Below are positions 1 through 64,000 of a DNA stretch of 64,000 nucleotides, one piece after another (positions within the stretch are counted from its first letter, which is position 1; each line of letters starts with the position of its first letter). The translations under genes were made by a program, and so were the position numbers. Under the pieces are notes generated by a model. That model searched no databases and was not told the DNA's origin. It was given only the letters and a program-made list of their open reading frames with translations. Source of the DNA: Daphnia pulex (lineage: Eukaryota; Arthropoda; Branchiopoda; Diplostraca; Daphniidae); assembly GCF_021134715.1 (NCBI RefSeq), contig NC_060018.1, positions 7,085,501 through 7,149,500 on the forward strand, given 5' to 3'.

Positions 1-395
1 GAAGTTTCAATTTCAATCAGCCATACGAATGGAATTCAACTTTATTTGGCAAAGTAGTGGGTATGGCATCACTTTATGGCCAGTGTGTGTGTCAATTGAA
101 ATGTTGTTGGTCGTCTTAATCACTGAACAGAAAAGTAAACAAATAGGACAAATCAAGAAAGTCCGAGGCTTGTTGACAACTATTGAACACTTGTGAAAAA
201 AATTACAAGAATTTGGATTCTCTTGAAATCTTCGATTAATGAATTCATTTGTGAAATTTGTAATTAGCACTTCGACGAATAATTTAAAATTGAATAGATT
301 ACCAAATTTGATGGTTTGCATGTAATCGACGACATTTTTTATGCCACGAGTGTGACCTTGTCATAACAGTTTTCGATGACTGCTGTCAACATGTA
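1..395. other. Left-edge AT-rich stretch, no supported gene
   Basis: No gene can be supported. A minus-strand open frame of about 100 codons (13-321) reads through here with ordinary-looking composition in its first half, and could be a scrap of a coding exon, but it has no recognisable motif. The palindromic element that follows starts at 396. Confidence 0.3.
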
Positions 396-1337
396 CAGTG
401 GGTACCTAAAGTATCCGTACGGCTGAGAGGAGCAGTACGGAAAACGCGTTTTTCAAAACGCTCCCATAAATTGAATTCTCGTTGGAATGCAATAAAATTT
501 TTTTGTAAGGTTAAGATTAGGGTGAAGTTTCATCTGATTTTTTTTGGGAATTTTTCAACAACGCGATATGTGGTTTTTATCGCGTTGCGAAAGTATCCGT
601 ACGGCCGAGAGGCCTAGTAGGGAAATGGGCTTACTTTGGAGGCCTCTTATTCGGTAAATAAGTAACATTAAAGGGTGGGAAAGTTCTTAAAAAAAAGAGC
701 TGCATTAGCTCTATATGTGGTCATAAGATCACATTTTTTAAGTTTCATTTATAGTAATGAAATCAAAAATGAAAACACGAATTATAAGTTTTCCGTTTTC
801 TTCCCCTCGATTCCCCATCACCAGTGTTGCCATATCAAAAAATATTTACCCTTTCTCTTTCTCCCTCTTCCGTCCAAGGGAAGAAAGAGATTTTGGGATA
901 TGGCAACACTGGTGATGGGGAATCGAGGGGAAGAAAACGGAAAACTTATAATTCGTGTTTTCATTTTTGATTTCATTACTATAAATGAAACTTAAAAAAT
1001 GTGATCTTATGACCACATATAGAGCTAATGCAGCTCTTTTTTTTAAGAACTTTCCCACCCTTTAATGTTACTTATTTACCGAATAAGAGGCCTCCAAAGT
1101 AAGCCCATTTCCCTACTAGGCCTCTCGGCCGTACGGATACTTTCGCAACGCGATAAAAACCACATATCGCGTTGTTGAAAAATTCCCAAAAAAAATCAGA
1201 TGAAACCCCACCCTAATCTTAACCTTACAAAAAAATTTTATTGCATTCCAACGAGAATTCAATTTATGGGAGCGTTTTGAAAAACGCGTTTTCCGTACTG
1301 CTCCTCTCAGCCGTACGGATACTTTAGGTACCCACTG
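396..1337. mobile_element. Palindromic Tc1/mariner-type non-autonomous element, copy 1
   Basis: The 942 bases form an almost perfect inverted repeat: each arm is about 460 bases and only a short centre near 850-890 is unpaired. The ends read CAGTGGGTACC and GGTACCCACTG and are flanked by TA on both sides (394-395 and 1338-1339), which is the target-site habit of the Tc1/mariner superfamily, whose ends often begin CAGT. No transposase is encoded; the open frames inside are mirror images of one another in the two arms. A second copy of nearly the same size lies at 41404-42343. It is therefore a foldback/MITE-like element. Assignment to Tc1/mariner rests on ends and TA only. Confidence 0.8.
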
Positions 1338-1744
1338 TACATGATGCTACTAATTGGGGAATAGTTAGGGAATTATTTAATTTGGGTTACGAAAAAACAT
1401 TGACAGAAACAAAAACAAGTTAGGAAAGATTGTAAAGTGACAGTGTTTAAACCTTAGTTTTATATTGAAAATAAACAAGTGAATTTCAGTTTTCGATGTA
1501 ATGAACGGCATTGGTGCAAGTCATGCATCATTCATACATATCAAACAGAACATAGGAATGAAAATAACAAAAATTATTACCCAAGTGACGGCACTGAAAT
1601 TGTTGCTGGTGTCAAGACAACACGAGAACAAGCAACACTTGCAATATCATGCTCTTACGATTGCTAGCTCAGTCCTCAAATATGCATAAAGGACATTGGC
1701 AATAATATTAGTTTTATGTAAATAGCATTTCACTTTACTTATGC
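1338..1744. other. Spacer between palindromic element and tRNA array
   Basis: AT-rich sequence with two short overlapping open frames around 1480-1690 that show no motif. I see nothing supportable in it. Similarity to the tandem array begins at about 1745. Confidence 0.4.
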
Positions 1745-2057
1745 ATTCTTCGTAAACAAAATAGGTACACATTCTGTCATCCTATAATTAATCTCTGACT
1801 ATATTTGATGTTTGTAAACTACACTTAAAGACCACCATAATGCATTTCGGCACTGGCCTCTGAAAAATAGACACGTTTCTGGAAACCCCAAGTGACAGGT
1901 CACGGTCTATGGCTCCGAGATAGATCCCGGGACCTAGGATACCCATGACTGCACAGATCATATTTGTAATCATGGGTAAATTTGAGATATTAGTAAACGA
2001 TTGAAAATGAGTTGTTCCAATAGAAAATACTAGCATGTGAAGCAAATGGCAATTCAC

Positions 2058-2139
2058 CGCAGTTGGTAGGGTTCGAACCTACACCCTTAAAGAGGAATAG
2101 ATTTCAAGTCTATCGCCTTAACCACTCGGCCACAACTGC
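2058..2139 (-). tRNA. trnS-UGA: tRNA-Ser(UGA), unit 1
   Basis: Folds as an 82-nt serine tRNA with a long variable arm. Acceptor GCAGTTG pairs with CAACTGC, the loop CTTGAAA gives anticodon UGA, and the discriminator is G. A box and GGTTCGAACC B box are present. Confidence 0.93.
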
Positions 2140-2257
2140 CCCGAATTTTCAGACAATCTAGTAATAATATTTATTGGTTCACCAAAATTTCCGTTTGACC
2201 TTACTGAAGAGCAGGTTAAATGAGAGATGCAAAATCCTAGCACTTTCTTTAAGTGTA

Positions 2258-2341
2258 GTTCGTGTGTCCTAATGGATAAGGCGTCGGACTTCTATGAAAG
2301 TAGTTATCCGAAAATTGCGGGTTCGAGTCCCGCCACGATTA
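2258..2341 (+). tRNA. trnR-UCU: tRNA-Arg(UCU) with 11-nt intron, unit 1
   Basis: The anticodon TCT lies at 2291-2293 and an 11-nt intron (2295-2305) sits one base 3' of it, the canonical position for nuclear tRNA introns. This copy differs from the others in the acceptor (GTTCGTG) and at the start of the D arm, so it may be weakened. Confidence 0.82.
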
Positions 2342-2605
2342 ATAGCATATGACGAAACTATTAGTTCATGATGAGTAGTAGTTAACTACAAACCATGGGG
2401 AATCATGTCAGATCAATAAAACTACAAATATATCTGGAACACTCAATGAATATCACTGGCTTGCATTGCCTTCACAGTGACGATTGAAATGTGCTACTGA
2501 TATAGCGTTGCTTGGTAGATAACTTAAATCATTCTCTCTAAAGACACACAGAGTATACCTAACTGATGATGAATGAATCTTTGATTAATATATAAAGAAT
2601 TTATT

Positions 2606-2679
2606 GGCCTTTTAGCTCAGTTGGTTAGAGCGCCGTGCTAATAACGCGGAGGTCATGAGTTCGATCCTCTTACGGGCCA
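2606..2679 (+). tRNA. trnI-AAU: tRNA-Ile(AAU), unit 1
   Basis: Cloverleaf of 74 nt with loop CTAATAA, anticodon AAU. The acceptor GGCCTTT has one mismatch against ACGGGCC that the other copies lack. Confidence 0.9.
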
Positions 2680-2756
2680 CTATAATTCTTCCATTAAATA
2701 TTTTCCACTCTAAAAAGGTACTGATAGATTCGAAATATTTTGTAAAAAAATTTAAT

Positions 2757-2838
2757 GCAGATATGGCCGAGTGGTTAAGGCGACTGACTCGAAATCAGTT
2801 TCCATCTTGGAGCGTAGGTTCGAATCCTACTATCTGCG
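2757..2838 (+). tRNA. trnS-CGA: tRNA-Ser(CGA), unit 1
   Basis: Serine tRNA of 82 nt with long variable arm; loop CTCGAAA gives CGA; acceptor GCAGATA pairs with TATCTGC; discriminator G. Confidence 0.95.
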
Positions 2839-3466
2839 TTTTGTGGCATTTTATTGGTAAATGTAACTACACAACATTTGATCAAGTGACGCCAGGTCTA
2901 GTCATTTTTTGGGAGAACATCCAAGTTTAAAATCAGTAGGGGAGTACACAGTGAGAGAAGAACGAAAGGTCTTTAGGTCTTTAGCATATGTGATGGCCCT
3001 GGACAAGACAAGACAAACTAAGCAACGGGGTGACCCTGGATAAGGCATGCTCTCAACAATGGTCCGTACGAGTGGTAAGAACAGTCAGGTCCATCGAAGT
3101 CGAGGTCTGTGATCGTAGGCCAGGTTTAGATAGTTTCTAAAAGTAGATGAGAGACAACAAGTACACGTTGCCGAGAATGCACCTTACCATCATGACCAGC
3201 GTCTTGAATTCAGCGCGTTGTTGCTCCAGGAACCAGTGAAGACGGCAGAGAAGGATGAGAGAGTCAGAGTTCACCTGTAAAACAGCAGAATAAGTTCCGC
3301 TGCCAAGTAATTGTCACTGGCAAAGGTTTCCAAGTTTAAGCATGCCATTTCAGCGATTTCCCAACACTTGGACCAATGAAAATTTTTGCTTGAAAACAGT
3401 AAAACCATAGACAAGTAATTGCCAATTTAACGACGATTTTCGATAATTATAGTTTCGGTTGCTCGC

Positions 3467-3539
3467 TACCTCTGGCGAGACTTGAACTCTCAAACCCCGG
3501 CTTAGAAGGCCGGTGCCTTATCCATTAGGCCACAAAGGC
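3467..3539 (-). tRNA. trnR-UCU: tRNA-Arg(UCU), unit 1
   Basis: Cloverleaf of 73 nt without an intron. Loop CTTCTAA gives UCU, whereas units 2-4 have CCU at this place. The T stem has a mismatch (GAGAG against CTCGC) that the CCU copies do not. Confidence 0.85.
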
Positions 3540-3904
3540 TGAGTTATGTTGAATCTCCTATCCGAGGAATGACGCAAAGCTTTTTCCTAGAAGATAGCCA
3601 AACGTCCCATGTTATATAAACATACAGCGATTACCGTCTGTGGACATCGTCTCAATCTTGAAAACCATGTTTTTTGAATAATCTTAACTACAAACTCTAT
3701 TTATTCGAGTTCTATACCTGGACATACATTTACTATTGCAATTAGTTGTATCAAATATCAAGGCTTTCTACTCTCACAATGAGGGATACCCATGACTGCA
3801 CAGATCATATTTGTAATCATGCGTAAATTTGAGATATTAGTAAACGATTGAAAATGAGTTGTTCCACTAGAAAATACTAGCATGTGAAACAAATGGCAAT
3901 TCAC

Positions 3905-3986
3905 CGCAGTTGGTAGGGTTCGAACCTACGCCCTCAGAGAGGAATAGATTTCAAGTCTATCGCCTTAACCACTCGGCCAAAACTGC
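3905..3986 (-). tRNA. trnS-UGA: tRNA-Ser(UGA), unit 2
   Basis: As in unit 1, loop CTTGAAA, 82 nt. The last acceptor pair (position 7) is mismatched. It lies just after the shortened unit junction. Confidence 0.92.
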
Positions 3987-4104
3987 CCCGAATTTTCAGA
4001 CAATCTAGTAATAATATTTATTGGTTCACCAAAATTTCCGTTTGACCTTACTGAAGAGCAGGTTAAATGAGAGATGCAAAATCCTAGCACTTTCTTTAAG
4101 TGTA

Positions 4105-4188
4105 GGTCGTGTGGCCTAATGGATAAGGCGTCGGACTTCTATGAAAGTAGTTATCCGAAAATTGCGGGTTCGAGTCCCGCCACGATTA
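4105..4188 (+). tRNA. trnR-UCU: tRNA-Arg(UCU) with 11-nt intron, unit 2
   Basis: Acceptor GGTCGTG pairs with CACGATT, using two G-U pairs at the end. Anticodon UCU is followed by one base and the 11-nt intron. This is an intact-looking copy. Confidence 0.94.
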
Positions 4189-4456
4189 ATAGCATATGAC
4201 GAAACTATTAGTTCATGATGAGTAGTAGTTAACCACAAACCATGGGGAATCAATCATGTCAGATCAATAAAACTACAAATATATCTCGAACACTCAATGA
4301 ATATCACTGGCTTGCATTGCCTTCACAGTGACGATTGAAATGTGCTGCTGATATAGCGTTGCTTGGTAGATAACTTAAATCATTCTCTCTAAAGACACAC
4401 AGAGTATACCTAACTGATGATGAATGAACCTTTGATTAATATATTAAGAATTTATT

Positions 4457-4530
4457 GGCCTGTTAGCTCAGTTGGTTAGAGCGCCGTGCTAATAACGCGG
4501 AGGTCATGAGTTCGATCCTCTTACGGGCCA
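4457..4530 (+). tRNA. trnI-AAU: tRNA-Ile(AAU), unit 2
   Basis: Acceptor GGCCTGT pairs with ACGGGCC; anticodon AAU; 74 nt; intact. Confidence 0.96.
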
Positions 4531-4607
4531 CTATAATTCTTCCATTAAATATTTTCCACTCTAAAAAGGTACTGATAGATTCGAAATATTTTGCTAAAAC
4601 ATTTAAT

Positions 4608-4689
4608 GCAGATATGGCCGAGTGGTTAAGGCGACTGACTCGAAATCAGTTTCCATCTTGGAGCGTAGGTTCGAATCCTACTATCTGCG
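4608..4689 (+). tRNA. trnS-CGA: tRNA-Ser(CGA), unit 2
   Basis: Same intact 82-nt serine cloverleaf with anticodon CGA as in unit 1. Confidence 0.96.
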
Positions 4690-5324
4690 TTTTGTGGCAT
4701 TTTATTGGTAAATGTAACTACACAACATTTGATCAAGTGACGCCAGAAGTTATTTCTAGTCATTTTTTGGGAGAACATCCAAGTTTAAAATCAGTAGGGG
4801 AGTACACAGTGAGAGAAGAACGAAAGGTCTTTAGGTCTTTAGCATATGTGATGGCCCTGGACAAGACAAGACAAACTAAGCAACGGGGTGACCCTGGATA
4901 AGGCATGCTCTCAACAATGGTCCGTACGAGTGGTAAGAACAGTCAGGTCCATCGAAGTCGAGGTCTGTGATCGTAGGCCAGGTTTAGATAGTTTCTAAAA
5001 GTAGATGAGAGACAACAAGTACACGTTGCCGAGAATGCACCTTACCATCATGACCAGCGTCTTGAATTCAGCGCGTTGTTGCTCCAGGAACCAGTGAAGA
5101 CGGCAGAGAAGGATGAGAGAGTCAGAGTTCACCTGTAAAACAGCAGAATAAGTTCCGCTGCCAAGTAATTGTCACTGGCAAAGGTTTCCAAGTTTAAGCA
5201 TGCCATTTCAGCGATTTCCCAACACTTGTACCAATGAAAATTTTTGCTTGAAAACAGTAAAACAAAATACAAGTAATTGCCAAATTAACGACGATTTTCG
5301 ATAATTATAGTTTCGGTTGCTCGC

Positions 5325-5397
5325 TACCTCTGGCGAAACTCGATCTCGCAATCCCCGGCTTAGGAGGCCGGTGCCTTATCCATTAGGCCACAAAGGC
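5325..5397 (-). tRNA. trnR-CCU: tRNA-Arg(CCU), unit 2
   Basis: Loop CTCCTAA gives CCU. Acceptor GCCTTTG pairs with CAGAGGT and the T stem closes; the T loop starts with A instead of T. Confidence 0.9.
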
Positions 5398-5894
5398 TGA
5401 GTTATGTTGAATCTCCTATCGGAGGAATGACGCAAAGCTTTTTCCTAGAAGATAGCCAAACGTCCCATGTTATATAAACATACAGCGATTACCGTCTGTG
5501 GACATCGTCTCAATCTTGAAAACCATGTTTTTTGAATAATCTTAACTACAAACTCTATTTACAGCTTTCGAGTTCTATAACTGGACATACATTTACTATT
5601 GCAATTAGTTGTATCAAATATCAAGGCTTTCTACTCTCACAATAAGGGATACTCTTTCTCACTATCTCATTTCATTATTTGTGTATGTTCCACGACCTAT
5701 ATCCGAATGTACTTCCTTTTGGTTCGCACTTTCTCTACATCGTAGGAATTAACATAAAGAAACACCATGAGAACTCGTGTTGTCGTCTATAACATCTATG
5801 AATTCTGCCCATAATGGTGAATGATTTCAAACGATATTAACTTGATAATAAATGGTGGAAAACCAAAAATACTAACTAAAATCAAAAGACTAGC

Positions 5895-5967
5895 CGCCCG
5901 ATAAGGGACTTGAACCCTTGACCTCAGGATTAAAAGTCCCGCGCTCTACCGTCTGAGCTAACCCGGC
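5895..5967 (-). tRNA. trnK-UUU: tRNA-Lys(UUU), unit 2
   Basis: Cloverleaf of 73 nt, loop CTTTTAA, anticodon UUU. One acceptor base differs from the other copies (GCCGGGT instead of GCCCGGT) and breaks a pair. Confidence 0.9.
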
Positions 5968-6377
5968 TTAATAATTGATATTGCAATAGTTTTCCGTTCG
6001 AGTTCATTTTTAAATTTACGATTGCTTATAGATCTTTTACGGACGGAAGTACGGACGTTTTTCTATTCTTCGTAAACAAAATGAGTTCACATTCTTTCAT
6101 CCTATAATTTGTCTCTGACTACATTTTGTGTTTGTAAACTACACTTAAAGACCGCCATAATGCATTTCGGCACTGGCCTCTGAAAAATAGACACGTTTCT
6201 GGAAACCCCAAGTGACAGGTCACGGTCTATGGCTCCGAGATAGATCCTTGGACCTAGGATACCCATGACTGCACAGATCATATTTGTAATCATGCGTAAA
6301 TTTGAGATATTAGTAAACGATTGAAAATGAGTTGTTCCACTAGAAAATACTAGCATGTGAAACAAATGGCAATTCAC

Positions 6378-6459
6378 CGCAGTTGGTAGGGTTCGAACCT
6401 ACGCCCTCAGAGAGGAATAGATTTCAAGTCTATCGCCTTAACCACTCGGCCAAAACTGC
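6378..6459 (-). tRNA. trnS-UGA: tRNA-Ser(UGA), unit 3
   Basis: 82 nt, loop CTTGAAA, long variable arm; same single acceptor mismatch as unit 2. Confidence 0.92.
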
Positions 6460-6577
6460 CCCGAATTTTCAGACAATCTAGTAATAATATTTATTGGTTC
6501 ACCAAAATTTCCGTTTGACCTTACTGAAGAGCAGGTTAAATGAGAGATGCAAAATCCTAGCACTTTCTTTAAGTGTA

Positions 6578-6661
6578 GGTCGTGTGGCCTAATGGATAAG
6601 GCGTCGGACTTCTATGAAAGTAGTTATCCGAAAATTGCGGGTTCGAGTCCCGCCACGATTA
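6578..6661 (+). tRNA. trnR-UCU: tRNA-Arg(UCU) with 11-nt intron, unit 3
   Basis: Identical in structure to unit 2, including the intron one base after the anticodon. Confidence 0.94.
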
Positions 6662-6925
6662 ATAGCATATGACGAAACTATTAGTTCATGATGAGTAGTA
6701 GTTAACCACAAACCATGGGGAATAATGTCAGATCAATAAAACTACAAATATATCTCGAACACTCAATGAATATCACTGGCTTGCATTGCCTTCACAGTGA
6801 CGATTGAAATGTGCTGCTGATATAGCGTTGCTTGGTAGATAACTTAAATCATTCTCTCTAAAGACACACAGAGTATACATAACTGATGATGAATGAACCT
6901 TTGATTAATATGTTAAGAAAATATT

Positions 6926-6999
6926 GGTCTGTTAGCTCAGTTGGTTAGAGCGCCGTGCTAATAACGCGGAGGTCATGAGTTCGATCCTCTTACGGGCCA
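6926..6999 (+). tRNA. trnI-AAU: tRNA-Ile(AAU), unit 3
   Basis: Anticodon AAU; acceptor GGTCTGT has a C to T change that still pairs as G-U. Confidence 0.93.
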
Positions 7000-7076
7000 C
7001 TATAATTCTTCCATTAAATATTTTCCACTCTAAAAATGTACTGATAGATTCGAAATATTTTGCTAAAACATGTAAT

Positions 7077-7158
7077 GCAGATATGGCCGAGTGGTTGAGG
7101 CGGCTGACTCGAAATCAGTTTCCATCTTAGAGCGTAGGTTCGAATCCTACTATCTGCG
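7077..7158 (+). tRNA. trnS-CGA: tRNA-Ser(CGA), unit 3
   Basis: Anticodon CGA. It carries private changes in the D loop, the top of the anticodon stem (wobble kept) and the variable arm, and still folds. Confidence 0.92.
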
Positions 7159-7793
7159 TTTTGTGGCATTTTATTGGTAAATGTAACTACACCACATTTG
7201 ATCAAGTGACGCCAGAAGTTATTTCTAGTCATTTTTTGGGAGAACATCCAAGTTTAAAATCAGTAGGGGAGTACACAGTGAGAGAAGAACGAAAGGTCTT
7301 TAGGTCTTTAGCATATGTGATGGCCCTGGACAAGACAAGACAAACTAAGCAACGGGGTGACCCTGGATAAGGCATGCTCTCAACAATGGTCCGTACGAGT
7401 GGTAAGAACAGTCAGGTCCATCGAAGTCGAGGTCTGTGATCGTAGGCCAGGTTTAGATAGTTTCTAAAAGTAGATGAGAGACAACAAGTACACGTTGCCG
7501 AGAATGCACCTTACCATCATGACCAGCGTCTTGAATTCAGCGCGTTGTTGCTCCAGGAACCAGTGAAGACGGCAGAGAAGGATGAGAGAGTCAGAGTTCA
7601 CCTGTAAAACAGCAGAATAAGTTCCGCTGCCAAGTAATTGTCACTGGCAAAGGTTTCCAAGTTTAAGCATGCCATTTCAGCGATTTCCCAACACTTGGAC
7701 CAATGAAAATTTTTGCTTGAAAACAGTAAAACAAAAGACAAGTAATTGCCAATTTAACGACGATTTTCGATAATTATAGTTTCGGTTACTCGC

Positions 7794-7866
7794 TACCTAT
7801 GGCGAGACTCGAACTCGCAATCCCCGGCTTAGGAGGCCGGTGCCTTATCCATAAGGCCACAAAGGC
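7794..7866 (-). tRNA. trnR-CCU: tRNA-Arg(CCU), unit 3
   Basis: Loop CTCCTAA, anticodon CCU, T stem fully paired. One D-loop base differs from its sisters. Confidence 0.9.
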
Positions 7867-8364
7867 TGAGTTAAGTTGAATCTCCTATCCGAGGAATGAC
7901 GCAAAGCTTTTTCCTAGAAGATAGCCAAACGTCCCATGTTATATAAACATACAGCGATTACCGTCTGTGGACATCGTCTCAATCTTGAAAACCATGTTTT
8001 TTGAATAATCTTAACTACAAACTCTATTTACAGCTTTCGAGTTCTATAACTGGACATACATTTACTATTGCAATTAGTTGTATCAAATATCAAGGCTTTC
8101 TACTCTCACAATGAGGGATACTCTTTCTCACTATCTCATTTCATTATTTGTGTATGTTCCACGACCTATATCCGAATGTACTTCCTTTTGGTTCGCACTT
8201 TCTCTACATCGTAGGAATTAACATAAAGAAACACCATGAGAACTCGTGTTGTCGTCTATGAACATCTATGAATTCTGCCCATAATGGTGAATGATTTCAA
8301 ACGATATTAACTTGATAATAAATGGTGGAAAACCAAAAATACTAACTAAAATCAAAAGACTAGC

Positions 8365-8437
8365 CGCCCGATAAGGGACTTGAACCCTTGACCTCAGGAT
8401 TAAAAGTCCCGCGCTCTACCGTCTGAGCTAACCGGGC
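8365..8437 (-). tRNA. trnK-UUU: tRNA-Lys(UUU), unit 3
   Basis: Acceptor GCCCGGT pairs with ATCGGGC; loop CTTTTAA; intact. Confidence 0.95.
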
Positions 8438-8847
8438 TTAATAACTGATATTGCAATAGTTTTCCGTTCGAGTTCATTTTTAAATTTTACGATTGCTTAT
8501 AGATCTTTTACGGACGGAAGTACGGACGTTTTTCTATTCTTCGTAAACAAAATGAGTTCACATTCTTTCATCCTATAATTTGTCTCTGACTACATTTTGT
8601 GTTTGTAAACTACACTTAAAGACCGCCATAATGCATTTCGGCACTGGCCTCTGAAAAATAGACACGTTTCTGGAAACCCCAAGTGACAGGTCACGGTCTA
8701 TGGCTCCGAGATAGATCCCGGGACCTAGGATACCCATGACTGCACAGATCATATTTGTAATCATGCGTAAATTTGAGATATTAGTAAACGATTGAAAATG
8801 AGTTGTTCCACTAGAAAATACTAGCATGTAAACAAATGTCAATTCAC

Positions 8848-8929
8848 CGCAGTTGGTAGGGTTCGAACCTACGCCCTCAGAGAAGAATAGATTTCAAGTC
8901 TATCGCCTTAACCACTCGGACACAATTAC
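8848..8929 (-). tRNA. tRNA-Ser(UGA), unit 4, degenerate
   Basis: The anticodon loop is still CTTGAAA, but the 5' acceptor (GTAATTG) mispairs with CAACTGC and the D arm is altered. It is probably a weakened gene or a pseudogene. Unit 8 shares several of these changes. Confidence 0.7.
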
Positions 8930-9047
8930 CCCGAATTTTCAGACAATCTAGTAATAATATTTATTGGTTCACCAAAATTTCCGTTTGACCTTACTGAAGA
9001 GCAGGTTAAATGAGAGATGCAAAATCCTAGCACTTTCTTTAAGTGTA

Positions 9048-9131
9048 GGTCGTGTGGCCTAATGGATAAGGCGTCGGACTTCTATGAAAGTAGTTATCCG
9101 AAAATTGCGGGTTCGAGTCCCGCCACGATTA
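9048..9131 (+). tRNA. trnR-UCU: tRNA-Arg(UCU) with 11-nt intron, unit 4
   Basis: Intact copy; same intron and stems as unit 2. Confidence 0.94.
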
Positions 9132-9395
9132 ATAGCATACGACGAAACTATTAGTTCATGATGAGTAGTAGTTAACCACAAACCATGGGGAATCATGTCA
9201 GATCAATAAAACTACAAATATATCTCGAACACTCAATGAATATCACTGGCTTGCATTGCCTTCACAGTGACGATTGAAATGTGCTGCTGATATAGCGTTG
9301 CTTGGTAGATAACTTAAATCATTCTCTCTAAAGACTCACAGAGTATACCTAACTGATGATGAATGAACCTTTGAATAATATATTAAGAATTTATG

Positions 9396-9469
9396 GGCCT
9401 GTTAGCTCAGTTGGTTAGAGCGCCGTGCTAATAACGCGGAGGTCATGAGTTCGATCCTCTTACGGGCCA
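9396..9469 (+). tRNA. trnI-AAU: tRNA-Ile(AAU), unit 4
   Basis: Intact cloverleaf, GGCCTGT with ACGGGCC, anticodon AAU. Confidence 0.96.
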
Positions 9470-9546
9470 CTATAATTCTTCCATTAAATATTTTCCACTC
9501 TAAAAAGGTACTGATAGATTCGAAATATTTTGCTAAAACATTTAAT

Positions 9547-9628
9547 GCAGATATGGCCGAGTGGTTAAGGCGACTGACTCGAAATTAGTTTCCATCTTGG
9601 AGCGTAGGTTCGAATCCTACTATCTGCG
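9547..9628 (+). tRNA. trnS-CGA: tRNA-Ser(CGA), unit 4
   Basis: Anticodon CGA; one C to T change in the 3' anticodon stem is tolerated as a G-U pair. Confidence 0.93.
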
Positions 9629-10262
9629 TTTTGTGGCATTTTATTGGTAAATGTAACTACACAACATTTGATCAAGTGACGCCAGAAGTTATTTCTAGTC
9701 ACTTTTTGGGAGAACATCCAAGTTTAAAATCAGTAGGGGAGTACACAGTGAGAGAAGAACGAAAGGTCTTTAGGTCTTTAGCATATGTGATGGCCCTGGA
9801 CAAGACAAGACAAACTAAGCAACGGGGTGACCCTGGATAAGGCATGCTCTCAACAATGGTCCGTACGAGTGGTAAGAACAGTCAGGTCCATCGAAGTCGA
9901 GGTCTGTGATGGTAGGCCAGGTTTAGATAGTTTCTAAAAGTAGATGAGAGACAACAAGTACACGTTGCCGAGAATGCACCTTACCATCATGACTAGCGTC
10001 TTGAATTCAGCGCGTTGTTGCTCCAGGAACCAGTGAAGACGGCAGAGAAGGATGAGAGAGTCAGAGTTCACCTGTAAAACAGCAGAATAAGTTCCGCTGC
10101 CAAGTAATTGTCACTGGCAAAGGTTTCCAAGTTTAAGCATGCCATTTCAGCGATTTCCCAACACTTGGACCAATGAAAATTTTTGCTTGAAAACAGTAAA
10201 ACAAAAGACAAGTAATTGCCAATTAACGACGATTTTCGATAATTATAGTTTCGGTTACTCGC

Positions 10263-10335
10263 TACCTATGGCGAGACTCGAACTCGCAATCCCCGGCTTA
10301 GGAGGCCGGTGCCTTATCCATTAGGCCACAAAGGC
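10263..10335 (-). tRNA. trnR-CCU: tRNA-Arg(CCU), unit 4
   Basis: Loop CTCCTAA, anticodon CCU; stems as in unit 3. Confidence 0.92.
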
Positions 10336-10832
10336 TGAGTTATGTTGAATCTCCTATCCGAGGAATGACGCAAAGCTTTTTCCTAGAAGATAGCCAAACG
10401 TCCCATGTTATATAAACATACAGCGATTACCGTCTGTGGACATCGTCTCAATCTTGAAAACCATGTTTTTTGAATAATCTTAACTACAAACTCTATTTAC
10501 AGCTTTCGAGTTCTATAACTGGACATACATTTACTATTGCAATTAGTTGTATCAAATATCAAGGCTTTCTACTCTCACAATGAGGGATACTCTTTCTCAC
10601 TATCTCATTTCATTATTTGTGTATGTTCCACGACCTATATCCGAATGTACTTCCTTTTGGTTCGCACTTTCTCTACATCGTAGGAATTAACATAAAGAAA
10701 CACCATGAGAACTCGTGTTGTCGTCTATGAACATCTATGAATTCTGCCCATAATGGTGAATGATTTCAAACGATATTAACTTGATAATAAATGGTGGAAA
10801 ACCAAAAATACTAACTAAAATCAAAAGACTAG

Positions 10833-10905
10833 CCCCCGATAAGGGACTTGAACCCTTGACCTCAGGATTAAAAGTCCCGCGCTCTACCGTCTGAGCTAAC
10901 CGGGC
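10833..10905 (-). tRNA. trnK-UUU: tRNA-Lys(UUU), unit 4
   Basis: Anticodon UUU. One base is lost near the 3' end of the acceptor, which disturbs the terminal pair and the discriminator. Confidence 0.85.
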
Positions 10906-11316
10906 TTAATAGTAGATATTGCAATAGTTTTCCGTTCGAGTTCATTTTTAAATTTTACGATTGCTTATAGATCTTTTACGGACGGAAGTACGGACTTTTT
11001 TCTATTCTTCGTAAACAAAATGAGTTCACATTCTTTCATCCTATAATTTGTCTCTGACTACATTTTGTGTTTGTAAACTACACTTAAAGACCGCCATAAT
11101 GCATTTCGGCACTGGCCTCTGAAAAATAGACACGTTTCTGGAAACCCCAAGTGACAGGTCACGGTCTATGGCTCCGAGATAGATCCCGGGACCTAGGATA
11201 CCCATGACTGCACAGATCATATTTGTAATCATGCGTAAATTTGAGATATTAGTAAACGATTGAAAATGAGTTGTTCCACTAGAAAATACTAGCATGTGAA
11301 ACAAATGGCAATTCAC

Positions 11317-11398
11317 CGCAGTTGGTAGGGTTCGAACCTACGCCCTCAGAGAGGAATAGATTTCAAGTCTATCGCCTTAGCCACTCGGCCACAACTGC
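11317..11398 (-). tRNA. trnS-UGA: tRNA-Ser(UGA), unit 5
   Basis: Acceptor GCAGTTG and CAACTGC pair fully; loop CTTGAAA; D loop has a C where units 1-4 have T. Confidence 0.95.
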
Positions 11399-11516
11399 TC
11401 CGAATTTTCAGACAATCTAGTAATAATATTTATTGGTTCACCAAAATTTCCGTTTGACCTTACTGAAGAGCAGGTTAAATGAGAGATGCAAAATCCTAGC
11501 ACTTTCTTTAAGTGTA

Positions 11517-11600
11517 GGTCGTGTGGCCTAATGGATAAGGCGTCGGACTTCTATGAAAGTAGTTATCCGAAAATTGCGGGTTCGAGTCCCGCCACGATTA
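11517..11600 (+). tRNA. trnR-UCU: tRNA-Arg(UCU) with 11-nt intron, unit 5
   Basis: Intact copy of the intron-bearing gene. Confidence 0.94.
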
Positions 11601-11864
11601 ATAGCATATGACGAAACTATTAGTTCATGATGAGTAGTAGTTAACCACAAACCATGGGGAATCATGTCAGATCAATAAAACTACAAATATATCTCGAACA
11701 CTCAATGAATATCACTGGCTTGCATTGCCTTCACAGTGACGATTGAAATGTGCTGCTGATATAGCGTTGCTTGGTAGATAACTTAAATCATTCTCTCTAA
11801 AGACACACAGAGTATACCTAACTGATGATGAATGAACCTTTGAATAATATATTAAGAATTTATG

Positions 11865-11938
11865 GGCCTGTTAGCTCAGTTGGTTAGAGCGCCGTGCTAA
11901 TAACGCGGAGGTCATGAGTTCGATCCTCTTACGGGCCA
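11865..11938 (+). tRNA. trnI-AAU: tRNA-Ile(AAU), unit 5
   Basis: Intact; anticodon AAU. Confidence 0.96.
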
Positions 11939-12015
11939 CTATAATTCTTCCATTAAATATTTTCCACTCTAAAAAGGTACTGATAGATTCGAAATATTTT
12001 GCTAAAACATTTAAT

Positions 12016-12097
12016 GCAGATATGGCCGAGTGGTTAAGGCGACTGACTCGAAATCAGTTTCCATCTTGGAGCGTAGGTTCGAATCCTACTTTCTGCG
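12016..12097 (+). tRNA. trnS-CGA: tRNA-Ser(CGA), unit 5
   Basis: Anticodon CGA; one acceptor mismatch because the 3' side reads TTTCTGC. Confidence 0.9.
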
Positions 12098-12732
12098 TTT
12101 TGTGGCATTTTATTGGTAAATGTAACTACACAACATTTGATCAAGTGACGCCAGAAGTTATTTCTAGTCACTTTTTGGGAGAACATCCAAGTTTAAAATC
12201 AGTAGGGGAGTACACAGTGAGAGAAGAACGAAAGGTCTTTAGGTCTTTAGCATATGTGATGGCCCTGGACAAGACAAGACAAACTAAGCAACGGGGTGAC
12301 CCTGGATAAGGCATGCTCTCAACAATGGTCCGTACGAGTGGTAAGAACAGTCAGGTCCATCGAAGTCGAGGTCTGTGATCGTAGGCAAGGTTTAGATAGT
12401 TTCTAAAAGTAGATGAGAGACAACAAGTACACGTTGCCGAGAATGCACCTTACCATCATGACCAGCGTCTTGAATTCAGCGCGTTGTTGCTCCAGGAACC
12501 AGTGAAGACGGCAGAGAAGGATGAGAGAGTAAGAGTTCACCTGTAAAACAGCAGAATAAGTTCCGCTGCCAAGTAATTGTCACTGGCAAAGGTTTCCAAG
12601 TTTAAGCATGCCATTTCAGCGATTTCCCAACACTTGGACCAATGAAAATTTTTGCTTGAAAACAGTAAAACAAAAGACAAATAATTGCCAATTTAACGAC
12701 GATTTTCGATAATTATAGTTGCGGTTGCTCGC

Positions 12733-12805
12733 TAACTCTTGCGAGACTCGAACTCTCAAACCCCGGATTAGAAGGCCGGTGCCTTATCGATTAGGCCACA
12801 AAGGC
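12733..12805 (-). tRNA. tRNA-Arg(UCU), unit 5, degenerate
   Basis: Loop CTTCTAA gives UCU. The anticodon stem, the T stem and two acceptor pairs are mismatched, so it may be inactive. Confidence 0.72.
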
Positions 12806-13303
12806 TGAGTTATGTTGAATCTCCTATCCGTGGAATGACGCAAAGCTTTTTCCTAGAAGATAGCCAAACGTCCCATGTTATATAAACATACAGCGATTAC
12901 CGTCTGTGGACATCGTCTCAATCTTGAAAACCATGTTTTTTGAATAATCTTAACTACAAACTCTATTTACAGCTTTCGAGTTCTATAACTGGACATACAT
13001 TTACTATTGCAATCAGTTGTATCAAATATCAAGGCTTTCTACTCTCACAATGAGGGATACTCTTTCTCACTATCTCATTTCATTATTTGTGTATGTTCCA
13101 CGACCTATATCCGAATGTACTTCCTTTTGGTTCGCACTTTCTCTACATCGTAGGAATTAACATAAAGAAACACCATGAGAACTCGTGTTGTCGTCTATGA
13201 ACATCTATGAATTCTGCCCATAATGGTGAATGATTTCAAACGATATTAACTTGATAATAAATGGTGGAAAACCAAAAATACTAACTAAAATCAAAAGACT
13301 AGC

Positions 13304-13376
13304 CGCCCGATAAGGGACTTGAACCCTTAACCTCAGGATTAAAAGTCCCGCGCTCTACCGTCTGAGCTAACCGGGC
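13304..13376 (-). tRNA. trnK-UUU: tRNA-Lys(UUU), unit 5
   Basis: Intact; T stem AAGGG pairs with CCCTT; anticodon UUU. Confidence 0.95.
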
Positions 13377-13787
13377 TTAATAACTGATATTGCAATAGTT
13401 TTCCGTTCGAGTTCATTTTTAAATTTTACGATTGCTTATAGATCTTTTACGGACGGAAGTACGGACGTTTTTCTATTCTTCGTAAACAAAATGAGTTCAC
13501 ATTCTTTCATCCTATAATTTGTCTCTGACTACATTTTGTGTTTGTAAACTACACTTAAAGACCGCCATAATGCATTTCGGCACTGGCCTCTGAAAAATAG
13601 ACACGTTTCTGGAAACCCCAAGTGACAGGTCACGGTCTATGGCTCCGAGATAGATCCCGGGACCTAGGATACCCATGACTGCACAGATCATATTTATAAT
13701 CATGCGTAAATTTGAGATATTAGTAAACGATTGAAAATGAGTTGTTCCACTAGAAAATACTAGCATGTGAAACAAATGGCAATTCAC

Positions 13788-13869
13788 CGCAGTTGGTAGG
13801 GTTCGAACCTACGCCCTCAGAGAGGAATAGATTTCAAGTCTATCGCCTTAGCCACTCGGCCACAACTGC
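13788..13869 (-). tRNA. trnS-UGA: tRNA-Ser(UGA), unit 6
   Basis: Same intact form as unit 5. Confidence 0.95.
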
Positions 13870-13987
13870 TCCGAATTTTCAGACAATCTAGTAATAATAT
13901 TTATTGGTTCACCAAAATTTCCGTTTGACCTTACTGAAGAGCAGGTTAAATGAGAGATGCAAAATCCTAGCACTTTCTTTAAGTGTA

Positions 13988-14070
13988 GGTCGTGTGGCCT
14001 AATGGATAAGGCGTCGGATTCTATGAAAGTAGTTATCCGAAAATTGCGGGTTCGAGTCCCGCCACGATTA
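13988..14070 (+). tRNA. tRNA-Arg(UCU) with intron, unit 6, one base short
   Basis: One base is missing just before the anticodon (GGATTCTA where the others have GGACTTCTA), so the spliced anticodon loop would have six bases. Shared only with unit 7. It is likely impaired. Confidence 0.75.
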
Positions 14071-14334
14071 ATAGCATATGACGAAACTATTAGTTCATGA
14101 TGAGTAGTAGTTAACCACAAACCATGGGGAATCATGTCAGATCAATAAAACTACAAATATATCTCGAACACTCAATGAATATCACTGGCTTGCATTGCCT
14201 TCACAGTGACGATTGAAATGTGCTGCTGATATAGCGTTGCTTGGTAGATAACTTAAATCATTCTCTCTAAAGACACACAGAGTATACCTAACTGATGATG
14301 AATGAACCTTTGAATAATACATTAAGAATTTATG

Positions 14335-14408
14335 GGCCTGTTAGCTCAGTTGGTTAGAGCGCCGTGCTAATAACGCGGAGGTCATGAGTTCGATCCTCTT
14401 ACGGGCCA
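14335..14408 (+). tRNA. trnI-AAU: tRNA-Ile(AAU), unit 6
   Basis: Intact; anticodon AAU. Confidence 0.96.
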
Positions 14409-14485
14409 CTATAATTCTTCCATTAAATATTTTCCACTCTAAAAAGGTACTGATAGATTCGAAATATTTTGCTAAAACATTTAAT

Positions 14486-14567
14486 GCAGATATGGCCGAG
14501 TGGTTAAGGCGACTGACTCGAAATCAGTTTCCATCTTGGAGCGTAGGTTCGAATCCTACTATCTGCG
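14486..14567 (+). tRNA. trnS-CGA: tRNA-Ser(CGA), unit 6
   Basis: Intact; anticodon CGA. Confidence 0.96.
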
Positions 14568-15202
14568 TTTTGTGGCATTTTATTGGTAAATGTAACTACA
14601 CAACATTTGATCAAGTGACGCCAGAAGTTATTTCTAGTCACTTTTTGGGAGAACATCCAAGTTTAAAATCAGTAGGGGAGTACACAGTGAGAGAAGAACG
14701 AAAGGTCTTTAGGTCTTTAGCATATGTGATGGCCCTGGACAAGACAAGACAAACTAAGCAACGGGGTGACCCTGGATAAGGCATGCTCTCAACAATGGTC
14801 CGTACGAGTGGTAAGAACAGTCAGGTCCATCGAAGTCGAGGTCTGTGATCGTAGGCCAGGTTTAGATAGTTTCTAAAAGTAGATGAGAGACAACAAGTAC
14901 ACGTTGCCGAGAATGCACCTTACCATCATGACCAGCGTCTTGAATTCAGCCCGTTGTTGCTCCAGGAACCAGTGAAGACGGCAGAGAAGAATGAGAGAGT
15001 AAGAGTTCACCTGTAAAACAGCAGAATAAGTTCCGCTGCCAAGTAATTGTCACTGGCAAAGGTTTCCAAGTTTAAGCATGCCATTTCAGCGATTTCCCAA
15101 CACTTGGACCAATGAAAATTTTTGCTTGAAAACAGTAAAACAAAAGACAAGTAATTGCCAATTTAACGACGATTTTCGATAATTATAGTTGCGGTTGCTC
15201 GC

Positions 15203-15275
15203 TAACTCTGGCGAGACTCGAACTCTCAAACCCCGGATTAGAAGGCCGGTGCCTTATCGATTAGGCCACAAAGGC
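15203..15275 (-). tRNA. trnR-UCU: tRNA-Arg(UCU), unit 6
   Basis: Loop CTTCTAA; mismatches in the anticodon stem (C with T), T stem and one acceptor pair, as in unit 5. Confidence 0.78.
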
Positions 15276-15773
15276 TGAGTTATGTTGAATCTCCTATCCG
15301 TGGAATGACGCAAAGCTTTTTCCTAGAAGATAGCCAAACGTCCCATGTTATATAAACATACAGCGATTACCGTCTGTGGACATCGTCTCAATCTTGAAAA
15401 CCATGTTTTTTGAATAATCTTAACTACAAACTCTATTTACAGCTTTCGAGTTCTATAACTGGACATACATTTACTATTGCAATCAGTTGTATCAAATATC
15501 AAGGCTTTCTACTCTCACAATGAGGGATACTCTTTCTCACTATCTCATTTCATTATTTGTGTATGTTCCACGACCTATATCCGAATGTACTTCCTTTTGG
15601 TTCGCACTTTCTCTACATCGTAGGAATTAACATAAAGAAACACCATGAGAACTCGTGTTGTCGTCTATGAACATCTATGAATTCTGCCCATAATGGTGAA
15701 TGATTTCAAACGATATTAACTTGATAATAAATGGTGGAAAACCAAAAATACTAACTAAAATCAAAAGACTAGC

Positions 15774-15846
15774 CGCCCGATAAGGGACTTGAACCCTTAA
15801 CCTCAGGATTAAAAGTCCCGCGCTCTACCGTCTGAGCTAATCGGGC
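15774..15846 (-). tRNA. trnK-UUU: tRNA-Lys(UUU), unit 6
   Basis: Anticodon UUU; acceptor GCCCGAT pairs perfectly with ATCGGGC. Confidence 0.95.
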
Positions 15847-16257
15847 TTAATAACTGATATTGCAATAGTTTTCCGTTCGAGTTCATTTTTAAATTTTACG
15901 ATTGCTTATAGATCTTTTACGGACGGAAGTACGGACGTTTTTCTATTCTTCGTAAACAAAATGAGTTCACATTCTTTCATCCTATAATTTGTCTCTGACT
16001 ACATTTTGTGTTTGTAAACTACACTTAAAGACCGCCATAATGCATTTCGGCACTGGCCTCTGAAAAATAGACACGTTTCTGGAAACCCCAAGTGACAGGT
16101 CACGGTCTATGGCTCCGAGATAGATCCCGGGACCTAGGATACCCATGACTGCACAGATCATATTTATAATCATGCGTAAATTTGAGATATTAGTAAACGA
16201 TTGAAAATGAGTTGTTCCACTAGAAAATACTAGCATGTGAAACAAATGGCAATTCAC

Positions 16258-16339
16258 CGCAGTTGGTAGGGTTCGAACCTACGCCCTCAGAGAGGAATAG
16301 ATTTCAAGTCTATCGCCTTAGCCACTCGGCCACAACTGC
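16258..16339 (-). tRNA. trnS-UGA: tRNA-Ser(UGA), unit 7
   Basis: Intact, same as units 5 and 6. Confidence 0.95.
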
Positions 16340-16457
16340 TCCGAATTTTCAGACAATCTAGTAATAATATTTATTGGTTCACCAAAATTTCCGTTTGACC
16401 TTACTGAAGAGCAGGTTAAATGAGAGATGCAAAATCCTAGCACTTTCTTTAAGTGTA

Positions 16458-16540
16458 GGTCGTGTGGCCTAATGGATAAGGCGTCGGATTCTATGAAAGT
16501 AGTTATCCGAAAATTGCGGGTTCGAGTCCCGCCACGATTA
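16458..16540 (+). tRNA. tRNA-Arg(UCU) with intron, unit 7, one base short
   Basis: Carries the same missing anticodon-arm base as unit 6, marking the two units as recent duplicates. Confidence 0.75.
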
Positions 16541-16804
16541 ATAGCATATGACGAAACTATTAGTTCATGATGAGTAGTAGTTAACCACAAACCATGGGGA
16601 ATCATGTCAGATCAATAAAACTACAAATATATCTCGAACACTCAATGAATATCACTGGCTTGCATTGCCTTCACAGTGACGATTGAAATGTGCTGCTGAT
16701 ATAGCGTTGCTTGGTAGATAACTTAAATCATTCTCTCTAAAGACACACAGAGTATACCTAACTGATGATGAATGAACCTTTGAATAATACATTAAGAATT
16801 TATG

Positions 16805-16878
16805 GGCCTGTTAGCTCAGTTGGTTAGAGCGCCGTGCTAATAACGCGGAGGTCATGAGTTCGATCCTCTTACGGGCCA
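16805..16878 (+). tRNA. trnI-AAU: tRNA-Ile(AAU), unit 7
   Basis: Intact; anticodon AAU. Confidence 0.96.
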
Positions 16879-16955
16879 CTATAATTCTTCCATTAAATAT
16901 TTTCCACTCTAAAAAGGTACTGATAGATTCGAAATATTTTGCTAAAACATTTAAT

Positions 16956-17037
16956 GCAGATATGGCCGAGTGGTTAAGGCGACTGACTCGAAATCAGTTT
17001 CCATCTTGGAGCGTAGGTTCGAATCCTACTATCTGCG
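16956..17037 (+). tRNA. trnS-CGA: tRNA-Ser(CGA), unit 7
   Basis: Intact; anticodon CGA. Confidence 0.96.
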
Positions 17038-17672
17038 TTTTGTGGCATTTTATTGGTAAATGTAACTACACAACATTTGATCAAGTGACGCCAGAAGTTA
17101 TTTCTAGTCACTTTTTGGGAGAACATCCAAGTTTAAAATCAGTAGGGGAGTACACAGTGAGAGAAGAACGAAAGGTCTTTAGGTCTTTAGCATATGTGAT
17201 GGCCCTGGACAAGACAAGACAAACTAAGCAACGGGGTGACCCTGGATAAGGCATGCTCTCAACAATGGTCCGTACGAGTGGTAAGAACAGTCAGGTCCAT
17301 CGAAGTCGAGGTCTGTGATCGTAGGCCAGGTTTAGATAGTTTCTAAAAGTAGATGAGAGACAACAAGTACACGTTGCCGAGAATGCACCTTACCATCATG
17401 ACCAGCGTCTTGAATTCAGCCCGTTGTTGCTCCAGGAACCAGTGAAGACGGCAGAGAAGAATGAGAGAGTAAGAGTTCACCTGTAAAACAGCAGAATAAG
17501 TTCCGCTGCCAAGTAATTGTCACTGGCAAAGGTTTCCAAGTTTAAGCATGCCATTTCAGCGATTTCCCAACACTTGGACCAATGAAAATTTTTGCTTGAA
17601 AACAGTAAAACAAAAGACAAGTAATTGCCAATTTAACGACGATTTTCGATAATTATAGTTGCGGTTGCTCGC

Positions 17673-17745
17673 TAACTCTGGCGAGACTCGAACTCTCAAA
17701 CCCCGGATTAGAAGGCCGGTGCCTTATCCATTAGGCCACAAAGGC
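17673..17745 (-). tRNA. trnR-UCU: tRNA-Arg(UCU), unit 7
   Basis: As unit 6 but with the usual D loop; anticodon UCU. Confidence 0.8.
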
Positions 17746-18243
17746 TGAGTTATGTTGAATCTCCTATCCGTGGAATGACGCAAAGCTTTTTCCTAGAAGA
17801 TAGCCAAACGTCCCATGTTATATAAACATACAGCGATTACCGTCTGTGGACATCGTCTCAATCTTGAAAACCATGTTTTTTGAATAATCTTAACTACAAA
17901 CTCTATTTACAGCTTTCGAGTTCTATAACTGGACATACATTTACTATTGCAATCAGTTGTATCAAATATCAAGGCTTTCTACTCTCACAATGAGGGATAC
18001 TCTTTCTCACTATCTCATTTCATTATTTGTGTATGTTCCACGACCTATATCCGAATGTACTTCCTTTTGGTTCGCACTTTCTCTACATCGTAGGAATTAA
18101 CATAAAGAAACACCATGAGAACTCGTGTTGTCGTCTATGAACATCTATGAATTCTGCCCATAATGGTGAATGATTTCAAACGATATTAACTTGATAATTA
18201 ATGGTGGAAAACCAAAAATACTAACTAAAATCAAAAGACTAGC

Positions 18244-18316
18244 CGCCCGATAAGGGACTTGAACCCTTGACCTCAGGATTAAAAGTCCCGCGCTCTACCG
18301 TCTGAGCTAACCGGGC
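18244..18316 (-). tRNA. trnK-UUU: tRNA-Lys(UUU), unit 7
   Basis: Intact; acceptor GCCCGGT with ATCGGGC; anticodon UUU. Confidence 0.95.
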
Positions 18317-18726
18317 TTAATAACTAATATTACAATAGTTTTCCGTTCGAGTTCATTTTTAAATTTTACGATTGCTTATAGATCTTTTACGGACGGAAGT
18401 ACGGACGTTTTTCTATTCTTCGTAAACAAAATGAGTTCACATTCTTTCATCCTATAATTTGTCTCTGACTACATTTTGTGTTTGTAAACTACACTTAAAG
18501 ACCGCCATAATGCATTTCGGCACTGGCCTCTGAAAAATAGACACGTTTCTGGAAACCCCAAGTGACAGGTCACGGTCTATGGCTCCGAGATAGATCCCGG
18601 GACCTAGGATACCCATGACTGCACAGATCATATTTGTAATCATGCGTAAATTTGAGATATTAGTAAACGATTGAAAATGAGTTGTTCCACTAGAAAATAC
18701 TAGCATGTAAACAAATGTCAATTCAC

Positions 18727-18808
18727 CGCAGTTGGTAGGGTTCGAACCTACGCCCTCAGAGAAGAATAGATGTTAAGTCTATCGCCTTAACCACTCGGAC
18801 ACAATTGC
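18727..18808 (-). tRNA. Ser-type tRNA with UAA anticodon, unit 8
   Basis: The body, long variable arm and discriminator G are those of the neighbouring Ser(UGA) genes. The anticodon loop reads CTTAACA, so the anticodon (18773-18775) is UAA, which reads the leucine codon UUA. Two substitutions in the loop explain it (positions 35 and 37). The acceptor has one mismatch and the D arm shares the unit-4 changes, so it may be a pseudogene. Confidence 0.75.
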
Positions 18809-18926
18809 CCCGAATTTTCAGACAATCTAGTAATAATATTTATTGGTTCACCAAAATTTCCGTTTGACCTTACTGAAGAGCAGGTTAAATGAGAGATGCA
18901 AAATCCTAGCACTTTCTTTAAGTGTA

Positions 18927-19010
18927 GGTCGTGTGGCCTAATGGATAAGGCGTCGGACTTCTATGAAAGTAGTTATCCGAAAATTGCGGGTTCGAGTACC
19001 GCCACGATTA
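18927..19010 (+). tRNA. trnR-UCU: tRNA-Arg(UCU) with 11-nt intron, unit 8
   Basis: Normal intron and anticodon arm; one T-stem pair is lost (3' side ACCGC). Confidence 0.87.
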
Positions 19011-19274
19011 ATAGCATATGACGAAACTATTAGTTCATGATGAGTAGTAGTTAACCACAAACCATGGGGAATCATGTCAGATCAATAAAACTACAAATAT
19101 ATCTCGAACACTCAATGAATATCACTGGCTTGCATTGCCTTCACAGTGACGATTGAAATGTGCTGCTGATATAGCGTTGCTTGGTAGATAACTTAAATCA
19201 TTCTCTCTAAAGACACACAGAGTATACCTAACTGATGATGAATGAACCTTTGATTAATATATTAAGAATTTATT

Positions 19275-19330
19275 GGCCTGTTCGCTCAGTTGGTTAGAGC
19301 GCCGTGCTAATAACGCGGAGGTCATGAGTT
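19275..19330 (+). pseudogene. Truncated tRNA-Ile(AAU) at array end
   Basis: The acceptor 5' strand, D arm and anticodon arm match tRNA-Ile, with a change in the D arm (TTCGCTC). Similarity stops in the T arm at about 19330, where unrelated sequence begins. It cannot fold a complete tRNA. Confidence 0.9.
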
Positions 19331-20108
19331 TTTTCTGCTGGTTGCACGAAACAAAGTTGTATCTCAATATAGTATAGGCCCTTTTCGAATATTTAGTTTG
19401 GAAATGATTTGGTAATCTATCGTTTGGCTATTAATGCGTAAGTAAACCTATACAAAAATATATTTCGTTATAAAATGAAAAGCATTGAGAGTTTCAAGTC
19501 TACTGTAGTTTCCACTTTACATTTGATCTTGTATAGTTTATAAAATATTGATGCTTGTGTTCGATTCTGCTAATAACTAATACAGTATATCCATGATTTC
19601 GTTTGTATATTTCACGATGACGAAGCATTTTTAGGTAGCTAAGGGCCTAAGGCTCTGACGAGTCAACAATTCGTTGAACTAATCAATTTCAATTGGCGAC
19701 TACTCCACCCTCGAGGCCTTGACATTCAAGCCAGGGCCTGAAAGTCCCCGGTCAATGGCTCTGAATCTGATTGTCCAAACTCCAAACACGATATGATAGG
19801 AAAGGTATACTCTCGGCTATCCCCAAGACCGGCGGGTGTTAAGTAAAGGGTCCCAAGATTCCCCGCCAGGTTCGCTAGTGTTGGGGGCTTATCCCCTCTC
19901 GGGGGTATAGTAAATATAGGGGTTTTTCGTTCTTAATCATATAAAATTATTAATCAATGAGGCCAGAAATTGATTTCATTTAAGCTTTATTTCATTTCCT
20001 ATCCTTTAAAACCTAATTCATTTAGATTAGGCAATTTTTATATGTTTAATTTGTGATTGAAAATCACAATTTTTTGAAATTTGCGCCAAAAAATCAATTC
20101 AAATGTAT
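19331..20108. other. Unassigned sequence after the tRNA array
   Basis: No gene seen. The part at 19640-19920 is less AT-rich and contains a short hairpin-like string (cccctctcggggg around 19893). Nothing recognisable otherwise. Confidence 0.3.
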
Positions 20109-20224
20109 TTTTTATTACTTATTTTTGTTTATTCTATTTTAAAATATTAAATATGAATTTTAAAATACTAAAAATGAATTTGAAAATTCATTAAACTAGA
20201 ATAAACAAAAATAAGTAATAAAAA
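20109..20224. repeat. 28-bp perfect inverted repeat (hairpin)
   Basis: The 28 bases at 20109-20136 are the exact reverse complement of 20197-20224. The 60-base AT-rich loop between them also holds smaller self-complementary pieces. This is a foldback element or MITE relic; no terminase or transposase nearby. Confidence 0.75.
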
Positions 20225-21513
20225 GACACCCGCTAGAGGCGCTTCGAAACTTTTTGACATTTTTCTTTCAGAATTTGTTGTTATCTTGTTTGTGTTTTAA
20301 GGGGGAGATCTTCCGTCATAGTTCCGTGTCGCATTTTTGGGATAAATTTCCAGTTATAGGTTTTTTTGTTTTTGAAGTTGAAGTTGACGGAAGGAGGAGC
20401 GAGAGAGCAGGTGTTGCAAAATTATAAGCTAGCAGGAACAATTTTCTTGACACATTTTGATTTCATTTAACATAGCAACAGTCGAATTTAACTTTTTACA
20501 AATGACAATTCTGGGATTTGGTCAAGTGCAAAGAAGTTCAGAAGCCAAACAAATACAACAATCTTATCCGGGGAAAAATAAGGGAATCAACAGTAAAGTA
20601 AATTATTCCCTAAGTTTAAGTTACGTTAAATTTATAACATCAATTAAAAAATTTGCTACTTAAAATGCCACTCTGGGAGTAAGTTAAAAATAAAAAAATT
20701 TGCTTGTTTGCCATTTGGCCATTACCGTTACTCATAATCGAGACCAGACTTAGCGGGAGGGGGTGCTGAAACACCTAATTGTAAAATTTGCATGAGAAGA
20801 TCAACGCGAGCTTTGGCTTCTCCGTCTTTGATATTTATCCAAATATCTTAAAACTAAAACAACAAACAAATAAAAATAATAATGAATTAATTTATGAACG
20901 AAAATCTCGAACTGAGTACCGAATAAGGAAACATATATAACTTTTTTCGTCAAAAGTCATAGGGCTCGCAAGTGCGAGTGTAGCTTCACGTGACTGTCAA
21001 CGAGGTCTCCAGCGATAACCCATCGCAATTTAAGTAGTTTTTGAAGGACGACAGGATCCCCTATCCCATCAATAACAATGCGCTGAAACTCAGTTTGGAT
21101 TAAAATCGAATTATGCTGTAGCTCAGCGCTGATCCAGAAAGAAAATTAACTTCCCGCATTAATATCTATTAAAATTCGGAAAAAATTTAAACATTGGTAA
21201 CAAATTGGACTTATCAATGAATAAGCTGAAGTAGTTTACCTTAAATGTAGTCGCTACGACTTCAAATTCGTGCAAAGTGGAGATCAAAAATCGTCGATTT
21301 ACTCCAAAATGCTTTTTTCTAGACCTTTTCGGGAAATCAAAGCCATCTCCTTCAGATCCACTTGCAGTTCGACGGACTTTACTCCGTCCGCTCCTTATCC
21401 TCTGGTTTCAGCGTCCGATCATGCGTTTGATGCGTGACAATATGATCATTTGGATTTCCAATGATTTCTCTTAAAAAGTGAGAGAAACTCATCTGATTAC
21501 GCATTCTTATTAC
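20225..21513. other. AT-rich region, no supported gene
   Basis: Short open frames at 20457-20663 and 21277-21474 have no motif and I do not call them genes. About 60 bases near 21255-21315 (beginning cgacttcaaattcgtgcaaa) recur near 37888-37945, so part of this is dispersed repeat. Confidence 0.3.
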
Positions 21514-21521
21514 TTTTCTAG

Positions 21522-21796
21522 AAGGCCATGTTGATCTTTACGCTTCCTTTAGTGTGAATGGGCACAATTGTCTTGACCCAACTCGTATAAAAGTGAGAGA
21601 AACTCTCAGTAAAGCATTGTGGGACAGAAGCGCCAGTGATGTTTCTCTTCAAGTCCACACTGCAGTGGAAAGTAATCAACTTGCCATGGAATTTGAGCAC
21701 TCTATTTTCTCGTGCACCTTTCTGGATTGCCCAAGGTGCAAGACTAAGTATCGACAACTGTACTTCAGCATTAGAGATCTCAGCAACAGACTCTAA
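21522..21796 (+). CDS. Exon-like fragment, unknown protein
   Basis: A typical 3' splice site (cttttctag, ending at 21522) is followed by an open frame to a stop at 21794-21796, about 90 codons. The frame contains a CPRC pair and ordinary mixed composition, without low-complexity bias. I do not recognise the protein and cannot place the preceding exon. It could be the last exon of a gene or a relic of one. Confidence 0.35.
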
Positions 21797-22500
21797 AGGA
21801 AAATATTATTGAACGATCCCTCCCTTTTGGTAATTTGTTCCTAACCATCAAATTAAAGCAAATTATTAAAATTAATTGCTTCAAATTTTACAGATGAATT
21901 GGTCATGCTACCAATTGGGAGCTGGCCAACGAAGCAACGAAAGATTGGAGGAAGCTCTTAGTCAAACACTGACATTTCATAATCCATCTAATTTCCACAA
22001 CTTTTAAGTTAAAAGTTAAAAGTTTCAACGACTTTTAATGGAAAACTGAAAAAGTAACTTAGCCTTAAATGGTTACTAGTAAGAAAAAAGAAGGTTTTTG
22101 AGCTAGAAAAATCACTCCCGGGGGAAAATGATGTGTCAGATTTTATTGAAAACTCGTAATACATTATTTATATCCTAAATTATCTTTTGACCCGAAAGAC
22201 TTAATCAAATAAAAAAAAACGGTCCGGCCTATTAATACAGACTATGTCCCTTTTAATTAATCTTTAAGTTGACGATTGAGCGACAAACAGCAACCTGGCC
22301 TACCCGTTCCAATTCATTACATCCGCAAACTCTTAGTAATAAAGCCGTTATGAAGATGTGCTCACCGTATGTGAGGATGCATTATTTTTCACCGTTTAGT
22401 GTTTATAATTTGTCGTATTTGCATGTCAAAAGGTTCCACAAATTTTTGGAAATCTTTGGAATATTCAGTATTTTACTCTTCGTTTGGTCCAACTGATGAG
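21797..22500. other. AT-rich spacer
   Basis: No gene is supported. A splice-acceptor-like site near 21893 precedes a short open stretch of no recognisable family. Confidence 0.3.
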
Positions 22501-22735
22501 TCAAGCTGACTTTATTGAAGACGATGTTACCTACCCGGATGAGCATCGTTTCATTATCACCTAAATATAATGCAACCTACAACCATAATTGCAATCATTT
22601 TGAGACGGTAATTAGTTGCCATAAAAGTCAAGCTGACTTTATTGAAGACGATGCTACCTATCCCGGATGAGCATCGTTTCATTATAACTGAAATATAATG
22701 CAACCTACAACCATAATTGCAATCATTTTGAAATG
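22501..22735. repeat. Tandem duplication, 127-base period
   Basis: The sequence starting tcaagctgactttattgaag at 22501 recurs at 22628 with a few substitutions and runs to about 22735. On the plus strand each copy opens with about 20 codons of plausible coding sequence, so it may be a duplicated exon end. Confidence 0.85.
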
Positions 22736-23550
22736 GTTGCCAGATGTCTGATGAATAGGCTGATTCAGTAAGCTTATAAAAATTTGTTCGGTGGAAAATT
22801 TTTGAAATTGTGGCCAACATGCATCTTCTCTTTCGATCATGACAAGTTAGTTGCCACATGAGTTGTTAATTTCAGAGTTCCACAGAGTGATGAATCAACT
22901 GCCATTCTTGGTATTGCATCAGGAATAAGACTGTAAGAGGATGCATAGTAAATTTTTAACGAACGCCAGAAAAGTGGCTGTTGGTATTTTTCGTGATGTT
23001 TAAAGACCTAAATTTTTTTTAATTGCATACAAAATACCGGATTTGGTAAGCGCAAGTGACGTCACCTTTGCATTTAAACTTCTCAAAGGAGATCACCCAT
23101 TTTCTGAAAAAGAATATCAACAGTTTCTTCTAAAAGCCATAGGGCTAAATCAAGAAAAAGCGTCTGTGAACAATGCAGAATGGATTGCAGCAAAAAGTTG
23201 GGCTGACTGGTGGATGGAACCAGGATGAACTCTTTAAATTTTCTCAAAAATCTACCTTTCCTCTCTTCGAATACCGCACAAACTCAAACACAACAAAAAA
23301 GTGCTCTGACAACGCAATTTTTAAAAATTTTCTAGCCAAAGTGTCACATACAACACAATTTAAATGAACTATAAGAAATATCTTCCATCTGCTTTCAACG
23401 TCGTTTCTCGTTCTCTCCTCGTCTTCTTGGTGATTGACACATTGGTTTTAGAAGACCAACAAACTAGAACTTGTTGATGTCAATGACCATCTGTTTTTGT
23501 TGATGTATTTCATGGTCCCCCTATATCATGACTTACACCATGTCTATTTT
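22736..23550. other. Region with one short unexplained open frame
   Basis: A plus-strand frame at 23043-23228 (61 codons, tryptophan-rich end KSWADWWMEPG) has coding-like composition but no family I can name. It is not called as a gene. Confidence 0.3.
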
Positions 23551-23639
23551 TTAAAAACTCGATGTAATTGCACCTGTGATTGGAAAAGTTTCGTTAGACA
23601 TTATGTTGAAGAATAAATAAATAACTATAATTACCTTTC

Positions 23640-24000
23640 TAAGTAATGCTGTTCGTTCAATGTTATAATTCACCGCTGCTCTTATAACTGATTCACCATT
23701 TTCTATTACTTCCTTTAGAGCTTGTTTCACAGATTTCTCCTTTGACAAATTGTTTTTAGCAAACACTTTCAGCCTACGGAGCTTTTAAATATCAATGAAA
23801 AAAAAATTTCAATTGTGTTACATCAATCTTCTTGATTGTTGTATTTGTATATTACCTCGGTATCTAACGCTATTGCTGAAATTCTGAACAAATCAGCAGC
23901 TTCAGTAGGTTTCTTTCCTTCTTTAACGGTATTGACTGCTTTCGATAAATTAGTTGGATAATCGGGATACTTAACGTTTCTCACTCGAATTAGATTCACC
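23640..24000 (-). pseudogene. Two pipsqueak-like HTH exons, locus A
   Basis: On the minus strand two neighbouring exon-like stretches each encode a helix-turn-helix of the pipsqueak/CENP-B type. One (about 24000-23870) contains AVNTVKEGKKPTEAADLF and ends at a GTAATA donor. The other (about 23766-23640) contains SVKQALKEVIENGESVIRAA followed by YNIERTALLRK. The second resembles the exon at 39235-39110. Such motifs bind DNA in Pipsqueak-family regulators and pogo-type transposases. No full gene can be followed, and I cannot tell host gene from domesticated transposon. Confidence 0.5.
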
Positions 24001-24015
24001 TTTCAAAAGTAAAAT

Positions 24016-26060
24016 TTCATGCACTACACCAGAACCTAATTACGAATAAATTTAGCGAACAAAACTCACATTTTTTTTTTAATTTGAACTTACAATATCG
24101 TTAGTAATGTGATTATCTAATGCAACTTCAGTTGTAAAACATGCACAAAAAGGACATTCAAATGTCAAGTCCAATACATTCTCTTCGACCCTTGGTAAGT
24201 GACGTAAGGATTTTGGAACAAAATTTCTGTTGATTCCAACCCTCTCCACTCTCGCTTTATAGCCTAAATTCACATTTTAAAATTTTTCATTTATGTTGGA
24301 TAAATTTGATTTAACTACAACGTGAAATCTGCTTACTTTTTGCAAGAATCAGTAAGAATTTGTTTAGTACAGTGTCTCCTTCATAGGGATTAATTTTACT
24401 AGAAAGTGCTGCAGAAAGTTGATTGCCGTCAAAGTTGTAATTAAATTTGGGATCTTTTAGTTCAATTCAAGGAAAATAAATTTTTTTCAAATCAACCCCA
24501 ATCCTCTTGAGAAAATTTAATAGAAATTCCTCTAGAAAAAAGATTTTTTTTTTTATTATTTTTTACAAAAAAAAAATTACTAAATCTATGGGTTTGCATG
24601 GTATTTGATCTTCGTGATTGAATACCAAAAAGAAAAATCCATTTTTGTCTTCTTCTAGTGCTCTAATTTTTTGGAGCTTCAACAACATTGAAGCATTGGA
24701 CATGTGTGGTTTTACTTTCGTTCCTTTAAACTGAAAACTGGTGTTGTAGCATTTTGGAATCCAACCAATTGAGAGCAACCAGATTGAAATAAACCCCAAT
24801 TTTCACATTGAATGTCATCTTTTTTTTGAAAGAGGAAAATTAAGAAAATTTTTATTAAATATCTATATTTTATCATTCTTAACATACTCAATTTCGATTA
24901 TAGCTTTTTCATTTAGTGCTGGACCCAAAGCATGTTCTATTAAACTCCAAGGGTTGCTTATTCTTTTGATGTAGAATAAATTTTCTGTCTGTCGGTTGGG
25001 TTTTATTGGAAGTACATAATATGGTGAATCCAGTTTGAAAAGGTAACTAGGAAAAATGTCTTATTCTAGACGTTTTTTTTCATTTTTTCCATCAATCAAC
25101 CCCAAATGTTCGAAATTAGAGTAACTTTTCTGCCTTGTAATTTCGAATTTTGTTGGAGTAAAGTGTTAGGCAACTATTTTGTATGCAAGTAACAAATTAT
25201 ATTGGATGACATACCTATTTGTACAAATCTCTTTCACCAAGAATTTTGAATTTTACACATCATGTCCCAACGATGTTTTTAATATTGTTTAAATGATGTA
25301 TGCGCAACTTTACTTCTTAAAGCACTATTCATTTCCACCATTCTGGATTTTTGTTTACTTGATTGAGGAAGAGCTTGCATCACCACCATTGCTTCCCAAT
25401 TTTTTGTTATCAGATTCCACGAACGAAACCAAACGCATCTACTAATAAAAAATTGACAACAATTTGAAAGGCATATGTCAGCGAAAAAATCATCCAAGAC
25501 GTCCAAAGTAATGATAATTAACAAGTAAAAAATGTAGTAAAAAAATGTAATTTATTTTCTTTTGATAGGAATAATTTCTAAAATAAGGGAACAGAATGCA
25601 TCGAAGAGACCGAGGAACGCGAGGCATTTGAACTTATGTGGTATTAGGAATCTTATAACTTCTGTGCCGAATAATACTCCAAATATTACACCAAACACTA
25701 CCTTCGTGTGAAAATTCGTCATTTCGCTGAAGAATAAAAGAAAGAAATGCTGTTTCTACTTTCATTGATTCAGCTTACCTCAACCGATGCTAGCAAGCGC
25801 TACTCTCAGTTTCCACTATGAAGCGGAAAAAATCTGTTGGAATCTATAGAAACTTCAATTTTCTACATCTGCCCCACCCCCAGGAAACAGTTACTTAGGC
25901 GCAATATTGGAGCAGTGTCAACCACTCTATACCGTGTTGTTCTAATTTGTTTGTCTTGATTTCTAGATTGTAAGCGCAGTTTTTTTTGAAGAGCAGCATA
26001 GAGTTTTATCACGTTCTGTTTTGTTGGTTAATGATATTGCTTCTTACGTAAGCGCTGGAT
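24016..26060. repeat. Segmental duplication, copy A
   Basis: This 2.05 kb block is closely matched by 41326-44782, from tgcactacaccaga to cttacgtaagcgctggat. Copy A has neither the palindromic Tc1-type element nor the roughly 450-base insert seen in copy B. Confidence 0.92.
24079..25524 (-). pseudogene. Unrecognised multi-exon gene relic, copy A
   Basis: Several minus-strand exon-like stretches (25524-25280, 25100-24890, 24800-24600, 24470-24340, 24273-24079) correspond one by one to those in copy B. The last includes ECPFCACFTTEVALDNHITND, which looks like part of a C2H2/C2HC zinc finger. The stretch near 25050 is interrupted by a stop that copy B does not have. I do not recognise the protein. 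Confidence 0.45.
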
Positions 26061-26159
26061 CGTCTCGCGTCGACGTTACTCCCTCGAAGGCTCAAATTAT
26101 ACCTACTTCTTTAACAGGCCTCGAACACTTTTTGCATCAACTGGTAGTGTGATCTATCG

Positions 26160-26420
26160 CTCTCTCCTTTTTTTGCACTTCTCTGTGTGTTCGTCGTGTT
26201 AGTGTGTAAGTGTGCGTCTGTGTGTTAGTTGTAGATTAGGGGCACCATTGGTATATTGTTGTAGTTTAATTAGTGTAGAGCTAATGGCGAAAGCCACCAA
26301 GTTTATCTGAGCCGGTATCGTGGGCCAGCAATTTGGTGCCTTTCATTATCTGTGTCCAAGTAACGAGAAGTCCGGCCGATTTACCCGTGACAGTACTATT
26401 CCATATATTTGTAACGTATT
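26160..26420. repeat. Dispersed repeat, member 1
   Basis: Diverged similarity to 43700-44000 is visible in shared strings such as aattagtgtag, gcgaaagccacc / gtgaaagccacc and ggccagc(a/g)atttg. The family is unknown; it lies just outside duplication copy A, while its relative lies inside copy B. Confidence 0.6.
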
Positions 26421-27014
26421 TTTTTGTTCTTTTTTCTCGTAAATAATCTCTAGCAAGGTGCAATCGTAAATTTTATTGATTTCCAAATCACGCTTTTCTA
26501 CCAGATTGTTTAGACTGGACTGTTTTCCAGTGAAACCAGTTGTAGGTATACAGTAAAGCGGGCATACATTCAAACTAATAAATTATTAGTCCAAGTCGAT
26601 TCTGTGAATGGTCAATGTACACCCAACACAAGTTTTTTGAAGGGACTTGGTGTTTTTCACTTACGTTGTGATGCTTGGAAGACCACATTAAAAGATTTTT
26701 TCAAAGTTTTATTCATTTGAACAAGTTTTACACATAACTTGAAATAACGTACATTTATTTAATGCAATGGGTTGTTTTCCTTAAGTGCAAACTTTGAAAT
26801 AATCAATATCCACAGTAATAACACCTTCAAAACGCAGGGATTCTAAAGTAGCTCTATCCTCTATGGGATAAACCATTACGGCTTGTTTGTATGAACATTA
26901 TTTCATTGAAATTGCTATACCCAACATCACTATGGGTTAATTTTTATTTAACACATTCTACAGTAATGCATGTTAATTTCTTGAGCAGGCATATTGCTCT
27001 GTATGGTTTTATTT
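26421..27014. other. AT-rich spacer
   Basis: No gene or repeat boundary seen. Confidence 0.3.
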
Positions 27015-27180
27015 TAAATTGACGGAAGGTATAGCTGAGGAAGCTCACTGTTCGTCTAATTTTGCTCGTTCTGGTGGAAAAGTTGAAAAAGAAAACGGAA
27101 GAGAAGAAGATAATGAGAAAGCGCAAAATAAATCTAAAATGGGGGAAGGTGTGCTTTTTAGTATATCTTCCGTCAATTTA
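27015..27180. mobile_element. Small MITE with 19-bp terminal inverted repeats
   Basis: taaattgacggaaggtata at 27015-27033 is matched by its reverse complement at 27162-27180 with one mismatch. The total is 166 bases and no coding capacity. The motif ttgacggaag also occurs near 20383 and, inverted, near 35749, hinting at further relics. Confidence 0.65.
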
Positions 27181-28107
27181 ATATAAAAACATATATTATT
27201 ATTAATTAATACAAGAAAAATATAAGTCTACGCATTTCATTTTGATGAAGAATGAATGGTTAGCAAGGAAAATTTCATCTTCATCAGGAAATTCTTCATG
27301 GACTTCATATGGAAATTTGACCCTCGGTCCTTTCGTGTCGCACCCCATTCTGCTGTTCATTAGAAAAAACCATTTACTTTGCATTTAAATGGATAACATC
27401 GTGCTAAATGGTATTGCAGTGCATTTTTCGTAATATCTTATGCTACTTCAACGATATACGAACCTTGTTCCAATCGAATGGCACAGGTTTCTGTGCAATA
27501 GACAAAATTATAGGTTCTAAAACAATTGGATTTTAATATTTTGTACAATTTTCCCCTTTCTATTCAATCTCGGGGTGTTTTCGCATGTTCACCTTTTCTT
27601 GTTTTCGTAGGAGGACGGAAAATATCGCCTTAGTATGATATAGATGAGATATTTACCCGTAGTAAGATATATTTACCCTACCTCAGAAAAAAAGGAGAAA
27701 TTCAGATCATGATTTGCTTTGTGTATTTTACTGTAATCCGAAGTGAATTAAAAGGAATAAAACAAATGGATCTTTTCAAATATTAACTGTCAGATGTAGT
27801 GCCTTCTTTAGTTACAGAGGATCGCGCTGTTAACTACAAAACATTGGGATTTATAATTATCCCTCTAAGATTTTACATATCTGGATACAGTGAGTTTAAA
27901 GTGATTCCATTAATAAAAAATATTAAATGATTTCTCTATCTTGTTCTTGAACGAGACATAAGTAATTGAAAGGTAATGAAGCACACACAAATCATGAATC
28001 AGATCAATTTTTGTCAAACACTTTCACACACAGGTAGCATTTGGGTCAATCCGCGCCAACTCCACAATAAATCGGTGGCACGATGAAACTTCCGATTTTA
28101 TTCAAAT
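27181..28107. other. AT-rich spacer
   Basis: No supported gene; short open frames only. Confidence 0.3.
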
Positions 28108-28137
28108 TTGCACAGTAGATCAAGAACTACTGTGCAA
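28108..28137. repeat. Short hairpin
   Basis: ttgcacagtag and ctactgtgcaa form an 11-bp stem with an 8-base loop. Confidence 0.6.
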
Positions 28138-28352
28138 TTACAACCCCCAAAGGATTTTAAAAAATTCTTATCCGTAAAAAGGTTGTTGCGTTTTTAGTTT
28201 TGATTTTTGTGACTTTCCCGTTCGCCGTTTTTGAATACATTTTTTTTTCATTTTGCCTCGTCCCCTTATTCATTGAACATGTGGCAATACAACTATTCGA
28301 TAGAAAATTTGATTTTCTTTCGAATGCTTTTTGAATTTTAAAAATATATTCA

Positions 28353-28426
28353 CAAATAGTGGAGTTATGCGAAAAAATGGGTGGGCAAACATTTGAACCA
28401 ATTTTTTCACATAACTCCACTATTTG
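28353..28426. repeat. 26-bp inverted repeat
   Basis: The arms 28353-28378 and 28401-28426 (beginning caaatagtggagttatg) pair with one mismatch around a 22-base loop. It is a compact foldback of unknown origin. Confidence 0.75.
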
Positions 28427-29819
28427 CACTCGTGGCTCGAACAATCCGCAGAAACACCACCAGGCCTTCCTTTTGCTTTCTTTGACTGCACAGTTTTTCC
28501 CAAGCCACGGCTTGTACAACATTGTGGATATTTACTTTCATTGGTACATCCAACCAGTAGTGACGATGTCACGTATTTGCTGGTGTTTTTCCTGAAGTCC
28601 AAAGCACTGAAGAATTTCCGTTTTTGACAAGCAGCTAACTAGGTTGGATCCAGAAGTTTATTTGTGACTGACACCTACGCTTATCCTGTCGGAAATTTCA
28701 ATGCTTAATAAACTCGTCCATCAAGTAAGAGCTGGAGTTCTAGGCGGACGTTACTTTTGTTGTTTTTGGACGTCCCAATGATAGAAAAACTGATAGAAAA
28801 AATTCTAGCATCAAGCCTGGTGGATGTCCATTTATCGTACATTTTTTTCTCTTAAAATGAACGTAAAAAATGGACATATATTTGCAGCCAATGGATTTCC
28901 AAACTAGAATGAAAAACGTAAAATTGCGTACAAATAATATTTTAATAATTTCAATTTAAGTTACGAGTCTGAAATTGTCATCAACCTTTATCAGTTTTAT
29001 CACTAAAGGTCTCGTTGACCAATGGTCTATATTTCAATAGGATAATTCGTTATTGTAATTATGATTCTTTAATGTATAAAAAACTTCCTACTAGTACGTC
29101 TGTTTTCAAGACAAATACATTTTTGCTCGTCGACGATTAGCAAAGCGTAATTCGATCGTTTTTCTGCTAAGACTAGCAGTCAGGACAGTGAGTGATATTA
29201 GGTAGGATTCGAAGCAACGGGCGTCGTTGGTCGCACATCTTTTTACATTACAACTCTATCCCTCCGTTAGCCTTTTGTATATGGATGCTTACCTAGTATA
29301 TTTAAGAGTCATATGTAGCCTCATACGTTACGAGATATGACCTACTAGCGTGTATACAATTTGTAAAAAAAAAACGTAACATAATCTAGCTTCTGGTACA
29401 AAATCTTTTAGATATCGTGACAATAACGCAATCTTGAAAACTAAAGAGAATTTCAATTATCGAAAATTCGGTCTCTCAAAGTTTTTATTGATAAATGGTA
29501 GAAGAGGAGAGAGAATTCTGCTTTCTACGAATGATTTTAGAGGGGTCCGGTCCATATTGTTTGATTATGTCTTGGTTTACCGGGTTTAGGCGGAATTTCT
29601 AGAACTCTCAACTCAGCATCCGTATTTTGGCACTACTCATGAAATCAAATTTCTTTATAGTAAGCCGTCCTGTATTAATATGATTTTTAGATCTTAATTC
29701 AGTATTTTCAATAAAGTAAGTTAACAGATACATTTTGTAATTTTAGTTTGTAACTTACTTGCCTCTCTTTCTCGATAGTACTTCACAAATTTTTAGCATT
29801 TCCTTTCTGAAGATCCAGG
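28427..29819. other. Spacer without supported genes
   Basis: No convincing coding sequence on either strand. Several overlapping short frames at 28420-28620 exist on both strands and cancel each other as evidence. Confidence 0.3.
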
Positions 29820-30142
29820 TACCCACATAACACAGGGCAGTCCCACGGATGTTCGACAGATGTCGTACTCGGACATTCAAAACATCCGTCGAACATCCAC
29901 TGGACCGCCAGACATCCGCACAGGAGGGCGTTTAGAGGTCGGAAAAACGTTAGAAGACCTACCCAAATCGGCGCCGACAGACATCCCAGATTCATTATTC
30001 CGGATATTAATATGACGTTACTGGGCTTTGATTTCGCGTTTAGTAATAAATATTTATTTCCTGTCACTAACACTTCCTCTTACATTTCCTTCTTTATTCC
30101 ATATCTAACTTCTTACTGGAAAGCTATTTTCCCTGATAGAAG

Positions 30143-30219
30143 ATTTGACTCTACCGGGATTCGAACCCGGATCGACTGGGTGGAATCCCATGGAATCCCA
30201 GCGCTTTACCGACAAGCCA
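30143..30219 (-). pseudogene. tRNA-like relic or SINE head
   Basis: The minus strand has a strong B box (GGTTCGAATCC in a CCGGG stem) and an A-box-like GTCGGTAAAGC, as in a tRNA-derived sequence. The anticodon region contains an exact 10-base tandem duplication (tggaatccca twice, 30181-30200), so no normal cloverleaf forms. It may be a tRNA pseudogene captured by the surrounding element. Confidence 0.55.
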
Positions 30220-30487
30220 TTGTTAAGATAACGAAAATAATTCAGTCTAGGGGAATATTCTTATAAGTCTTTGAAATCAGCCTTCGTTCGCAATAAAGGC
30301 ACATATTCATGAGAATCCGAATAATTCTTTTTTAAATTTCAACAATGAAACGTTTACGGAATCAGTTAAACTAACGTGTCTGATGTGATATCTTTATTGC
30401 CTGAAATTTGTATGTTAAACTTATTTCGTTTATGAACTCATTTTAAAAAACAACCCGATTACGCAAATTTAATGTTATTTTTCATCC

Positions 30488-30577
30488 ATATCATGTCTGA
30501 AGCCTTCAGACATGATATCGGGAATTTTGATATCGAAATTTTGTTTGCCTTCAGACTGAAGGCAAACAAAATTTCGA
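30488..30577. repeat. Two adjacent near-perfect hairpins
   Basis: 30488-30518 has 15-bp arms around a single central base. 30533-30577 has 22-bp arms around a single central base. Both include the word ccttcag/ctgaagg, and both lie inside the 1.04 kb element. Confidence 0.85.
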
Positions 30578-30859
30578 AAACAATTTTTCTACCTAAAGGA
30601 ATTTTTAAAATCGCGCCTTTGCGGCTGATATTTTTTTTAACAAGTAAAAATTCAACGTCTTAAAAGAAAATTACTTTACGTGATATCTATACTTGGATCT
30701 ATTATGGATGTCAATAGGATGTTGTTTTTGCTCATCCCAGGGACAACCAATACGTATAGCCATTGGACATCCATTTAACATCCCGTACGGGACATGGCTG
30801 TCAATCGGATATGCGGCTCTCATTCGGACATCCGACGGATGAAGTGTGCTATGTGGGTA

Positions 30860-31636
30860 GCTAATGCTCGAGGTGAATCAAGTATTCCAAAACATCTTCC
30901 GAATACAGATAAATCAAGGACGTTGTGAGATCGGGGCAAAAACTGGACTGGAGATAGAGCTCAACCGTGACTTCTGTTTTATGCAGACACTGTGTACACT
31001 GGATTAAAGAATCTGAAAGATCAAATCAACCTACGTAATGAACAATAATTAGTTTCATTAAAAATAAATGTTTGCTTAACAATCAGTAATACCATCAAAA
31101 GTAATGTCCATAATCGACTTATTACCGGCGAGGTATTTTTTCCCCCTTTACTTATAGACAGTTGGAGCATTCCATTGGACAAAAGACTGGAACAAGAACG
31201 TCTAATAATAAAGAGTAACTATCAAAATATTCAAAGACACTTCTGTAAATAACATGCATAATTTTTTTCAAAAATGTTATCGTCGGCATCCAAGATTTGG
31301 TTTTAGTGGAAAATACATAGTCAATTTTCAAACATGATCTATTCTGGAAAGGCCTAGTTTTGTAACGGTTTAAATCAAAATCTATGAACAAAACTTATTT
31401 GAAAGTTGAACATCGTATACAACTTAAGACGGCCTTTTGGCATTGATGAAACCTTTGTGAAAAATTTTGAGCTTCATACATTATAAATGCAGCCATTAAT
31501 TCTTCTCTCCTCATATCCCAAGAATTGTCAATATCTTGTCTTTCCGACCACTTTTCGTGGTTTTCATTTTTTTTCTTGTTCTGCTTGTTATGCAATTATT
31601 TTCTCGCAAATCTTTCTCAGTCTTTGTTGATGAATA
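30860..31636. other. Spacer
   Basis: No supported feature. Confidence 0.3.
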
Positions 31637-33215
31637 TAAATCTCTACAGAGATATTGTTATTAGTACACAAACACAACTGTTTTTAAATCTTTATATTAT
31701 AAGAAAAGCAGCTGAAGGATCTGCATTGAGGCAATCAACTATAAATAGAAAAAAGAAGGATTTTGACGATGGAGAATTTGAAGGAGTGTCGGCAAAATCA
31801 GGAACTGAAACTGTAAAAATTAGCTGATGAGTAGTAGCTTTAACATTGCCAGCACGTATTTCTCACCTCATGCTTTTGCCTTTTAAATAATATTCAGTTG
31901 TTTTAATAGGAAATTTTGAAGAATTGACATTTGCCGATGTAGTTAACATTCTTGGAGATCCATTATAAACAAGTACGTATACACAGAATATCCCAAATGA
32001 TGATGACTATGAAGAAAATGCCCAGGTCGTTGCTGAAACGGGCACTGATGATGAGCAAAGCACCAAAGATTCACAGTCATCTTCTAATTTGGATGAGAAT
32101 AATTCTACGGAAACAACTTAGAACAAAAAATTGTAGTTACAATAATTTTGACTTGAGCGTTACAATTTTCAGCTGGTATATTATTGGCCACTTTAAGTAA
32201 CTTTATTTCAGCTTCTGATTACAACTTAGCCTTAATCATTTATAATTCAATTGTTTAAACATTTGTATTTGGCTAAGATACTCATTATTTAATAATGAAT
32301 AATTGTTTTTATTTCTGTTCATATAGTAATATTCTTCACTAATGAAGGATCAGAGGATGAAGACCAAACTGAAGCTGAAGTTCGTTGAAAAATGAAAAAG
32401 AAATCATGAAATGAATTCATGAAAAAATCATGAAAAAGAGAATCCAGTTGATGAAGTCCATGAGAAAAGAGATAAGATGAAACAACAAATAGTCAACGGC
32501 AATGAAGCAAAAACACACGATGAAGAAAAATGATGACTACTCAAAAGAAAGTAATAACGTTGCCTTATGAAACATTGTCTTTAAGAAACATAAATTTGCA
32601 GGGATACGTGTGGCAAGACAACAGCCATCCAATGTGTTTACTAATGACATACAATAGTTGCGTTAATGGCAAGTCAAATTGGTCTACTGCTTCTTCATGT
32701 TCACCTGATTTACTGTAAGAGTAAATGTCAGAATAAATTTTTTAAATACAAATGTCGAGTTTTACAAAAAAATTTTTGTATATTTAGAAAATCAGCTACA
32801 GTTCGGAGAAAAATATTTGAAATTGCCATCAAATGGGATTTATAAATATTACAAGGAAAATCTAGCAAACTAAATTGAAATATATATAACAACACTTAAA
32901 ACACAAAGCAAAACCTTTTCCTCTTAGTTAGAGATGAACTGTATTTAACAACATTGTTATGTTTAAGTATTGTTACCCCAACAATCGTTCGCAAATTCAA
33001 AGGACTGGACATTTAGCAATGTATAGAAAGTAAGAAAAACAGTGTTTTATTTATTTTCGAAGGTAATTTATTAACATTTCTTCTGTTATTTTTAGATTCT
33101 ATTCTTGATCCATTTCCAAATGAAACGGTGGCCAGGATTCATTCAAAATATATAGAAGTTTTTACAAAAACAAGAAGTTCCATAAAGTCCAAGTATGCAA
33201 AGAAAAACGAATAAC
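31637..33215 (+). pseudogene. Relic of a multi-exon gene, unknown
   Basis: Several plus-strand stretches read like exons: about 31690-31825 (KAAEGSALRQSTINRKKKD), 31915-32120 (acidic, Ser/Asp/Glu-rich, ending DENNSTETT), 32335-32390 (NEGSEDEDQTEAEVR) and 33095-33215 (DPFPNETVARIHSKY). Stops fall between and within them. The acidic middle and basic tail suggest a nuclear protein, but there is no domain I can name. Confidence 0.35.
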
Positions 33216-33505
33216 TTAATTTCATTTGTCAAATTACATGTATTTTATATGTAATCCACGTTTCATTGCGCGTCAGTTGAAATAAATATAATCTAGGTAA
33301 ATTAATAAATATCAAGCTCATGTCAAATTGCTTCTATAATTTTCATATTTACATTTTCACATCACAAATATATCTGAACAATAATTAGAAAACGATCTCT
33401 ATTTTTTGGTACGATATATCCAAATAATGTTATTTTTGAGATTCATTTTGTTATCTCAATGACGTCGCTATTTATACATCATTTCCACATGTCCCAGAAA
33501 TTATA

Positions 33506-33654
33506 TCGTTTTTAATATGTTCAAATTAGCCTTGTTAGCGTTCCCACTTGGATGTTATTAGGGAATAGTAATAATAACATCATTTTAAGGTTCTAAAAAC
33601 GATGTAATTTTTGTAAACGTTCAAACGAGCCTCTTTTGCGTTCCCACTTGGATG
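33506..33654. repeat. Diverged direct repeat
   Basis: About 50 bases ending in gcgttcccacttggatg occur at 33506-33554 and again at 33601-33654 with substitutions. Confidence 0.65.
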
Positions 33655-36249
33655 ACACCAAATGACATACCTTAGGTATCCATTTTTTATGCGAAAAACG
33701 ATAACAACCGACTACAAAACGATTAAACGACATCATTTGTGCTACTTGGGTACTTACTGAAAGCTCTCACTACTTCTTTTCCCCTCTGCAATGTTGAAGG
33801 CAACGGAAATATCAGCCTGGTTCTCCATTTCAATATTTTCAGACTGACACTGATTACCACTTAAATCCGATACAGACGTTACAGACTTCTGTTTGGGTGT
33901 TCTAGCACGTTTTAAATAGAATACGATCACTCTTTAACAGAATTCCATTCTTTCTGTTAAGAAGACCATAGAATTAGAAGTCCGTTCCACCTAATCCAGT
34001 CCCATGTAGTTGGGCCCTTTTTAATCTTTCCCCATTTCTATGACAAGTTTTACTTGATCTTGTATTCATGATAGAAGAAACAGCATCAAACTCGGAATTC
34101 CAGCGTATCGGACAACTGGCGTTTTCAGTTGCCAACCTGTAAATTGCAAGAAAATAAAAAATCTGTATAATGAATTTAAAGAAATTCTTTTAATACTAGT
34201 AATACCATTTAAAGGCAATTATCCTATCCATTGTATGTAATTTCGGATGCTGGAATATACTTCTGTAACAGGAGTTTCACAAATTTTATATAGTTCCAAA
34301 CGGTTCCTAATGACAAACTTTAAAAACAGCCAAGAATTTTTTTAATCAATTGTTGCCATTAAATCCCAGGATTGTGAAACACATGGAATACGCTCGAAAA
34401 TAAGTTTAGTGACAACAAATTCAAATGGTGTAGATTCAACATTTACTTCTTTAAGCAATTTGGCTGCATATAGCTCTTGGACTTCTATTTCATTGATTTC
34501 ATCATCTTATTCAATGTCCAAATCAATATCATCTATATCTCAATGTCAGAATCGGTTATCGCTTTATGAGAAATCATAGTGTTTTATGAAAATTAAGATA
34601 CGAAATACTTGTAAATTGATACGGCTTATAGTATTTTCTGTACTTTAATGTAATTAGTCTATTTACGCCCTATTTAAAAAGAACTGCAGTTGGCCATACG
34701 TGCGCTGGTGCGCTCGATGATTTCTTCATTTACTTTGCATTTGGCTTGCCACATTTCTCAGACAATTTTGCTGCCTTTTCGTCTTTCCATTTTGCTTTCG
34801 CGGCTTCCAAAACTACTAGACGACGAGTCTTCTCTCTTTCTTGGGCGCAATCTTACATATGTACTTTACGGCTTTCCTTATATTTGCTCCGTTGTCTGTG
34901 ACAATACACCACTTTTCCCACAATGATGATCCGATGAGTCCAGAAATAAGTTCAGGGTGTTTGTATCCCATGTGTACCCATATTCCCCAAATAAATCCCG
35001 CAACACTTACAATTGAAATTGATACGGTGCTTAAATCTAATTCTACATACAGTTCATATTGGTTTCAGACACCCTCCAAAAAATGCAATCAACTAGAGGA
35101 AAAAATATCATTGACGAGTGGGTTGCATCCGTTAGGAATGCTCTTGAATCTGATTTTAAAAAATAACGTTTGCTCTAAGTAAAAGTGAAGTAAATAATTT
35201 CGTAACGCAAGGATCAAAAGAGTATCTATAATGCAGCTTTCACATCGTAGAAATGAATTTTGAGATGAGTGTTTTACACCACACCAGAATCACACTAAAA
35301 AACTCCACTAGGGTTACGAGGAGAACAATGAAAGGGGTATACCTGACAATTTTACTATCTACAAACATGTATTCTGGAATATATTGTTGACGCTTTTTTA
35401 TCCCATAGATCATTGAATTTAAAACCATTTGAGTTAACAAATTATAGGAAAGATACAATTTCATAGACGTTGAAGAAAAATCAGACTCACCATTATTTGA
35501 AACATTGGCGTTCTCATCCACATCTTTTTTCTTTGGAGGAATTCCGAACAATTTCTTCAATGTTTGTCGGGATCATCTCAAATTGAAATCATACAAGGGA
35601 GTATTTTTCCTCAATTAGATGCCACAAGTTTTATGAAGTGATATGACTTTAGGATAAAAGACAGTTCCGTTTTCTTCAAACAGAACAACATTTCTTATTT
35701 TTATTTGCAGCAAGCAAACCTGCTGATTTGGAGGCGGGAGCTTCCGTCAATTCCTTTTACACTGGCTCTAGAATATCAATTTTATGTCAATTTGATATGC
35801 TATTGTCATTTAGACATTATTGTCTAAATATGCGACATGAAATGGACACGACTGTTGTGTGATTTATTTTGATATTCAGACAATGTGAGTTTTATAGGGA
35901 TGTTAATTATAGGTGTGTGTAGGAAGTTACACTTTTTTACATTTAAAAAGTGATGTGAAATAGATGTTTGGTTAGGTATCGACATTTAGTTATTCAATTG
36001 TTAACATTTTAATCATGTACATAACACATTATGTCATACATCGTGTTGATATGTAATCAAGTAATGCAATAATAGTATCTTTAATATAGATTGTTAGAGA
36101 AAGTTTTTCAATCCACTTTATTACATTATTTTTACGTGAAACTAGTATTTTTTAAATAATTTGTTTCCTGTTTTAAAACCGATTCAAAAAATATGTGATA
36201 CAGACGTCGCAGCAGTAACAAGCCGCAGTATGACATCCCTAACTGCTAT
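33655..36249. other. AT-rich region with isolated coding-like scraps
   Basis: On the minus strand 33900-33765 encodes a mixed stretch (KRARTPKQKSVTSVSDLSGN and on) ending near a GTAAGT donor. 35560-35240 is an open frame of 106 codons with hydrophobic segments at its end. Neither has a recognisable family, and no connected gene model emerges. Confidence 0.3.
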
Positions 36250-37015
36250 CACCCTATTAGCATCATTTTCTCACTATAAAAAGCTATTGAACGTATTATT
36301 CACTCTCGTTTAAAGTCACTCTCCGAATCCGGCACTAAATCCTAGTTCGAACAATAGCCAGCACGGCTTCCGAGTCGGCAGATCAACCGAGACAGCTGGA
36401 TCGAAACTTTTCAACCTCATTGAAGGCAATTTTAAGAAGATGCTGACCACTTTTTGCGTTTTTCTGGACATAAAAAGCAGGTTTGAAGCCGCTTGGCAGC
36501 CCACGATCCTAAATGGCTGATTAAAAGAGGGTTCACTTTTGGTTGACAACCTCTTGGATACCCTATTTTCTTTCGCCAACAAAATCATCTCTGTACTTGG
36601 CACTACAACCCTGAGATAGCTCGCCTGTCAATGATCGACCATGCCATTTCGTGGGACACAACCGTTCAGCTTACGTTCAATGTGGCTAAAACTGTATACA
36701 TGTTTTTCTCTTGCAAAAGGCCGGAATCAATCAGACCCCCTACCTATCCATGTAAAATACACAGCAATTAATCCCTCCAGTAGTTGCACCTACCTTGGGC
36801 TCACTATCGACATGAAGATGAACTGGCATGAGCTCGTAACACACAAAAAAAACAGCATCAAACGTCTACTTTTTATCGTAAACAAATGCTGCGGGCTCCC
36901 ATGGAGCCTATCTCGGGAGAAACTCACCGCAATTTACATATCCCTATTCCTCCCCCAAATTACCATATGGCTGTATAATCTAGGGTGGAGAATCGAGAAT
37001 GAAATGGTGTACTAA
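36250..37015 (+). mobile_element. Decayed LINE reverse-transcriptase fragment (jockey/I/R1-like)
   Basis: Plus-strand frames carry blocks typical of non-LTR reverse transcriptase: SSNNSQHGFRVGRSTETA, then FLDIKSRFEAAW (corresponding to the usual FLDIKKAFD), and further on YLGLTIDMKMNW followed by a thumb-like stretch to about 37010. The blocks lie in different frames with stops and a shortened middle, so it is an old 5'-truncated relic. Clade assignment is approximate. Confidence 0.75.
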
Positions 37016-37215
37016 ATTACTCCGGGCCAATCAGCAACCATTGATAATTACCATTTCCAGGTCCTTCAGAACAAACTCGACAGTGTCAGCCGTTATTCTT
37101 GCCAACATTTGACCGCTCGGCTATATCATCAAGGAGCAGATTCACCTTAAAGTATTGTTGCATAACGATTTTCTGATGGCCCTCTCATCCTCTGCTGTAG
37201 ACAACAACATATAGC
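37016..37215. other. Spacer after LINE relic
   Basis: Possibly more decayed LINE sequence; no motif seen. Confidence 0.3.
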
Positions 37216-37770
37216 CAGTGTTGAAAACGGTACTTTGAAAAAGTAACGCGGTGGCGGTACTGCGGTAATTTTTTTTCAAAAAATGCGGTAGCGATAACGG
37301 TACTGGTAAAAGTACCGAAGTAATACCGTGGTACCGGTACAATTTGCGTTAAATTTGAAAAAAAATGCCTGAATTATTTTTGGCTATAAGCACGTTTGCC
37401 TGTATCATATCATTACAATATAACCTTCGCATTTCCCAAGTGAAGTGAAATTTAGAAAAAAAGATTAACACGACAAAGCCAATTTGAAAAATCAAAAACT
37501 GAAAGTCTGAAGTCTAACTGACAGTCAGGAAATTATAAAATTCATTCGTCTGTAAAAAAAACTCGACTTAAAAGCCTCGAAACTTGGCCACTAGATGGTG
37601 ATTTTTAAGAAAAAAGTACCGGTACCGCAAAGCAAAAGTTTCTGCCGCGTTACTGCCGTACGGTCCTTAAAAAATATTAATACCGCGGTAGAACCCAGTG
37701 AAAGTACCGCAGTACTGCAGTAATAACGCGGTATTAGATTCACCGAGGTATTTTCACAAGCGCCAAGTCT
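37216..37770. repeat. GGTAC/GCGGTA-rich inverted low-complexity element
   Basis: The left part (37226-37350) is dense in cggtac and gcggta words. The right part (37617-37745) is dense in their complements (taccgc, gtaccg), so the two halves can pair loosely across about 270 bases. It looks like a non-autonomous DNA element; exact ends were not fixed. Confidence 0.55.
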
Positions 37771-38280
37771 GGCAACTCCGCACCCATCCCCCAATCCCTC
37801 CACACCCATCCCCTAGTGTCGTATTCTTGCTGGTTTCTTCTTAGCAAAATTATTTACGTACGAGTTTATGTCATTTGCCTCTGGATGCACTGCGACTTCA
37901 AATTCGTGCAAAGTGGAGAGAAAAAATCATCGATTTACTCCGAAATTTTTAGCCACGCTTAGTCCAGAACGGCGCATATTTTTGATCCATTCGCCTAAAA
38001 TATATATCATATTTCATACACTTTTCAAATAATAAGCAAATGACTGTAGAAGCAAATTACCAAGATAATTTAGTTAGAACCAAAATTTTAACATAACAAT
38101 TTAAAAAATTACTACAATCCAGGTATAACTCCAGCTTATTATTCGGTACAATAAATCGTTTGTTAATGCATCCTTATCAACGGGACGGTAAACAGTTTTA
38201 GGAGGAAGACTTTTTCGTGCTGGGGGTTTTCTTCCTGTTTTATATAGATTTCAACAATTACAAAAAAAAATAAAAAAAAA
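37771..38280. other. AT-rich spacer with a short dispersed repeat
   Basis: Contains the second copy of the 60-base repeat seen near 21255. Nothing else supportable. Confidence 0.3.
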
Positions 38281-38284
38281 ATAC

Positions 38285-38650
38285 TTAAAAAAGTCTAATA
38301 CACTTACCAGGGTTGGGATGAGTAATAATCTCATCATTAGAACCGGATAATAAGTTAATCGTGGCCAAGCTCGTGGCTTTATTTTCTTCACCAACGAAGC
38401 TGGATATCTTGGCTACATCAGTGGTCTGTCGCAAAGCATTTTTACAAATGAGATTTTGACAGCGAAAATAATTAACGGGTAATACCTTCACTGGAATCGG
38501 CACAGATGGATTCAGACCACAGAGTGGGGGCAACACTAGGTTCGCTATATCTTTTATTGCTCATCGGTTTATTTTTTGTCTTGTTATTTCCTTCGTTAGG
38601 AGAAACATTAGCCCCACTATCCGACCCGGACTTTTTACATAGATTTTCTT
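38285..38650 (-). pseudogene. Exon-like relics downstream of HTH cluster
   Basis: Two minus-strand open stretches, one Asn/Ser/Lys-rich (about 38640-38480, with SDSGANVSPNEGNNK) and one of 83 codons (38536-38285), could be the tail of the gene whose HTH exons lie just upstream. Unrecognised. Confidence 0.3.
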
Positions 38651-38792
38651 GAATCGAGTCAATGGCAAATTTTCTCTTGAGGCTGGTCGGCTGATCTTCA
38701 GCCAGCTTTTCTCACTTGAATTAGATTCACCTTTCAAAAGTAAAATTTCATATCAAAAGTTTTATAAATATTCAAATCAAAACTGAAAATAC

Positions 38793-38906
38793 TTTTCTAC
38801 TTAATGCTTTCCGACTAATGTTATGTTTTCTAGCAGCTTTTCTGATCGAAGCTCCGTTTTTTATGTCTTTCATAGCTTGTTCGAAAATTTCTAGTATTGA
38901 TTTGAT
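38793..38906 (-). pseudogene. Pipsqueak-like HTH exon 4, locus B
   Basis: The frame encodes EIFEQAMKDIKNGASIRKAA then RKHNISRKALSRK, a good fit to the psq/CENP-B-type helix-turn-helix, and ends at a GTATTT donor. It is the best preserved of four such stretches in a row. Confidence 0.6.
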
Positions 38907-39104
38907 GAAGTATTGAAGTTATCATTTGAAAACACGTTAAACTGTTGAAAAAAATAGAATAGAATATATAAAATAAAAATATCTGATAGCCAACTTTTTA
39001 ACTAACAATATTTCATACATGGTTTGGAGATTTTTCATTTTCAGCGCGATTCTTCTATTCCAATTGTGCTCTCATTTGACTTGAAATCACCTCTCTATTT
39101 AAAG

Positions 39105-39240
39105 TGTGTCAACTCATGTTATTGTTCATAGCTGCTGTGAGGATCGATTCACCACACTCAACATCATTCAGAGCTTGTTTTAGGGACTGTTGCTTCAATA
39201 CTCTGGCTTTTGTAAACACTTTTAAACTTACTATCTCTAA
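39105..39240 (-). pseudogene. Pipsqueak-like HTH exon 3, locus B (cut short)
   Basis: Encodes KVFTKARVLKQQSLKQALND followed by VECGESILTAA, closely resembling the locus A exon at 23766-23640. A stop follows soon after, before the second recognition helix is complete. Confidence 0.55.
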
Positions 39241-39306
39241 AATTTATTTAAAAAAAAATTATTATAAAGTCTGTCTCATTAACAAATTCTAATATTAAAA
39301 ACTTTT

Positions 39307-39404
39307 TCCGTTTAAAATTGAAATTGGAACGCCAAAATCTAATGAAACACTGAATACGGAACACCCATTCTTTACTTCTTGAACTGCTTCTTCCAGGATT
39401 TTTT
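39307..39404 (-). pseudogene. Pipsqueak-like HTH exon 2, locus B
   Basis: Encodes ILEEAVQEVKNGCSVFSVSL then DFGVPISILNGK. The pattern of Ala/Val spacing and VPxSxL fits the psq fold. Confidence 0.55.
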
Positions 39405-39524
39405 TTTCGATTTTTTTTATTGTTTTCTAGTCATTCTTAAGAAGATTTCTACTTTTAAGCTATTACATAAATGATAATCTAAATACGACGATAGTTAATT
39501 AAATGTTGTTGTAACACTACTTAC

Positions 39525-39788
39525 TACATCCCATAATTTCTTGTTACTCATTTTATAGTTATCTGCAACAACAGATGGTTTCTTTCCATTTTCAATTTCA
39601 AAAATAACCTTTTCAAGCTTTTTCAAATGCAGAGACTTCAATTCACAACCTTCGGCAAGTGATTCCGTCAGAGTACTTTTCAACATTTCAGCACCGGACG
39701 AAGTGACAATGGATGATAAATGCCTTTGGCTTTGCACCTGGGATGATACTAACATGCTGGGAATCTGATTCTCGACGCTGTAGCACAC
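39525..39788 (-). pseudogene. Pipsqueak-like HTH exon 1, locus B
   Basis: An open stretch of about 88 codons ends in KVIFEIENGKKPSVVADNYK and MSNKKLWDVV, immediately followed by a GTAAGT donor. It is the first of four HTH exons in order on the minus strand. Confidence 0.55.
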
Positions 39789-39849
39789 CGAATTGTGTGG
39801 CTTTTGTAGGCCAGCGCAGAAATGAAGTTATGAATTAGTTTGCCCTAGT

Positions 39850-40290
39850 AAAATTCATAGATTGGTTTTAGTTTTAATAAGTATAATTCTTTTTTTAGCT
39901 TACCAATATCTTCGTCTAGTTGTGCTGACTCTTGAGAGAAGTTTGACATAATCTCTGTCCTTGCTGCATTTTCAAAAAACATTAAAGAATTCAAGGGCCA
40001 TCATAGTAAAATTCATAGATTAGTTATAGTTTTAATAAGTCTAATTCACATTTTAGCTTACCAATATCTTCGTCTAGTTGTGCTGACTCTTGAGAGAAGT
40101 TTGACATCATATCTGTCCTTGCTGCATTTTCAAAAAACATTAACGAATTAAAGGGCCATCATAGTAAAATTAATAGATTAGTTTTAGTTTTAATAAGTCT
40201 AATTCATATTTTAGCTTACCAATATCTTCGTCTAGTTGGGACTCTTTAGAGAAGTTTGACATCATATCTATCCTTGCTGCATTGTGATCA
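39850..40290 (-). repeat. Triplicated exon unit of about 150 bases
   Basis: Three tandem copies each hold, on the minus strand, a short coding block (MSNFSQESAQLDEDI) followed by a GTAAGC donor and intron sequence. The third copy (40200-40290) is slightly shorter. The copies differ at few positions, so the duplication is recent. It lies directly upstream of the HTH exons and in the same orientation. Confidence 0.85.
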
Positions 40291-40477
40291 GGAAATATGG
40301 GTTCATTATTTCATTATTATTAGCAAGTTTTCTTTGAATGTCATCGTATATATTTTGTTTTATTTTTCTGACATTTGTACTACTAGTGTTTTGTACTATG
40401 TGTTCCAACAGATCTTCATTGGTAGGTAGGAAATCTAATCCAGCATGCTTCCTCAAGAATATCTTTAACAATTCCAA
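40268..40477 (-). pseudogene. Exon-like frame upstream of triplicated exon
   Basis: An open frame of 69 codons (ELLKIFLRKHAGLDFLPTNE and on) has coding-like composition and runs into the triplicated block. It could be the preceding exon of the same gene. No domain recognised. Confidence 0.35.
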
Positions 40478-40479
40478 TG

Positions 40480-41325
40480 GTTGATTTGCCCTTTCCTTTA
40501 TTATAAATACTTTGTAGTGTCATTTAAATAACACATTAAGATCTTTGATATTTTTCTATTTAAAAAAAAATTGTCGTGTTTGCGATCTCCAAAGTAGCCA
40601 AGCGGGAAAGCAGATTGAAATCAAAATCTATCAAAATCTTGAGAAAATCAGAAAAACCCATGCCATTGAACATTGGCGTTGGGCAATATTGTGGCAATAC
40701 AAAAAAAAATGTTGAAACGTTGCATTGTTCTTCATGATTAATAAGATAAGAAATTTTTTTTTATTTTTTTAAATTTTAGGATACATGAATTTATTCTCAA
40801 AACTAGATAAGCAATGCCACCATGGGGACTTCAACGCTGGAATGTATTTTCTTCACGACGTCATGTGTGGTATGAAATGATTAACGTTTATTACTCCCTT
40901 ATAGCCGCTTCTTCCATTATTATTGATTTCAAGATGCAGAATTGTCACATATTCTCACATGACTTGAATATCCCACAATTTCATATCTATATCTAATGAC
41001 TAATTCACATAGAATTGACATCATAAGGTACCTGTGGCTTTTATTGTTTATTAAGTGAATTACATAGCGATTAAGTTACTTACAAACTGAGACGAATGTG
41101 AAATCGAATATTATAAAAGTAAACTTTGAATAACGAATCAAATCGATGGCGTTGGTGAGAATAGAGAAGAAAGGACATGTGGTTTAGTAACTTCTCCAGT
41201 AGAAACTTCCTTTGGAGTGATAGTTATCGAATAAAATTATCTTGTAAAATTGTTAAAATTGAACACAACTTCAAGGTACATATGAAATAGGCAAACAGCC
41301 AAGGAATTGGAACAGCAGTAATCTA
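40480..41325. other. AT-rich spacer
   Basis: Nothing supportable. Confidence 0.3.
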
Positions 41326-41403
41326 TTCATGCACTACACCAGAATCTAATTACGAATAAATTTAGCGAACAAAACTCACATTTTTTTTTAAGATTTGAAC
41401 TTA

Positions 41404-42343
41404 CAGTGGGTACCGAAAGTATCCGTACGGCTGAGAGGATCAGTAGGGAAAACGCGTTTTTCAAAACGCTCCCAAAAATAGAATTCTCGGTGGAATTCGA
41501 TAAAAATTTTTTCAAAGGTTAATATTAGGGCGGGGTATCATGTGATTTTTTTTGGGAATTTTTCGACAACGCGATATGTGGTTTTTATCGCGTTGCGTAA
41601 GTATCCGTACGGCCGAGAGGCCTGGTAGGGAATGGGCTTACTTTGGAGGCCTGTCATTCGGTATCTACGTAATATTATAGGGTGGGAAAGTTCTAAAAAA
41701 AAAGAACTGCGTTAGCTCTATGTGTGGTCATAAGATCACATTTTTCAAATTTCATTTATAGTAATGAAATCGAAATTGAAAACACGAATTATAAGTTTTC
41801 CGTTTTCTTCCCCTCGATTCCCCATCACCAGTGTTGCCATATCAAAAAATATTTATCCTTTCTCTTTCTCCCTCTTCCGTCCAAGGGAAGAAAGAGATTT
41901 TGAGATATGGCAACACTGGTGATGGGGAATCGAGGGGAAGAAAACGGAAAACTTATAATTCGTGTTTTCAATTTCGATTTAATTACTATAAATGAAATTT
42001 GAAAAATGTGATCTTATGACCACACATAGAGCTAATGCAGCTCTTTTTTTTAAGAACTTTCCCACCCTATAATATTACGTAGATACCGAATGACAGGCCT
42101 CCAAAGTAAGCCCATTCCCTACTAGGCCTCTCGGCCGTACGGATACTTACGCAACGCGATAAAAACCACATATCGCGTTGTCGAAAAATTCCCAAAAAAA
42201 ATCACATGATACTTCGCCCTAATATTAACCTTCGAAAAAATTTTTATCGAATTCCACTGAGAATTCTATTTTTGGGAGCGTTTTGAAAAACGCGTTTTCC
42301 CTACTGATCCTCTCAGCCGTACGGATACTTTCGGTACCCACTG
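41404..42343. mobile_element. Palindromic Tc1/mariner-type non-autonomous element, copy 2
   Basis: 940 bases with CAGTGGGTACC ends and flanking TA (41402-41403 and 42344-42345). Copy A of the surrounding duplication shows the uninterrupted site, so the element arrived after the duplication. It is near identical in design to 396-1337. Confidence 0.85.
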
Positions 42344-42349
42344 TACAAT

Positions 42350-43381
42350 CGTTAGTAATGTGATTATCCAATGCAACTTCAGTTGTAAAACATGCACAAA
42401 AAGGACATTCAACTGTCAAGTTCAATACATTCTCTTCGACCCGTAATAAGCCCCGAGTAAGTGACGTAAGGATTTTGGAACAAAATTTCTGTTGATTCCA
42501 ACACTCTCCACTCTCGCTTTATAGCCTAAATATCACATTTTAAAATTTTTCTTTTCTGTTGGAAAAATTTGATTAAACTACAACCTGAAATCTGCTTACT
42601 TTTTGCAAGAATCAGTAAGAATTTGTGTAGTACAGTGTCTCCTTCATATGGATTAATTTTACTATAAAGTGCTGCAGAAAGTTGATTGCAGTCAAATTTG
42701 TAATTAAATTTGGGATCTTTTAGTTCAATTCTTAGGAAAATAATTTTTTTCAAATCAACCCCAATCCTCTTGAGAAAATTTAATAGAAATTCCTTTAGAA
42801 AAAAGTAATTATTTGTTTAATTTTTTACAAAAAAGAAACTTACTAAATCCACGGGTTTGCATGGTATTTGATCTTCGTGATTGAATGCCAAAAAGAAAAA
42901 TCCATTTTTGTCTTCTTCTAGTGCTCTAATTATTTGGAGTTTCAACAACATTGAAGCATAGGACATGTGTGGTTTAACTTTCGTTCCTTTAAACTGAAAA
43001 GCTGGTGTTGTAGCATTTTGGAATCCAACCAATTGAGAGCAACCAGATTGAAATAAACCCCAATTTTCACATTGAATGTCATCTTTAAAGTCTTCCTTTT
43101 TTTGAAAGAAGAAAATTAAGAAAATTTTTATTAAATATCTATATTTTATCATTCTTAACATACTCAATTTCGATTATAGCTTTTTCATGTAGTGCTGAAC
43201 CCAAAGCATGTTCTATTAAACTCCAAAGGTTGCTTATTCTTTTGATGTAGAATAAATTTGCTGTCTGTCGGTTAGGTTTTATTGGAAGTACATAATATGG
43301 TGAATCCAGTTTGAAAAGGTAACTAGGAAAAATGTCTTCTTCTAGACGTTTTTTTCCATTTCTTCCATCAATCAACCCCAA
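42350..43381 (-). pseudogene. Unrecognised multi-exon gene relic, copy B
   Basis: The same exon series as copy A, better preserved here: 43381-43139 (GRNGKKRLEEDIFPSYLFKL and on, 80 codons), 43090-42850 (ending CKPVDL before a GTAAGT donor), 42780-42600 and 42425-42350 (ECPFCACFTTEVALDNHITND, likely zinc finger). The palindromic element splits the stretch below 42350. Function unknown. Confidence 0.45.
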
Positions 43382-43551
43382 ATGTTCGAAATTAGAGTAA
43401 CTTTTCTGCCTTGTAATTTCGAATTTTGTTGGAGTAAAGTGTTAGGCAACTATTTTGTATGCAAGTAACAAATTATATTGGATGACATACCTATTTGTAC
43501 AAATCTCTTTCACCAAGAATTTTGAATTTTACACATCATGTCCCAACGATG

Positions 43552-44003
43552 ACAGCAATAAGCAGAAAATATTTTCACGTTCCGTCTGTTCCCTAATGCT
43601 TTTGTTCCTTAAGTGAGCACTGGATGGCTTCCGATCAACCTGAGTTCCTAGTTGTAACCTTTTTTCCATAGCAGATCTTGACTACTTGTTGCGCCAGACG
43701 GTCGTATTTACTCTCCTGTTTGAGTTGGTTTTGTTCCCCATGTGTTGGTTGTGTATAAGCCGTGTTGGTGAGCTTGAGTGCGAGTGTGTGTGTTAGTGTT
43801 AGACCCATGTACTAGGGAAATCATTGTTTTAGGCTAAGTGTAATTAGTGTAGGGCCAAGGTGAAAGCCACCTGATTGACTGTGGCGGTGTCGTTGGCCAG
43901 CGATTTGATATGCCTTTTATTGATTGCGTTCTAGACAACAAGTGTGCAAATTGAACTGCCCGTGACAAAATCGTTAGTAGTACTTTGTGTTAAATAGTGT
44001 TTT
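43552..44003. mobile_element. Insert of about 450 bases in duplication copy B
   Basis: This block is absent from copy A at the corresponding point (near 25275). Its middle resembles 26160-26420. It has GT-rich and gccagcgatttg strings but no coding sequence. It is an unclassified retroposon or non-autonomous element. Confidence 0.6.
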
Positions 44004-44789
44004 GATTATGTATGCGCAACTTTACTTCTTAAAGCACTATTCATTTCCACCATTCTGGATTTTTTTTTACTTATTGAGGAAGAGCTTGCATCACCACCAT
44101 TGCTTCCCAATTTTTGGTTATCGGATTTCACGAACGAAACCAAACGCATCTACTAATAAAAAATTGACGACAATTTGAAAGGCATATGTCAGCGAGAAAA
44201 TCATCCAAGACGTCCAAAGTAATGATAATTATCAAGTAAAAAATTTATTTAAAAAATTTAATTTATTTTCTTTTGATAGGAATAATTTCTAAAATAAGGG
44301 AACAGAATGCATCGAAGAGACCGAGGAACGCGAGGCATTTGAACTTATGTGGTATTAGGAATCTTATAACTTCTGTGTCGAATAATACTCCAAATATTAC
44401 ACCAAACACTACCTTCGTGTGAAAATTCGTCATTTCGCTGAAGAATCAAAGAAAGAAATGCTGTTTCTAATTTCCCTGCTTCAGCTTACCTCTACGGCTC
44501 TACAGATGCTAGCAAGTGCTACTCTCAGTTTCCACGTTCAAGCGGAAAAAATCTGTTGGAATCTATAGAAACTTCAATTTTCTACATCTGCCCCACCCCC
44601 AGGAAACAGTTACTTTGGCGCAATATTGGAGCAGTGTCAACCACTCTATATACCGTGTTGTTCTAATTTGTTTTTCTTGATTTCCAGATTGTAAGCGCAG
44701 TTTTTTTTTGAAGAGCAGCATAGAGTTTCATCACGTTCTGTTTTGTCGGTCAATGATATTGCTTCTTACGTAAGCGCTGGATTCCTTGA

Positions 44790-44862
44790 CAGCCGTGGCG
44801 TAGTGGTTCAGGCCGGAAATCGCATTTGGTCGTTCCGTGTTACAGATATCAGGCATTTGGGA
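44790..44862 (+). repeat. Possible tRNA-derived SINE relic
   Basis: gccgtggcgtagtggttcag resembles a tRNA A-box region (D arm), directly after the end of duplication copy B. The B box is not clear. Weak evidence. Confidence 0.3.
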
Positions 44863-45814
44863 AGGGCTTTGGGTTTCTATTGAAACGACTGGCTACCAAT
44901 GTCGTCTCCTGTCCAAATTCGACAGTACATTTCATATTATTTTTATTATCTAGCATGTATTGGCTAGATAATTATTTCAATAATAAATTATGTGTTATTC
45001 AAACTAATTCGCTACTAAACTCATCAAGTTCACTATGCCAAATGTATCAGTTTTCAAGCCCTTGCATAGGCAAAATTTTTTCAACGCAGATTTCATTTTT
45101 CTTTTAAAAGGGTTCTCGGAAATTGGGACGATTTTGTTTTGTAATGTTTTAAGGCTTAAGATACAATTTAAATAATTTGATAATGCCAAGACGCAGATGA
45201 AGTAAAATCACGTCGTCGTTGTCTTTATTTGTGGTACGAATATCACTTTTATGTCACCCTGAGATGAAGAGTAGGATTAGGTCTGTAGGATTCACTGTAA
45301 TATTTCCTGCCTTTCTTTCAAATTACCCGAAGCCGGTTTCTGAATGACAGTGGTGCCGGGTGCCCTGTAGAACCTGAAGGATCAACATTTTCGTCATTTT
45401 GTGAAAAAGAAAAACAATCTTAAACGATTCCAAATCATGGACGAAGGTAAAGAAAATCATTTTCACCATAAAATTTTCTAATGATGATTAACGCAACCGG
45501 GGAACAAAACTGATTAGTTGAACGGGTCAGACCAGAAGGCTATAAGGATATATACATCCACACTTAATAAATTCACCCAGCGATGGATCGAATAAGTCTT
45601 TGTTGAGAAGAGCTTGGCGACTCTACCGATAGTCTGTAAATAATGTGCTGCACAGAAGAAAAGGATTCGCGTGGTTGACATAGTATGGGCATCAGTTTAA
45701 TTAGTAAATGGCTAACAAAAAAACAAAAAAATTACAAGGATTGATTAATTAAAATCATAAGCTGCACTGGTTACTGTCAAGATGTCATCGTGTTAATTTT
45801 CCATATGGGCCTTA
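44863..45814. other. Spacer downstream of the SecA-like gene
   Basis: No supported coding sequence. The 3' untranslated region and polyadenylation signal of the minus-strand gene should lie here; AT-rich sequence near 45700-45760 would suit, but no single signal is decisive. Confidence 0.35.
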
Positions 45815-48800
45815 TTAATTGCGATCAAGAAAAAATGTTTCGAATTTACGTCCGCTGACGAACGGAACATTGGTTGCTCTTCTGCGCGCATCGGTCCTCT
45901 TCATTCTTCTCAAATCATTATTTCGCATTAAAAAGATGCTTGCTTGTTGTCCATTACAATTGGGAATGAAGCCACTCAAGTACTGGTTAGTTGGTTGCTC
46001 CAGTGATCCAGTATAAAAATTGTGCTGGTAACCCTTGGTTTTGTAACGGTCGGCATATTTTCCTTCCTTCTCCATGCGCAGTATTTCGCCGACTGAATGT
46101 TCGTAATGTTTTGTGATGACCCTGGTGATCACTTCTGGTGACCCATTTTGTTTATTGTAGTCGCGAAAATCTTCAAAGTTTTCCTCATGTTCTCGGTAGA
46201 GATAGCGATTGCACTCGTGTGTCATTCTAGAAATATTGTTAACTTCGTCGACACCTCCAGAGTTGAGCGAGACATCGTGACTGTACACGTCTCCCGGTTG
46301 AAAACCTAGTTTTTCCTTGATCTCCTTCATGTTTTTGGAATTGCGCTCCTGTTTTCTCTCCGTTTCCGTTGTAATTATTCGAACGGTCCTTCCCAATTTG
46401 TCTTTTTCATAAATGGTCTTTCCATTTCTGGTTTTACTACATGCACCTGCCTGCAAGTGTTGGTAGCTCTGGTTGACACCCAATTTGCTCATGAATCGAG
46501 CTCGATCGTTTCCTTTGGCGTGATTCTTTAACTTTTCAATTGTGTGATCCACCGAAGGATCATTTTGAGCCTTTGAAAGGGCGTTGAAGAAGCAGCGGTT
46601 AGGTGGTTCCGAAGGATCGGGCACATATTCGTGTTTCGTTCCATCGGGCATGATGAGGCAGACGTGCTTGGTTCCGTCGTCATTCTGCGTGAAACTCATT
46701 TTGACTACGGGTTTATCCGAATAAGGATTTCCTTCCGGACAGTAATGGAACTTGTCCCCTTCGGTCCCTTGCGTGTACTGGCCAGTATTATCTTCTATTT
46801 CAAGCACGAAGCCGCAAGCGTCTACCGCGTTTTGCATTTCGATGGGCCCGACCGGTTTTCCATTGCCCATTTCATCGATCCATTGATCCTCAGTTGGTAT
46901 TTTGCCATCGTCAGCGCCGTTCTTAGAATCATTCTTGTCTTTGAGGTCGTCAGCTCCTTCCGGTAAGAGAGAGGGGCAGTATTTTTTGACGAATTTTGAG
47001 CTGATATTTCTTACCCTCTTCTCGACTTGGAGTTGGATCATGGGCTGGAGCCACGTCGATTGGATCGTATCGAGAGTTTCCTTCATTATCGATGATTGAA
47101 TTTCGCCCTCGGTTTCAGCAATAAATTTTTCAAATCGTTCTGCCTCTTTTGCTGATAACCCGCCACCAGCACTTTCGCCAACAGCTGATTGCTCCTGCTG
47201 ATTTTTCGTTTTCATCGCTCTCAGTTCGTCCTGTAGAGCGGCATTCAGATCGCCGACGTACGTCGATCCGTGTGTTGATAATTTCATGACCGACTCGCAA
47301 TTAGTCACTAAATTGTTGACCTTTTGAATCACTTCAGTAGTTTTTTGGCCATAATCAACGATAGTCTTGCCCATCTGAATGGCCTTTTCAATTGTACCGG
47401 CGTTAACAGCGGCAGTGATGCCTTGGGTGTTTCCGGTGGACGCGTGTGACCGGTACTCGCCGGCGTAGTTGCCCTGCAAACCGGACAAGCCAGCTGATGA
47501 GTCGTTGAAGATTCTCATCATGCGACTGGTGATTGACGAAGCGTTCGTGCGAAGCTCAGTAAACCAATCGCCGGCTTTCAATTGATTTGTGGCTCCATCC
47601 AGCACTTCCTTGATCTTTTGGCTCGCTTCGTCTGCGCTCTTGCCGCTTTTGACAATGGCAATCATCAGGGATTTCATGAGATCCTTGAGCCGAGTGAAAG
47701 CCTCTCGCAAAAAGGAGTTGCTGAACAAGAAAGATTTGATGCGCTCAAGCACCTGTTCCCTGATGAATATGTTGAGCCACGTGAGGAAGTGGCTAACAGC
47801 CTGGCCGATGATGGACGACAATATCATGTTGGCGCACTGGATCAAGATCTGCTTGCCGGCCTCAAACCATCCTTTTAGTGTTCCATTGAATCGACACATC
47901 AGTTTGCCCGCTTGCTTGAAACTGCCGCCGCACGCCTTGACAAGCCGGGCGGCTCCCAGACCCATAGTGACGGCAGTGAGCGCCAAACTTTTGGCCTTGT
48001 CTACAAGGTAGGATTTCCAAGTGAAGGATCCTGGTGATTGTAGGGTCTGGAAGGCGAACATTAAATCGTTGATGCCCTCGCCGACGAGTCCCGCACTGAA
48101 GAATGGGAAAGCGATAGCGCCGACCAGTTGAGCGACTCCAATCAGGGCAACGACGCCGATCCGCCAATCCCATCGTGACACGTACTCGTCAACTTTGAGA
48201 ACGCGATCCAAATGCTGGTTGTTGAACTGTTGAACCTCGTCGAATGGACTCGCTTGATCGTCGCCGGCTGGCGGAAGAGCGTCTTGCAACGAACAGAACG
48301 AGGACTTGACGTTCGCCAATGTTTTCAACTGGCCGAGATGAATGCCAACGGCTTGCATAAGCGCTGCGGACAGATTATTCCTTCTCTCTGTCATAGCGGC
48401 AGCCTCTTGAACTTTGTTGATAATCTCAGCAAAATGGCTAGCAACAGCCAAACTACCAAAGGCCGGAACGATCGGTGGGATCAGCTGTTTAATGTTTTGT
48501 TCTAAAGTGCTTTTTGGCTTTTCTTCTTCTCTCGCCTTTTCTGTTTCTTCTTTGCTGTAAAAGAGCTTGGCAAGCTTGTCGAATCCGTTGAGGGAATTAA
48601 TCCTATTCTTGATCTCATCAAAATCTTTTTGAATATCTTCTCGAGATCGCTCTCTGTTTGCAGACGGAAATTTAATGGCCGGATCTTTGAGAACTTCTAC
48701 GTCGACCAGGAAATCGAGGAATTGTTTGGCCAATTTCTTTTTACGTTCATCGAAAAGTGGCCGAAGAACGTACTGATTTCCATTCCGTTCGACGATGGGC

Positions 48801-49354
48801 GAAGAGAACCAAGTGGCTACAACATCGGCGCAAGACGAGAGGGCTACACCTTTCACCAGTTGAGCGTCAGGATCTCGATCCATCGAGGGAATCGGTTTCA
48901 GGATGCGGTGACGAAAGCATTTGTCCGTCACTTGCAATAATTTCTCGCCGTCCAGCCACTTTTCCAGCTTCTTCAATTGGCCACTATCTTCGATACCGAG
49001 TGTGGAGGAAACGAGCGAAAAATCTTGGCCGTCGTGAAATTTCAACCAACCGGGTAAAATACGCCGGTAAGCTTTTGATACGATGGTGTCGGGTATTTCG
49101 CCGATGTGCTGATCGCCTTTGATCATTTTCCCACCACCAGCTAGTTGGCCCTCATCGATGTAAACGGAAATTAAACTGCTCCAAAGCCTTGTTTCCACTT
49201 TGTAGATGGCGTCCTCGATATCCGACAGTTTGCAATTTTTATTTTTCACAAGATCTAAGAGAGGCTCGCGGCAGTGGGTGACGAACGGAGGCCAATCGAA
49301 CGAATTTTCAGCCGCTTTCCTGTAGCGGCGTGGCTTAATGAAATAACACTTCCC
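45815..49354 (-). CDS. SecA-like gene, last exon
   Basis: One 3,540-base exon (acceptor CATATTTAG) ending in a stop at 45815-45817. Hydrophobic segments lie about one third in (WRIGVVALIGVAQLVGAIAF region, near 48130, and two more to about 47730). They could be amphipathic or membrane helices. The last 350 residues include CFFNALSKAQ, reminiscent of the catalytic-cysteine box of OTU-type proteases, and a late histidine, but the match is weak. Confidence 0.9.
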   Translation of the reverse strand, partial: GKCYFIKPRRYRKAAENSFDWPPFVTHCREPLLDLVKNKNCKLSDIEDAIYKVETRLWSSLISVYIDEGQLAGGGKMIKGDQHIGEIPDTIVSKAYRRILPGWLKFHDGQDFSLVSSTLGIEDSGQLKKLEKWLDGEKLLQVTDKCFRHRILKPIPSMDRDPDAQLVKGVALSSCADVVATWFSSPIVERNGNQYVLRPLFDERKKKLAKQFLDFLVDVEVLKDPAIKFPSANRERSREDIQKDFDEIKNRINSLNGFDKLAKLFYSKEETEKAREEEKPKSTLEQNIKQLIPPIVPAFGSLAVASHFAEIINKVQEAAAMTERRNNLSAALMQAVGIHLGQLKTLANVKSSFCSLQDALPPAGDDQASPFDEVQQFNNQHLDRVLKVDEYVSRWDWRIGVVALIGVAQLVGAIAFPFFSAGLVGEGINDLMFAFQTLQSPGSFTWKSYLVDKAKSLALTAVTMGLGAARLVKACGGSFKQAGKLMCRFNGTLKGWFEAGKQILIQCANMILSSIIGQAVSHFLTWLNIFIREQVLERIKSFLFSNSFLREAFTRLKDLMKSLMIAIVKSGKSADEASQKIKEVLDGATNQLKAGDWFTELRTNASSITSRMMRIFNDSSAGLSGLQGNYAGEYRSHASTGNTQGITAAVNAGTIEKAIQMGKTIVDYGQKTTEVIQKVNNLVTNCESVMKLSTHGSTYVGDLNAALQDELRAMKTKNQQEQSAVGESAGGGLSAKEAERFEKFIAETEGEIQSSIMKETLDTIQSTWLQPMIQLQVEKRVRNISSKFVKKYCPSLLPEGADDLKDKNDSKNGADDGKIPTEDQWIDEMGNGKPVGPIEMQNAVDACGFVLEIEDNTGQYTQGTEGDKFHYCPEGNPYSDKPVVKMSFTQNDDGTKHVCLIMPDGTKHEYVPDPSEPPNRCFFNALSKAQNDPSVDHTIEKLKNHAKGNDRARFMSKLGVNQSYQHLQAGACSKTRNGKTIYEKDKLGRTVRIITTETERKQERNSKNMKEIKEKLGFQPGDVYSHDVSLNSGGVDEVNNISRMTHECNRYLYREHEENFEDFRDYNKQNGSPEVITRVITKHYEHSVGEILRMEKEGKYADRYKTKGYQHNFYTGSLEQPTNQYLSGFIPNCNGQQASIFLMRNNDLRRMKRTDARRRATNVPFVSGRKFETFFLDRN

Positions 49355-52300
49355 CTAAATATGACAACAGTTTCATTATTCTGGTAATTATTAAATGTTA
49401 CAAGTACTTACGAGCAACTCGATGACTTGATCGATGTGTTGGTCGTTTTCGGTGGGTAGGATGGAAGCCAGGGCAGATTTCAACGACACGCCGACCAGGT
49501 TGTCGATTTTGGACGCGTGAATTCGCCACAAACGGATTTGATTCGTCACTTGTTCTTCGAACCGCTTGTGACAGAGGGACGATCCGTTTTCCATTTGTCT
49601 GTTCAAACATTGATCGACTCGTTGGTTGAGACTGGTGAGCACTTCGATTCGATCGTCGATCAGTTTCCGGACCCGTTTCAAGTAGCCTTTTGCCTCCCTT
49701 TTCTTTTCGTACCCGGCGTTGTCGGCCAGAGCGAGGCGGGCGCGATCGAGCAGGGCGTTTTCGCACCACTTCGGTTCTATAGTCGCCACTTTATTGTAAC
49801 ATTTTGCCGCACGGCTCGGGCGCGACGATTCCTCGTAGCAACGGGCGAGCATAGTCCATTCGCTCGGACTGGACATGATAGACTCGACGTCCGATGATTG
49901 GATGGACATTGTCAGACGATCGAAACTATCGCTCAGTCTGTCGGCGAGTACCGGATCGCGATGGGCTTTCTCGATGGAGACGGCATTTTCGTCGAGCCAA
50001 AGCGCCCAGCGATTGTTGAAACAATTTCTCATAATCGTTTTGAAATTTTGTTGTAAATGCTCCAAGTTAGAAGCTGTGCTAAATGACTGAAATGATTCGA
50101 GAGATCTTTGGTTCAAGGGGCGGACGCATTTCTCGTAGTATTCGTGGAAAAGTTTCTCTTCCAGTTGGATCTTTGGCAGAGCTTCTCGTCGGATGTTGTC
50201 CAATCGGAGCCGTTCGTCTTCGTCGCGCTTTGATTTCAACTGAAGCATCCGGCCGTAAGGATCGCCACTTAGGTGGGATTTTCGATTTTCCTCATCCGTA
50301 TTTTCGATGACAAATTGGTAACTTCCAGGTTGGCCAGAGCGGGCCGTTCGTCCTTCGGCTTGAGCTTCGACGCGGGAGTTGGGCGGTAGAAACCCGATAA
50401 TCACGTGAAGACCGCCGTTGTTGAGGAGCTCTTTACTGGGTTTTAAATCTGTTCCACGGCCGGCCAAGTTTGTGGCAATGATCACCTGACCTGGAAGAAC
50501 TTCTTGGTGTTGTTTCTCCTTGAAGGCCTCGTCGAATGAGCTGACGTATTTGACGACTTGAATTGAAGCGTCTGCTTTAAGGCGGTCGTAAATCGAGTTG
50601 GCTAATTCAATGTTCTCGCAAACGACAAGAACGGCCCGCTGCTGGTTCGAAGCAACGCTGACGACTTTCTTTTGCATTCCATTGAGCCAATTTTGTCGAT
50701 CGTGAGCAATGATCGGCTCGTGTTGAAGGCAAAAGCGCGGCCTGAATCGCGGCAAGCGGAAAAAATCGACGCCAAACACTTGGCCCAGAAGGTCACACTC
50801 GGCCGCGGAACCAAGTGTGCCCGTCAGTCCGTACATGCGGCCCTTAAATTCGCTAAAGTAGCCAATGTTGGACATGAAAATGGCCTTCAACGAGATGGGC
50901 GTCCATTTCAGGCCGTGTTTCAACTGCAAAAATTGTTGCAAACCGTCCGACCACTCCGTTTGCACTTGCTCCACTCCCGTCTCTTTGTCCATGATGACGA
51001 TCCGTCTGCCTTGTCCGTCGCCGCAATCGTCCACCTTGTAGGCGTCGTTGGGTTTGAGTAGGTAACAAGCCCGGAACGCGCTCTTGATCCACGTCGACAG
51101 GTGCCGTTCGGCAAATTGCTTCAAACAATTGGGAACGCAAGTTGGAATCATCGGCTCGATCAACTGGTGAACTTCATCGACGATGTCACTCGATTCGGCC
51201 AAACGAACGACGTCGGGGGCGTTGACCATCGTCCAGATTTCGACAAACAACCGCATGAGATCGTACATTTCGGGAATGTTGTGCGACATGTACAGGACGT
51301 TTTCGCCTTTAAAAATAAAACAAGATAATTATTTCATCGATTATCACGAATCAATACACTAATACCTTTATCGAGGGTCATCGAGTCCACCTCGTCGACG
51401 ATGATGGCTCCCGGGTTGCGGTTGCGGGTCACGTCCTTGTCCTCGAAGAAGCGCGTGAGCAGAATGTCACGCATGAAACTGCCCAGGTCGCCGTAGATGA
51501 CGTCGTTGTTGTACCGGTTACGTCTGATATCCTCGTCGTTCGAACATTGCTGGTCACAATTGTTGCTCACGCTCACTCCAAACGCCTTGAAGAGCCATCC
51601 GATTTCGGCGATGTTAGCTTCGGCCAGCACGGAAGAACTCGTAATGATGTTAACGTGTCGATCCTCGTCCCAGTAGCGCAAGGCATGATAAATGGCCACC
51701 AGAGCAGAGATGAGCGTTTTTCCTTCGCCAGTTGAAATTTGTCCCATACGTCGAATCATATGTCCGGCTTGGCGGTTATCATCGGAAGAGACGAACGCGG
51801 CGACTGCAATAAGTTGAACGTCCCTCGGCACGTAACCCTTTTCATCGTGAACAACTCGACAAGCAACAGCCAGAAAATCGTCCACCTGCAATGATTTGCT
51901 GCTCGACTTCTTTAATTCATTACTCCATTTTCTGACGTCGAAATTAGTTTCGAATTCTCTAATCCGGATGCGTCTGATGCGTTCAACCATTTCGCTGCAA
52001 TTTCCGATCACTTTGCTCGACTCAGGATCTCGACTCATGATGGAAAAAATGTCCTCGACACTCAAATCGACTTTACTCGATTTTCTCATGTCTTTTTCGA
52101 TGATACCCGCATCGGACAGCGAATTCCAAACTGAATCTTCCACCGCCATTAACTTTTTCATCAAAGTTTTTTCGATCAAGGCAATCCAACGATCTTTAAT
52201 CCAGGGGTACCGAAACAAATTCTGCAGAATGTTTTTTAAATGAGCAGTGTCGCCCGATTTTTCTTTTAGTTCCGGGTGGCGGTGAACGACCAAACGAAGA

Positions 52301-55300
52301 AAGTGGTCGCTTCTTTGCTGCCCGAATTGGACGTCGAGTATAGACACCAAGTGTTGGAAAGTCCAAGATTTCCAAGCTGTCAATTTTCGGACCCACTGGA
52401 ATTATTGGCAATCGATCCGACAACGTCTGGATCGGAGTAAGGGAATTGGAGAAGAAGGGAGGAGCTAGACCGAAACGTAGATACATTCTCGTTTTGCTGG
52501 TGTAGAGCGCACGTGTGCCGACGCTCTACACTTTACGTTTTCAGAGTCGTTTTCCGAATTTCTTGTTTTTTTCTCTTGTGTTTTCCGTGCGGACGTATAG
52601 CAGGCAACTATCGTCCCGTCACCTAAACCCGAATTGTGTTCCCGTTTCCCCCGAGCCGAAATACATTCGACTTAAGTTAAATTACGACTCTGAAAGTTTC
52701 ATTCCGGTGTGTGAGAAGCAAACATTTGGTGCATCGACCGGGAATTGACGTTCCTCGGCCCATCGGCCCTCACACACACGTGTTCCGTCAGGAAATTCCC
52801 AGAGATTCGATTGAGCTCAACCACTCTCTGCGACCCGCTTCCTGCATACCGACGTTCGGCTGATTGGCGCTTCCTGTATCCCGCCCGGTACATTCGTCTA
52901 CAGGTCCGTGCAGCACCATCACCCCGTCATACCGAAAATCACCATCACGTTTTCGAGAAAGACCCGCGTGGCAGATTCGTTGGTTTCGCCGTTTGATCAC
53001 ACGCGTGAAACCCTCCGTCGACCCTCGTGTCTCATCGTTCATAATCTTGTCTCATCGTATCCCAACACATCCGCCCGTATCATCGCCATCTTACCACCCC
53101 GTCATCCTTAATCGTCAATTTGAGCCAGAGGAGAGCTGATCTCCCCCCTAGCCTTAAACTGCCTCGTGGTAAGAAGAAGGACGAAGAACAGAAGGCAGTG
53201 TTGAGAGAGAAGAGAAGAGTTGCCCGACGATCGCGTTATCACAACCCTGCCGCTCTCCCCGACACACGCGCGCCATCTTTGGCGCCCGCTCGCAGGAGCG
53301 CGATCACCCGCAGACCAGTCGTCGATCGTCGCATCATTGTTCAACCCGTAAGCGATCGACAGGCCATCATCGACAAGGCGATCAAGGAAGCCGAAGAAAT
53401 CGCCAAGACCATTCGAGCCGGCCGAAATCCAGACCCGACCGTACCGATCATTCACAACCGTGAAGCGCTCATCAAAGAGGCCGAAGAAATTATGCAGCAG
53501 ATCCTCGCCAAAAGGAAGTCAACCGATCAACAAGTTTCTGCCGCCCAGCACGAAGGACGTCAAGAATAAATTCCTTGTCCGCCATATTGGTTGCGTCCTT
53601 TGTTAGCCACTCCCCGCCCTTTTGATCGCGCTTCGTTTTAAAATATATTCCTTTGGCCATGTCTATTGTTTGTTGAGTCCGCCTTATTGGTTGCGTCTCT
53701 CGCTTTGTTTGTTGAGTCCGCCATTTTTATAGGTTGAGTCTTGCGTCTTTTAAGTCCGCCATTTTTTGGCTGCGTCTTGCTCCCGGCAAGTCCGCCACGT
53801 TGGTTGCGTCTTTGCCAAGTCCGCCAAATTGGTTGCGTCTCTCACACAATATATTTCGGCCACATCTTTGCTTTGTCGAGTCCGCCATATTTATTGGTTG
53901 CGTCTCTCGTTTTGGTACACTTATTCGGCCACATCTTTGCTTTGTCGAGTCCGCCATATTTATTGGTTGCGTCTCTCGTTTTGGTACACTTATTCGGCCA
54001 CATCTTTGCTTTGTCGAGTCCGCCATATTTATTGGTTGCGTCTCCTGTTTGGTACGTTTATTGGCTGCGTCTTGCTTCCGTCAAGTCCGCCATATTTAGG
54101 CTGCGTCTTTTATCAAGTCCGCCTTATTGTTTGTACCTATTGTTCCCTTTACAAAGTCCGCCATATTGGTTGCGTCTTTGTTTCAAGTCCGCCTTATTGG
54201 TTGCGTCTTTGTTTCAAGTCCGCCTTATTGGTTGCGTCTTTGGTTTCAAGTCCGCCTTATTGGTTGCGTCTTTCGTTATTATTCGTCACGCCATTTCGCC
54301 CGCCATTGCTCACCTTCATCACCATCTTACATCATCTCATCTACCCGATCGACCACAGCACGCGCGTTTCATCTTTGAGAGTGAATAGGCCTTGACATGG
54401 AGCAGTCGCAAGCAATAGCCCTTCCGCCTATCAATGAAGAAGATGACAATGAAGAAGTTGACGACGATGAAGAGGAGGCCCATTGTGATCTGGAAGCGAC
54501 CGAAGACCCGGATCATCTTAAGAACCTCCGTACTGGCGGAAAGTCGGTTCACACGAAGTCAGGGAAGAAATTAATGAAAGCAGTGAGAAACGGCTCCGAC
54601 CGCGACGAAATACGGGCTCTTCGAGCAGTTTACGTGCGAGACTTCGAAGAATTAGAAAGGCGACACGACCGATACGTCTCCGCCGACGCGGAAAACCTTT
54701 CGAGCAACGACTTAGAGGGCCAACGACAATGGATTCAAGCAGTAATTTACGATCAACAAAGGCTACTGGCAGACTGCGACAAGTACCTGAATTTTACAAA
54801 ACCTCAATCGTCAGCTTCCGTCGCAACCCGAGCATCGTCGAGACATAGCAGCGCATCTTCCGCGCAGGCGAAAATTCTTGAAGCCGAACGAAAAGAACAA
54901 GAAGCTCGACTCAAACTTCAACAAGCGGAGGATGAGGCGAAACGTCAAGCGGAAGAAGACGAATCTTTGAGAGAGCTGCAAGTTAGACAACGACAAATAG
55001 ATGCAGATCGTGAACAGCGGAAGTTAAAGGACGAAATGGAGCTGCAACAACTCACCAGCGCCATCATGCGGCAGCAGTTATCTGACATCACCGGTGCCGA
55101 CGACGCGGCCAACGAAACACGAGCGATGTCAACATCGAGCGCTCCGTCCGGATTTATGAGGAGACGCACTTTGCTGTCAAGCATCTTTAATCAACCGGCG
55201 CCACTCAGTCAACCACCACCGGCAGAAAACGTACAGACGACCAACACGGCTGGGCATGTTCCGGTAGCTCCAGCGACTACATTTCACCGTACGATGACCA

Positions 55301-58300
55301 CACCCGCCGGAAGACCCTCTACTTTGTCGACCCCGTTGATTGGATCGACCCAGAAGTTGCTACCACCGGCCCGATTATTCGCGACACCCGTCCCGCCGAT
55401 ATCGACAGCGCCGTCCACCCCAAAACCGGGGATCTTCTCGCAGATGCGAGATTTGGCCACGAGAGTTTTCACTCCCAGCAGTAGAACGATGACAAGATAT
55501 TCTTCCGTGCCGACTCTTCCAGTATCCAGCAACGTCAGCACCGTACCGACAACCAGCGTGACAAACCCGACGTTTATCCCGCCTTCATCGACGACTAATT
55601 TTGTCACGCCGCCGACGACTAGGTTTGTCACGCCGCCGACGACTAGTTATGTCACGCCGCCGACAACAACGAACCAACCGGTTTCTGCAGCAGCTACTCA
55701 ACCCAGTAGAAATGTCAGCTCAGCTCCTAGTCGACCTCCGATTCAACCACCCGCTTCATACCCGCCGAGCACGTCGTTTTCGGTGCCTTGGCCGTCATGG
55801 AGAAACGCAGGACGAGCTACTAGTGGAGTAAATGTCCCACCGCCGCAACCACCGACTTCAACAGTTGTGGCAAGTGGAACCAACCATACAAATCCGCCTG
55901 GACACGGGCCGTCATCCGGATACGTACCACCATCGACCGCCGTGTCACTCTCGATGCCATCCAGTGTTGGAGAGACGATTTTTCATACTGGACATGGATC
56001 ATCATCCGGATTTGTGCCCCTATCGACAGCAGTGACGTTCTCTATGCCATCCAGCGTTGGTGGAACGACTTATTTTTCTACTGGCATGAATTACGGAACG
56101 AACATTGCTGCGTCTGCTCCGGAGTCATCATACGGGCCGGCCTCAACGAACACCTGCCCGCCGATCACGTTGACCACGAATAGCCACCGGCCGTCGTCGA
56201 TTCCTTTCCCAAGCAATGTGTACGCACCGCCCTTTGTGCCCAACTCGTCTGTGCCACCAGAGCCGCCGCCGAATCCGTACGGCCACGATGGCGCGTCGGG
56301 AATTTACACCCCGGACGATTGGATTCACACGCTCGGGACACCGTTCGCTACTAAAACCAGATCCAGCGTTAAGCCCCCGCGAATGAAAGTACCGAACTTT
56401 GACGGGGACCCAAGCAACTGGCCGATGTTCATTCAAATGTTCAAGATATTCGTGCACGACGCTGTGAGCTCTGATGCTGAACGCATCGCTCATTTACACG
56501 ACGCCTTGACTCCCGAAATCAGGAAGAACATCGGAGGCGCTCTGCTGAATCCCGGGCTCTACCATCACGCGCTACACGAGCTGCACAAACGTTACGGCAA
56601 CCCACAGCTCGTTTCCCAGTCCTGCACATCTTCATTGCTCAAGCTGCAGCCGTTTAAAGATAACGACTTCAACGCCCTTCGGGCATTCTCGGCAAATCTA
56701 CATTCCGTCGTGGCCACACTCCGCCTTGGCGGATATGGAATGGAGCTTCATAGTCACGCCACGTTGGCACAACTGGTCGCCAAACTCCCGCCTGCACTCA
56801 AAAGCCGCTGGGGTGAAAAGAGCTGGGCCAAACAGCCCCAGCTTTCGACAGTTGAAGATTTGGACAAGTGGTTGGACGACGTCGCAATGGCCGAACATTC
56901 CATTAGAGCAGGAGCGATGGAATCATCCCGATCCAGTGGTGATCCGCCGAAGAAAAGTAACAGAGACGGCCGCCGTGGCCAAAGCCACAACGTATTCAAC
57001 ACAACAACCGAAAACCGACCCGCGCAGCAATCAACAAATCAATTACGCTGCCCTTGCTGCGACAGTACCGATCAACATCACCTTGAAGAATGTCAAGAAT
57101 TTAAATCACTCCCGGTGGAAGAACGAGCGATCATCGCCAAGGAAAAAGGCATATGTTTCCGCTGTCTTGGCCATGATCATATCGGACGAGATTGTAGCCA
57201 AACGCAACGCTGCACTCAACCGGATTGTGATGCCGTCCATCATCCCCTTCTTCACGGCGCCCCAAGGATGTTCACGAGAGAGAAGACACCACCGGCAGCA
57301 ACATTTTCGGGTTCGATCTCCACCGAGAGCAGAGCATACGCGGGAAAACGCACCATGCTGCCGATGGTGCCAATTATTCTATGTGCCAACGGGAAAGAGA
57401 TCAAGCTGTACGCGCTTTTGGATAACGGAAGCGAAATCTCCATCGTCAAGAAAGAAATATCCGATCGTTTGGGACTAAATGGCCGCATTGAACGCGCAGT
57501 CACCAATACAGTCGACGGGAGAGGCAAACCAGTCGACACGTTGATCGTGAATTTCGATATTATCTCACTGGATCGGCGCTACATTTTCAACATCGTCGAC
57601 GCTCAAGTGAAAGAAACGTTCCGGCTCAGCAAGCGACCCATCGACCTAGCAGCCCTCACCGAGAGGTGGCCTCACCTCGCACACGTCCCAATTCATTCCG
57701 CCCTGGAGGAAGAAATCGCAATATTGATTGGCCACGACCATCCGGCGGCCATCGATATTTTTGAAACCCGCAAAGATCCCTTCCACCAGCGAGCACCACG
57801 CGCCTATTTAACGGCCTTCGGGTGGTGTATCGGCGGACCAACCGGGACCGGAGGTGAAACCGATGCCAGCTCATTCCACGTGAGCTCGCTCGAAGATGGG
57901 TGTGATCTCCAGCTGGAACAATTTATCGACGCCGACACCTTAAATACAAAGCCCGATATCGTTCAGTCTATCGGCGAAGAAGAGAAGAGAGCGTGGAATA
58001 TTTTAACGACCACGAAACAACGCGATGGCGTCCGGCATCAATCTGGGCCTTCGTGGAAGACGAACGAACCAATCCATCCGAAAAATATCGTCGCCGACCA
58101 GAGATGCCCATGCCTTTTCAACCCCGAACCAAAGTGCGTTGAAAACGAAGATCCGACCGATATCTACAAGTGCGTGATTGACACGTACGGCGAGTACAAA
58201 CGCGCTCGCAACCTGAAGCGGAAGGAATTCCGGCCAGGAATTGGCAATCGGTGTCTGGATGAAATTGATTCCGCTCGCATCTGTATCTTCACGCACACCC

Positions 58301-61300
58301 AGCGCAACGTTTACCGCCAGGAAGCGGAAGATTTACGGGCCGGCAGCCCCATCGAAAAATTGTCCGATTTCAAGCTCTCTCCATACTTAAATCCCAACGG
58401 GATTTTACGCGCTGGCAGAAGAATCAACAAGGTGCTGCTTCCCCTCAACGCTCGCCATCCGATTATCCTACCCAGGAAAGAACGCGCCACCGAACTTAAA
58501 CGCCGGAGCGTTATATTTACCTGCCTTGCCGCCGTGTTAGGCGGAAGGAACCGTCTACTTAAATGGAGTCGAACGTCACCGTCCGTCTCACAAACTCTCC
58601 CCCCTCGAGCCTGTCCGCATCCGTGAATATGCGCCTGTAACTACAAAGCGCAGGGCCGGCGATGTTGGAAAGTCCAAGATTTCCAAGCTGTCAATTTTCG
58701 GACCCACTGGAATTATTGGCAATCGATCCGACAACGTCTGGATCGGAGTAAGGGAATTGGAGAAGAAGGGAGGAGCTAGACCGAAACGTAGATACATTCT
58801 CGTTTTGCTGGTGTAGAGCGCACGTGTGCCGACGCTCTACACTTTACGTTTTCAGAGTCGTTTTCCGAATTTCTTGTTTTTTTCTCTTGTGTTTTCCGTG
58901 CGGACGTATAGCAGGCAACTATCGTCCCGTCACCTAAACCCGAATTGTGTTCCCGTTTCCCCCGAGCCGAAATACATTCGACTTAAGTTAAATTACGACT
59001 CTGAAAGTTTCATTCCGGTGTGTGAGAAGCAAACACCAAGCGACGGGCAAGGTCGGGCGTCCAATCAACGGCCAGCTGGGCGTAGCGCATCACTGACGGC
59101 CAATCGTTTAAAGAAGCATTGGAGAAACTGGCCAATATGACGTCTTCGTGAAATTGAAGCTTGGGTGTCGTCAACCTGTTGGTCACTTCTTGGACGAGAT
59201 TCATCAGTCGAATCGGATCACCCGCCATTTCCTGCCGAATCTTCTGGTAGAAGGTATGCAAGAAAGATCCTGGCGCTCCGGACGATGGCCACCATTGTAC
59301 AAGTTGTTGGACGATGTCGGAACTCTTAATATCAACTTCATCTTCACGGCACTTTTCGTTGAGTTGATCGAGTAAATTCTGAATGGCGAAAATGGCGAGC
59401 ATATCGATCCACTGGTGAGGTCGGCAACCGGTCGTGGCGGATCGACACAAGTCGAGCGAAAATTCTCCAACCTCTTCGAACAATTTGATTATCTGGTGGA
59501 CGGAGAGTCCTTGATGCGCCTCGTACGATTTCAGCGAAGGGATGACGACGTCACGAAACCAAAGGAGCCACTCGCGCACTTCGTCGCCTTGTTCTTTCTT
59601 TGTGCGGATCAATCGATTAAATGATCGGCAAAGTTGGATGATGTGCTGCTTGTCCGCTAAAGCTTCCCGGCTACATGGAGCGCCAATCTGCTGGTTGGGC
59701 ATCAAAAAGTGTTCGATATCCCGGTCGGTAATGGACGGCTCGAAACAGCGCACAAACTCCGCTCGGAATCGTTCGATGGCCAATTTTTGCAGCGCACCCA
59801 AGAAACACGACGGCTGTTGGTTGTCAACCAACAGTGCGCTCTCTACTGAGGGACCATCGTCGATCAGATCGATGTACAATTTTTCTTCGTCGTTGAAAAT
59901 GTCGTAATCGGTGATGGAAAAAAATAACTGGGCGTCATTGAGGCTGCAATTTTTATCCCGAAGCGCCTCCATCAAAAGACAAATGCGTGCCTGCTCCCAG
60001 CAACTTTCCAGAGCGACACATCGTTCAACGAAAGCCTTTCGACTTCCGCTCAACATTTCCGACAGGAAGCACATTTTTCCGGGCGACGGATCCAGTTCTC
60101 CAAAGAAATAAATTCGCTTGGTTAATTAAAAATAATTTTTAAAATTTTGCTTTGAAATTACCTGGAATCAAGAAACCATTTAGAACATGGTTAGCAGTTT
60201 TTTCATCCCAATAGAAGGAATCTGATTGGCCTAGTTGAATCAATCCCATGAGTACAAGTTGCCGAGTTTCCAGTTGATCTATCATAAATTCGGTTTCGCT
60301 CTCCACTCGACTGCTGGCAGTTTTGTTATTTGGTCGCACAAATCGGACGATATTAGTCCAGCGGTCAACGAAGTTTTTAAATGTGAAGCAAACAAGGTTC
60401 AAGTCCACCTTCTTGTTTGGACATTTTTTAGAATCGGCCAACAACTTGGTCACGTAGCAGGCGCTGCAATAATCGACCAACACTTGCTGGATTCCCATCA
60501 TTTCTTTCCAGTGGTTTATATTTTGTCCATCTGCTGCAGTAGGAGATGTATCATGAATCCTTCTCGTGTGATTAATCAAATCATCAAGTAAAAGGACCCA
60601 ACGTCTAGCCATAAACCAAGTTGCTCGTTTTCGGTCGCTGCTCAGCTGTCCGCCGACGAAATTCGCCAGTGTCGTAATCAACCCTATTGGCTTCTATTCC
60701 ACGTATTTTGAAAAGAAAATGAGAGAATACTTGAAAATGGAAATAAGCGTACTACTATGTACCTCACTGATGTTAAGGTTTAAAATGGCGTCAAAAAAGG
60801 AGCTCCAACTGATTTCGGACAGATTATTTGGGATTGAAGTACACGCCACGAAAATGTCGATTGCTGCTCGGAGTAGAGATGTTTTTTCGTTTTTCAATCC
60901 ATTGCAACTGAGAAATTGGCTAGATGCAATAGTCGCTTTGATAACCGTGAGCGTGTCGATACCGAACCTAGAATTGGCCAAATAACCAACAAACATCTCC
61001 AACCAGGAAAGCGCTTGATTGAACGCGTGTAACATGTTTCGACGACGGACGGCCATCCGATCGTAGATTTCTCTGCTGCAGTCGTCCTCACTTGACGACT
61101 TTGATTCGGCGGTTTTGACTAATTCTTTGACAGCAAAGTGTACCATAGATTGCGCTTCGCTATCTAGGACTTTCCATTGAACCAATTTCTTCTTCCATTC
61201 TCCAAGCTTAGCTGACGATATCAGCTGACTGCTGGTATTTTTGGCGTCGTCAGTAATCAATTCCATCATCAATTGAGCTACCTCGATCACGACGAGTAGC

Positions 61301-64000
61301 GATCGAACTGATTCCGCGTCATCGAAAAATGGAACTGTCGCTACCGAAATTATTTCAAACAAAACATCCGTCAAGGCGACGATGTCTTCGCCGACATATT
61401 TTCCTGAATTTTACAAAAGAAATTAATATAATAATGCTAACGCTCCGGCGAACTTACAATATAAATTACCTTTCTTTGTCATGCACAATAATTCATTTGA
61501 ATAGAGTTGGTTTATTATTGGAGTAATTGTCGATGCTATCGCTTTGACTGCATAACAATAAAAACACAAGTGAAACATACAATAATTTTACTTCTTTCAA
61601 ATAAATTGCACTCACCCGCTTGCTTGAGATCGTTTGCAATGAATTCGAAGCGATCTTGGGGTTTAGACTGTTTCGGGAGTTGAAGCCATTTTTGGACGGC
61701 TTCGAGCGGTGGCAGACCAGCTGTGAAAAGCAAATATCGTTCAAGAGCCAACTCCAAAGAGTTCAAACTCCGATCGTCGTCCTCGGGATTTCTCTCGGCG
61801 ATCACGTTACGAAGATGTTCTGTCTGTTCATTGCATTTACTCCAACGCAAGAAGAAATAGTTACTCCATTTTTCAAGGAACGTCGACCGGAAGCAGTGCC
61901 AATGGTAACTGTTGAAATGGTCGGTGATGGGGCGATCGGCCGACTTGTTGAACAAAATACTAGCCACTTCTACGATTTGACTCGGTTCGAATGATGCAGA
62001 AAGATGACTCAGGCGAAAGTGCAATTCCAGAATCACGTTCTTCTTTTCAAATTTCTTTGAATCAGCCAGCAAGGAAGAAATGATTTCCACTTCTTGGCGA
62101 GCATCATTTTTTCTCGATACAAACAACTCTGCAGTTGACGCTTCAACTTTTTCCGATAGTGGTTTGATCCAATCCAGAAATTGTCTTGGTTTCTTATCGG
62201 CACCATCCAGTTTTTCCTTCAAAGCGCGTCCCAACTGCAGTCGTTCCTTAAAAGATAAACTGGTGAATGAAGATTGGATAGACGTTTTCAGTTGACGGAT
62301 CGCCTCTCCAACATCCTCGTTTACTTTCCCATCTTTGGTCCATTTTTCACTCAAAAGCAACTGCATTTGCGACCAAATTGGCGCTACGAATCTTTCGCTG
62401 AATGCCCGTTCGACAAGCGCCATCAAGTGGCGATCGCAATTTTTGCGCGCCCACCGACCGATCGCGTCCATCTCGTCGACTTCCGGTGACATGTGATCGA
62501 TGATGAAAACTAGTTGCCATCTGTCTTTGACGTCAATCTTAGATATGTCCTGGGGTATTCCGAGCCGATCCCGAGCAAAGGGCAGCAACAACTTGTCGAC
62601 CATGGCGATGCTATTCTCATGATCCAAAGCTTTCGAAAGCTCGCTCACGAATTGATCGACATGCTTCAACCACTCATTTTCGGCGTCCGATGAAGGTGCA
62701 GCAGACTTGGTCCATTTCGACATCGGTGAGCATTGCAGCCAAACTTCGGTGAAGAGACTGGCCCTTGGTTGACGGAGTTCTTTATTGCCAATAGCTCCAA
62801 AAATTGTTTTAGTTAAGTTGGTAAGGATCCACTTGTCCAAAAAGAGGCCCAGTAAAATTTGACTTTGCTGGGTCCAGTCCGATATGCAACCAAGTAAGAC
62901 GATGACTTGTTGAACTGGGATGGGGCGCTGGTGGAATTCGTGCAAAACCCGAATGGCGTTCTTCTCCGCTGCTTCTTGGCCAGTTGACGCCAGAAATGCG
63001 AGTAGAATTTCGATCAAATTACAACTCGCAGGCGACTGGTCGGCAAGCGAAATTATCAACGGAAGATGCGATGCAATAAACTCCAAAGAATCGGCCAATT
63101 TTAGCGGATGGCTCGAAACTTTGCTGACAATTTTCTCAATGGACTCCCATTCCTTTTCGTGTTTATCGAACTTTAATTTGAGGACCAGCGATTGAACTGC
63201 CTGAGGGATTTTCAGCGTCAGCAAATTACTGTCGTCTCCTTTGCTCATCATAATGGACATGACCAATGCATCGATTTCAGCCAAGCAACGCAATGCCGCT
63301 GTCGATTCTCCGTATACCGAACGGCCGGATCGTACGTCGCTCGCAAAATTAGTTGGGATCCTGGAAGCAGGAAGGCCAAGAAGGTTTTCGTCCTCAAAAT
63401 TCAGTTTCATCTGCCTCGTTATTCTTTGGCCGACAACTGACTGATGAGCGATGCGCTGCTCAAATGTTTCTTGAATTTTGGCTTGAACGCGCTGGCGGAT
63501 TTCGTCCATCCGCTCGAGTCGTTGGCGATCGGCGGCCAGCGCTCCTTCGTGACGTGAAACGGCATTCCGCTCTCCTACTACCTCTCTCGACATTCGGTTG
63601 ATAGATTCCCTTTCATTTGCTTTCTCCCGCTCGTCGTGACGTCTCGCCTCCGCTTGTCTTTTTCTTTCACGTTCGTATTCGTCGCTTCCTGTTTGATGAT
63701 GACTGTGAAATTGTGAAGCGGTTTGATGAGTAGTGGCATTAGAAGAGCGTTGTCTCTGTTGCTGACATGCGGCTTTTTGGCCTTCAGTGCCACGTTTGCC
63801 TTCCGTAGCTTGATTCCTTCTTGAAGAACTACTACGAATCTTGTGTCCTATATTGCACCCATCCCCATCCCACCTGACGATTTCCAGATCGGTTCTGGAA
63901 CCCATGTGACTTCGCCAATATCCCGTATTCCAAAAGTATGGCCGATTATCGTTTGGCTCGAAATACAAAAACGCGTCTAGTCCGTCTTTGCCGCCCGATC
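45815..64000 (-). CDS. Giant intron-bearing SecA-like ATPase gene, 5' end beyond window, split by an LTR element
   Basis: Seven minus-strand exons (>64000-61616, 61547-61470, 61403-60763, 60693-60162, 60097-59036 continued at 52351-51366, 51306-49412, 49354-45815) have GT/AG boundaries and phases 1,1,0,1,1,0 that all agree. They give at least about 3,700 codons. Order: N-terminal Arg/Glu-rich coiled coil; about 1,700 residues of helical sequence; SecA-type motor with GEGKT (51715-51729), DEVDS (51382-51396), GLTGT, ATNLAGRGTD (50447-50476) and GRTARSGQPGS (50321-50353); a TPR-like pair; a long C-terminal part with hydrophobic helices. Bacterial SecA is about 900 residues and drives preproteins through SecYEG. 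The motor motifs are intact, so ATPase function is likely. The preprotein-binding parts are not recognisable, so the substrate is unknown. Introns of 57-69 bases show a nuclear gene. Exon 5 is interrupted at 52351/59036 by a BEL-type element. Confidence 0.9.
49412..51306 (-). CDS. SecA-like gene, exon 6 (nucleotide-binding fold 2 and TPR-like part)
   Basis: Contains GLTGT (about 50830), ATNLAGRGTDLKP and AEGRTARSGQPGS, equivalent to SecA motifs III to VI. A helical connector follows, then a TPR-like segment (EWTMLARCYEESSRPSRAAK, then CYNKVATIEP). Donor GTAAGT in phase 0. Confidence 0.94.
51366..52351 (-). CDS. SecA-like gene, exon 5, downstream part (nucleotide-binding fold 1)
   Basis: Carries the Walker A motif MGQISTGEGKT and the Walker B motif IIVDEVDSM, both in the form peculiar to SecA rather than to DEAD-box RNA helicases. 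It ends at a GTATTA donor within the sequence that follows DEVDS. Confidence 0.93.
52347..52351. repeat. Target-site duplication, left copy (ccaag)
   Basis: ccaag here and again at 59036-59040 directly flanks the LTR element. Five bases is usual for BEL/Pao integration. Confidence 0.9.
52352..52724 (+). repeat. 5' LTR, 373 bases
   Basis: Begins tgttggaaag and ends agaagcaaaca; matches 58663-59035 base for base as far as I can read. It contains a short hairpin gtagagcgcacgtg/gccgacgctctac around the likely transcription start/R region. Confidence 0.95.
52727..52744 (+). promoter_or_regulatory. Primer binding site, tRNA-Gly type
   Basis: tggtgcatcgaccgggaa, two bases after the LTR, is complementary to the 3' end of a eukaryotic tRNA-Gly(GCC) (CCA end, acceptor and T arm) with one mismatch. 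Confidence 0.8.
53120..53569 (+). CDS. LTR element leader ORF, unknown small protein
   Basis: 149 codons upstream of the Gag frame, rich in Arg/Lys/Glu, with an internal near-repeat (AIIDKAIKEAEEIAK and ALIKEAEEIMQQILAK) suggesting two similar helices. It has no known family. BEL elements usually lack such an ORF. Treated as a fossil part; function unknown. Confidence 0.5.
   Translation: MSQRRADLPPSLKLPRGKKKDEEQKAVLREKRRVARRSRYHNPAALPDTRAPSLAPARRSAITRRPVVDRRIIVQPVSDRQAIIDKAIKEAEEIAKTIRAGRNPDPTVPIIHNREALIKEAEEIMQQILAKRKSTDQQVSAAQHEGRQE
53585..54290 (+). repeat. Tandem-repeat leader of the LTR element
   Basis: A motif like aagtccgccatattggttgc is repeated at least a dozen times at irregular spacing. 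Within it a 70-base block (about 53852-54050) is present three times with almost no change. It lies between the leader ORF and the Gag frame. Confidence 0.9.
54397..58626 (+). CDS. Gag-Pol-type frame of the BEL/Pao element
   Basis: One frame of 1,409 codons. In order: acidic N-terminus and Glu/Gln/Arg coiled coil (about 54800-55080); long Pro/Thr/Ser-rich linker (about 55150-56350); DUF1759-like Gag core (about 56370-56900, PRMKVPNFDGDPSNW); zinc knuckles (about 57040-57260, CFRCLGHDHIGRDC); A17-type aspartic protease with LLDNGSE (about 57400-57450); and a short integrase-side piece near the end (LSPYLNPNGILRAG). Overall the Pol complement is incomplete and the element is broken. Likely age is very young, judging from the LTRs. 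Confidence 0.88.
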   Translation: MEQSQAIALPPINEEDDNEEVDDDEEEAHCDLEATEDPDHLKNLRTGGKSVHTKSGKKLMKAVRNGSDRDEIRALRAVYVRDFEELERRHDRYVSADAENLSSNDLEGQRQWIQAVIYDQQRLLADCDKYLNFTKPQSSASVATRASSRHSSASSAQAKILEAERKEQEARLKLQQAEDEAKRQAEEDESLRELQVRQRQIDADREQRKLKDEMELQQLTSAIMRQQLSDITGADDAANETRAMSTSSAPSGFMRRRTLLSSIFNQPAPLSQPPPAENVQTTNTAGHVPVAPATTFHRTMTTPAGRPSTLSTPLIGSTQKLLPPARLFATPVPPISTAPSTPKPGIFSQMRDLATRVFTPSSRTMTRYSSVPTLPVSSNVSTVPTTSVTNPTFIPPSSTTNFVTPPTTRFVTPPTTSYVTPPTTTNQPVSAAATQPSRNVSSAPSRPPIQPPASYPPSTSFSVPWPSWRNAGRATSGVNVPPPQPPTSTVVASGTNHTNPPGHGPSSGYVPPSTAVSLSMPSSVGETIFHTGHGSSSGFVPLSTAVTFSMPSSVGGTTYFSTGMNYGTNIAASAPESSYGPASTNTCPPITLTTNSHRPSSIPFPSNVYAPPFVPNSSVPPEPPPNPYGHDGASGIYTPDDWIHTLGTPFATKTRSSVKPPRMKVPNFDGDPSNWPMFIQMFKIFVHDAVSSDAERIAHLHDALTPEIRKNIGGALLNPGLYHHALHELHKRYGNPQLVSQSCTSSLLKLQPFKDNDFNALRAFSANLHSVVATLRLGGYGMELHSHATLAQLVAKLPPALKSRWGEKSWAKQPQLSTVEDLDKWLDDVAMAEHSIRAGAMESSRSSGDPPKKSNRDGRRGQSHNVFNTTTENRPAQQSTNQLRCPCCDSTDQHHLEECQEFKSLPVEERAIIAKEKGICFRCLGHDHIGRDCSQTQRCTQPDCDAVHHPLLHGAPRMFTREKTPPAATFSGSISTESRAYAGKRTMLPMVPIILCANGKEIKLYALLDNGSEISIVKKEISDRLGLNGRIERAVTNTVDGRGKPVDTLIVNFDIISLDRRYIFNIVDAQVKETFRLSKRPIDLAALTERWPHLAHVPIHSALEEEIAILIGHDHPAAIDIFETRKDPFHQRAPRAYLTAFGWCIGGPTGTGGETDASSFHVSSLEDGCDLQLEQFIDADTLNTKPDIVQSIGEEEKRAWNILTTTKQRDGVRHQSGPSWKTNEPIHPKNIVADQRCPCLFNPEPKCVENEDPTDIYKCVIDTYGEYKRARNLKRKEFRPGIGNRCLDEIDSARICIFTHTQRNVYRQEAEDLRAGSPIEKLSDFKLSPYLNPNGILRAGRRINKVLLPLNARHPIILPRKERATELKRRSVIFTCLAAVLGGRNRLLKWSRTSPSVSQTLPPRACPHP
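58663..59035 (+). repeat. 3' LTR, 373 bases
   Basis: Same sequence as 52352-52724; followed by the second ccaag target copy. Confidence 0.95.
59036..60097 (-). CDS. SecA-like gene, exon 5, upstream part
   Basis: The acceptor TTTCTTTGGAG at 60098 is the only one nearby that keeps phase 1 from exon 4. The frame runs to the edge of the inserted LTR element, where the host sequence resumes in the same frame at 52351. Read straight on, it would leave the host frame a few codons inside the LTR and stop. Confidence 0.88.
60162..60693 (-). CDS. SecA-like gene, exon 4
   Basis: Acceptor GTGGAATAG, donor GTAATT; 532 bases. It contains a Cys/His/Lys-rich patch but no clear metal site. The splice phases agree with exons 3 and 5. 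Confidence 0.85.
60763..61403 (-). CDS. SecA-like gene, exon 3
   Basis: Acceptor AAATTCAG, donor GTACAT; 641 bases of helical sequence with no named domain; ends in phase 0 after NLNISE. Confidence 0.87.
61470..61547 (-). CDS. SecA-like gene, small exon 2
   Basis: 78 bases between a TTATGCAG acceptor and a GTAATT donor, adding 26 codons and keeping phase 1 on both sides. It is too short to be found by open-frame length. Confidence 0.85.
61616..64000 (-). CDS. SecA-like gene, exon 1 in window (5' partial)
   Basis: The frame is open to the window edge, so the true start is outside. The first 100 residues include a Tyr/Trp/Gly-bearing segment (RPYFWNTGYW) and a Gln/Ser-rich linker. A strongly charged coiled coil follows (about 63690-63430), then 600 residues of helical, repeat-like sequence without a named domain. 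It ends at a GTGAGT donor in phase 1. Confidence 0.88.

What the first reader, a model, noticed from the sequence alone, without database searches (positions are those of the whole stretch)
45815..64000. Giant SecA-like motor protein encoded by an intron-bearing animal gene
SecA motors belong to bacteria and plastids. Here the full set of SecA-form ATPase motifs sits inside a protein of at least about 3,700 residues, split by six short spliceosomal introns. The canonical SecA preprotein cross-linking and C-terminal zinc parts are not seen, while thousands of residues of helical, TPR-like and hydrophobic sequence are added. This suggests an old transfer from a bacterium (perhaps an intracellular one) followed by intron gain and a new role, possibly protein translocation or remodelling in a eukaryotic compartment. 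I recall SecA-like annotations in some aquatic invertebrates but cannot verify that here.
Basis: partly seen in the sequence, partly recalled or inferred. Interest (0 to 1): 0.88.

Follow-up and report, generated by a model that had tools for sequence, protein, structure and literature searches.

The report
Broken giant SecA-like gene, bacterial kin
An animal gene carries a protein-pulling motor related to large motor proteins found mainly in bacteria that live inside cells; this copy is cut in two by a recently inserted jumping element.

Summary
The SecA-type motor is real, and the six short introns are GT-AG and keep the frame. But the gene is not continuous: a 6,684-bp LTR retroelement (52352-59035; identical LTRs, duplicated CCAAG) splits it upstream of the motor. 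Sequence and fold matches go to SecA/SecA2 before any generic helicase. On a 60-motor tree the window lies inside a SecA-like clade, beside Chlamydia-class and Rickettsia-endosymbiont proteins and apart from canonical SecA (AU p = 0.0002). Such motors occur in 31 of 343, 18 of 143 and 11 of 190 genomes of three largely intracellular groups, against 2 of 398 across Pseudomonadota; 9 of 24 loci from a separate scan come from other groups. All 27 bacterial frames with at least 800 residues after the motor, and the window, share an unnamed hydrophobic module. Of 22 of those C-termini scanned, 4 carry effector-type domains (WHH nuclease, ADP-ribosyltransferase, Ulp1 protease). Giant SecA-domain genes of arthropods and Wolbachia were reported in 2013, so this is a new member of a known kind. 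Direction of transfer and function are inferred, not shown.

The parts
45815..64000 (-). SecA-like giant gene, 5' end outside the window; stop codon at 45817-45815; interrupted by the element 52352-59035
   Evidence: open exon pieces of 1,565 + 2,139 codons without internal stop
61616..64000 (-). exon 1 of those visible; no known domain
   Evidence: no Pfam family at E <= 1; no tblastn match in plasmids
61548..61615 (-). intron, 68 bp GT-AG
61470..61547 (-). exon 2
   Evidence: frame kept
61404..61469 (-). intron, 66 bp GT-AG
60763..61403 (-). exon 3
60694..60762 (-). intron, 69 bp GT-AG
60162..60693 (-). exon 4
60098..60161 (-). intron, 64 bp GT-AG
59036..60097 (-). exon 5, part before the insertion
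52352..59035 (+). LTR retroelement, probably BEL/Pao type, inserted in exon 5; LTRs 52352-52724 and 58663-59035 identical; target duplication CCAAG at 52347-52351 and 59036-59040
   Evidence: DUF1759 4.7e-10; the BEL/Pao assignment is recalled
54385..58626 (+). the element's long open frame (DUF1759); ends 36 bases before the 3' LTR; no polymerase domain found in its three pieces
51366..52351 (-). exon 5, part after the insertion; contains the SecA_DEAD domain (about 52008-51366)
   Evidence: PF07517 1.5e-22
51307..51365 (-). intron, 59 bp GT-AG, inside the motor; bacterial homology runs on across it
49412..51306 (-). exon 6: reduced preprotein cross-linking domain (about 51124-50927), P-loop_SecA (about 50668-50441), Helicase_C, then a helical region with weak TPR matches
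49355..49411 (-). intron, 57 bp GT-AG
45815..49354 (-). last exon with stop codon
47951..48172 (-). hydrophobic module shared with long bacterial relatives (LVGEGINDL...FTWKSY...KA)
   Evidence: profile match 4.7e-20 (the window was one of the three seed rows); alignment A4
46154..46426 (-). C-terminal stretch weakly like DNA/RNA non-specific endonuclease; below the family cut-off
   Evidence: PF13930 E 0.00059, 20.5 bits against cut-off 27

Best explanation
This is an animal member of a family of SecA-like motor proteins, many of them giant, found mainly in bacteria that live inside eukaryotic cells. The ancestor most likely came into the animal from such a bacterium; the gene then came to carry introns. 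The long bacterial proteins look like effectors: a long N-terminal part, a SecA-type ATPase, a hydrophobic module starting 275-1,042 residues after the motor, and a variable C-terminal part. The mechanism I think most likely is that ATP hydrolysis drives the SecA clamp to pull an unfolded polypeptide, probably the protein's own C-terminal part, while the hydrophobic module sits in a host membrane and gives it a way through. In the animal the protein would be an inherited, repurposed version. In the sequenced allele a recent retroelement insertion separates the N-terminal half from the motor, so this copy probably no longer makes the full protein. Shown here: motor identity, intron structure, insertion, motor-module association, placement in the tree. 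Inferred: direction of transfer, active ATPase, membrane insertion, self-translocation, loss of function of this allele.
For: Motor: Pfam and NCBIfam SecA models; PDB sequence matches only to SecA/SecA2; the 36 PDB fold matches at E <= 0.001 are all SecA or SecA2. Tree: the 11 canonical rows one clade 100/100; window inside a 37-row SecA-like clade 100/100, next to G547 (Chlamydia class) and G007 (Rickettsia endosymbiont of Culicoides impunctatus) 98/95. A tree holding the 48 bacterial SecA-like motors together without the window is rejected, p-AU 0.00017. The G547 protein is 41% identical in a 354-column alignment. Distribution 31/343, 18/143, 11/190 against 2/398 including the centre genome. 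Module: in 27 of 27 bacterial frames with at least 800 residues after the motor; in 14 genomes its 21 matches all lie in frames that also hold the motor, one of them with only a partial motor match (against 48, 50-52). C-termini: of 22 scanned, 5 have a family above cut-off, 4 of them enzyme or toxin type. Introns and insertion.
Against: No other eukaryotic homologue could be put on the tree, so direction rests on one animal tip; PMC3639933 argued for eukaryote to Wolbachia. 9 of the 24 genome loci come from groups not known to me as intracellular. Many SecA-like motors, above all in the Legionella and Chlamydia searches, sit in frames of about 800-1,400 aa; ten complete frames with under 400 residues after the motor lack the module, and of eight with 400-799, some cut by the locus end, only two have it. 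17 of 22 C-termini show no family above cut-off. The module profiles were built partly from the proteins they were tested on, so the telling point is absence elsewhere. The window's own C-terminus has only a sub-threshold nuclease match, no match among the frames over 900 aa fetched, and a useless single-sequence model (pLDDT 37). The module has no convincing relative of known structure (best E 0.015); membrane insertion is inferred from hydropathy. The N-terminal part matches none of those frames at E <= 1 (one chance-level match, E 0.14).
Confidence: 0.6

Rival explanations
1. The motor family arose in eukaryotes (or moved among them early) and intracellular bacteria took it from their hosts, several times.
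For: PMC3639933 found homologues in ants, mosquitoes, Daphnia, a beetle, a fly, ciliates and a slime mould, with Wolbachia and two Amoebophilus genes nested among them. Giant length and introns fit a host gene.
Against: On the tree here 48 bacterial SecA-like motors from Pseudomonadota, Chlamydiota, Bacteroidota and Verrucomicrobiota surround the one animal sequence, and a tree with those 48 held together without the window is rejected. In the 2013 account the only bacteria inside the eukaryotic clade were Wolbachia and Amoebophilus.
Confidence: 0.2
2. It is a working host protein with a new role, for instance threading or disaggregating proteins in the cytosol, unrelated to membranes or effectors.
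For: Helical exon 6 model with weak TPR matches; the frame is intact on both sides of the insertion, which speaks for selection until recently.
Against: The hydrophobic module is kept and goes with the motor in the long bacterial relatives.
Confidence: 0.25
3. A dead relic: a transferred gene that was never fixed for a function and is now decaying under transposon insertion.
For: The retroelement splits the gene before the motor.
Against: No stop in the spliced 3,704 codons outside the element; LTRs are identical, so the insertion is recent; motor motifs are present.
Confidence: 0.15
4. A generic DEAD-box helicase with chance SecA likeness.
For: Helicase_C and DEAD models also match, more weakly.
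Against: PDB sequence matches are all SecA; fold matches are all SecA down to E 0.001, other ATPases and helicases only after that.
Confidence: 0.01

Closest known systems
Eukaryotic-like secA genes wBol1_1091 / wBol1_1092 of Wolbachia, the phage WO homologues wHa_3920 / wHa_3930, and their arthropod homologues (Harpegnathos, Daphnia pulex, mosquitoes)
   Same: [quoted passage not shown] PMC5062602, passages)
   Different: No sequence of theirs came up in the searches, so no direct alignment was made; the 2013 paper thought most annotated introns in such genes spurious, whereas six sound introns are seen here
SecA-like proteins of Rickettsiales, Legionellales and Chlamydia-class genomes (e.g. 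WPX99842.1 and WPX99843.1 of Ca. Megaera polyxenophila, WP_323733494.1 of Ca. Bandiella woodruffii, WP_135842960.1 of Legionella geestiana)
   Same: Motors of these four 27-30% identical to the window, 41% in the closest, unnamed one; long ones also have the hydrophobic module
   Different: No introns needed for an open frame; N- and C-terminal parts not recognisably shared; some end in toxin or effector domains
Giant actinobacterial secreted toxins with a SecA-like ATPase (PMC8195603, passage)
   Same: A SecA-like ATPase inside a giant toxin, there predicted to help the toxin's secretion; the idea of a motor that serves its own protein is thus partly in print
   Different: Other domains (GT4, MFS transporter, HTH); actinobacteria; whether those motors belong to the same clade was not tested
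Amoebophilus effectors with SecA-like domains, and polymorphic toxins in general (PMC3482391, passages)
   Same: Endosymbiont setting; variable C-terminal domains such as OTU, nucleases and Ulp1
   Different: SecA-like domains are listed there among the C-terminal domains; the passages seen do not describe a motor-plus-module body
Canonical SecA / SecA2 translocase ATPase
   Same: SecA motor and overall SecA fold
   Different: Separate clade; no C-terminal zinc motif found; GRTARSGQPG instead of the canonical GRxGRQGxxG form; giant flanks

Membership tests
SecA preprotein translocase (canonical) | SecA DEAD motor with Walker A, DEVD and AGRGTD motifs | tested here: met
   PF07517 1.5e-22, P-loop_SecA 7.4e-10; motifs; fold
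SecA preprotein translocase (canonical) | Scores above the curated cut-off of a SecA or SecA2 equivalog/subfamily model | tested here: not met
   best piece 90.8 bits against cut-off 862; pieces were scanned apart, which lowers the score
SecA preprotein translocase (canonical) | Preprotein cross-linking domain | tested here: inconclusive
   SecA_PP_bind 23.5 bits, equal to the cut-off
SecA preprotein translocase (canonical) | C-terminal zinc motif (pattern recalled) | tested here: not met
   not found in the window; found in 8 of 11 canonical frames L086-L096; the three without it are plasmid SecA or SecA2
SecA preprotein translocase (canonical) | Groups with SecA/SecA2 in a tree | tested here: not met
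SecA-like family of intracellular bacteria and arthropods | Motor inside the SecA-like clade | tested here: met
   100/100 for the 49-row side and for the 37-row clade that holds the window
SecA-like family of intracellular bacteria and arthropods | Hydrophobic module behind the motor (long members) | tested here: met
   4.7e-20, starting 684 residues after the motor, with the window a seed row of the profile; plain blastp, independent of the profile, gives Legionella 1e-11 and Megaera 3e-8 over the same stretch
SecA-like family of intracellular bacteria and arthropods | Full-length homology to wBol1_1092 | not testable with these tools
   no locus named as Wolbachia came up; the genomes are unnamed
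Polymorphic toxin / effector | Recognisable C-terminal toxin domain | tested here: inconclusive
   Endonuclea_NS_2 20.5 bits, cut-off 27

The most novel reading that the evidence does not exclude
The long members are a class of motor-carrying effectors: a SecA-type ATPase fused to a dedicated hydrophobic membrane module that drives the protein's own C-terminal payload across a host membrane, evolved in bacteria that live inside cells and later taken into animal genomes, where it acts for the host.
Probability: 0.25. Interest if true: 0.85.

Novelty: new member of a known kind. Interest (0 to 1): 0.55.

Why it matters
SecA is thought of as a motor of bacteria and plastids. A related motor in an animal gene that carries introns, surrounded on the tree by proteins of bacteria many of which live inside cells, bears on how symbionts and hosts exchange genes. 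If the motor and its hydrophobic partner work together, they would be a single-protein device for moving polypeptides into or through host membranes, which can be tested with purified protein. The tree also favours the direction opposite to the 2013 reading, in which bacteria took the gene from animals, and a wider tree would settle it.

Tried and rejected
Generic helicase: rejected. Bacterial contamination of the window: rejected because of six GT-AG introns and an LTR element of a kind that I recall as metazoan. Anti-phage defence system: PADLOC gave only weak Cas3 matches (best E 0.00066) for one of three pieces and none for the other two. Finding the Wolbachia homologue: viral contigs gave nothing with the single exon or the closest pair and two unnamed contigs with A1; phage records gave 19 weak matches, best E 2e-14, two of them annotated SecA and the rest without annotation. 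Structure of the C-terminus: pLDDT 37, not used. Known structure for the module: none convincing. N-terminal exon: no match in plasmids. C-terminal part: no match in plasmids or among the fetched frames over 900 aa. A second SecA-like copy elsewhere in the window: none at E <= 1e-3. Whole genome of the window: none held. The element's other plus-strand frames of 150 aa or more were not searched.

Full report
Observation. The minus strand of 45815-64000 holds a long animal gene. Its pieces give SecA_DEAD (1.5e-22), P-loop_SecA (7.4e-10), Helicase_C (2e-5) and a SecA_PP_bind match exactly at the curated cut-off. NCBIfam SecA models match too (best 5.9e-26) but far below their cut-offs, with the pieces scanned apart. 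All sequence matches in the PDB at E <= 0.1 are SecA or SecA2 (24 distinct sequences, 21).

Introns. All six introns are GT-AG, 57-69 bases, 25% GC in total against 43-51% in exon pieces of 500 bases or more (32% in the 78-base exon), and the frame is kept across each. The intron 51365-51307 lies inside the motor, and bacterial relatives align without a break across it, which is independent support. No transcript data were available.

The insertion. Two identical 373-base LTRs (52352-52724, 58663-59035) bound a 6,684-base element on the plus strand, flanked by the five-base duplication CCAAG. A piece of its long frame matches DUF1759 at 4.7e-10; that this family marks BEL/Pao elements, and that these are metazoan, is recalled. 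The long frame ends 36 bases before the 3' LTR, and no polymerase domain was found in its three pieces, so the element may be incomplete; its other plus-strand frames of 150 aa or more were not searched. With 30 bases of each flank joined, the gene's frame runs on. So the gene was intact until recently. In this allele 1,565 visible codons lie before the insertion and 2,139 after it, the motor among the latter. Whether the element is spliced out is unknown.

Relatives. A tblastn search of plasmids (20 of 103 records listed) found closer kin than ordinary SecA in Ca. Megaera polyxenophila (6e-47), Ca. Bandiella woodruffii (2e-43) and Legionella geestiana (2e-25), against 3e-16 for the best other listed row. 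An alignment of 172 motor positions then found 24 loci in prokaryote genomes and 2 in viral contigs. By record title 10 of the 24 are Rickettsiales, 4 Chlamydiota and 1 Legionellaceae; the other 9 are metagenome bins of Gammaproteobacteria (3), Alphaproteobacteria (2), Neisseriaceae, Bacteroidetes, Verrucomicrobia and Omnitrophota. The open frames around the 26 matches are 1,050-4,507 aa in the stretches held, many cut by an end. In eight host genomes one frame of ordinary SecA size (885-1,033 aa) scores 53-63 bits, while most SecA-like ones score 86-250 bits and three partial or weak ones 27-40. At E <= 1e-20 a SecA-like motor was found in 31 of 343 genomes of the order of a Rickettsia endosymbiont, 18 of 143 of the order of a Legionellaceae genome, 11 of 190 drawn from the class of a Parachlamydiales genome, and 2 of 398 drawn evenly from the phylum of the first, that genome included. 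Not all are giants: many frames are about 800-1,400 aa. Group names are read from the record titles of the centre genomes.

Tree. 89 motors covered most of the model; partial motors had been left out, with a Mycoplasmopsis SecA whose frame breaks under table 11. 29 near-copies were dropped, leaving 60 rows and 526 columns. The 11 rows that I labelled canonical (SecA, SecA2, and one unannotated Ensifer frame) form one clade at 100/100. The other side splits into 12 rows, mostly shorter proteins, at 88/82, and 37 rows including the window at 100/100. Holding the 48 bacterial SecA-like motors together without the window costs 109 log units, p-AU 0.00017. Identity with the G547 protein is 41% in a 354-column alignment. 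The weakness is that no other eukaryotic sequence could be added.

Architecture. A profile started from the window, Legionella geestiana and Megaera, and widened once with its own hits, picks up a hydrophobic stretch that begins 275-1,042 residues after the motor. It is present in 27 of 27 bacterial frames that have at least 800 residues there (several are near-copies), in 2 of 8 with 400-799 (some cut by the locus end), and in none of 10 complete frames with fewer than 400. No canonical SecA frame has it. In 14 whole genomes a profile of 22 such stretches gives 21 matches, all in frames that also hold a SecA-like motor by place and frame length; one of these (G003, 1,807 aa) has only a partial motor match (against 48, 50-52). 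As the profile was built partly from these proteins, the telling point is that nothing else matches. The stretch matches no Pfam family and no solved structure convincingly (best E 0.015, a V-type ATPase subunit). In the window it includes the strongest hydrophobic segment. Of the 27 frames, 22 that are not near-copies were scanned behind or around the module; 5 carry a family above cut-off: WHH nuclease, colicin-type DNase and LysM (L007), WHH nuclease and colicin-type DNase (L028), an ADP-ribosyltransferase of the pertussis S1 family (L016, 22.0 bits against 21.3; its better match, Scabin-like, is below cut-off), LysM (L002), and DnaJ with Ulp1 protease (L082, 21.6 against 20.7 for Ulp1); 17 carry none. 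The window's C-terminus has only a sub-threshold endonuclease match.

Motifs. The window has the GRT[AS]R form of the last motor motif, as do 55 of 92 SecA-like frames, partial ones included, and 0 of 11 canonical frames; the canonical form is in 9 of 11 canonical and 6 of 92 SecA-like frames and not in the window. The zinc pattern, which is recalled, is in 8 of 11 canonical frames, 0 of 92 SecA-like frames and not in the window.

Structure. The model of exon 6 on 22 sequences has pLDDT 78 and pTM 0.72, with a 51-residue helix after the second motor domain; that this corresponds to SecA's scaffold helix is my reading. The 36 PDB fold matches at E <= 0.001 are all SecA or SecA2; other ATPases and helicases follow at 0.0013 and above. 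TM-scores by query length are modest (0.24-0.43) and rmsd large (4.8-23), probably because domains lie differently and only part of the protein was modelled. The C-terminal model was useless.

What is known. PMC3639933 (passages, and the section on transfer read in full) reported two long secA-domain genes in Wolbachia wBol1-b, the longer with full-length ant matches and a near full-length Daphnia pulex match, and inferred transfer from eukaryotes to Wolbachia. PMC5062602 (passages) lists SecA among the eukaryotic-like domains of phage WO. PMC3482391 (passages) lists SecA-like domains among Amoebophilus effectors. PMC8195603 (passages) mentions SecA-like ATPase domains in giant actinobacterial toxins, predicted to help their secretion. 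So the animal gene is a new member of a known kind, and the thought of a motor serving its own toxin is partly in print. I saw no description of the motor-module pairing or of this bacterial spread in nine literature searches, which cover open-licence papers only, and most hits were seen only as listings. The tree here favours bacteria to animal and so questions the 2013 direction without settling it.

Verdict. Motor, intron structure and bacterial kinship are sound; the gene is split in this allele; mechanism and direction of transfer are inferences. The host animal is not identified; a branchiopod crustacean is a guess from the Daphnia report.

Noticed in passing
window 2058-18808: Tandem array with a unit of about 2.47 kb, most units carrying tRNA-Ile, -Ser, -Arg and -Lys genes; 41 tRNA calls, a few of odd type.
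   Followed up: no
window 52352-59035: LTR element, probably BEL/Pao, with identical LTRs; no polymerase domain found in its long frame; 69-base internal repeats at 53652-54061.
   Followed up: partly
window 39846-40283: Tandem repeat with a 158-base unit, 2.8 copies.
   Followed up: no
L016:13031-16867: Legionellaceae SecA-like giant whose C-terminal part holds an ADP-ribosyltransferase-like domain.
   Followed up: no
L049, L059, L079: SecA-like genes in genome-handle loci that look split (L049, L059) or have a long insertion inside the motor (L079).
   Followed up: no
L097:1954-3939: Unannotated SecA-like frame of 662 aa on an Ensifer plasmid, deepest branch of the canonical side of the tree.
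   Followed up: no
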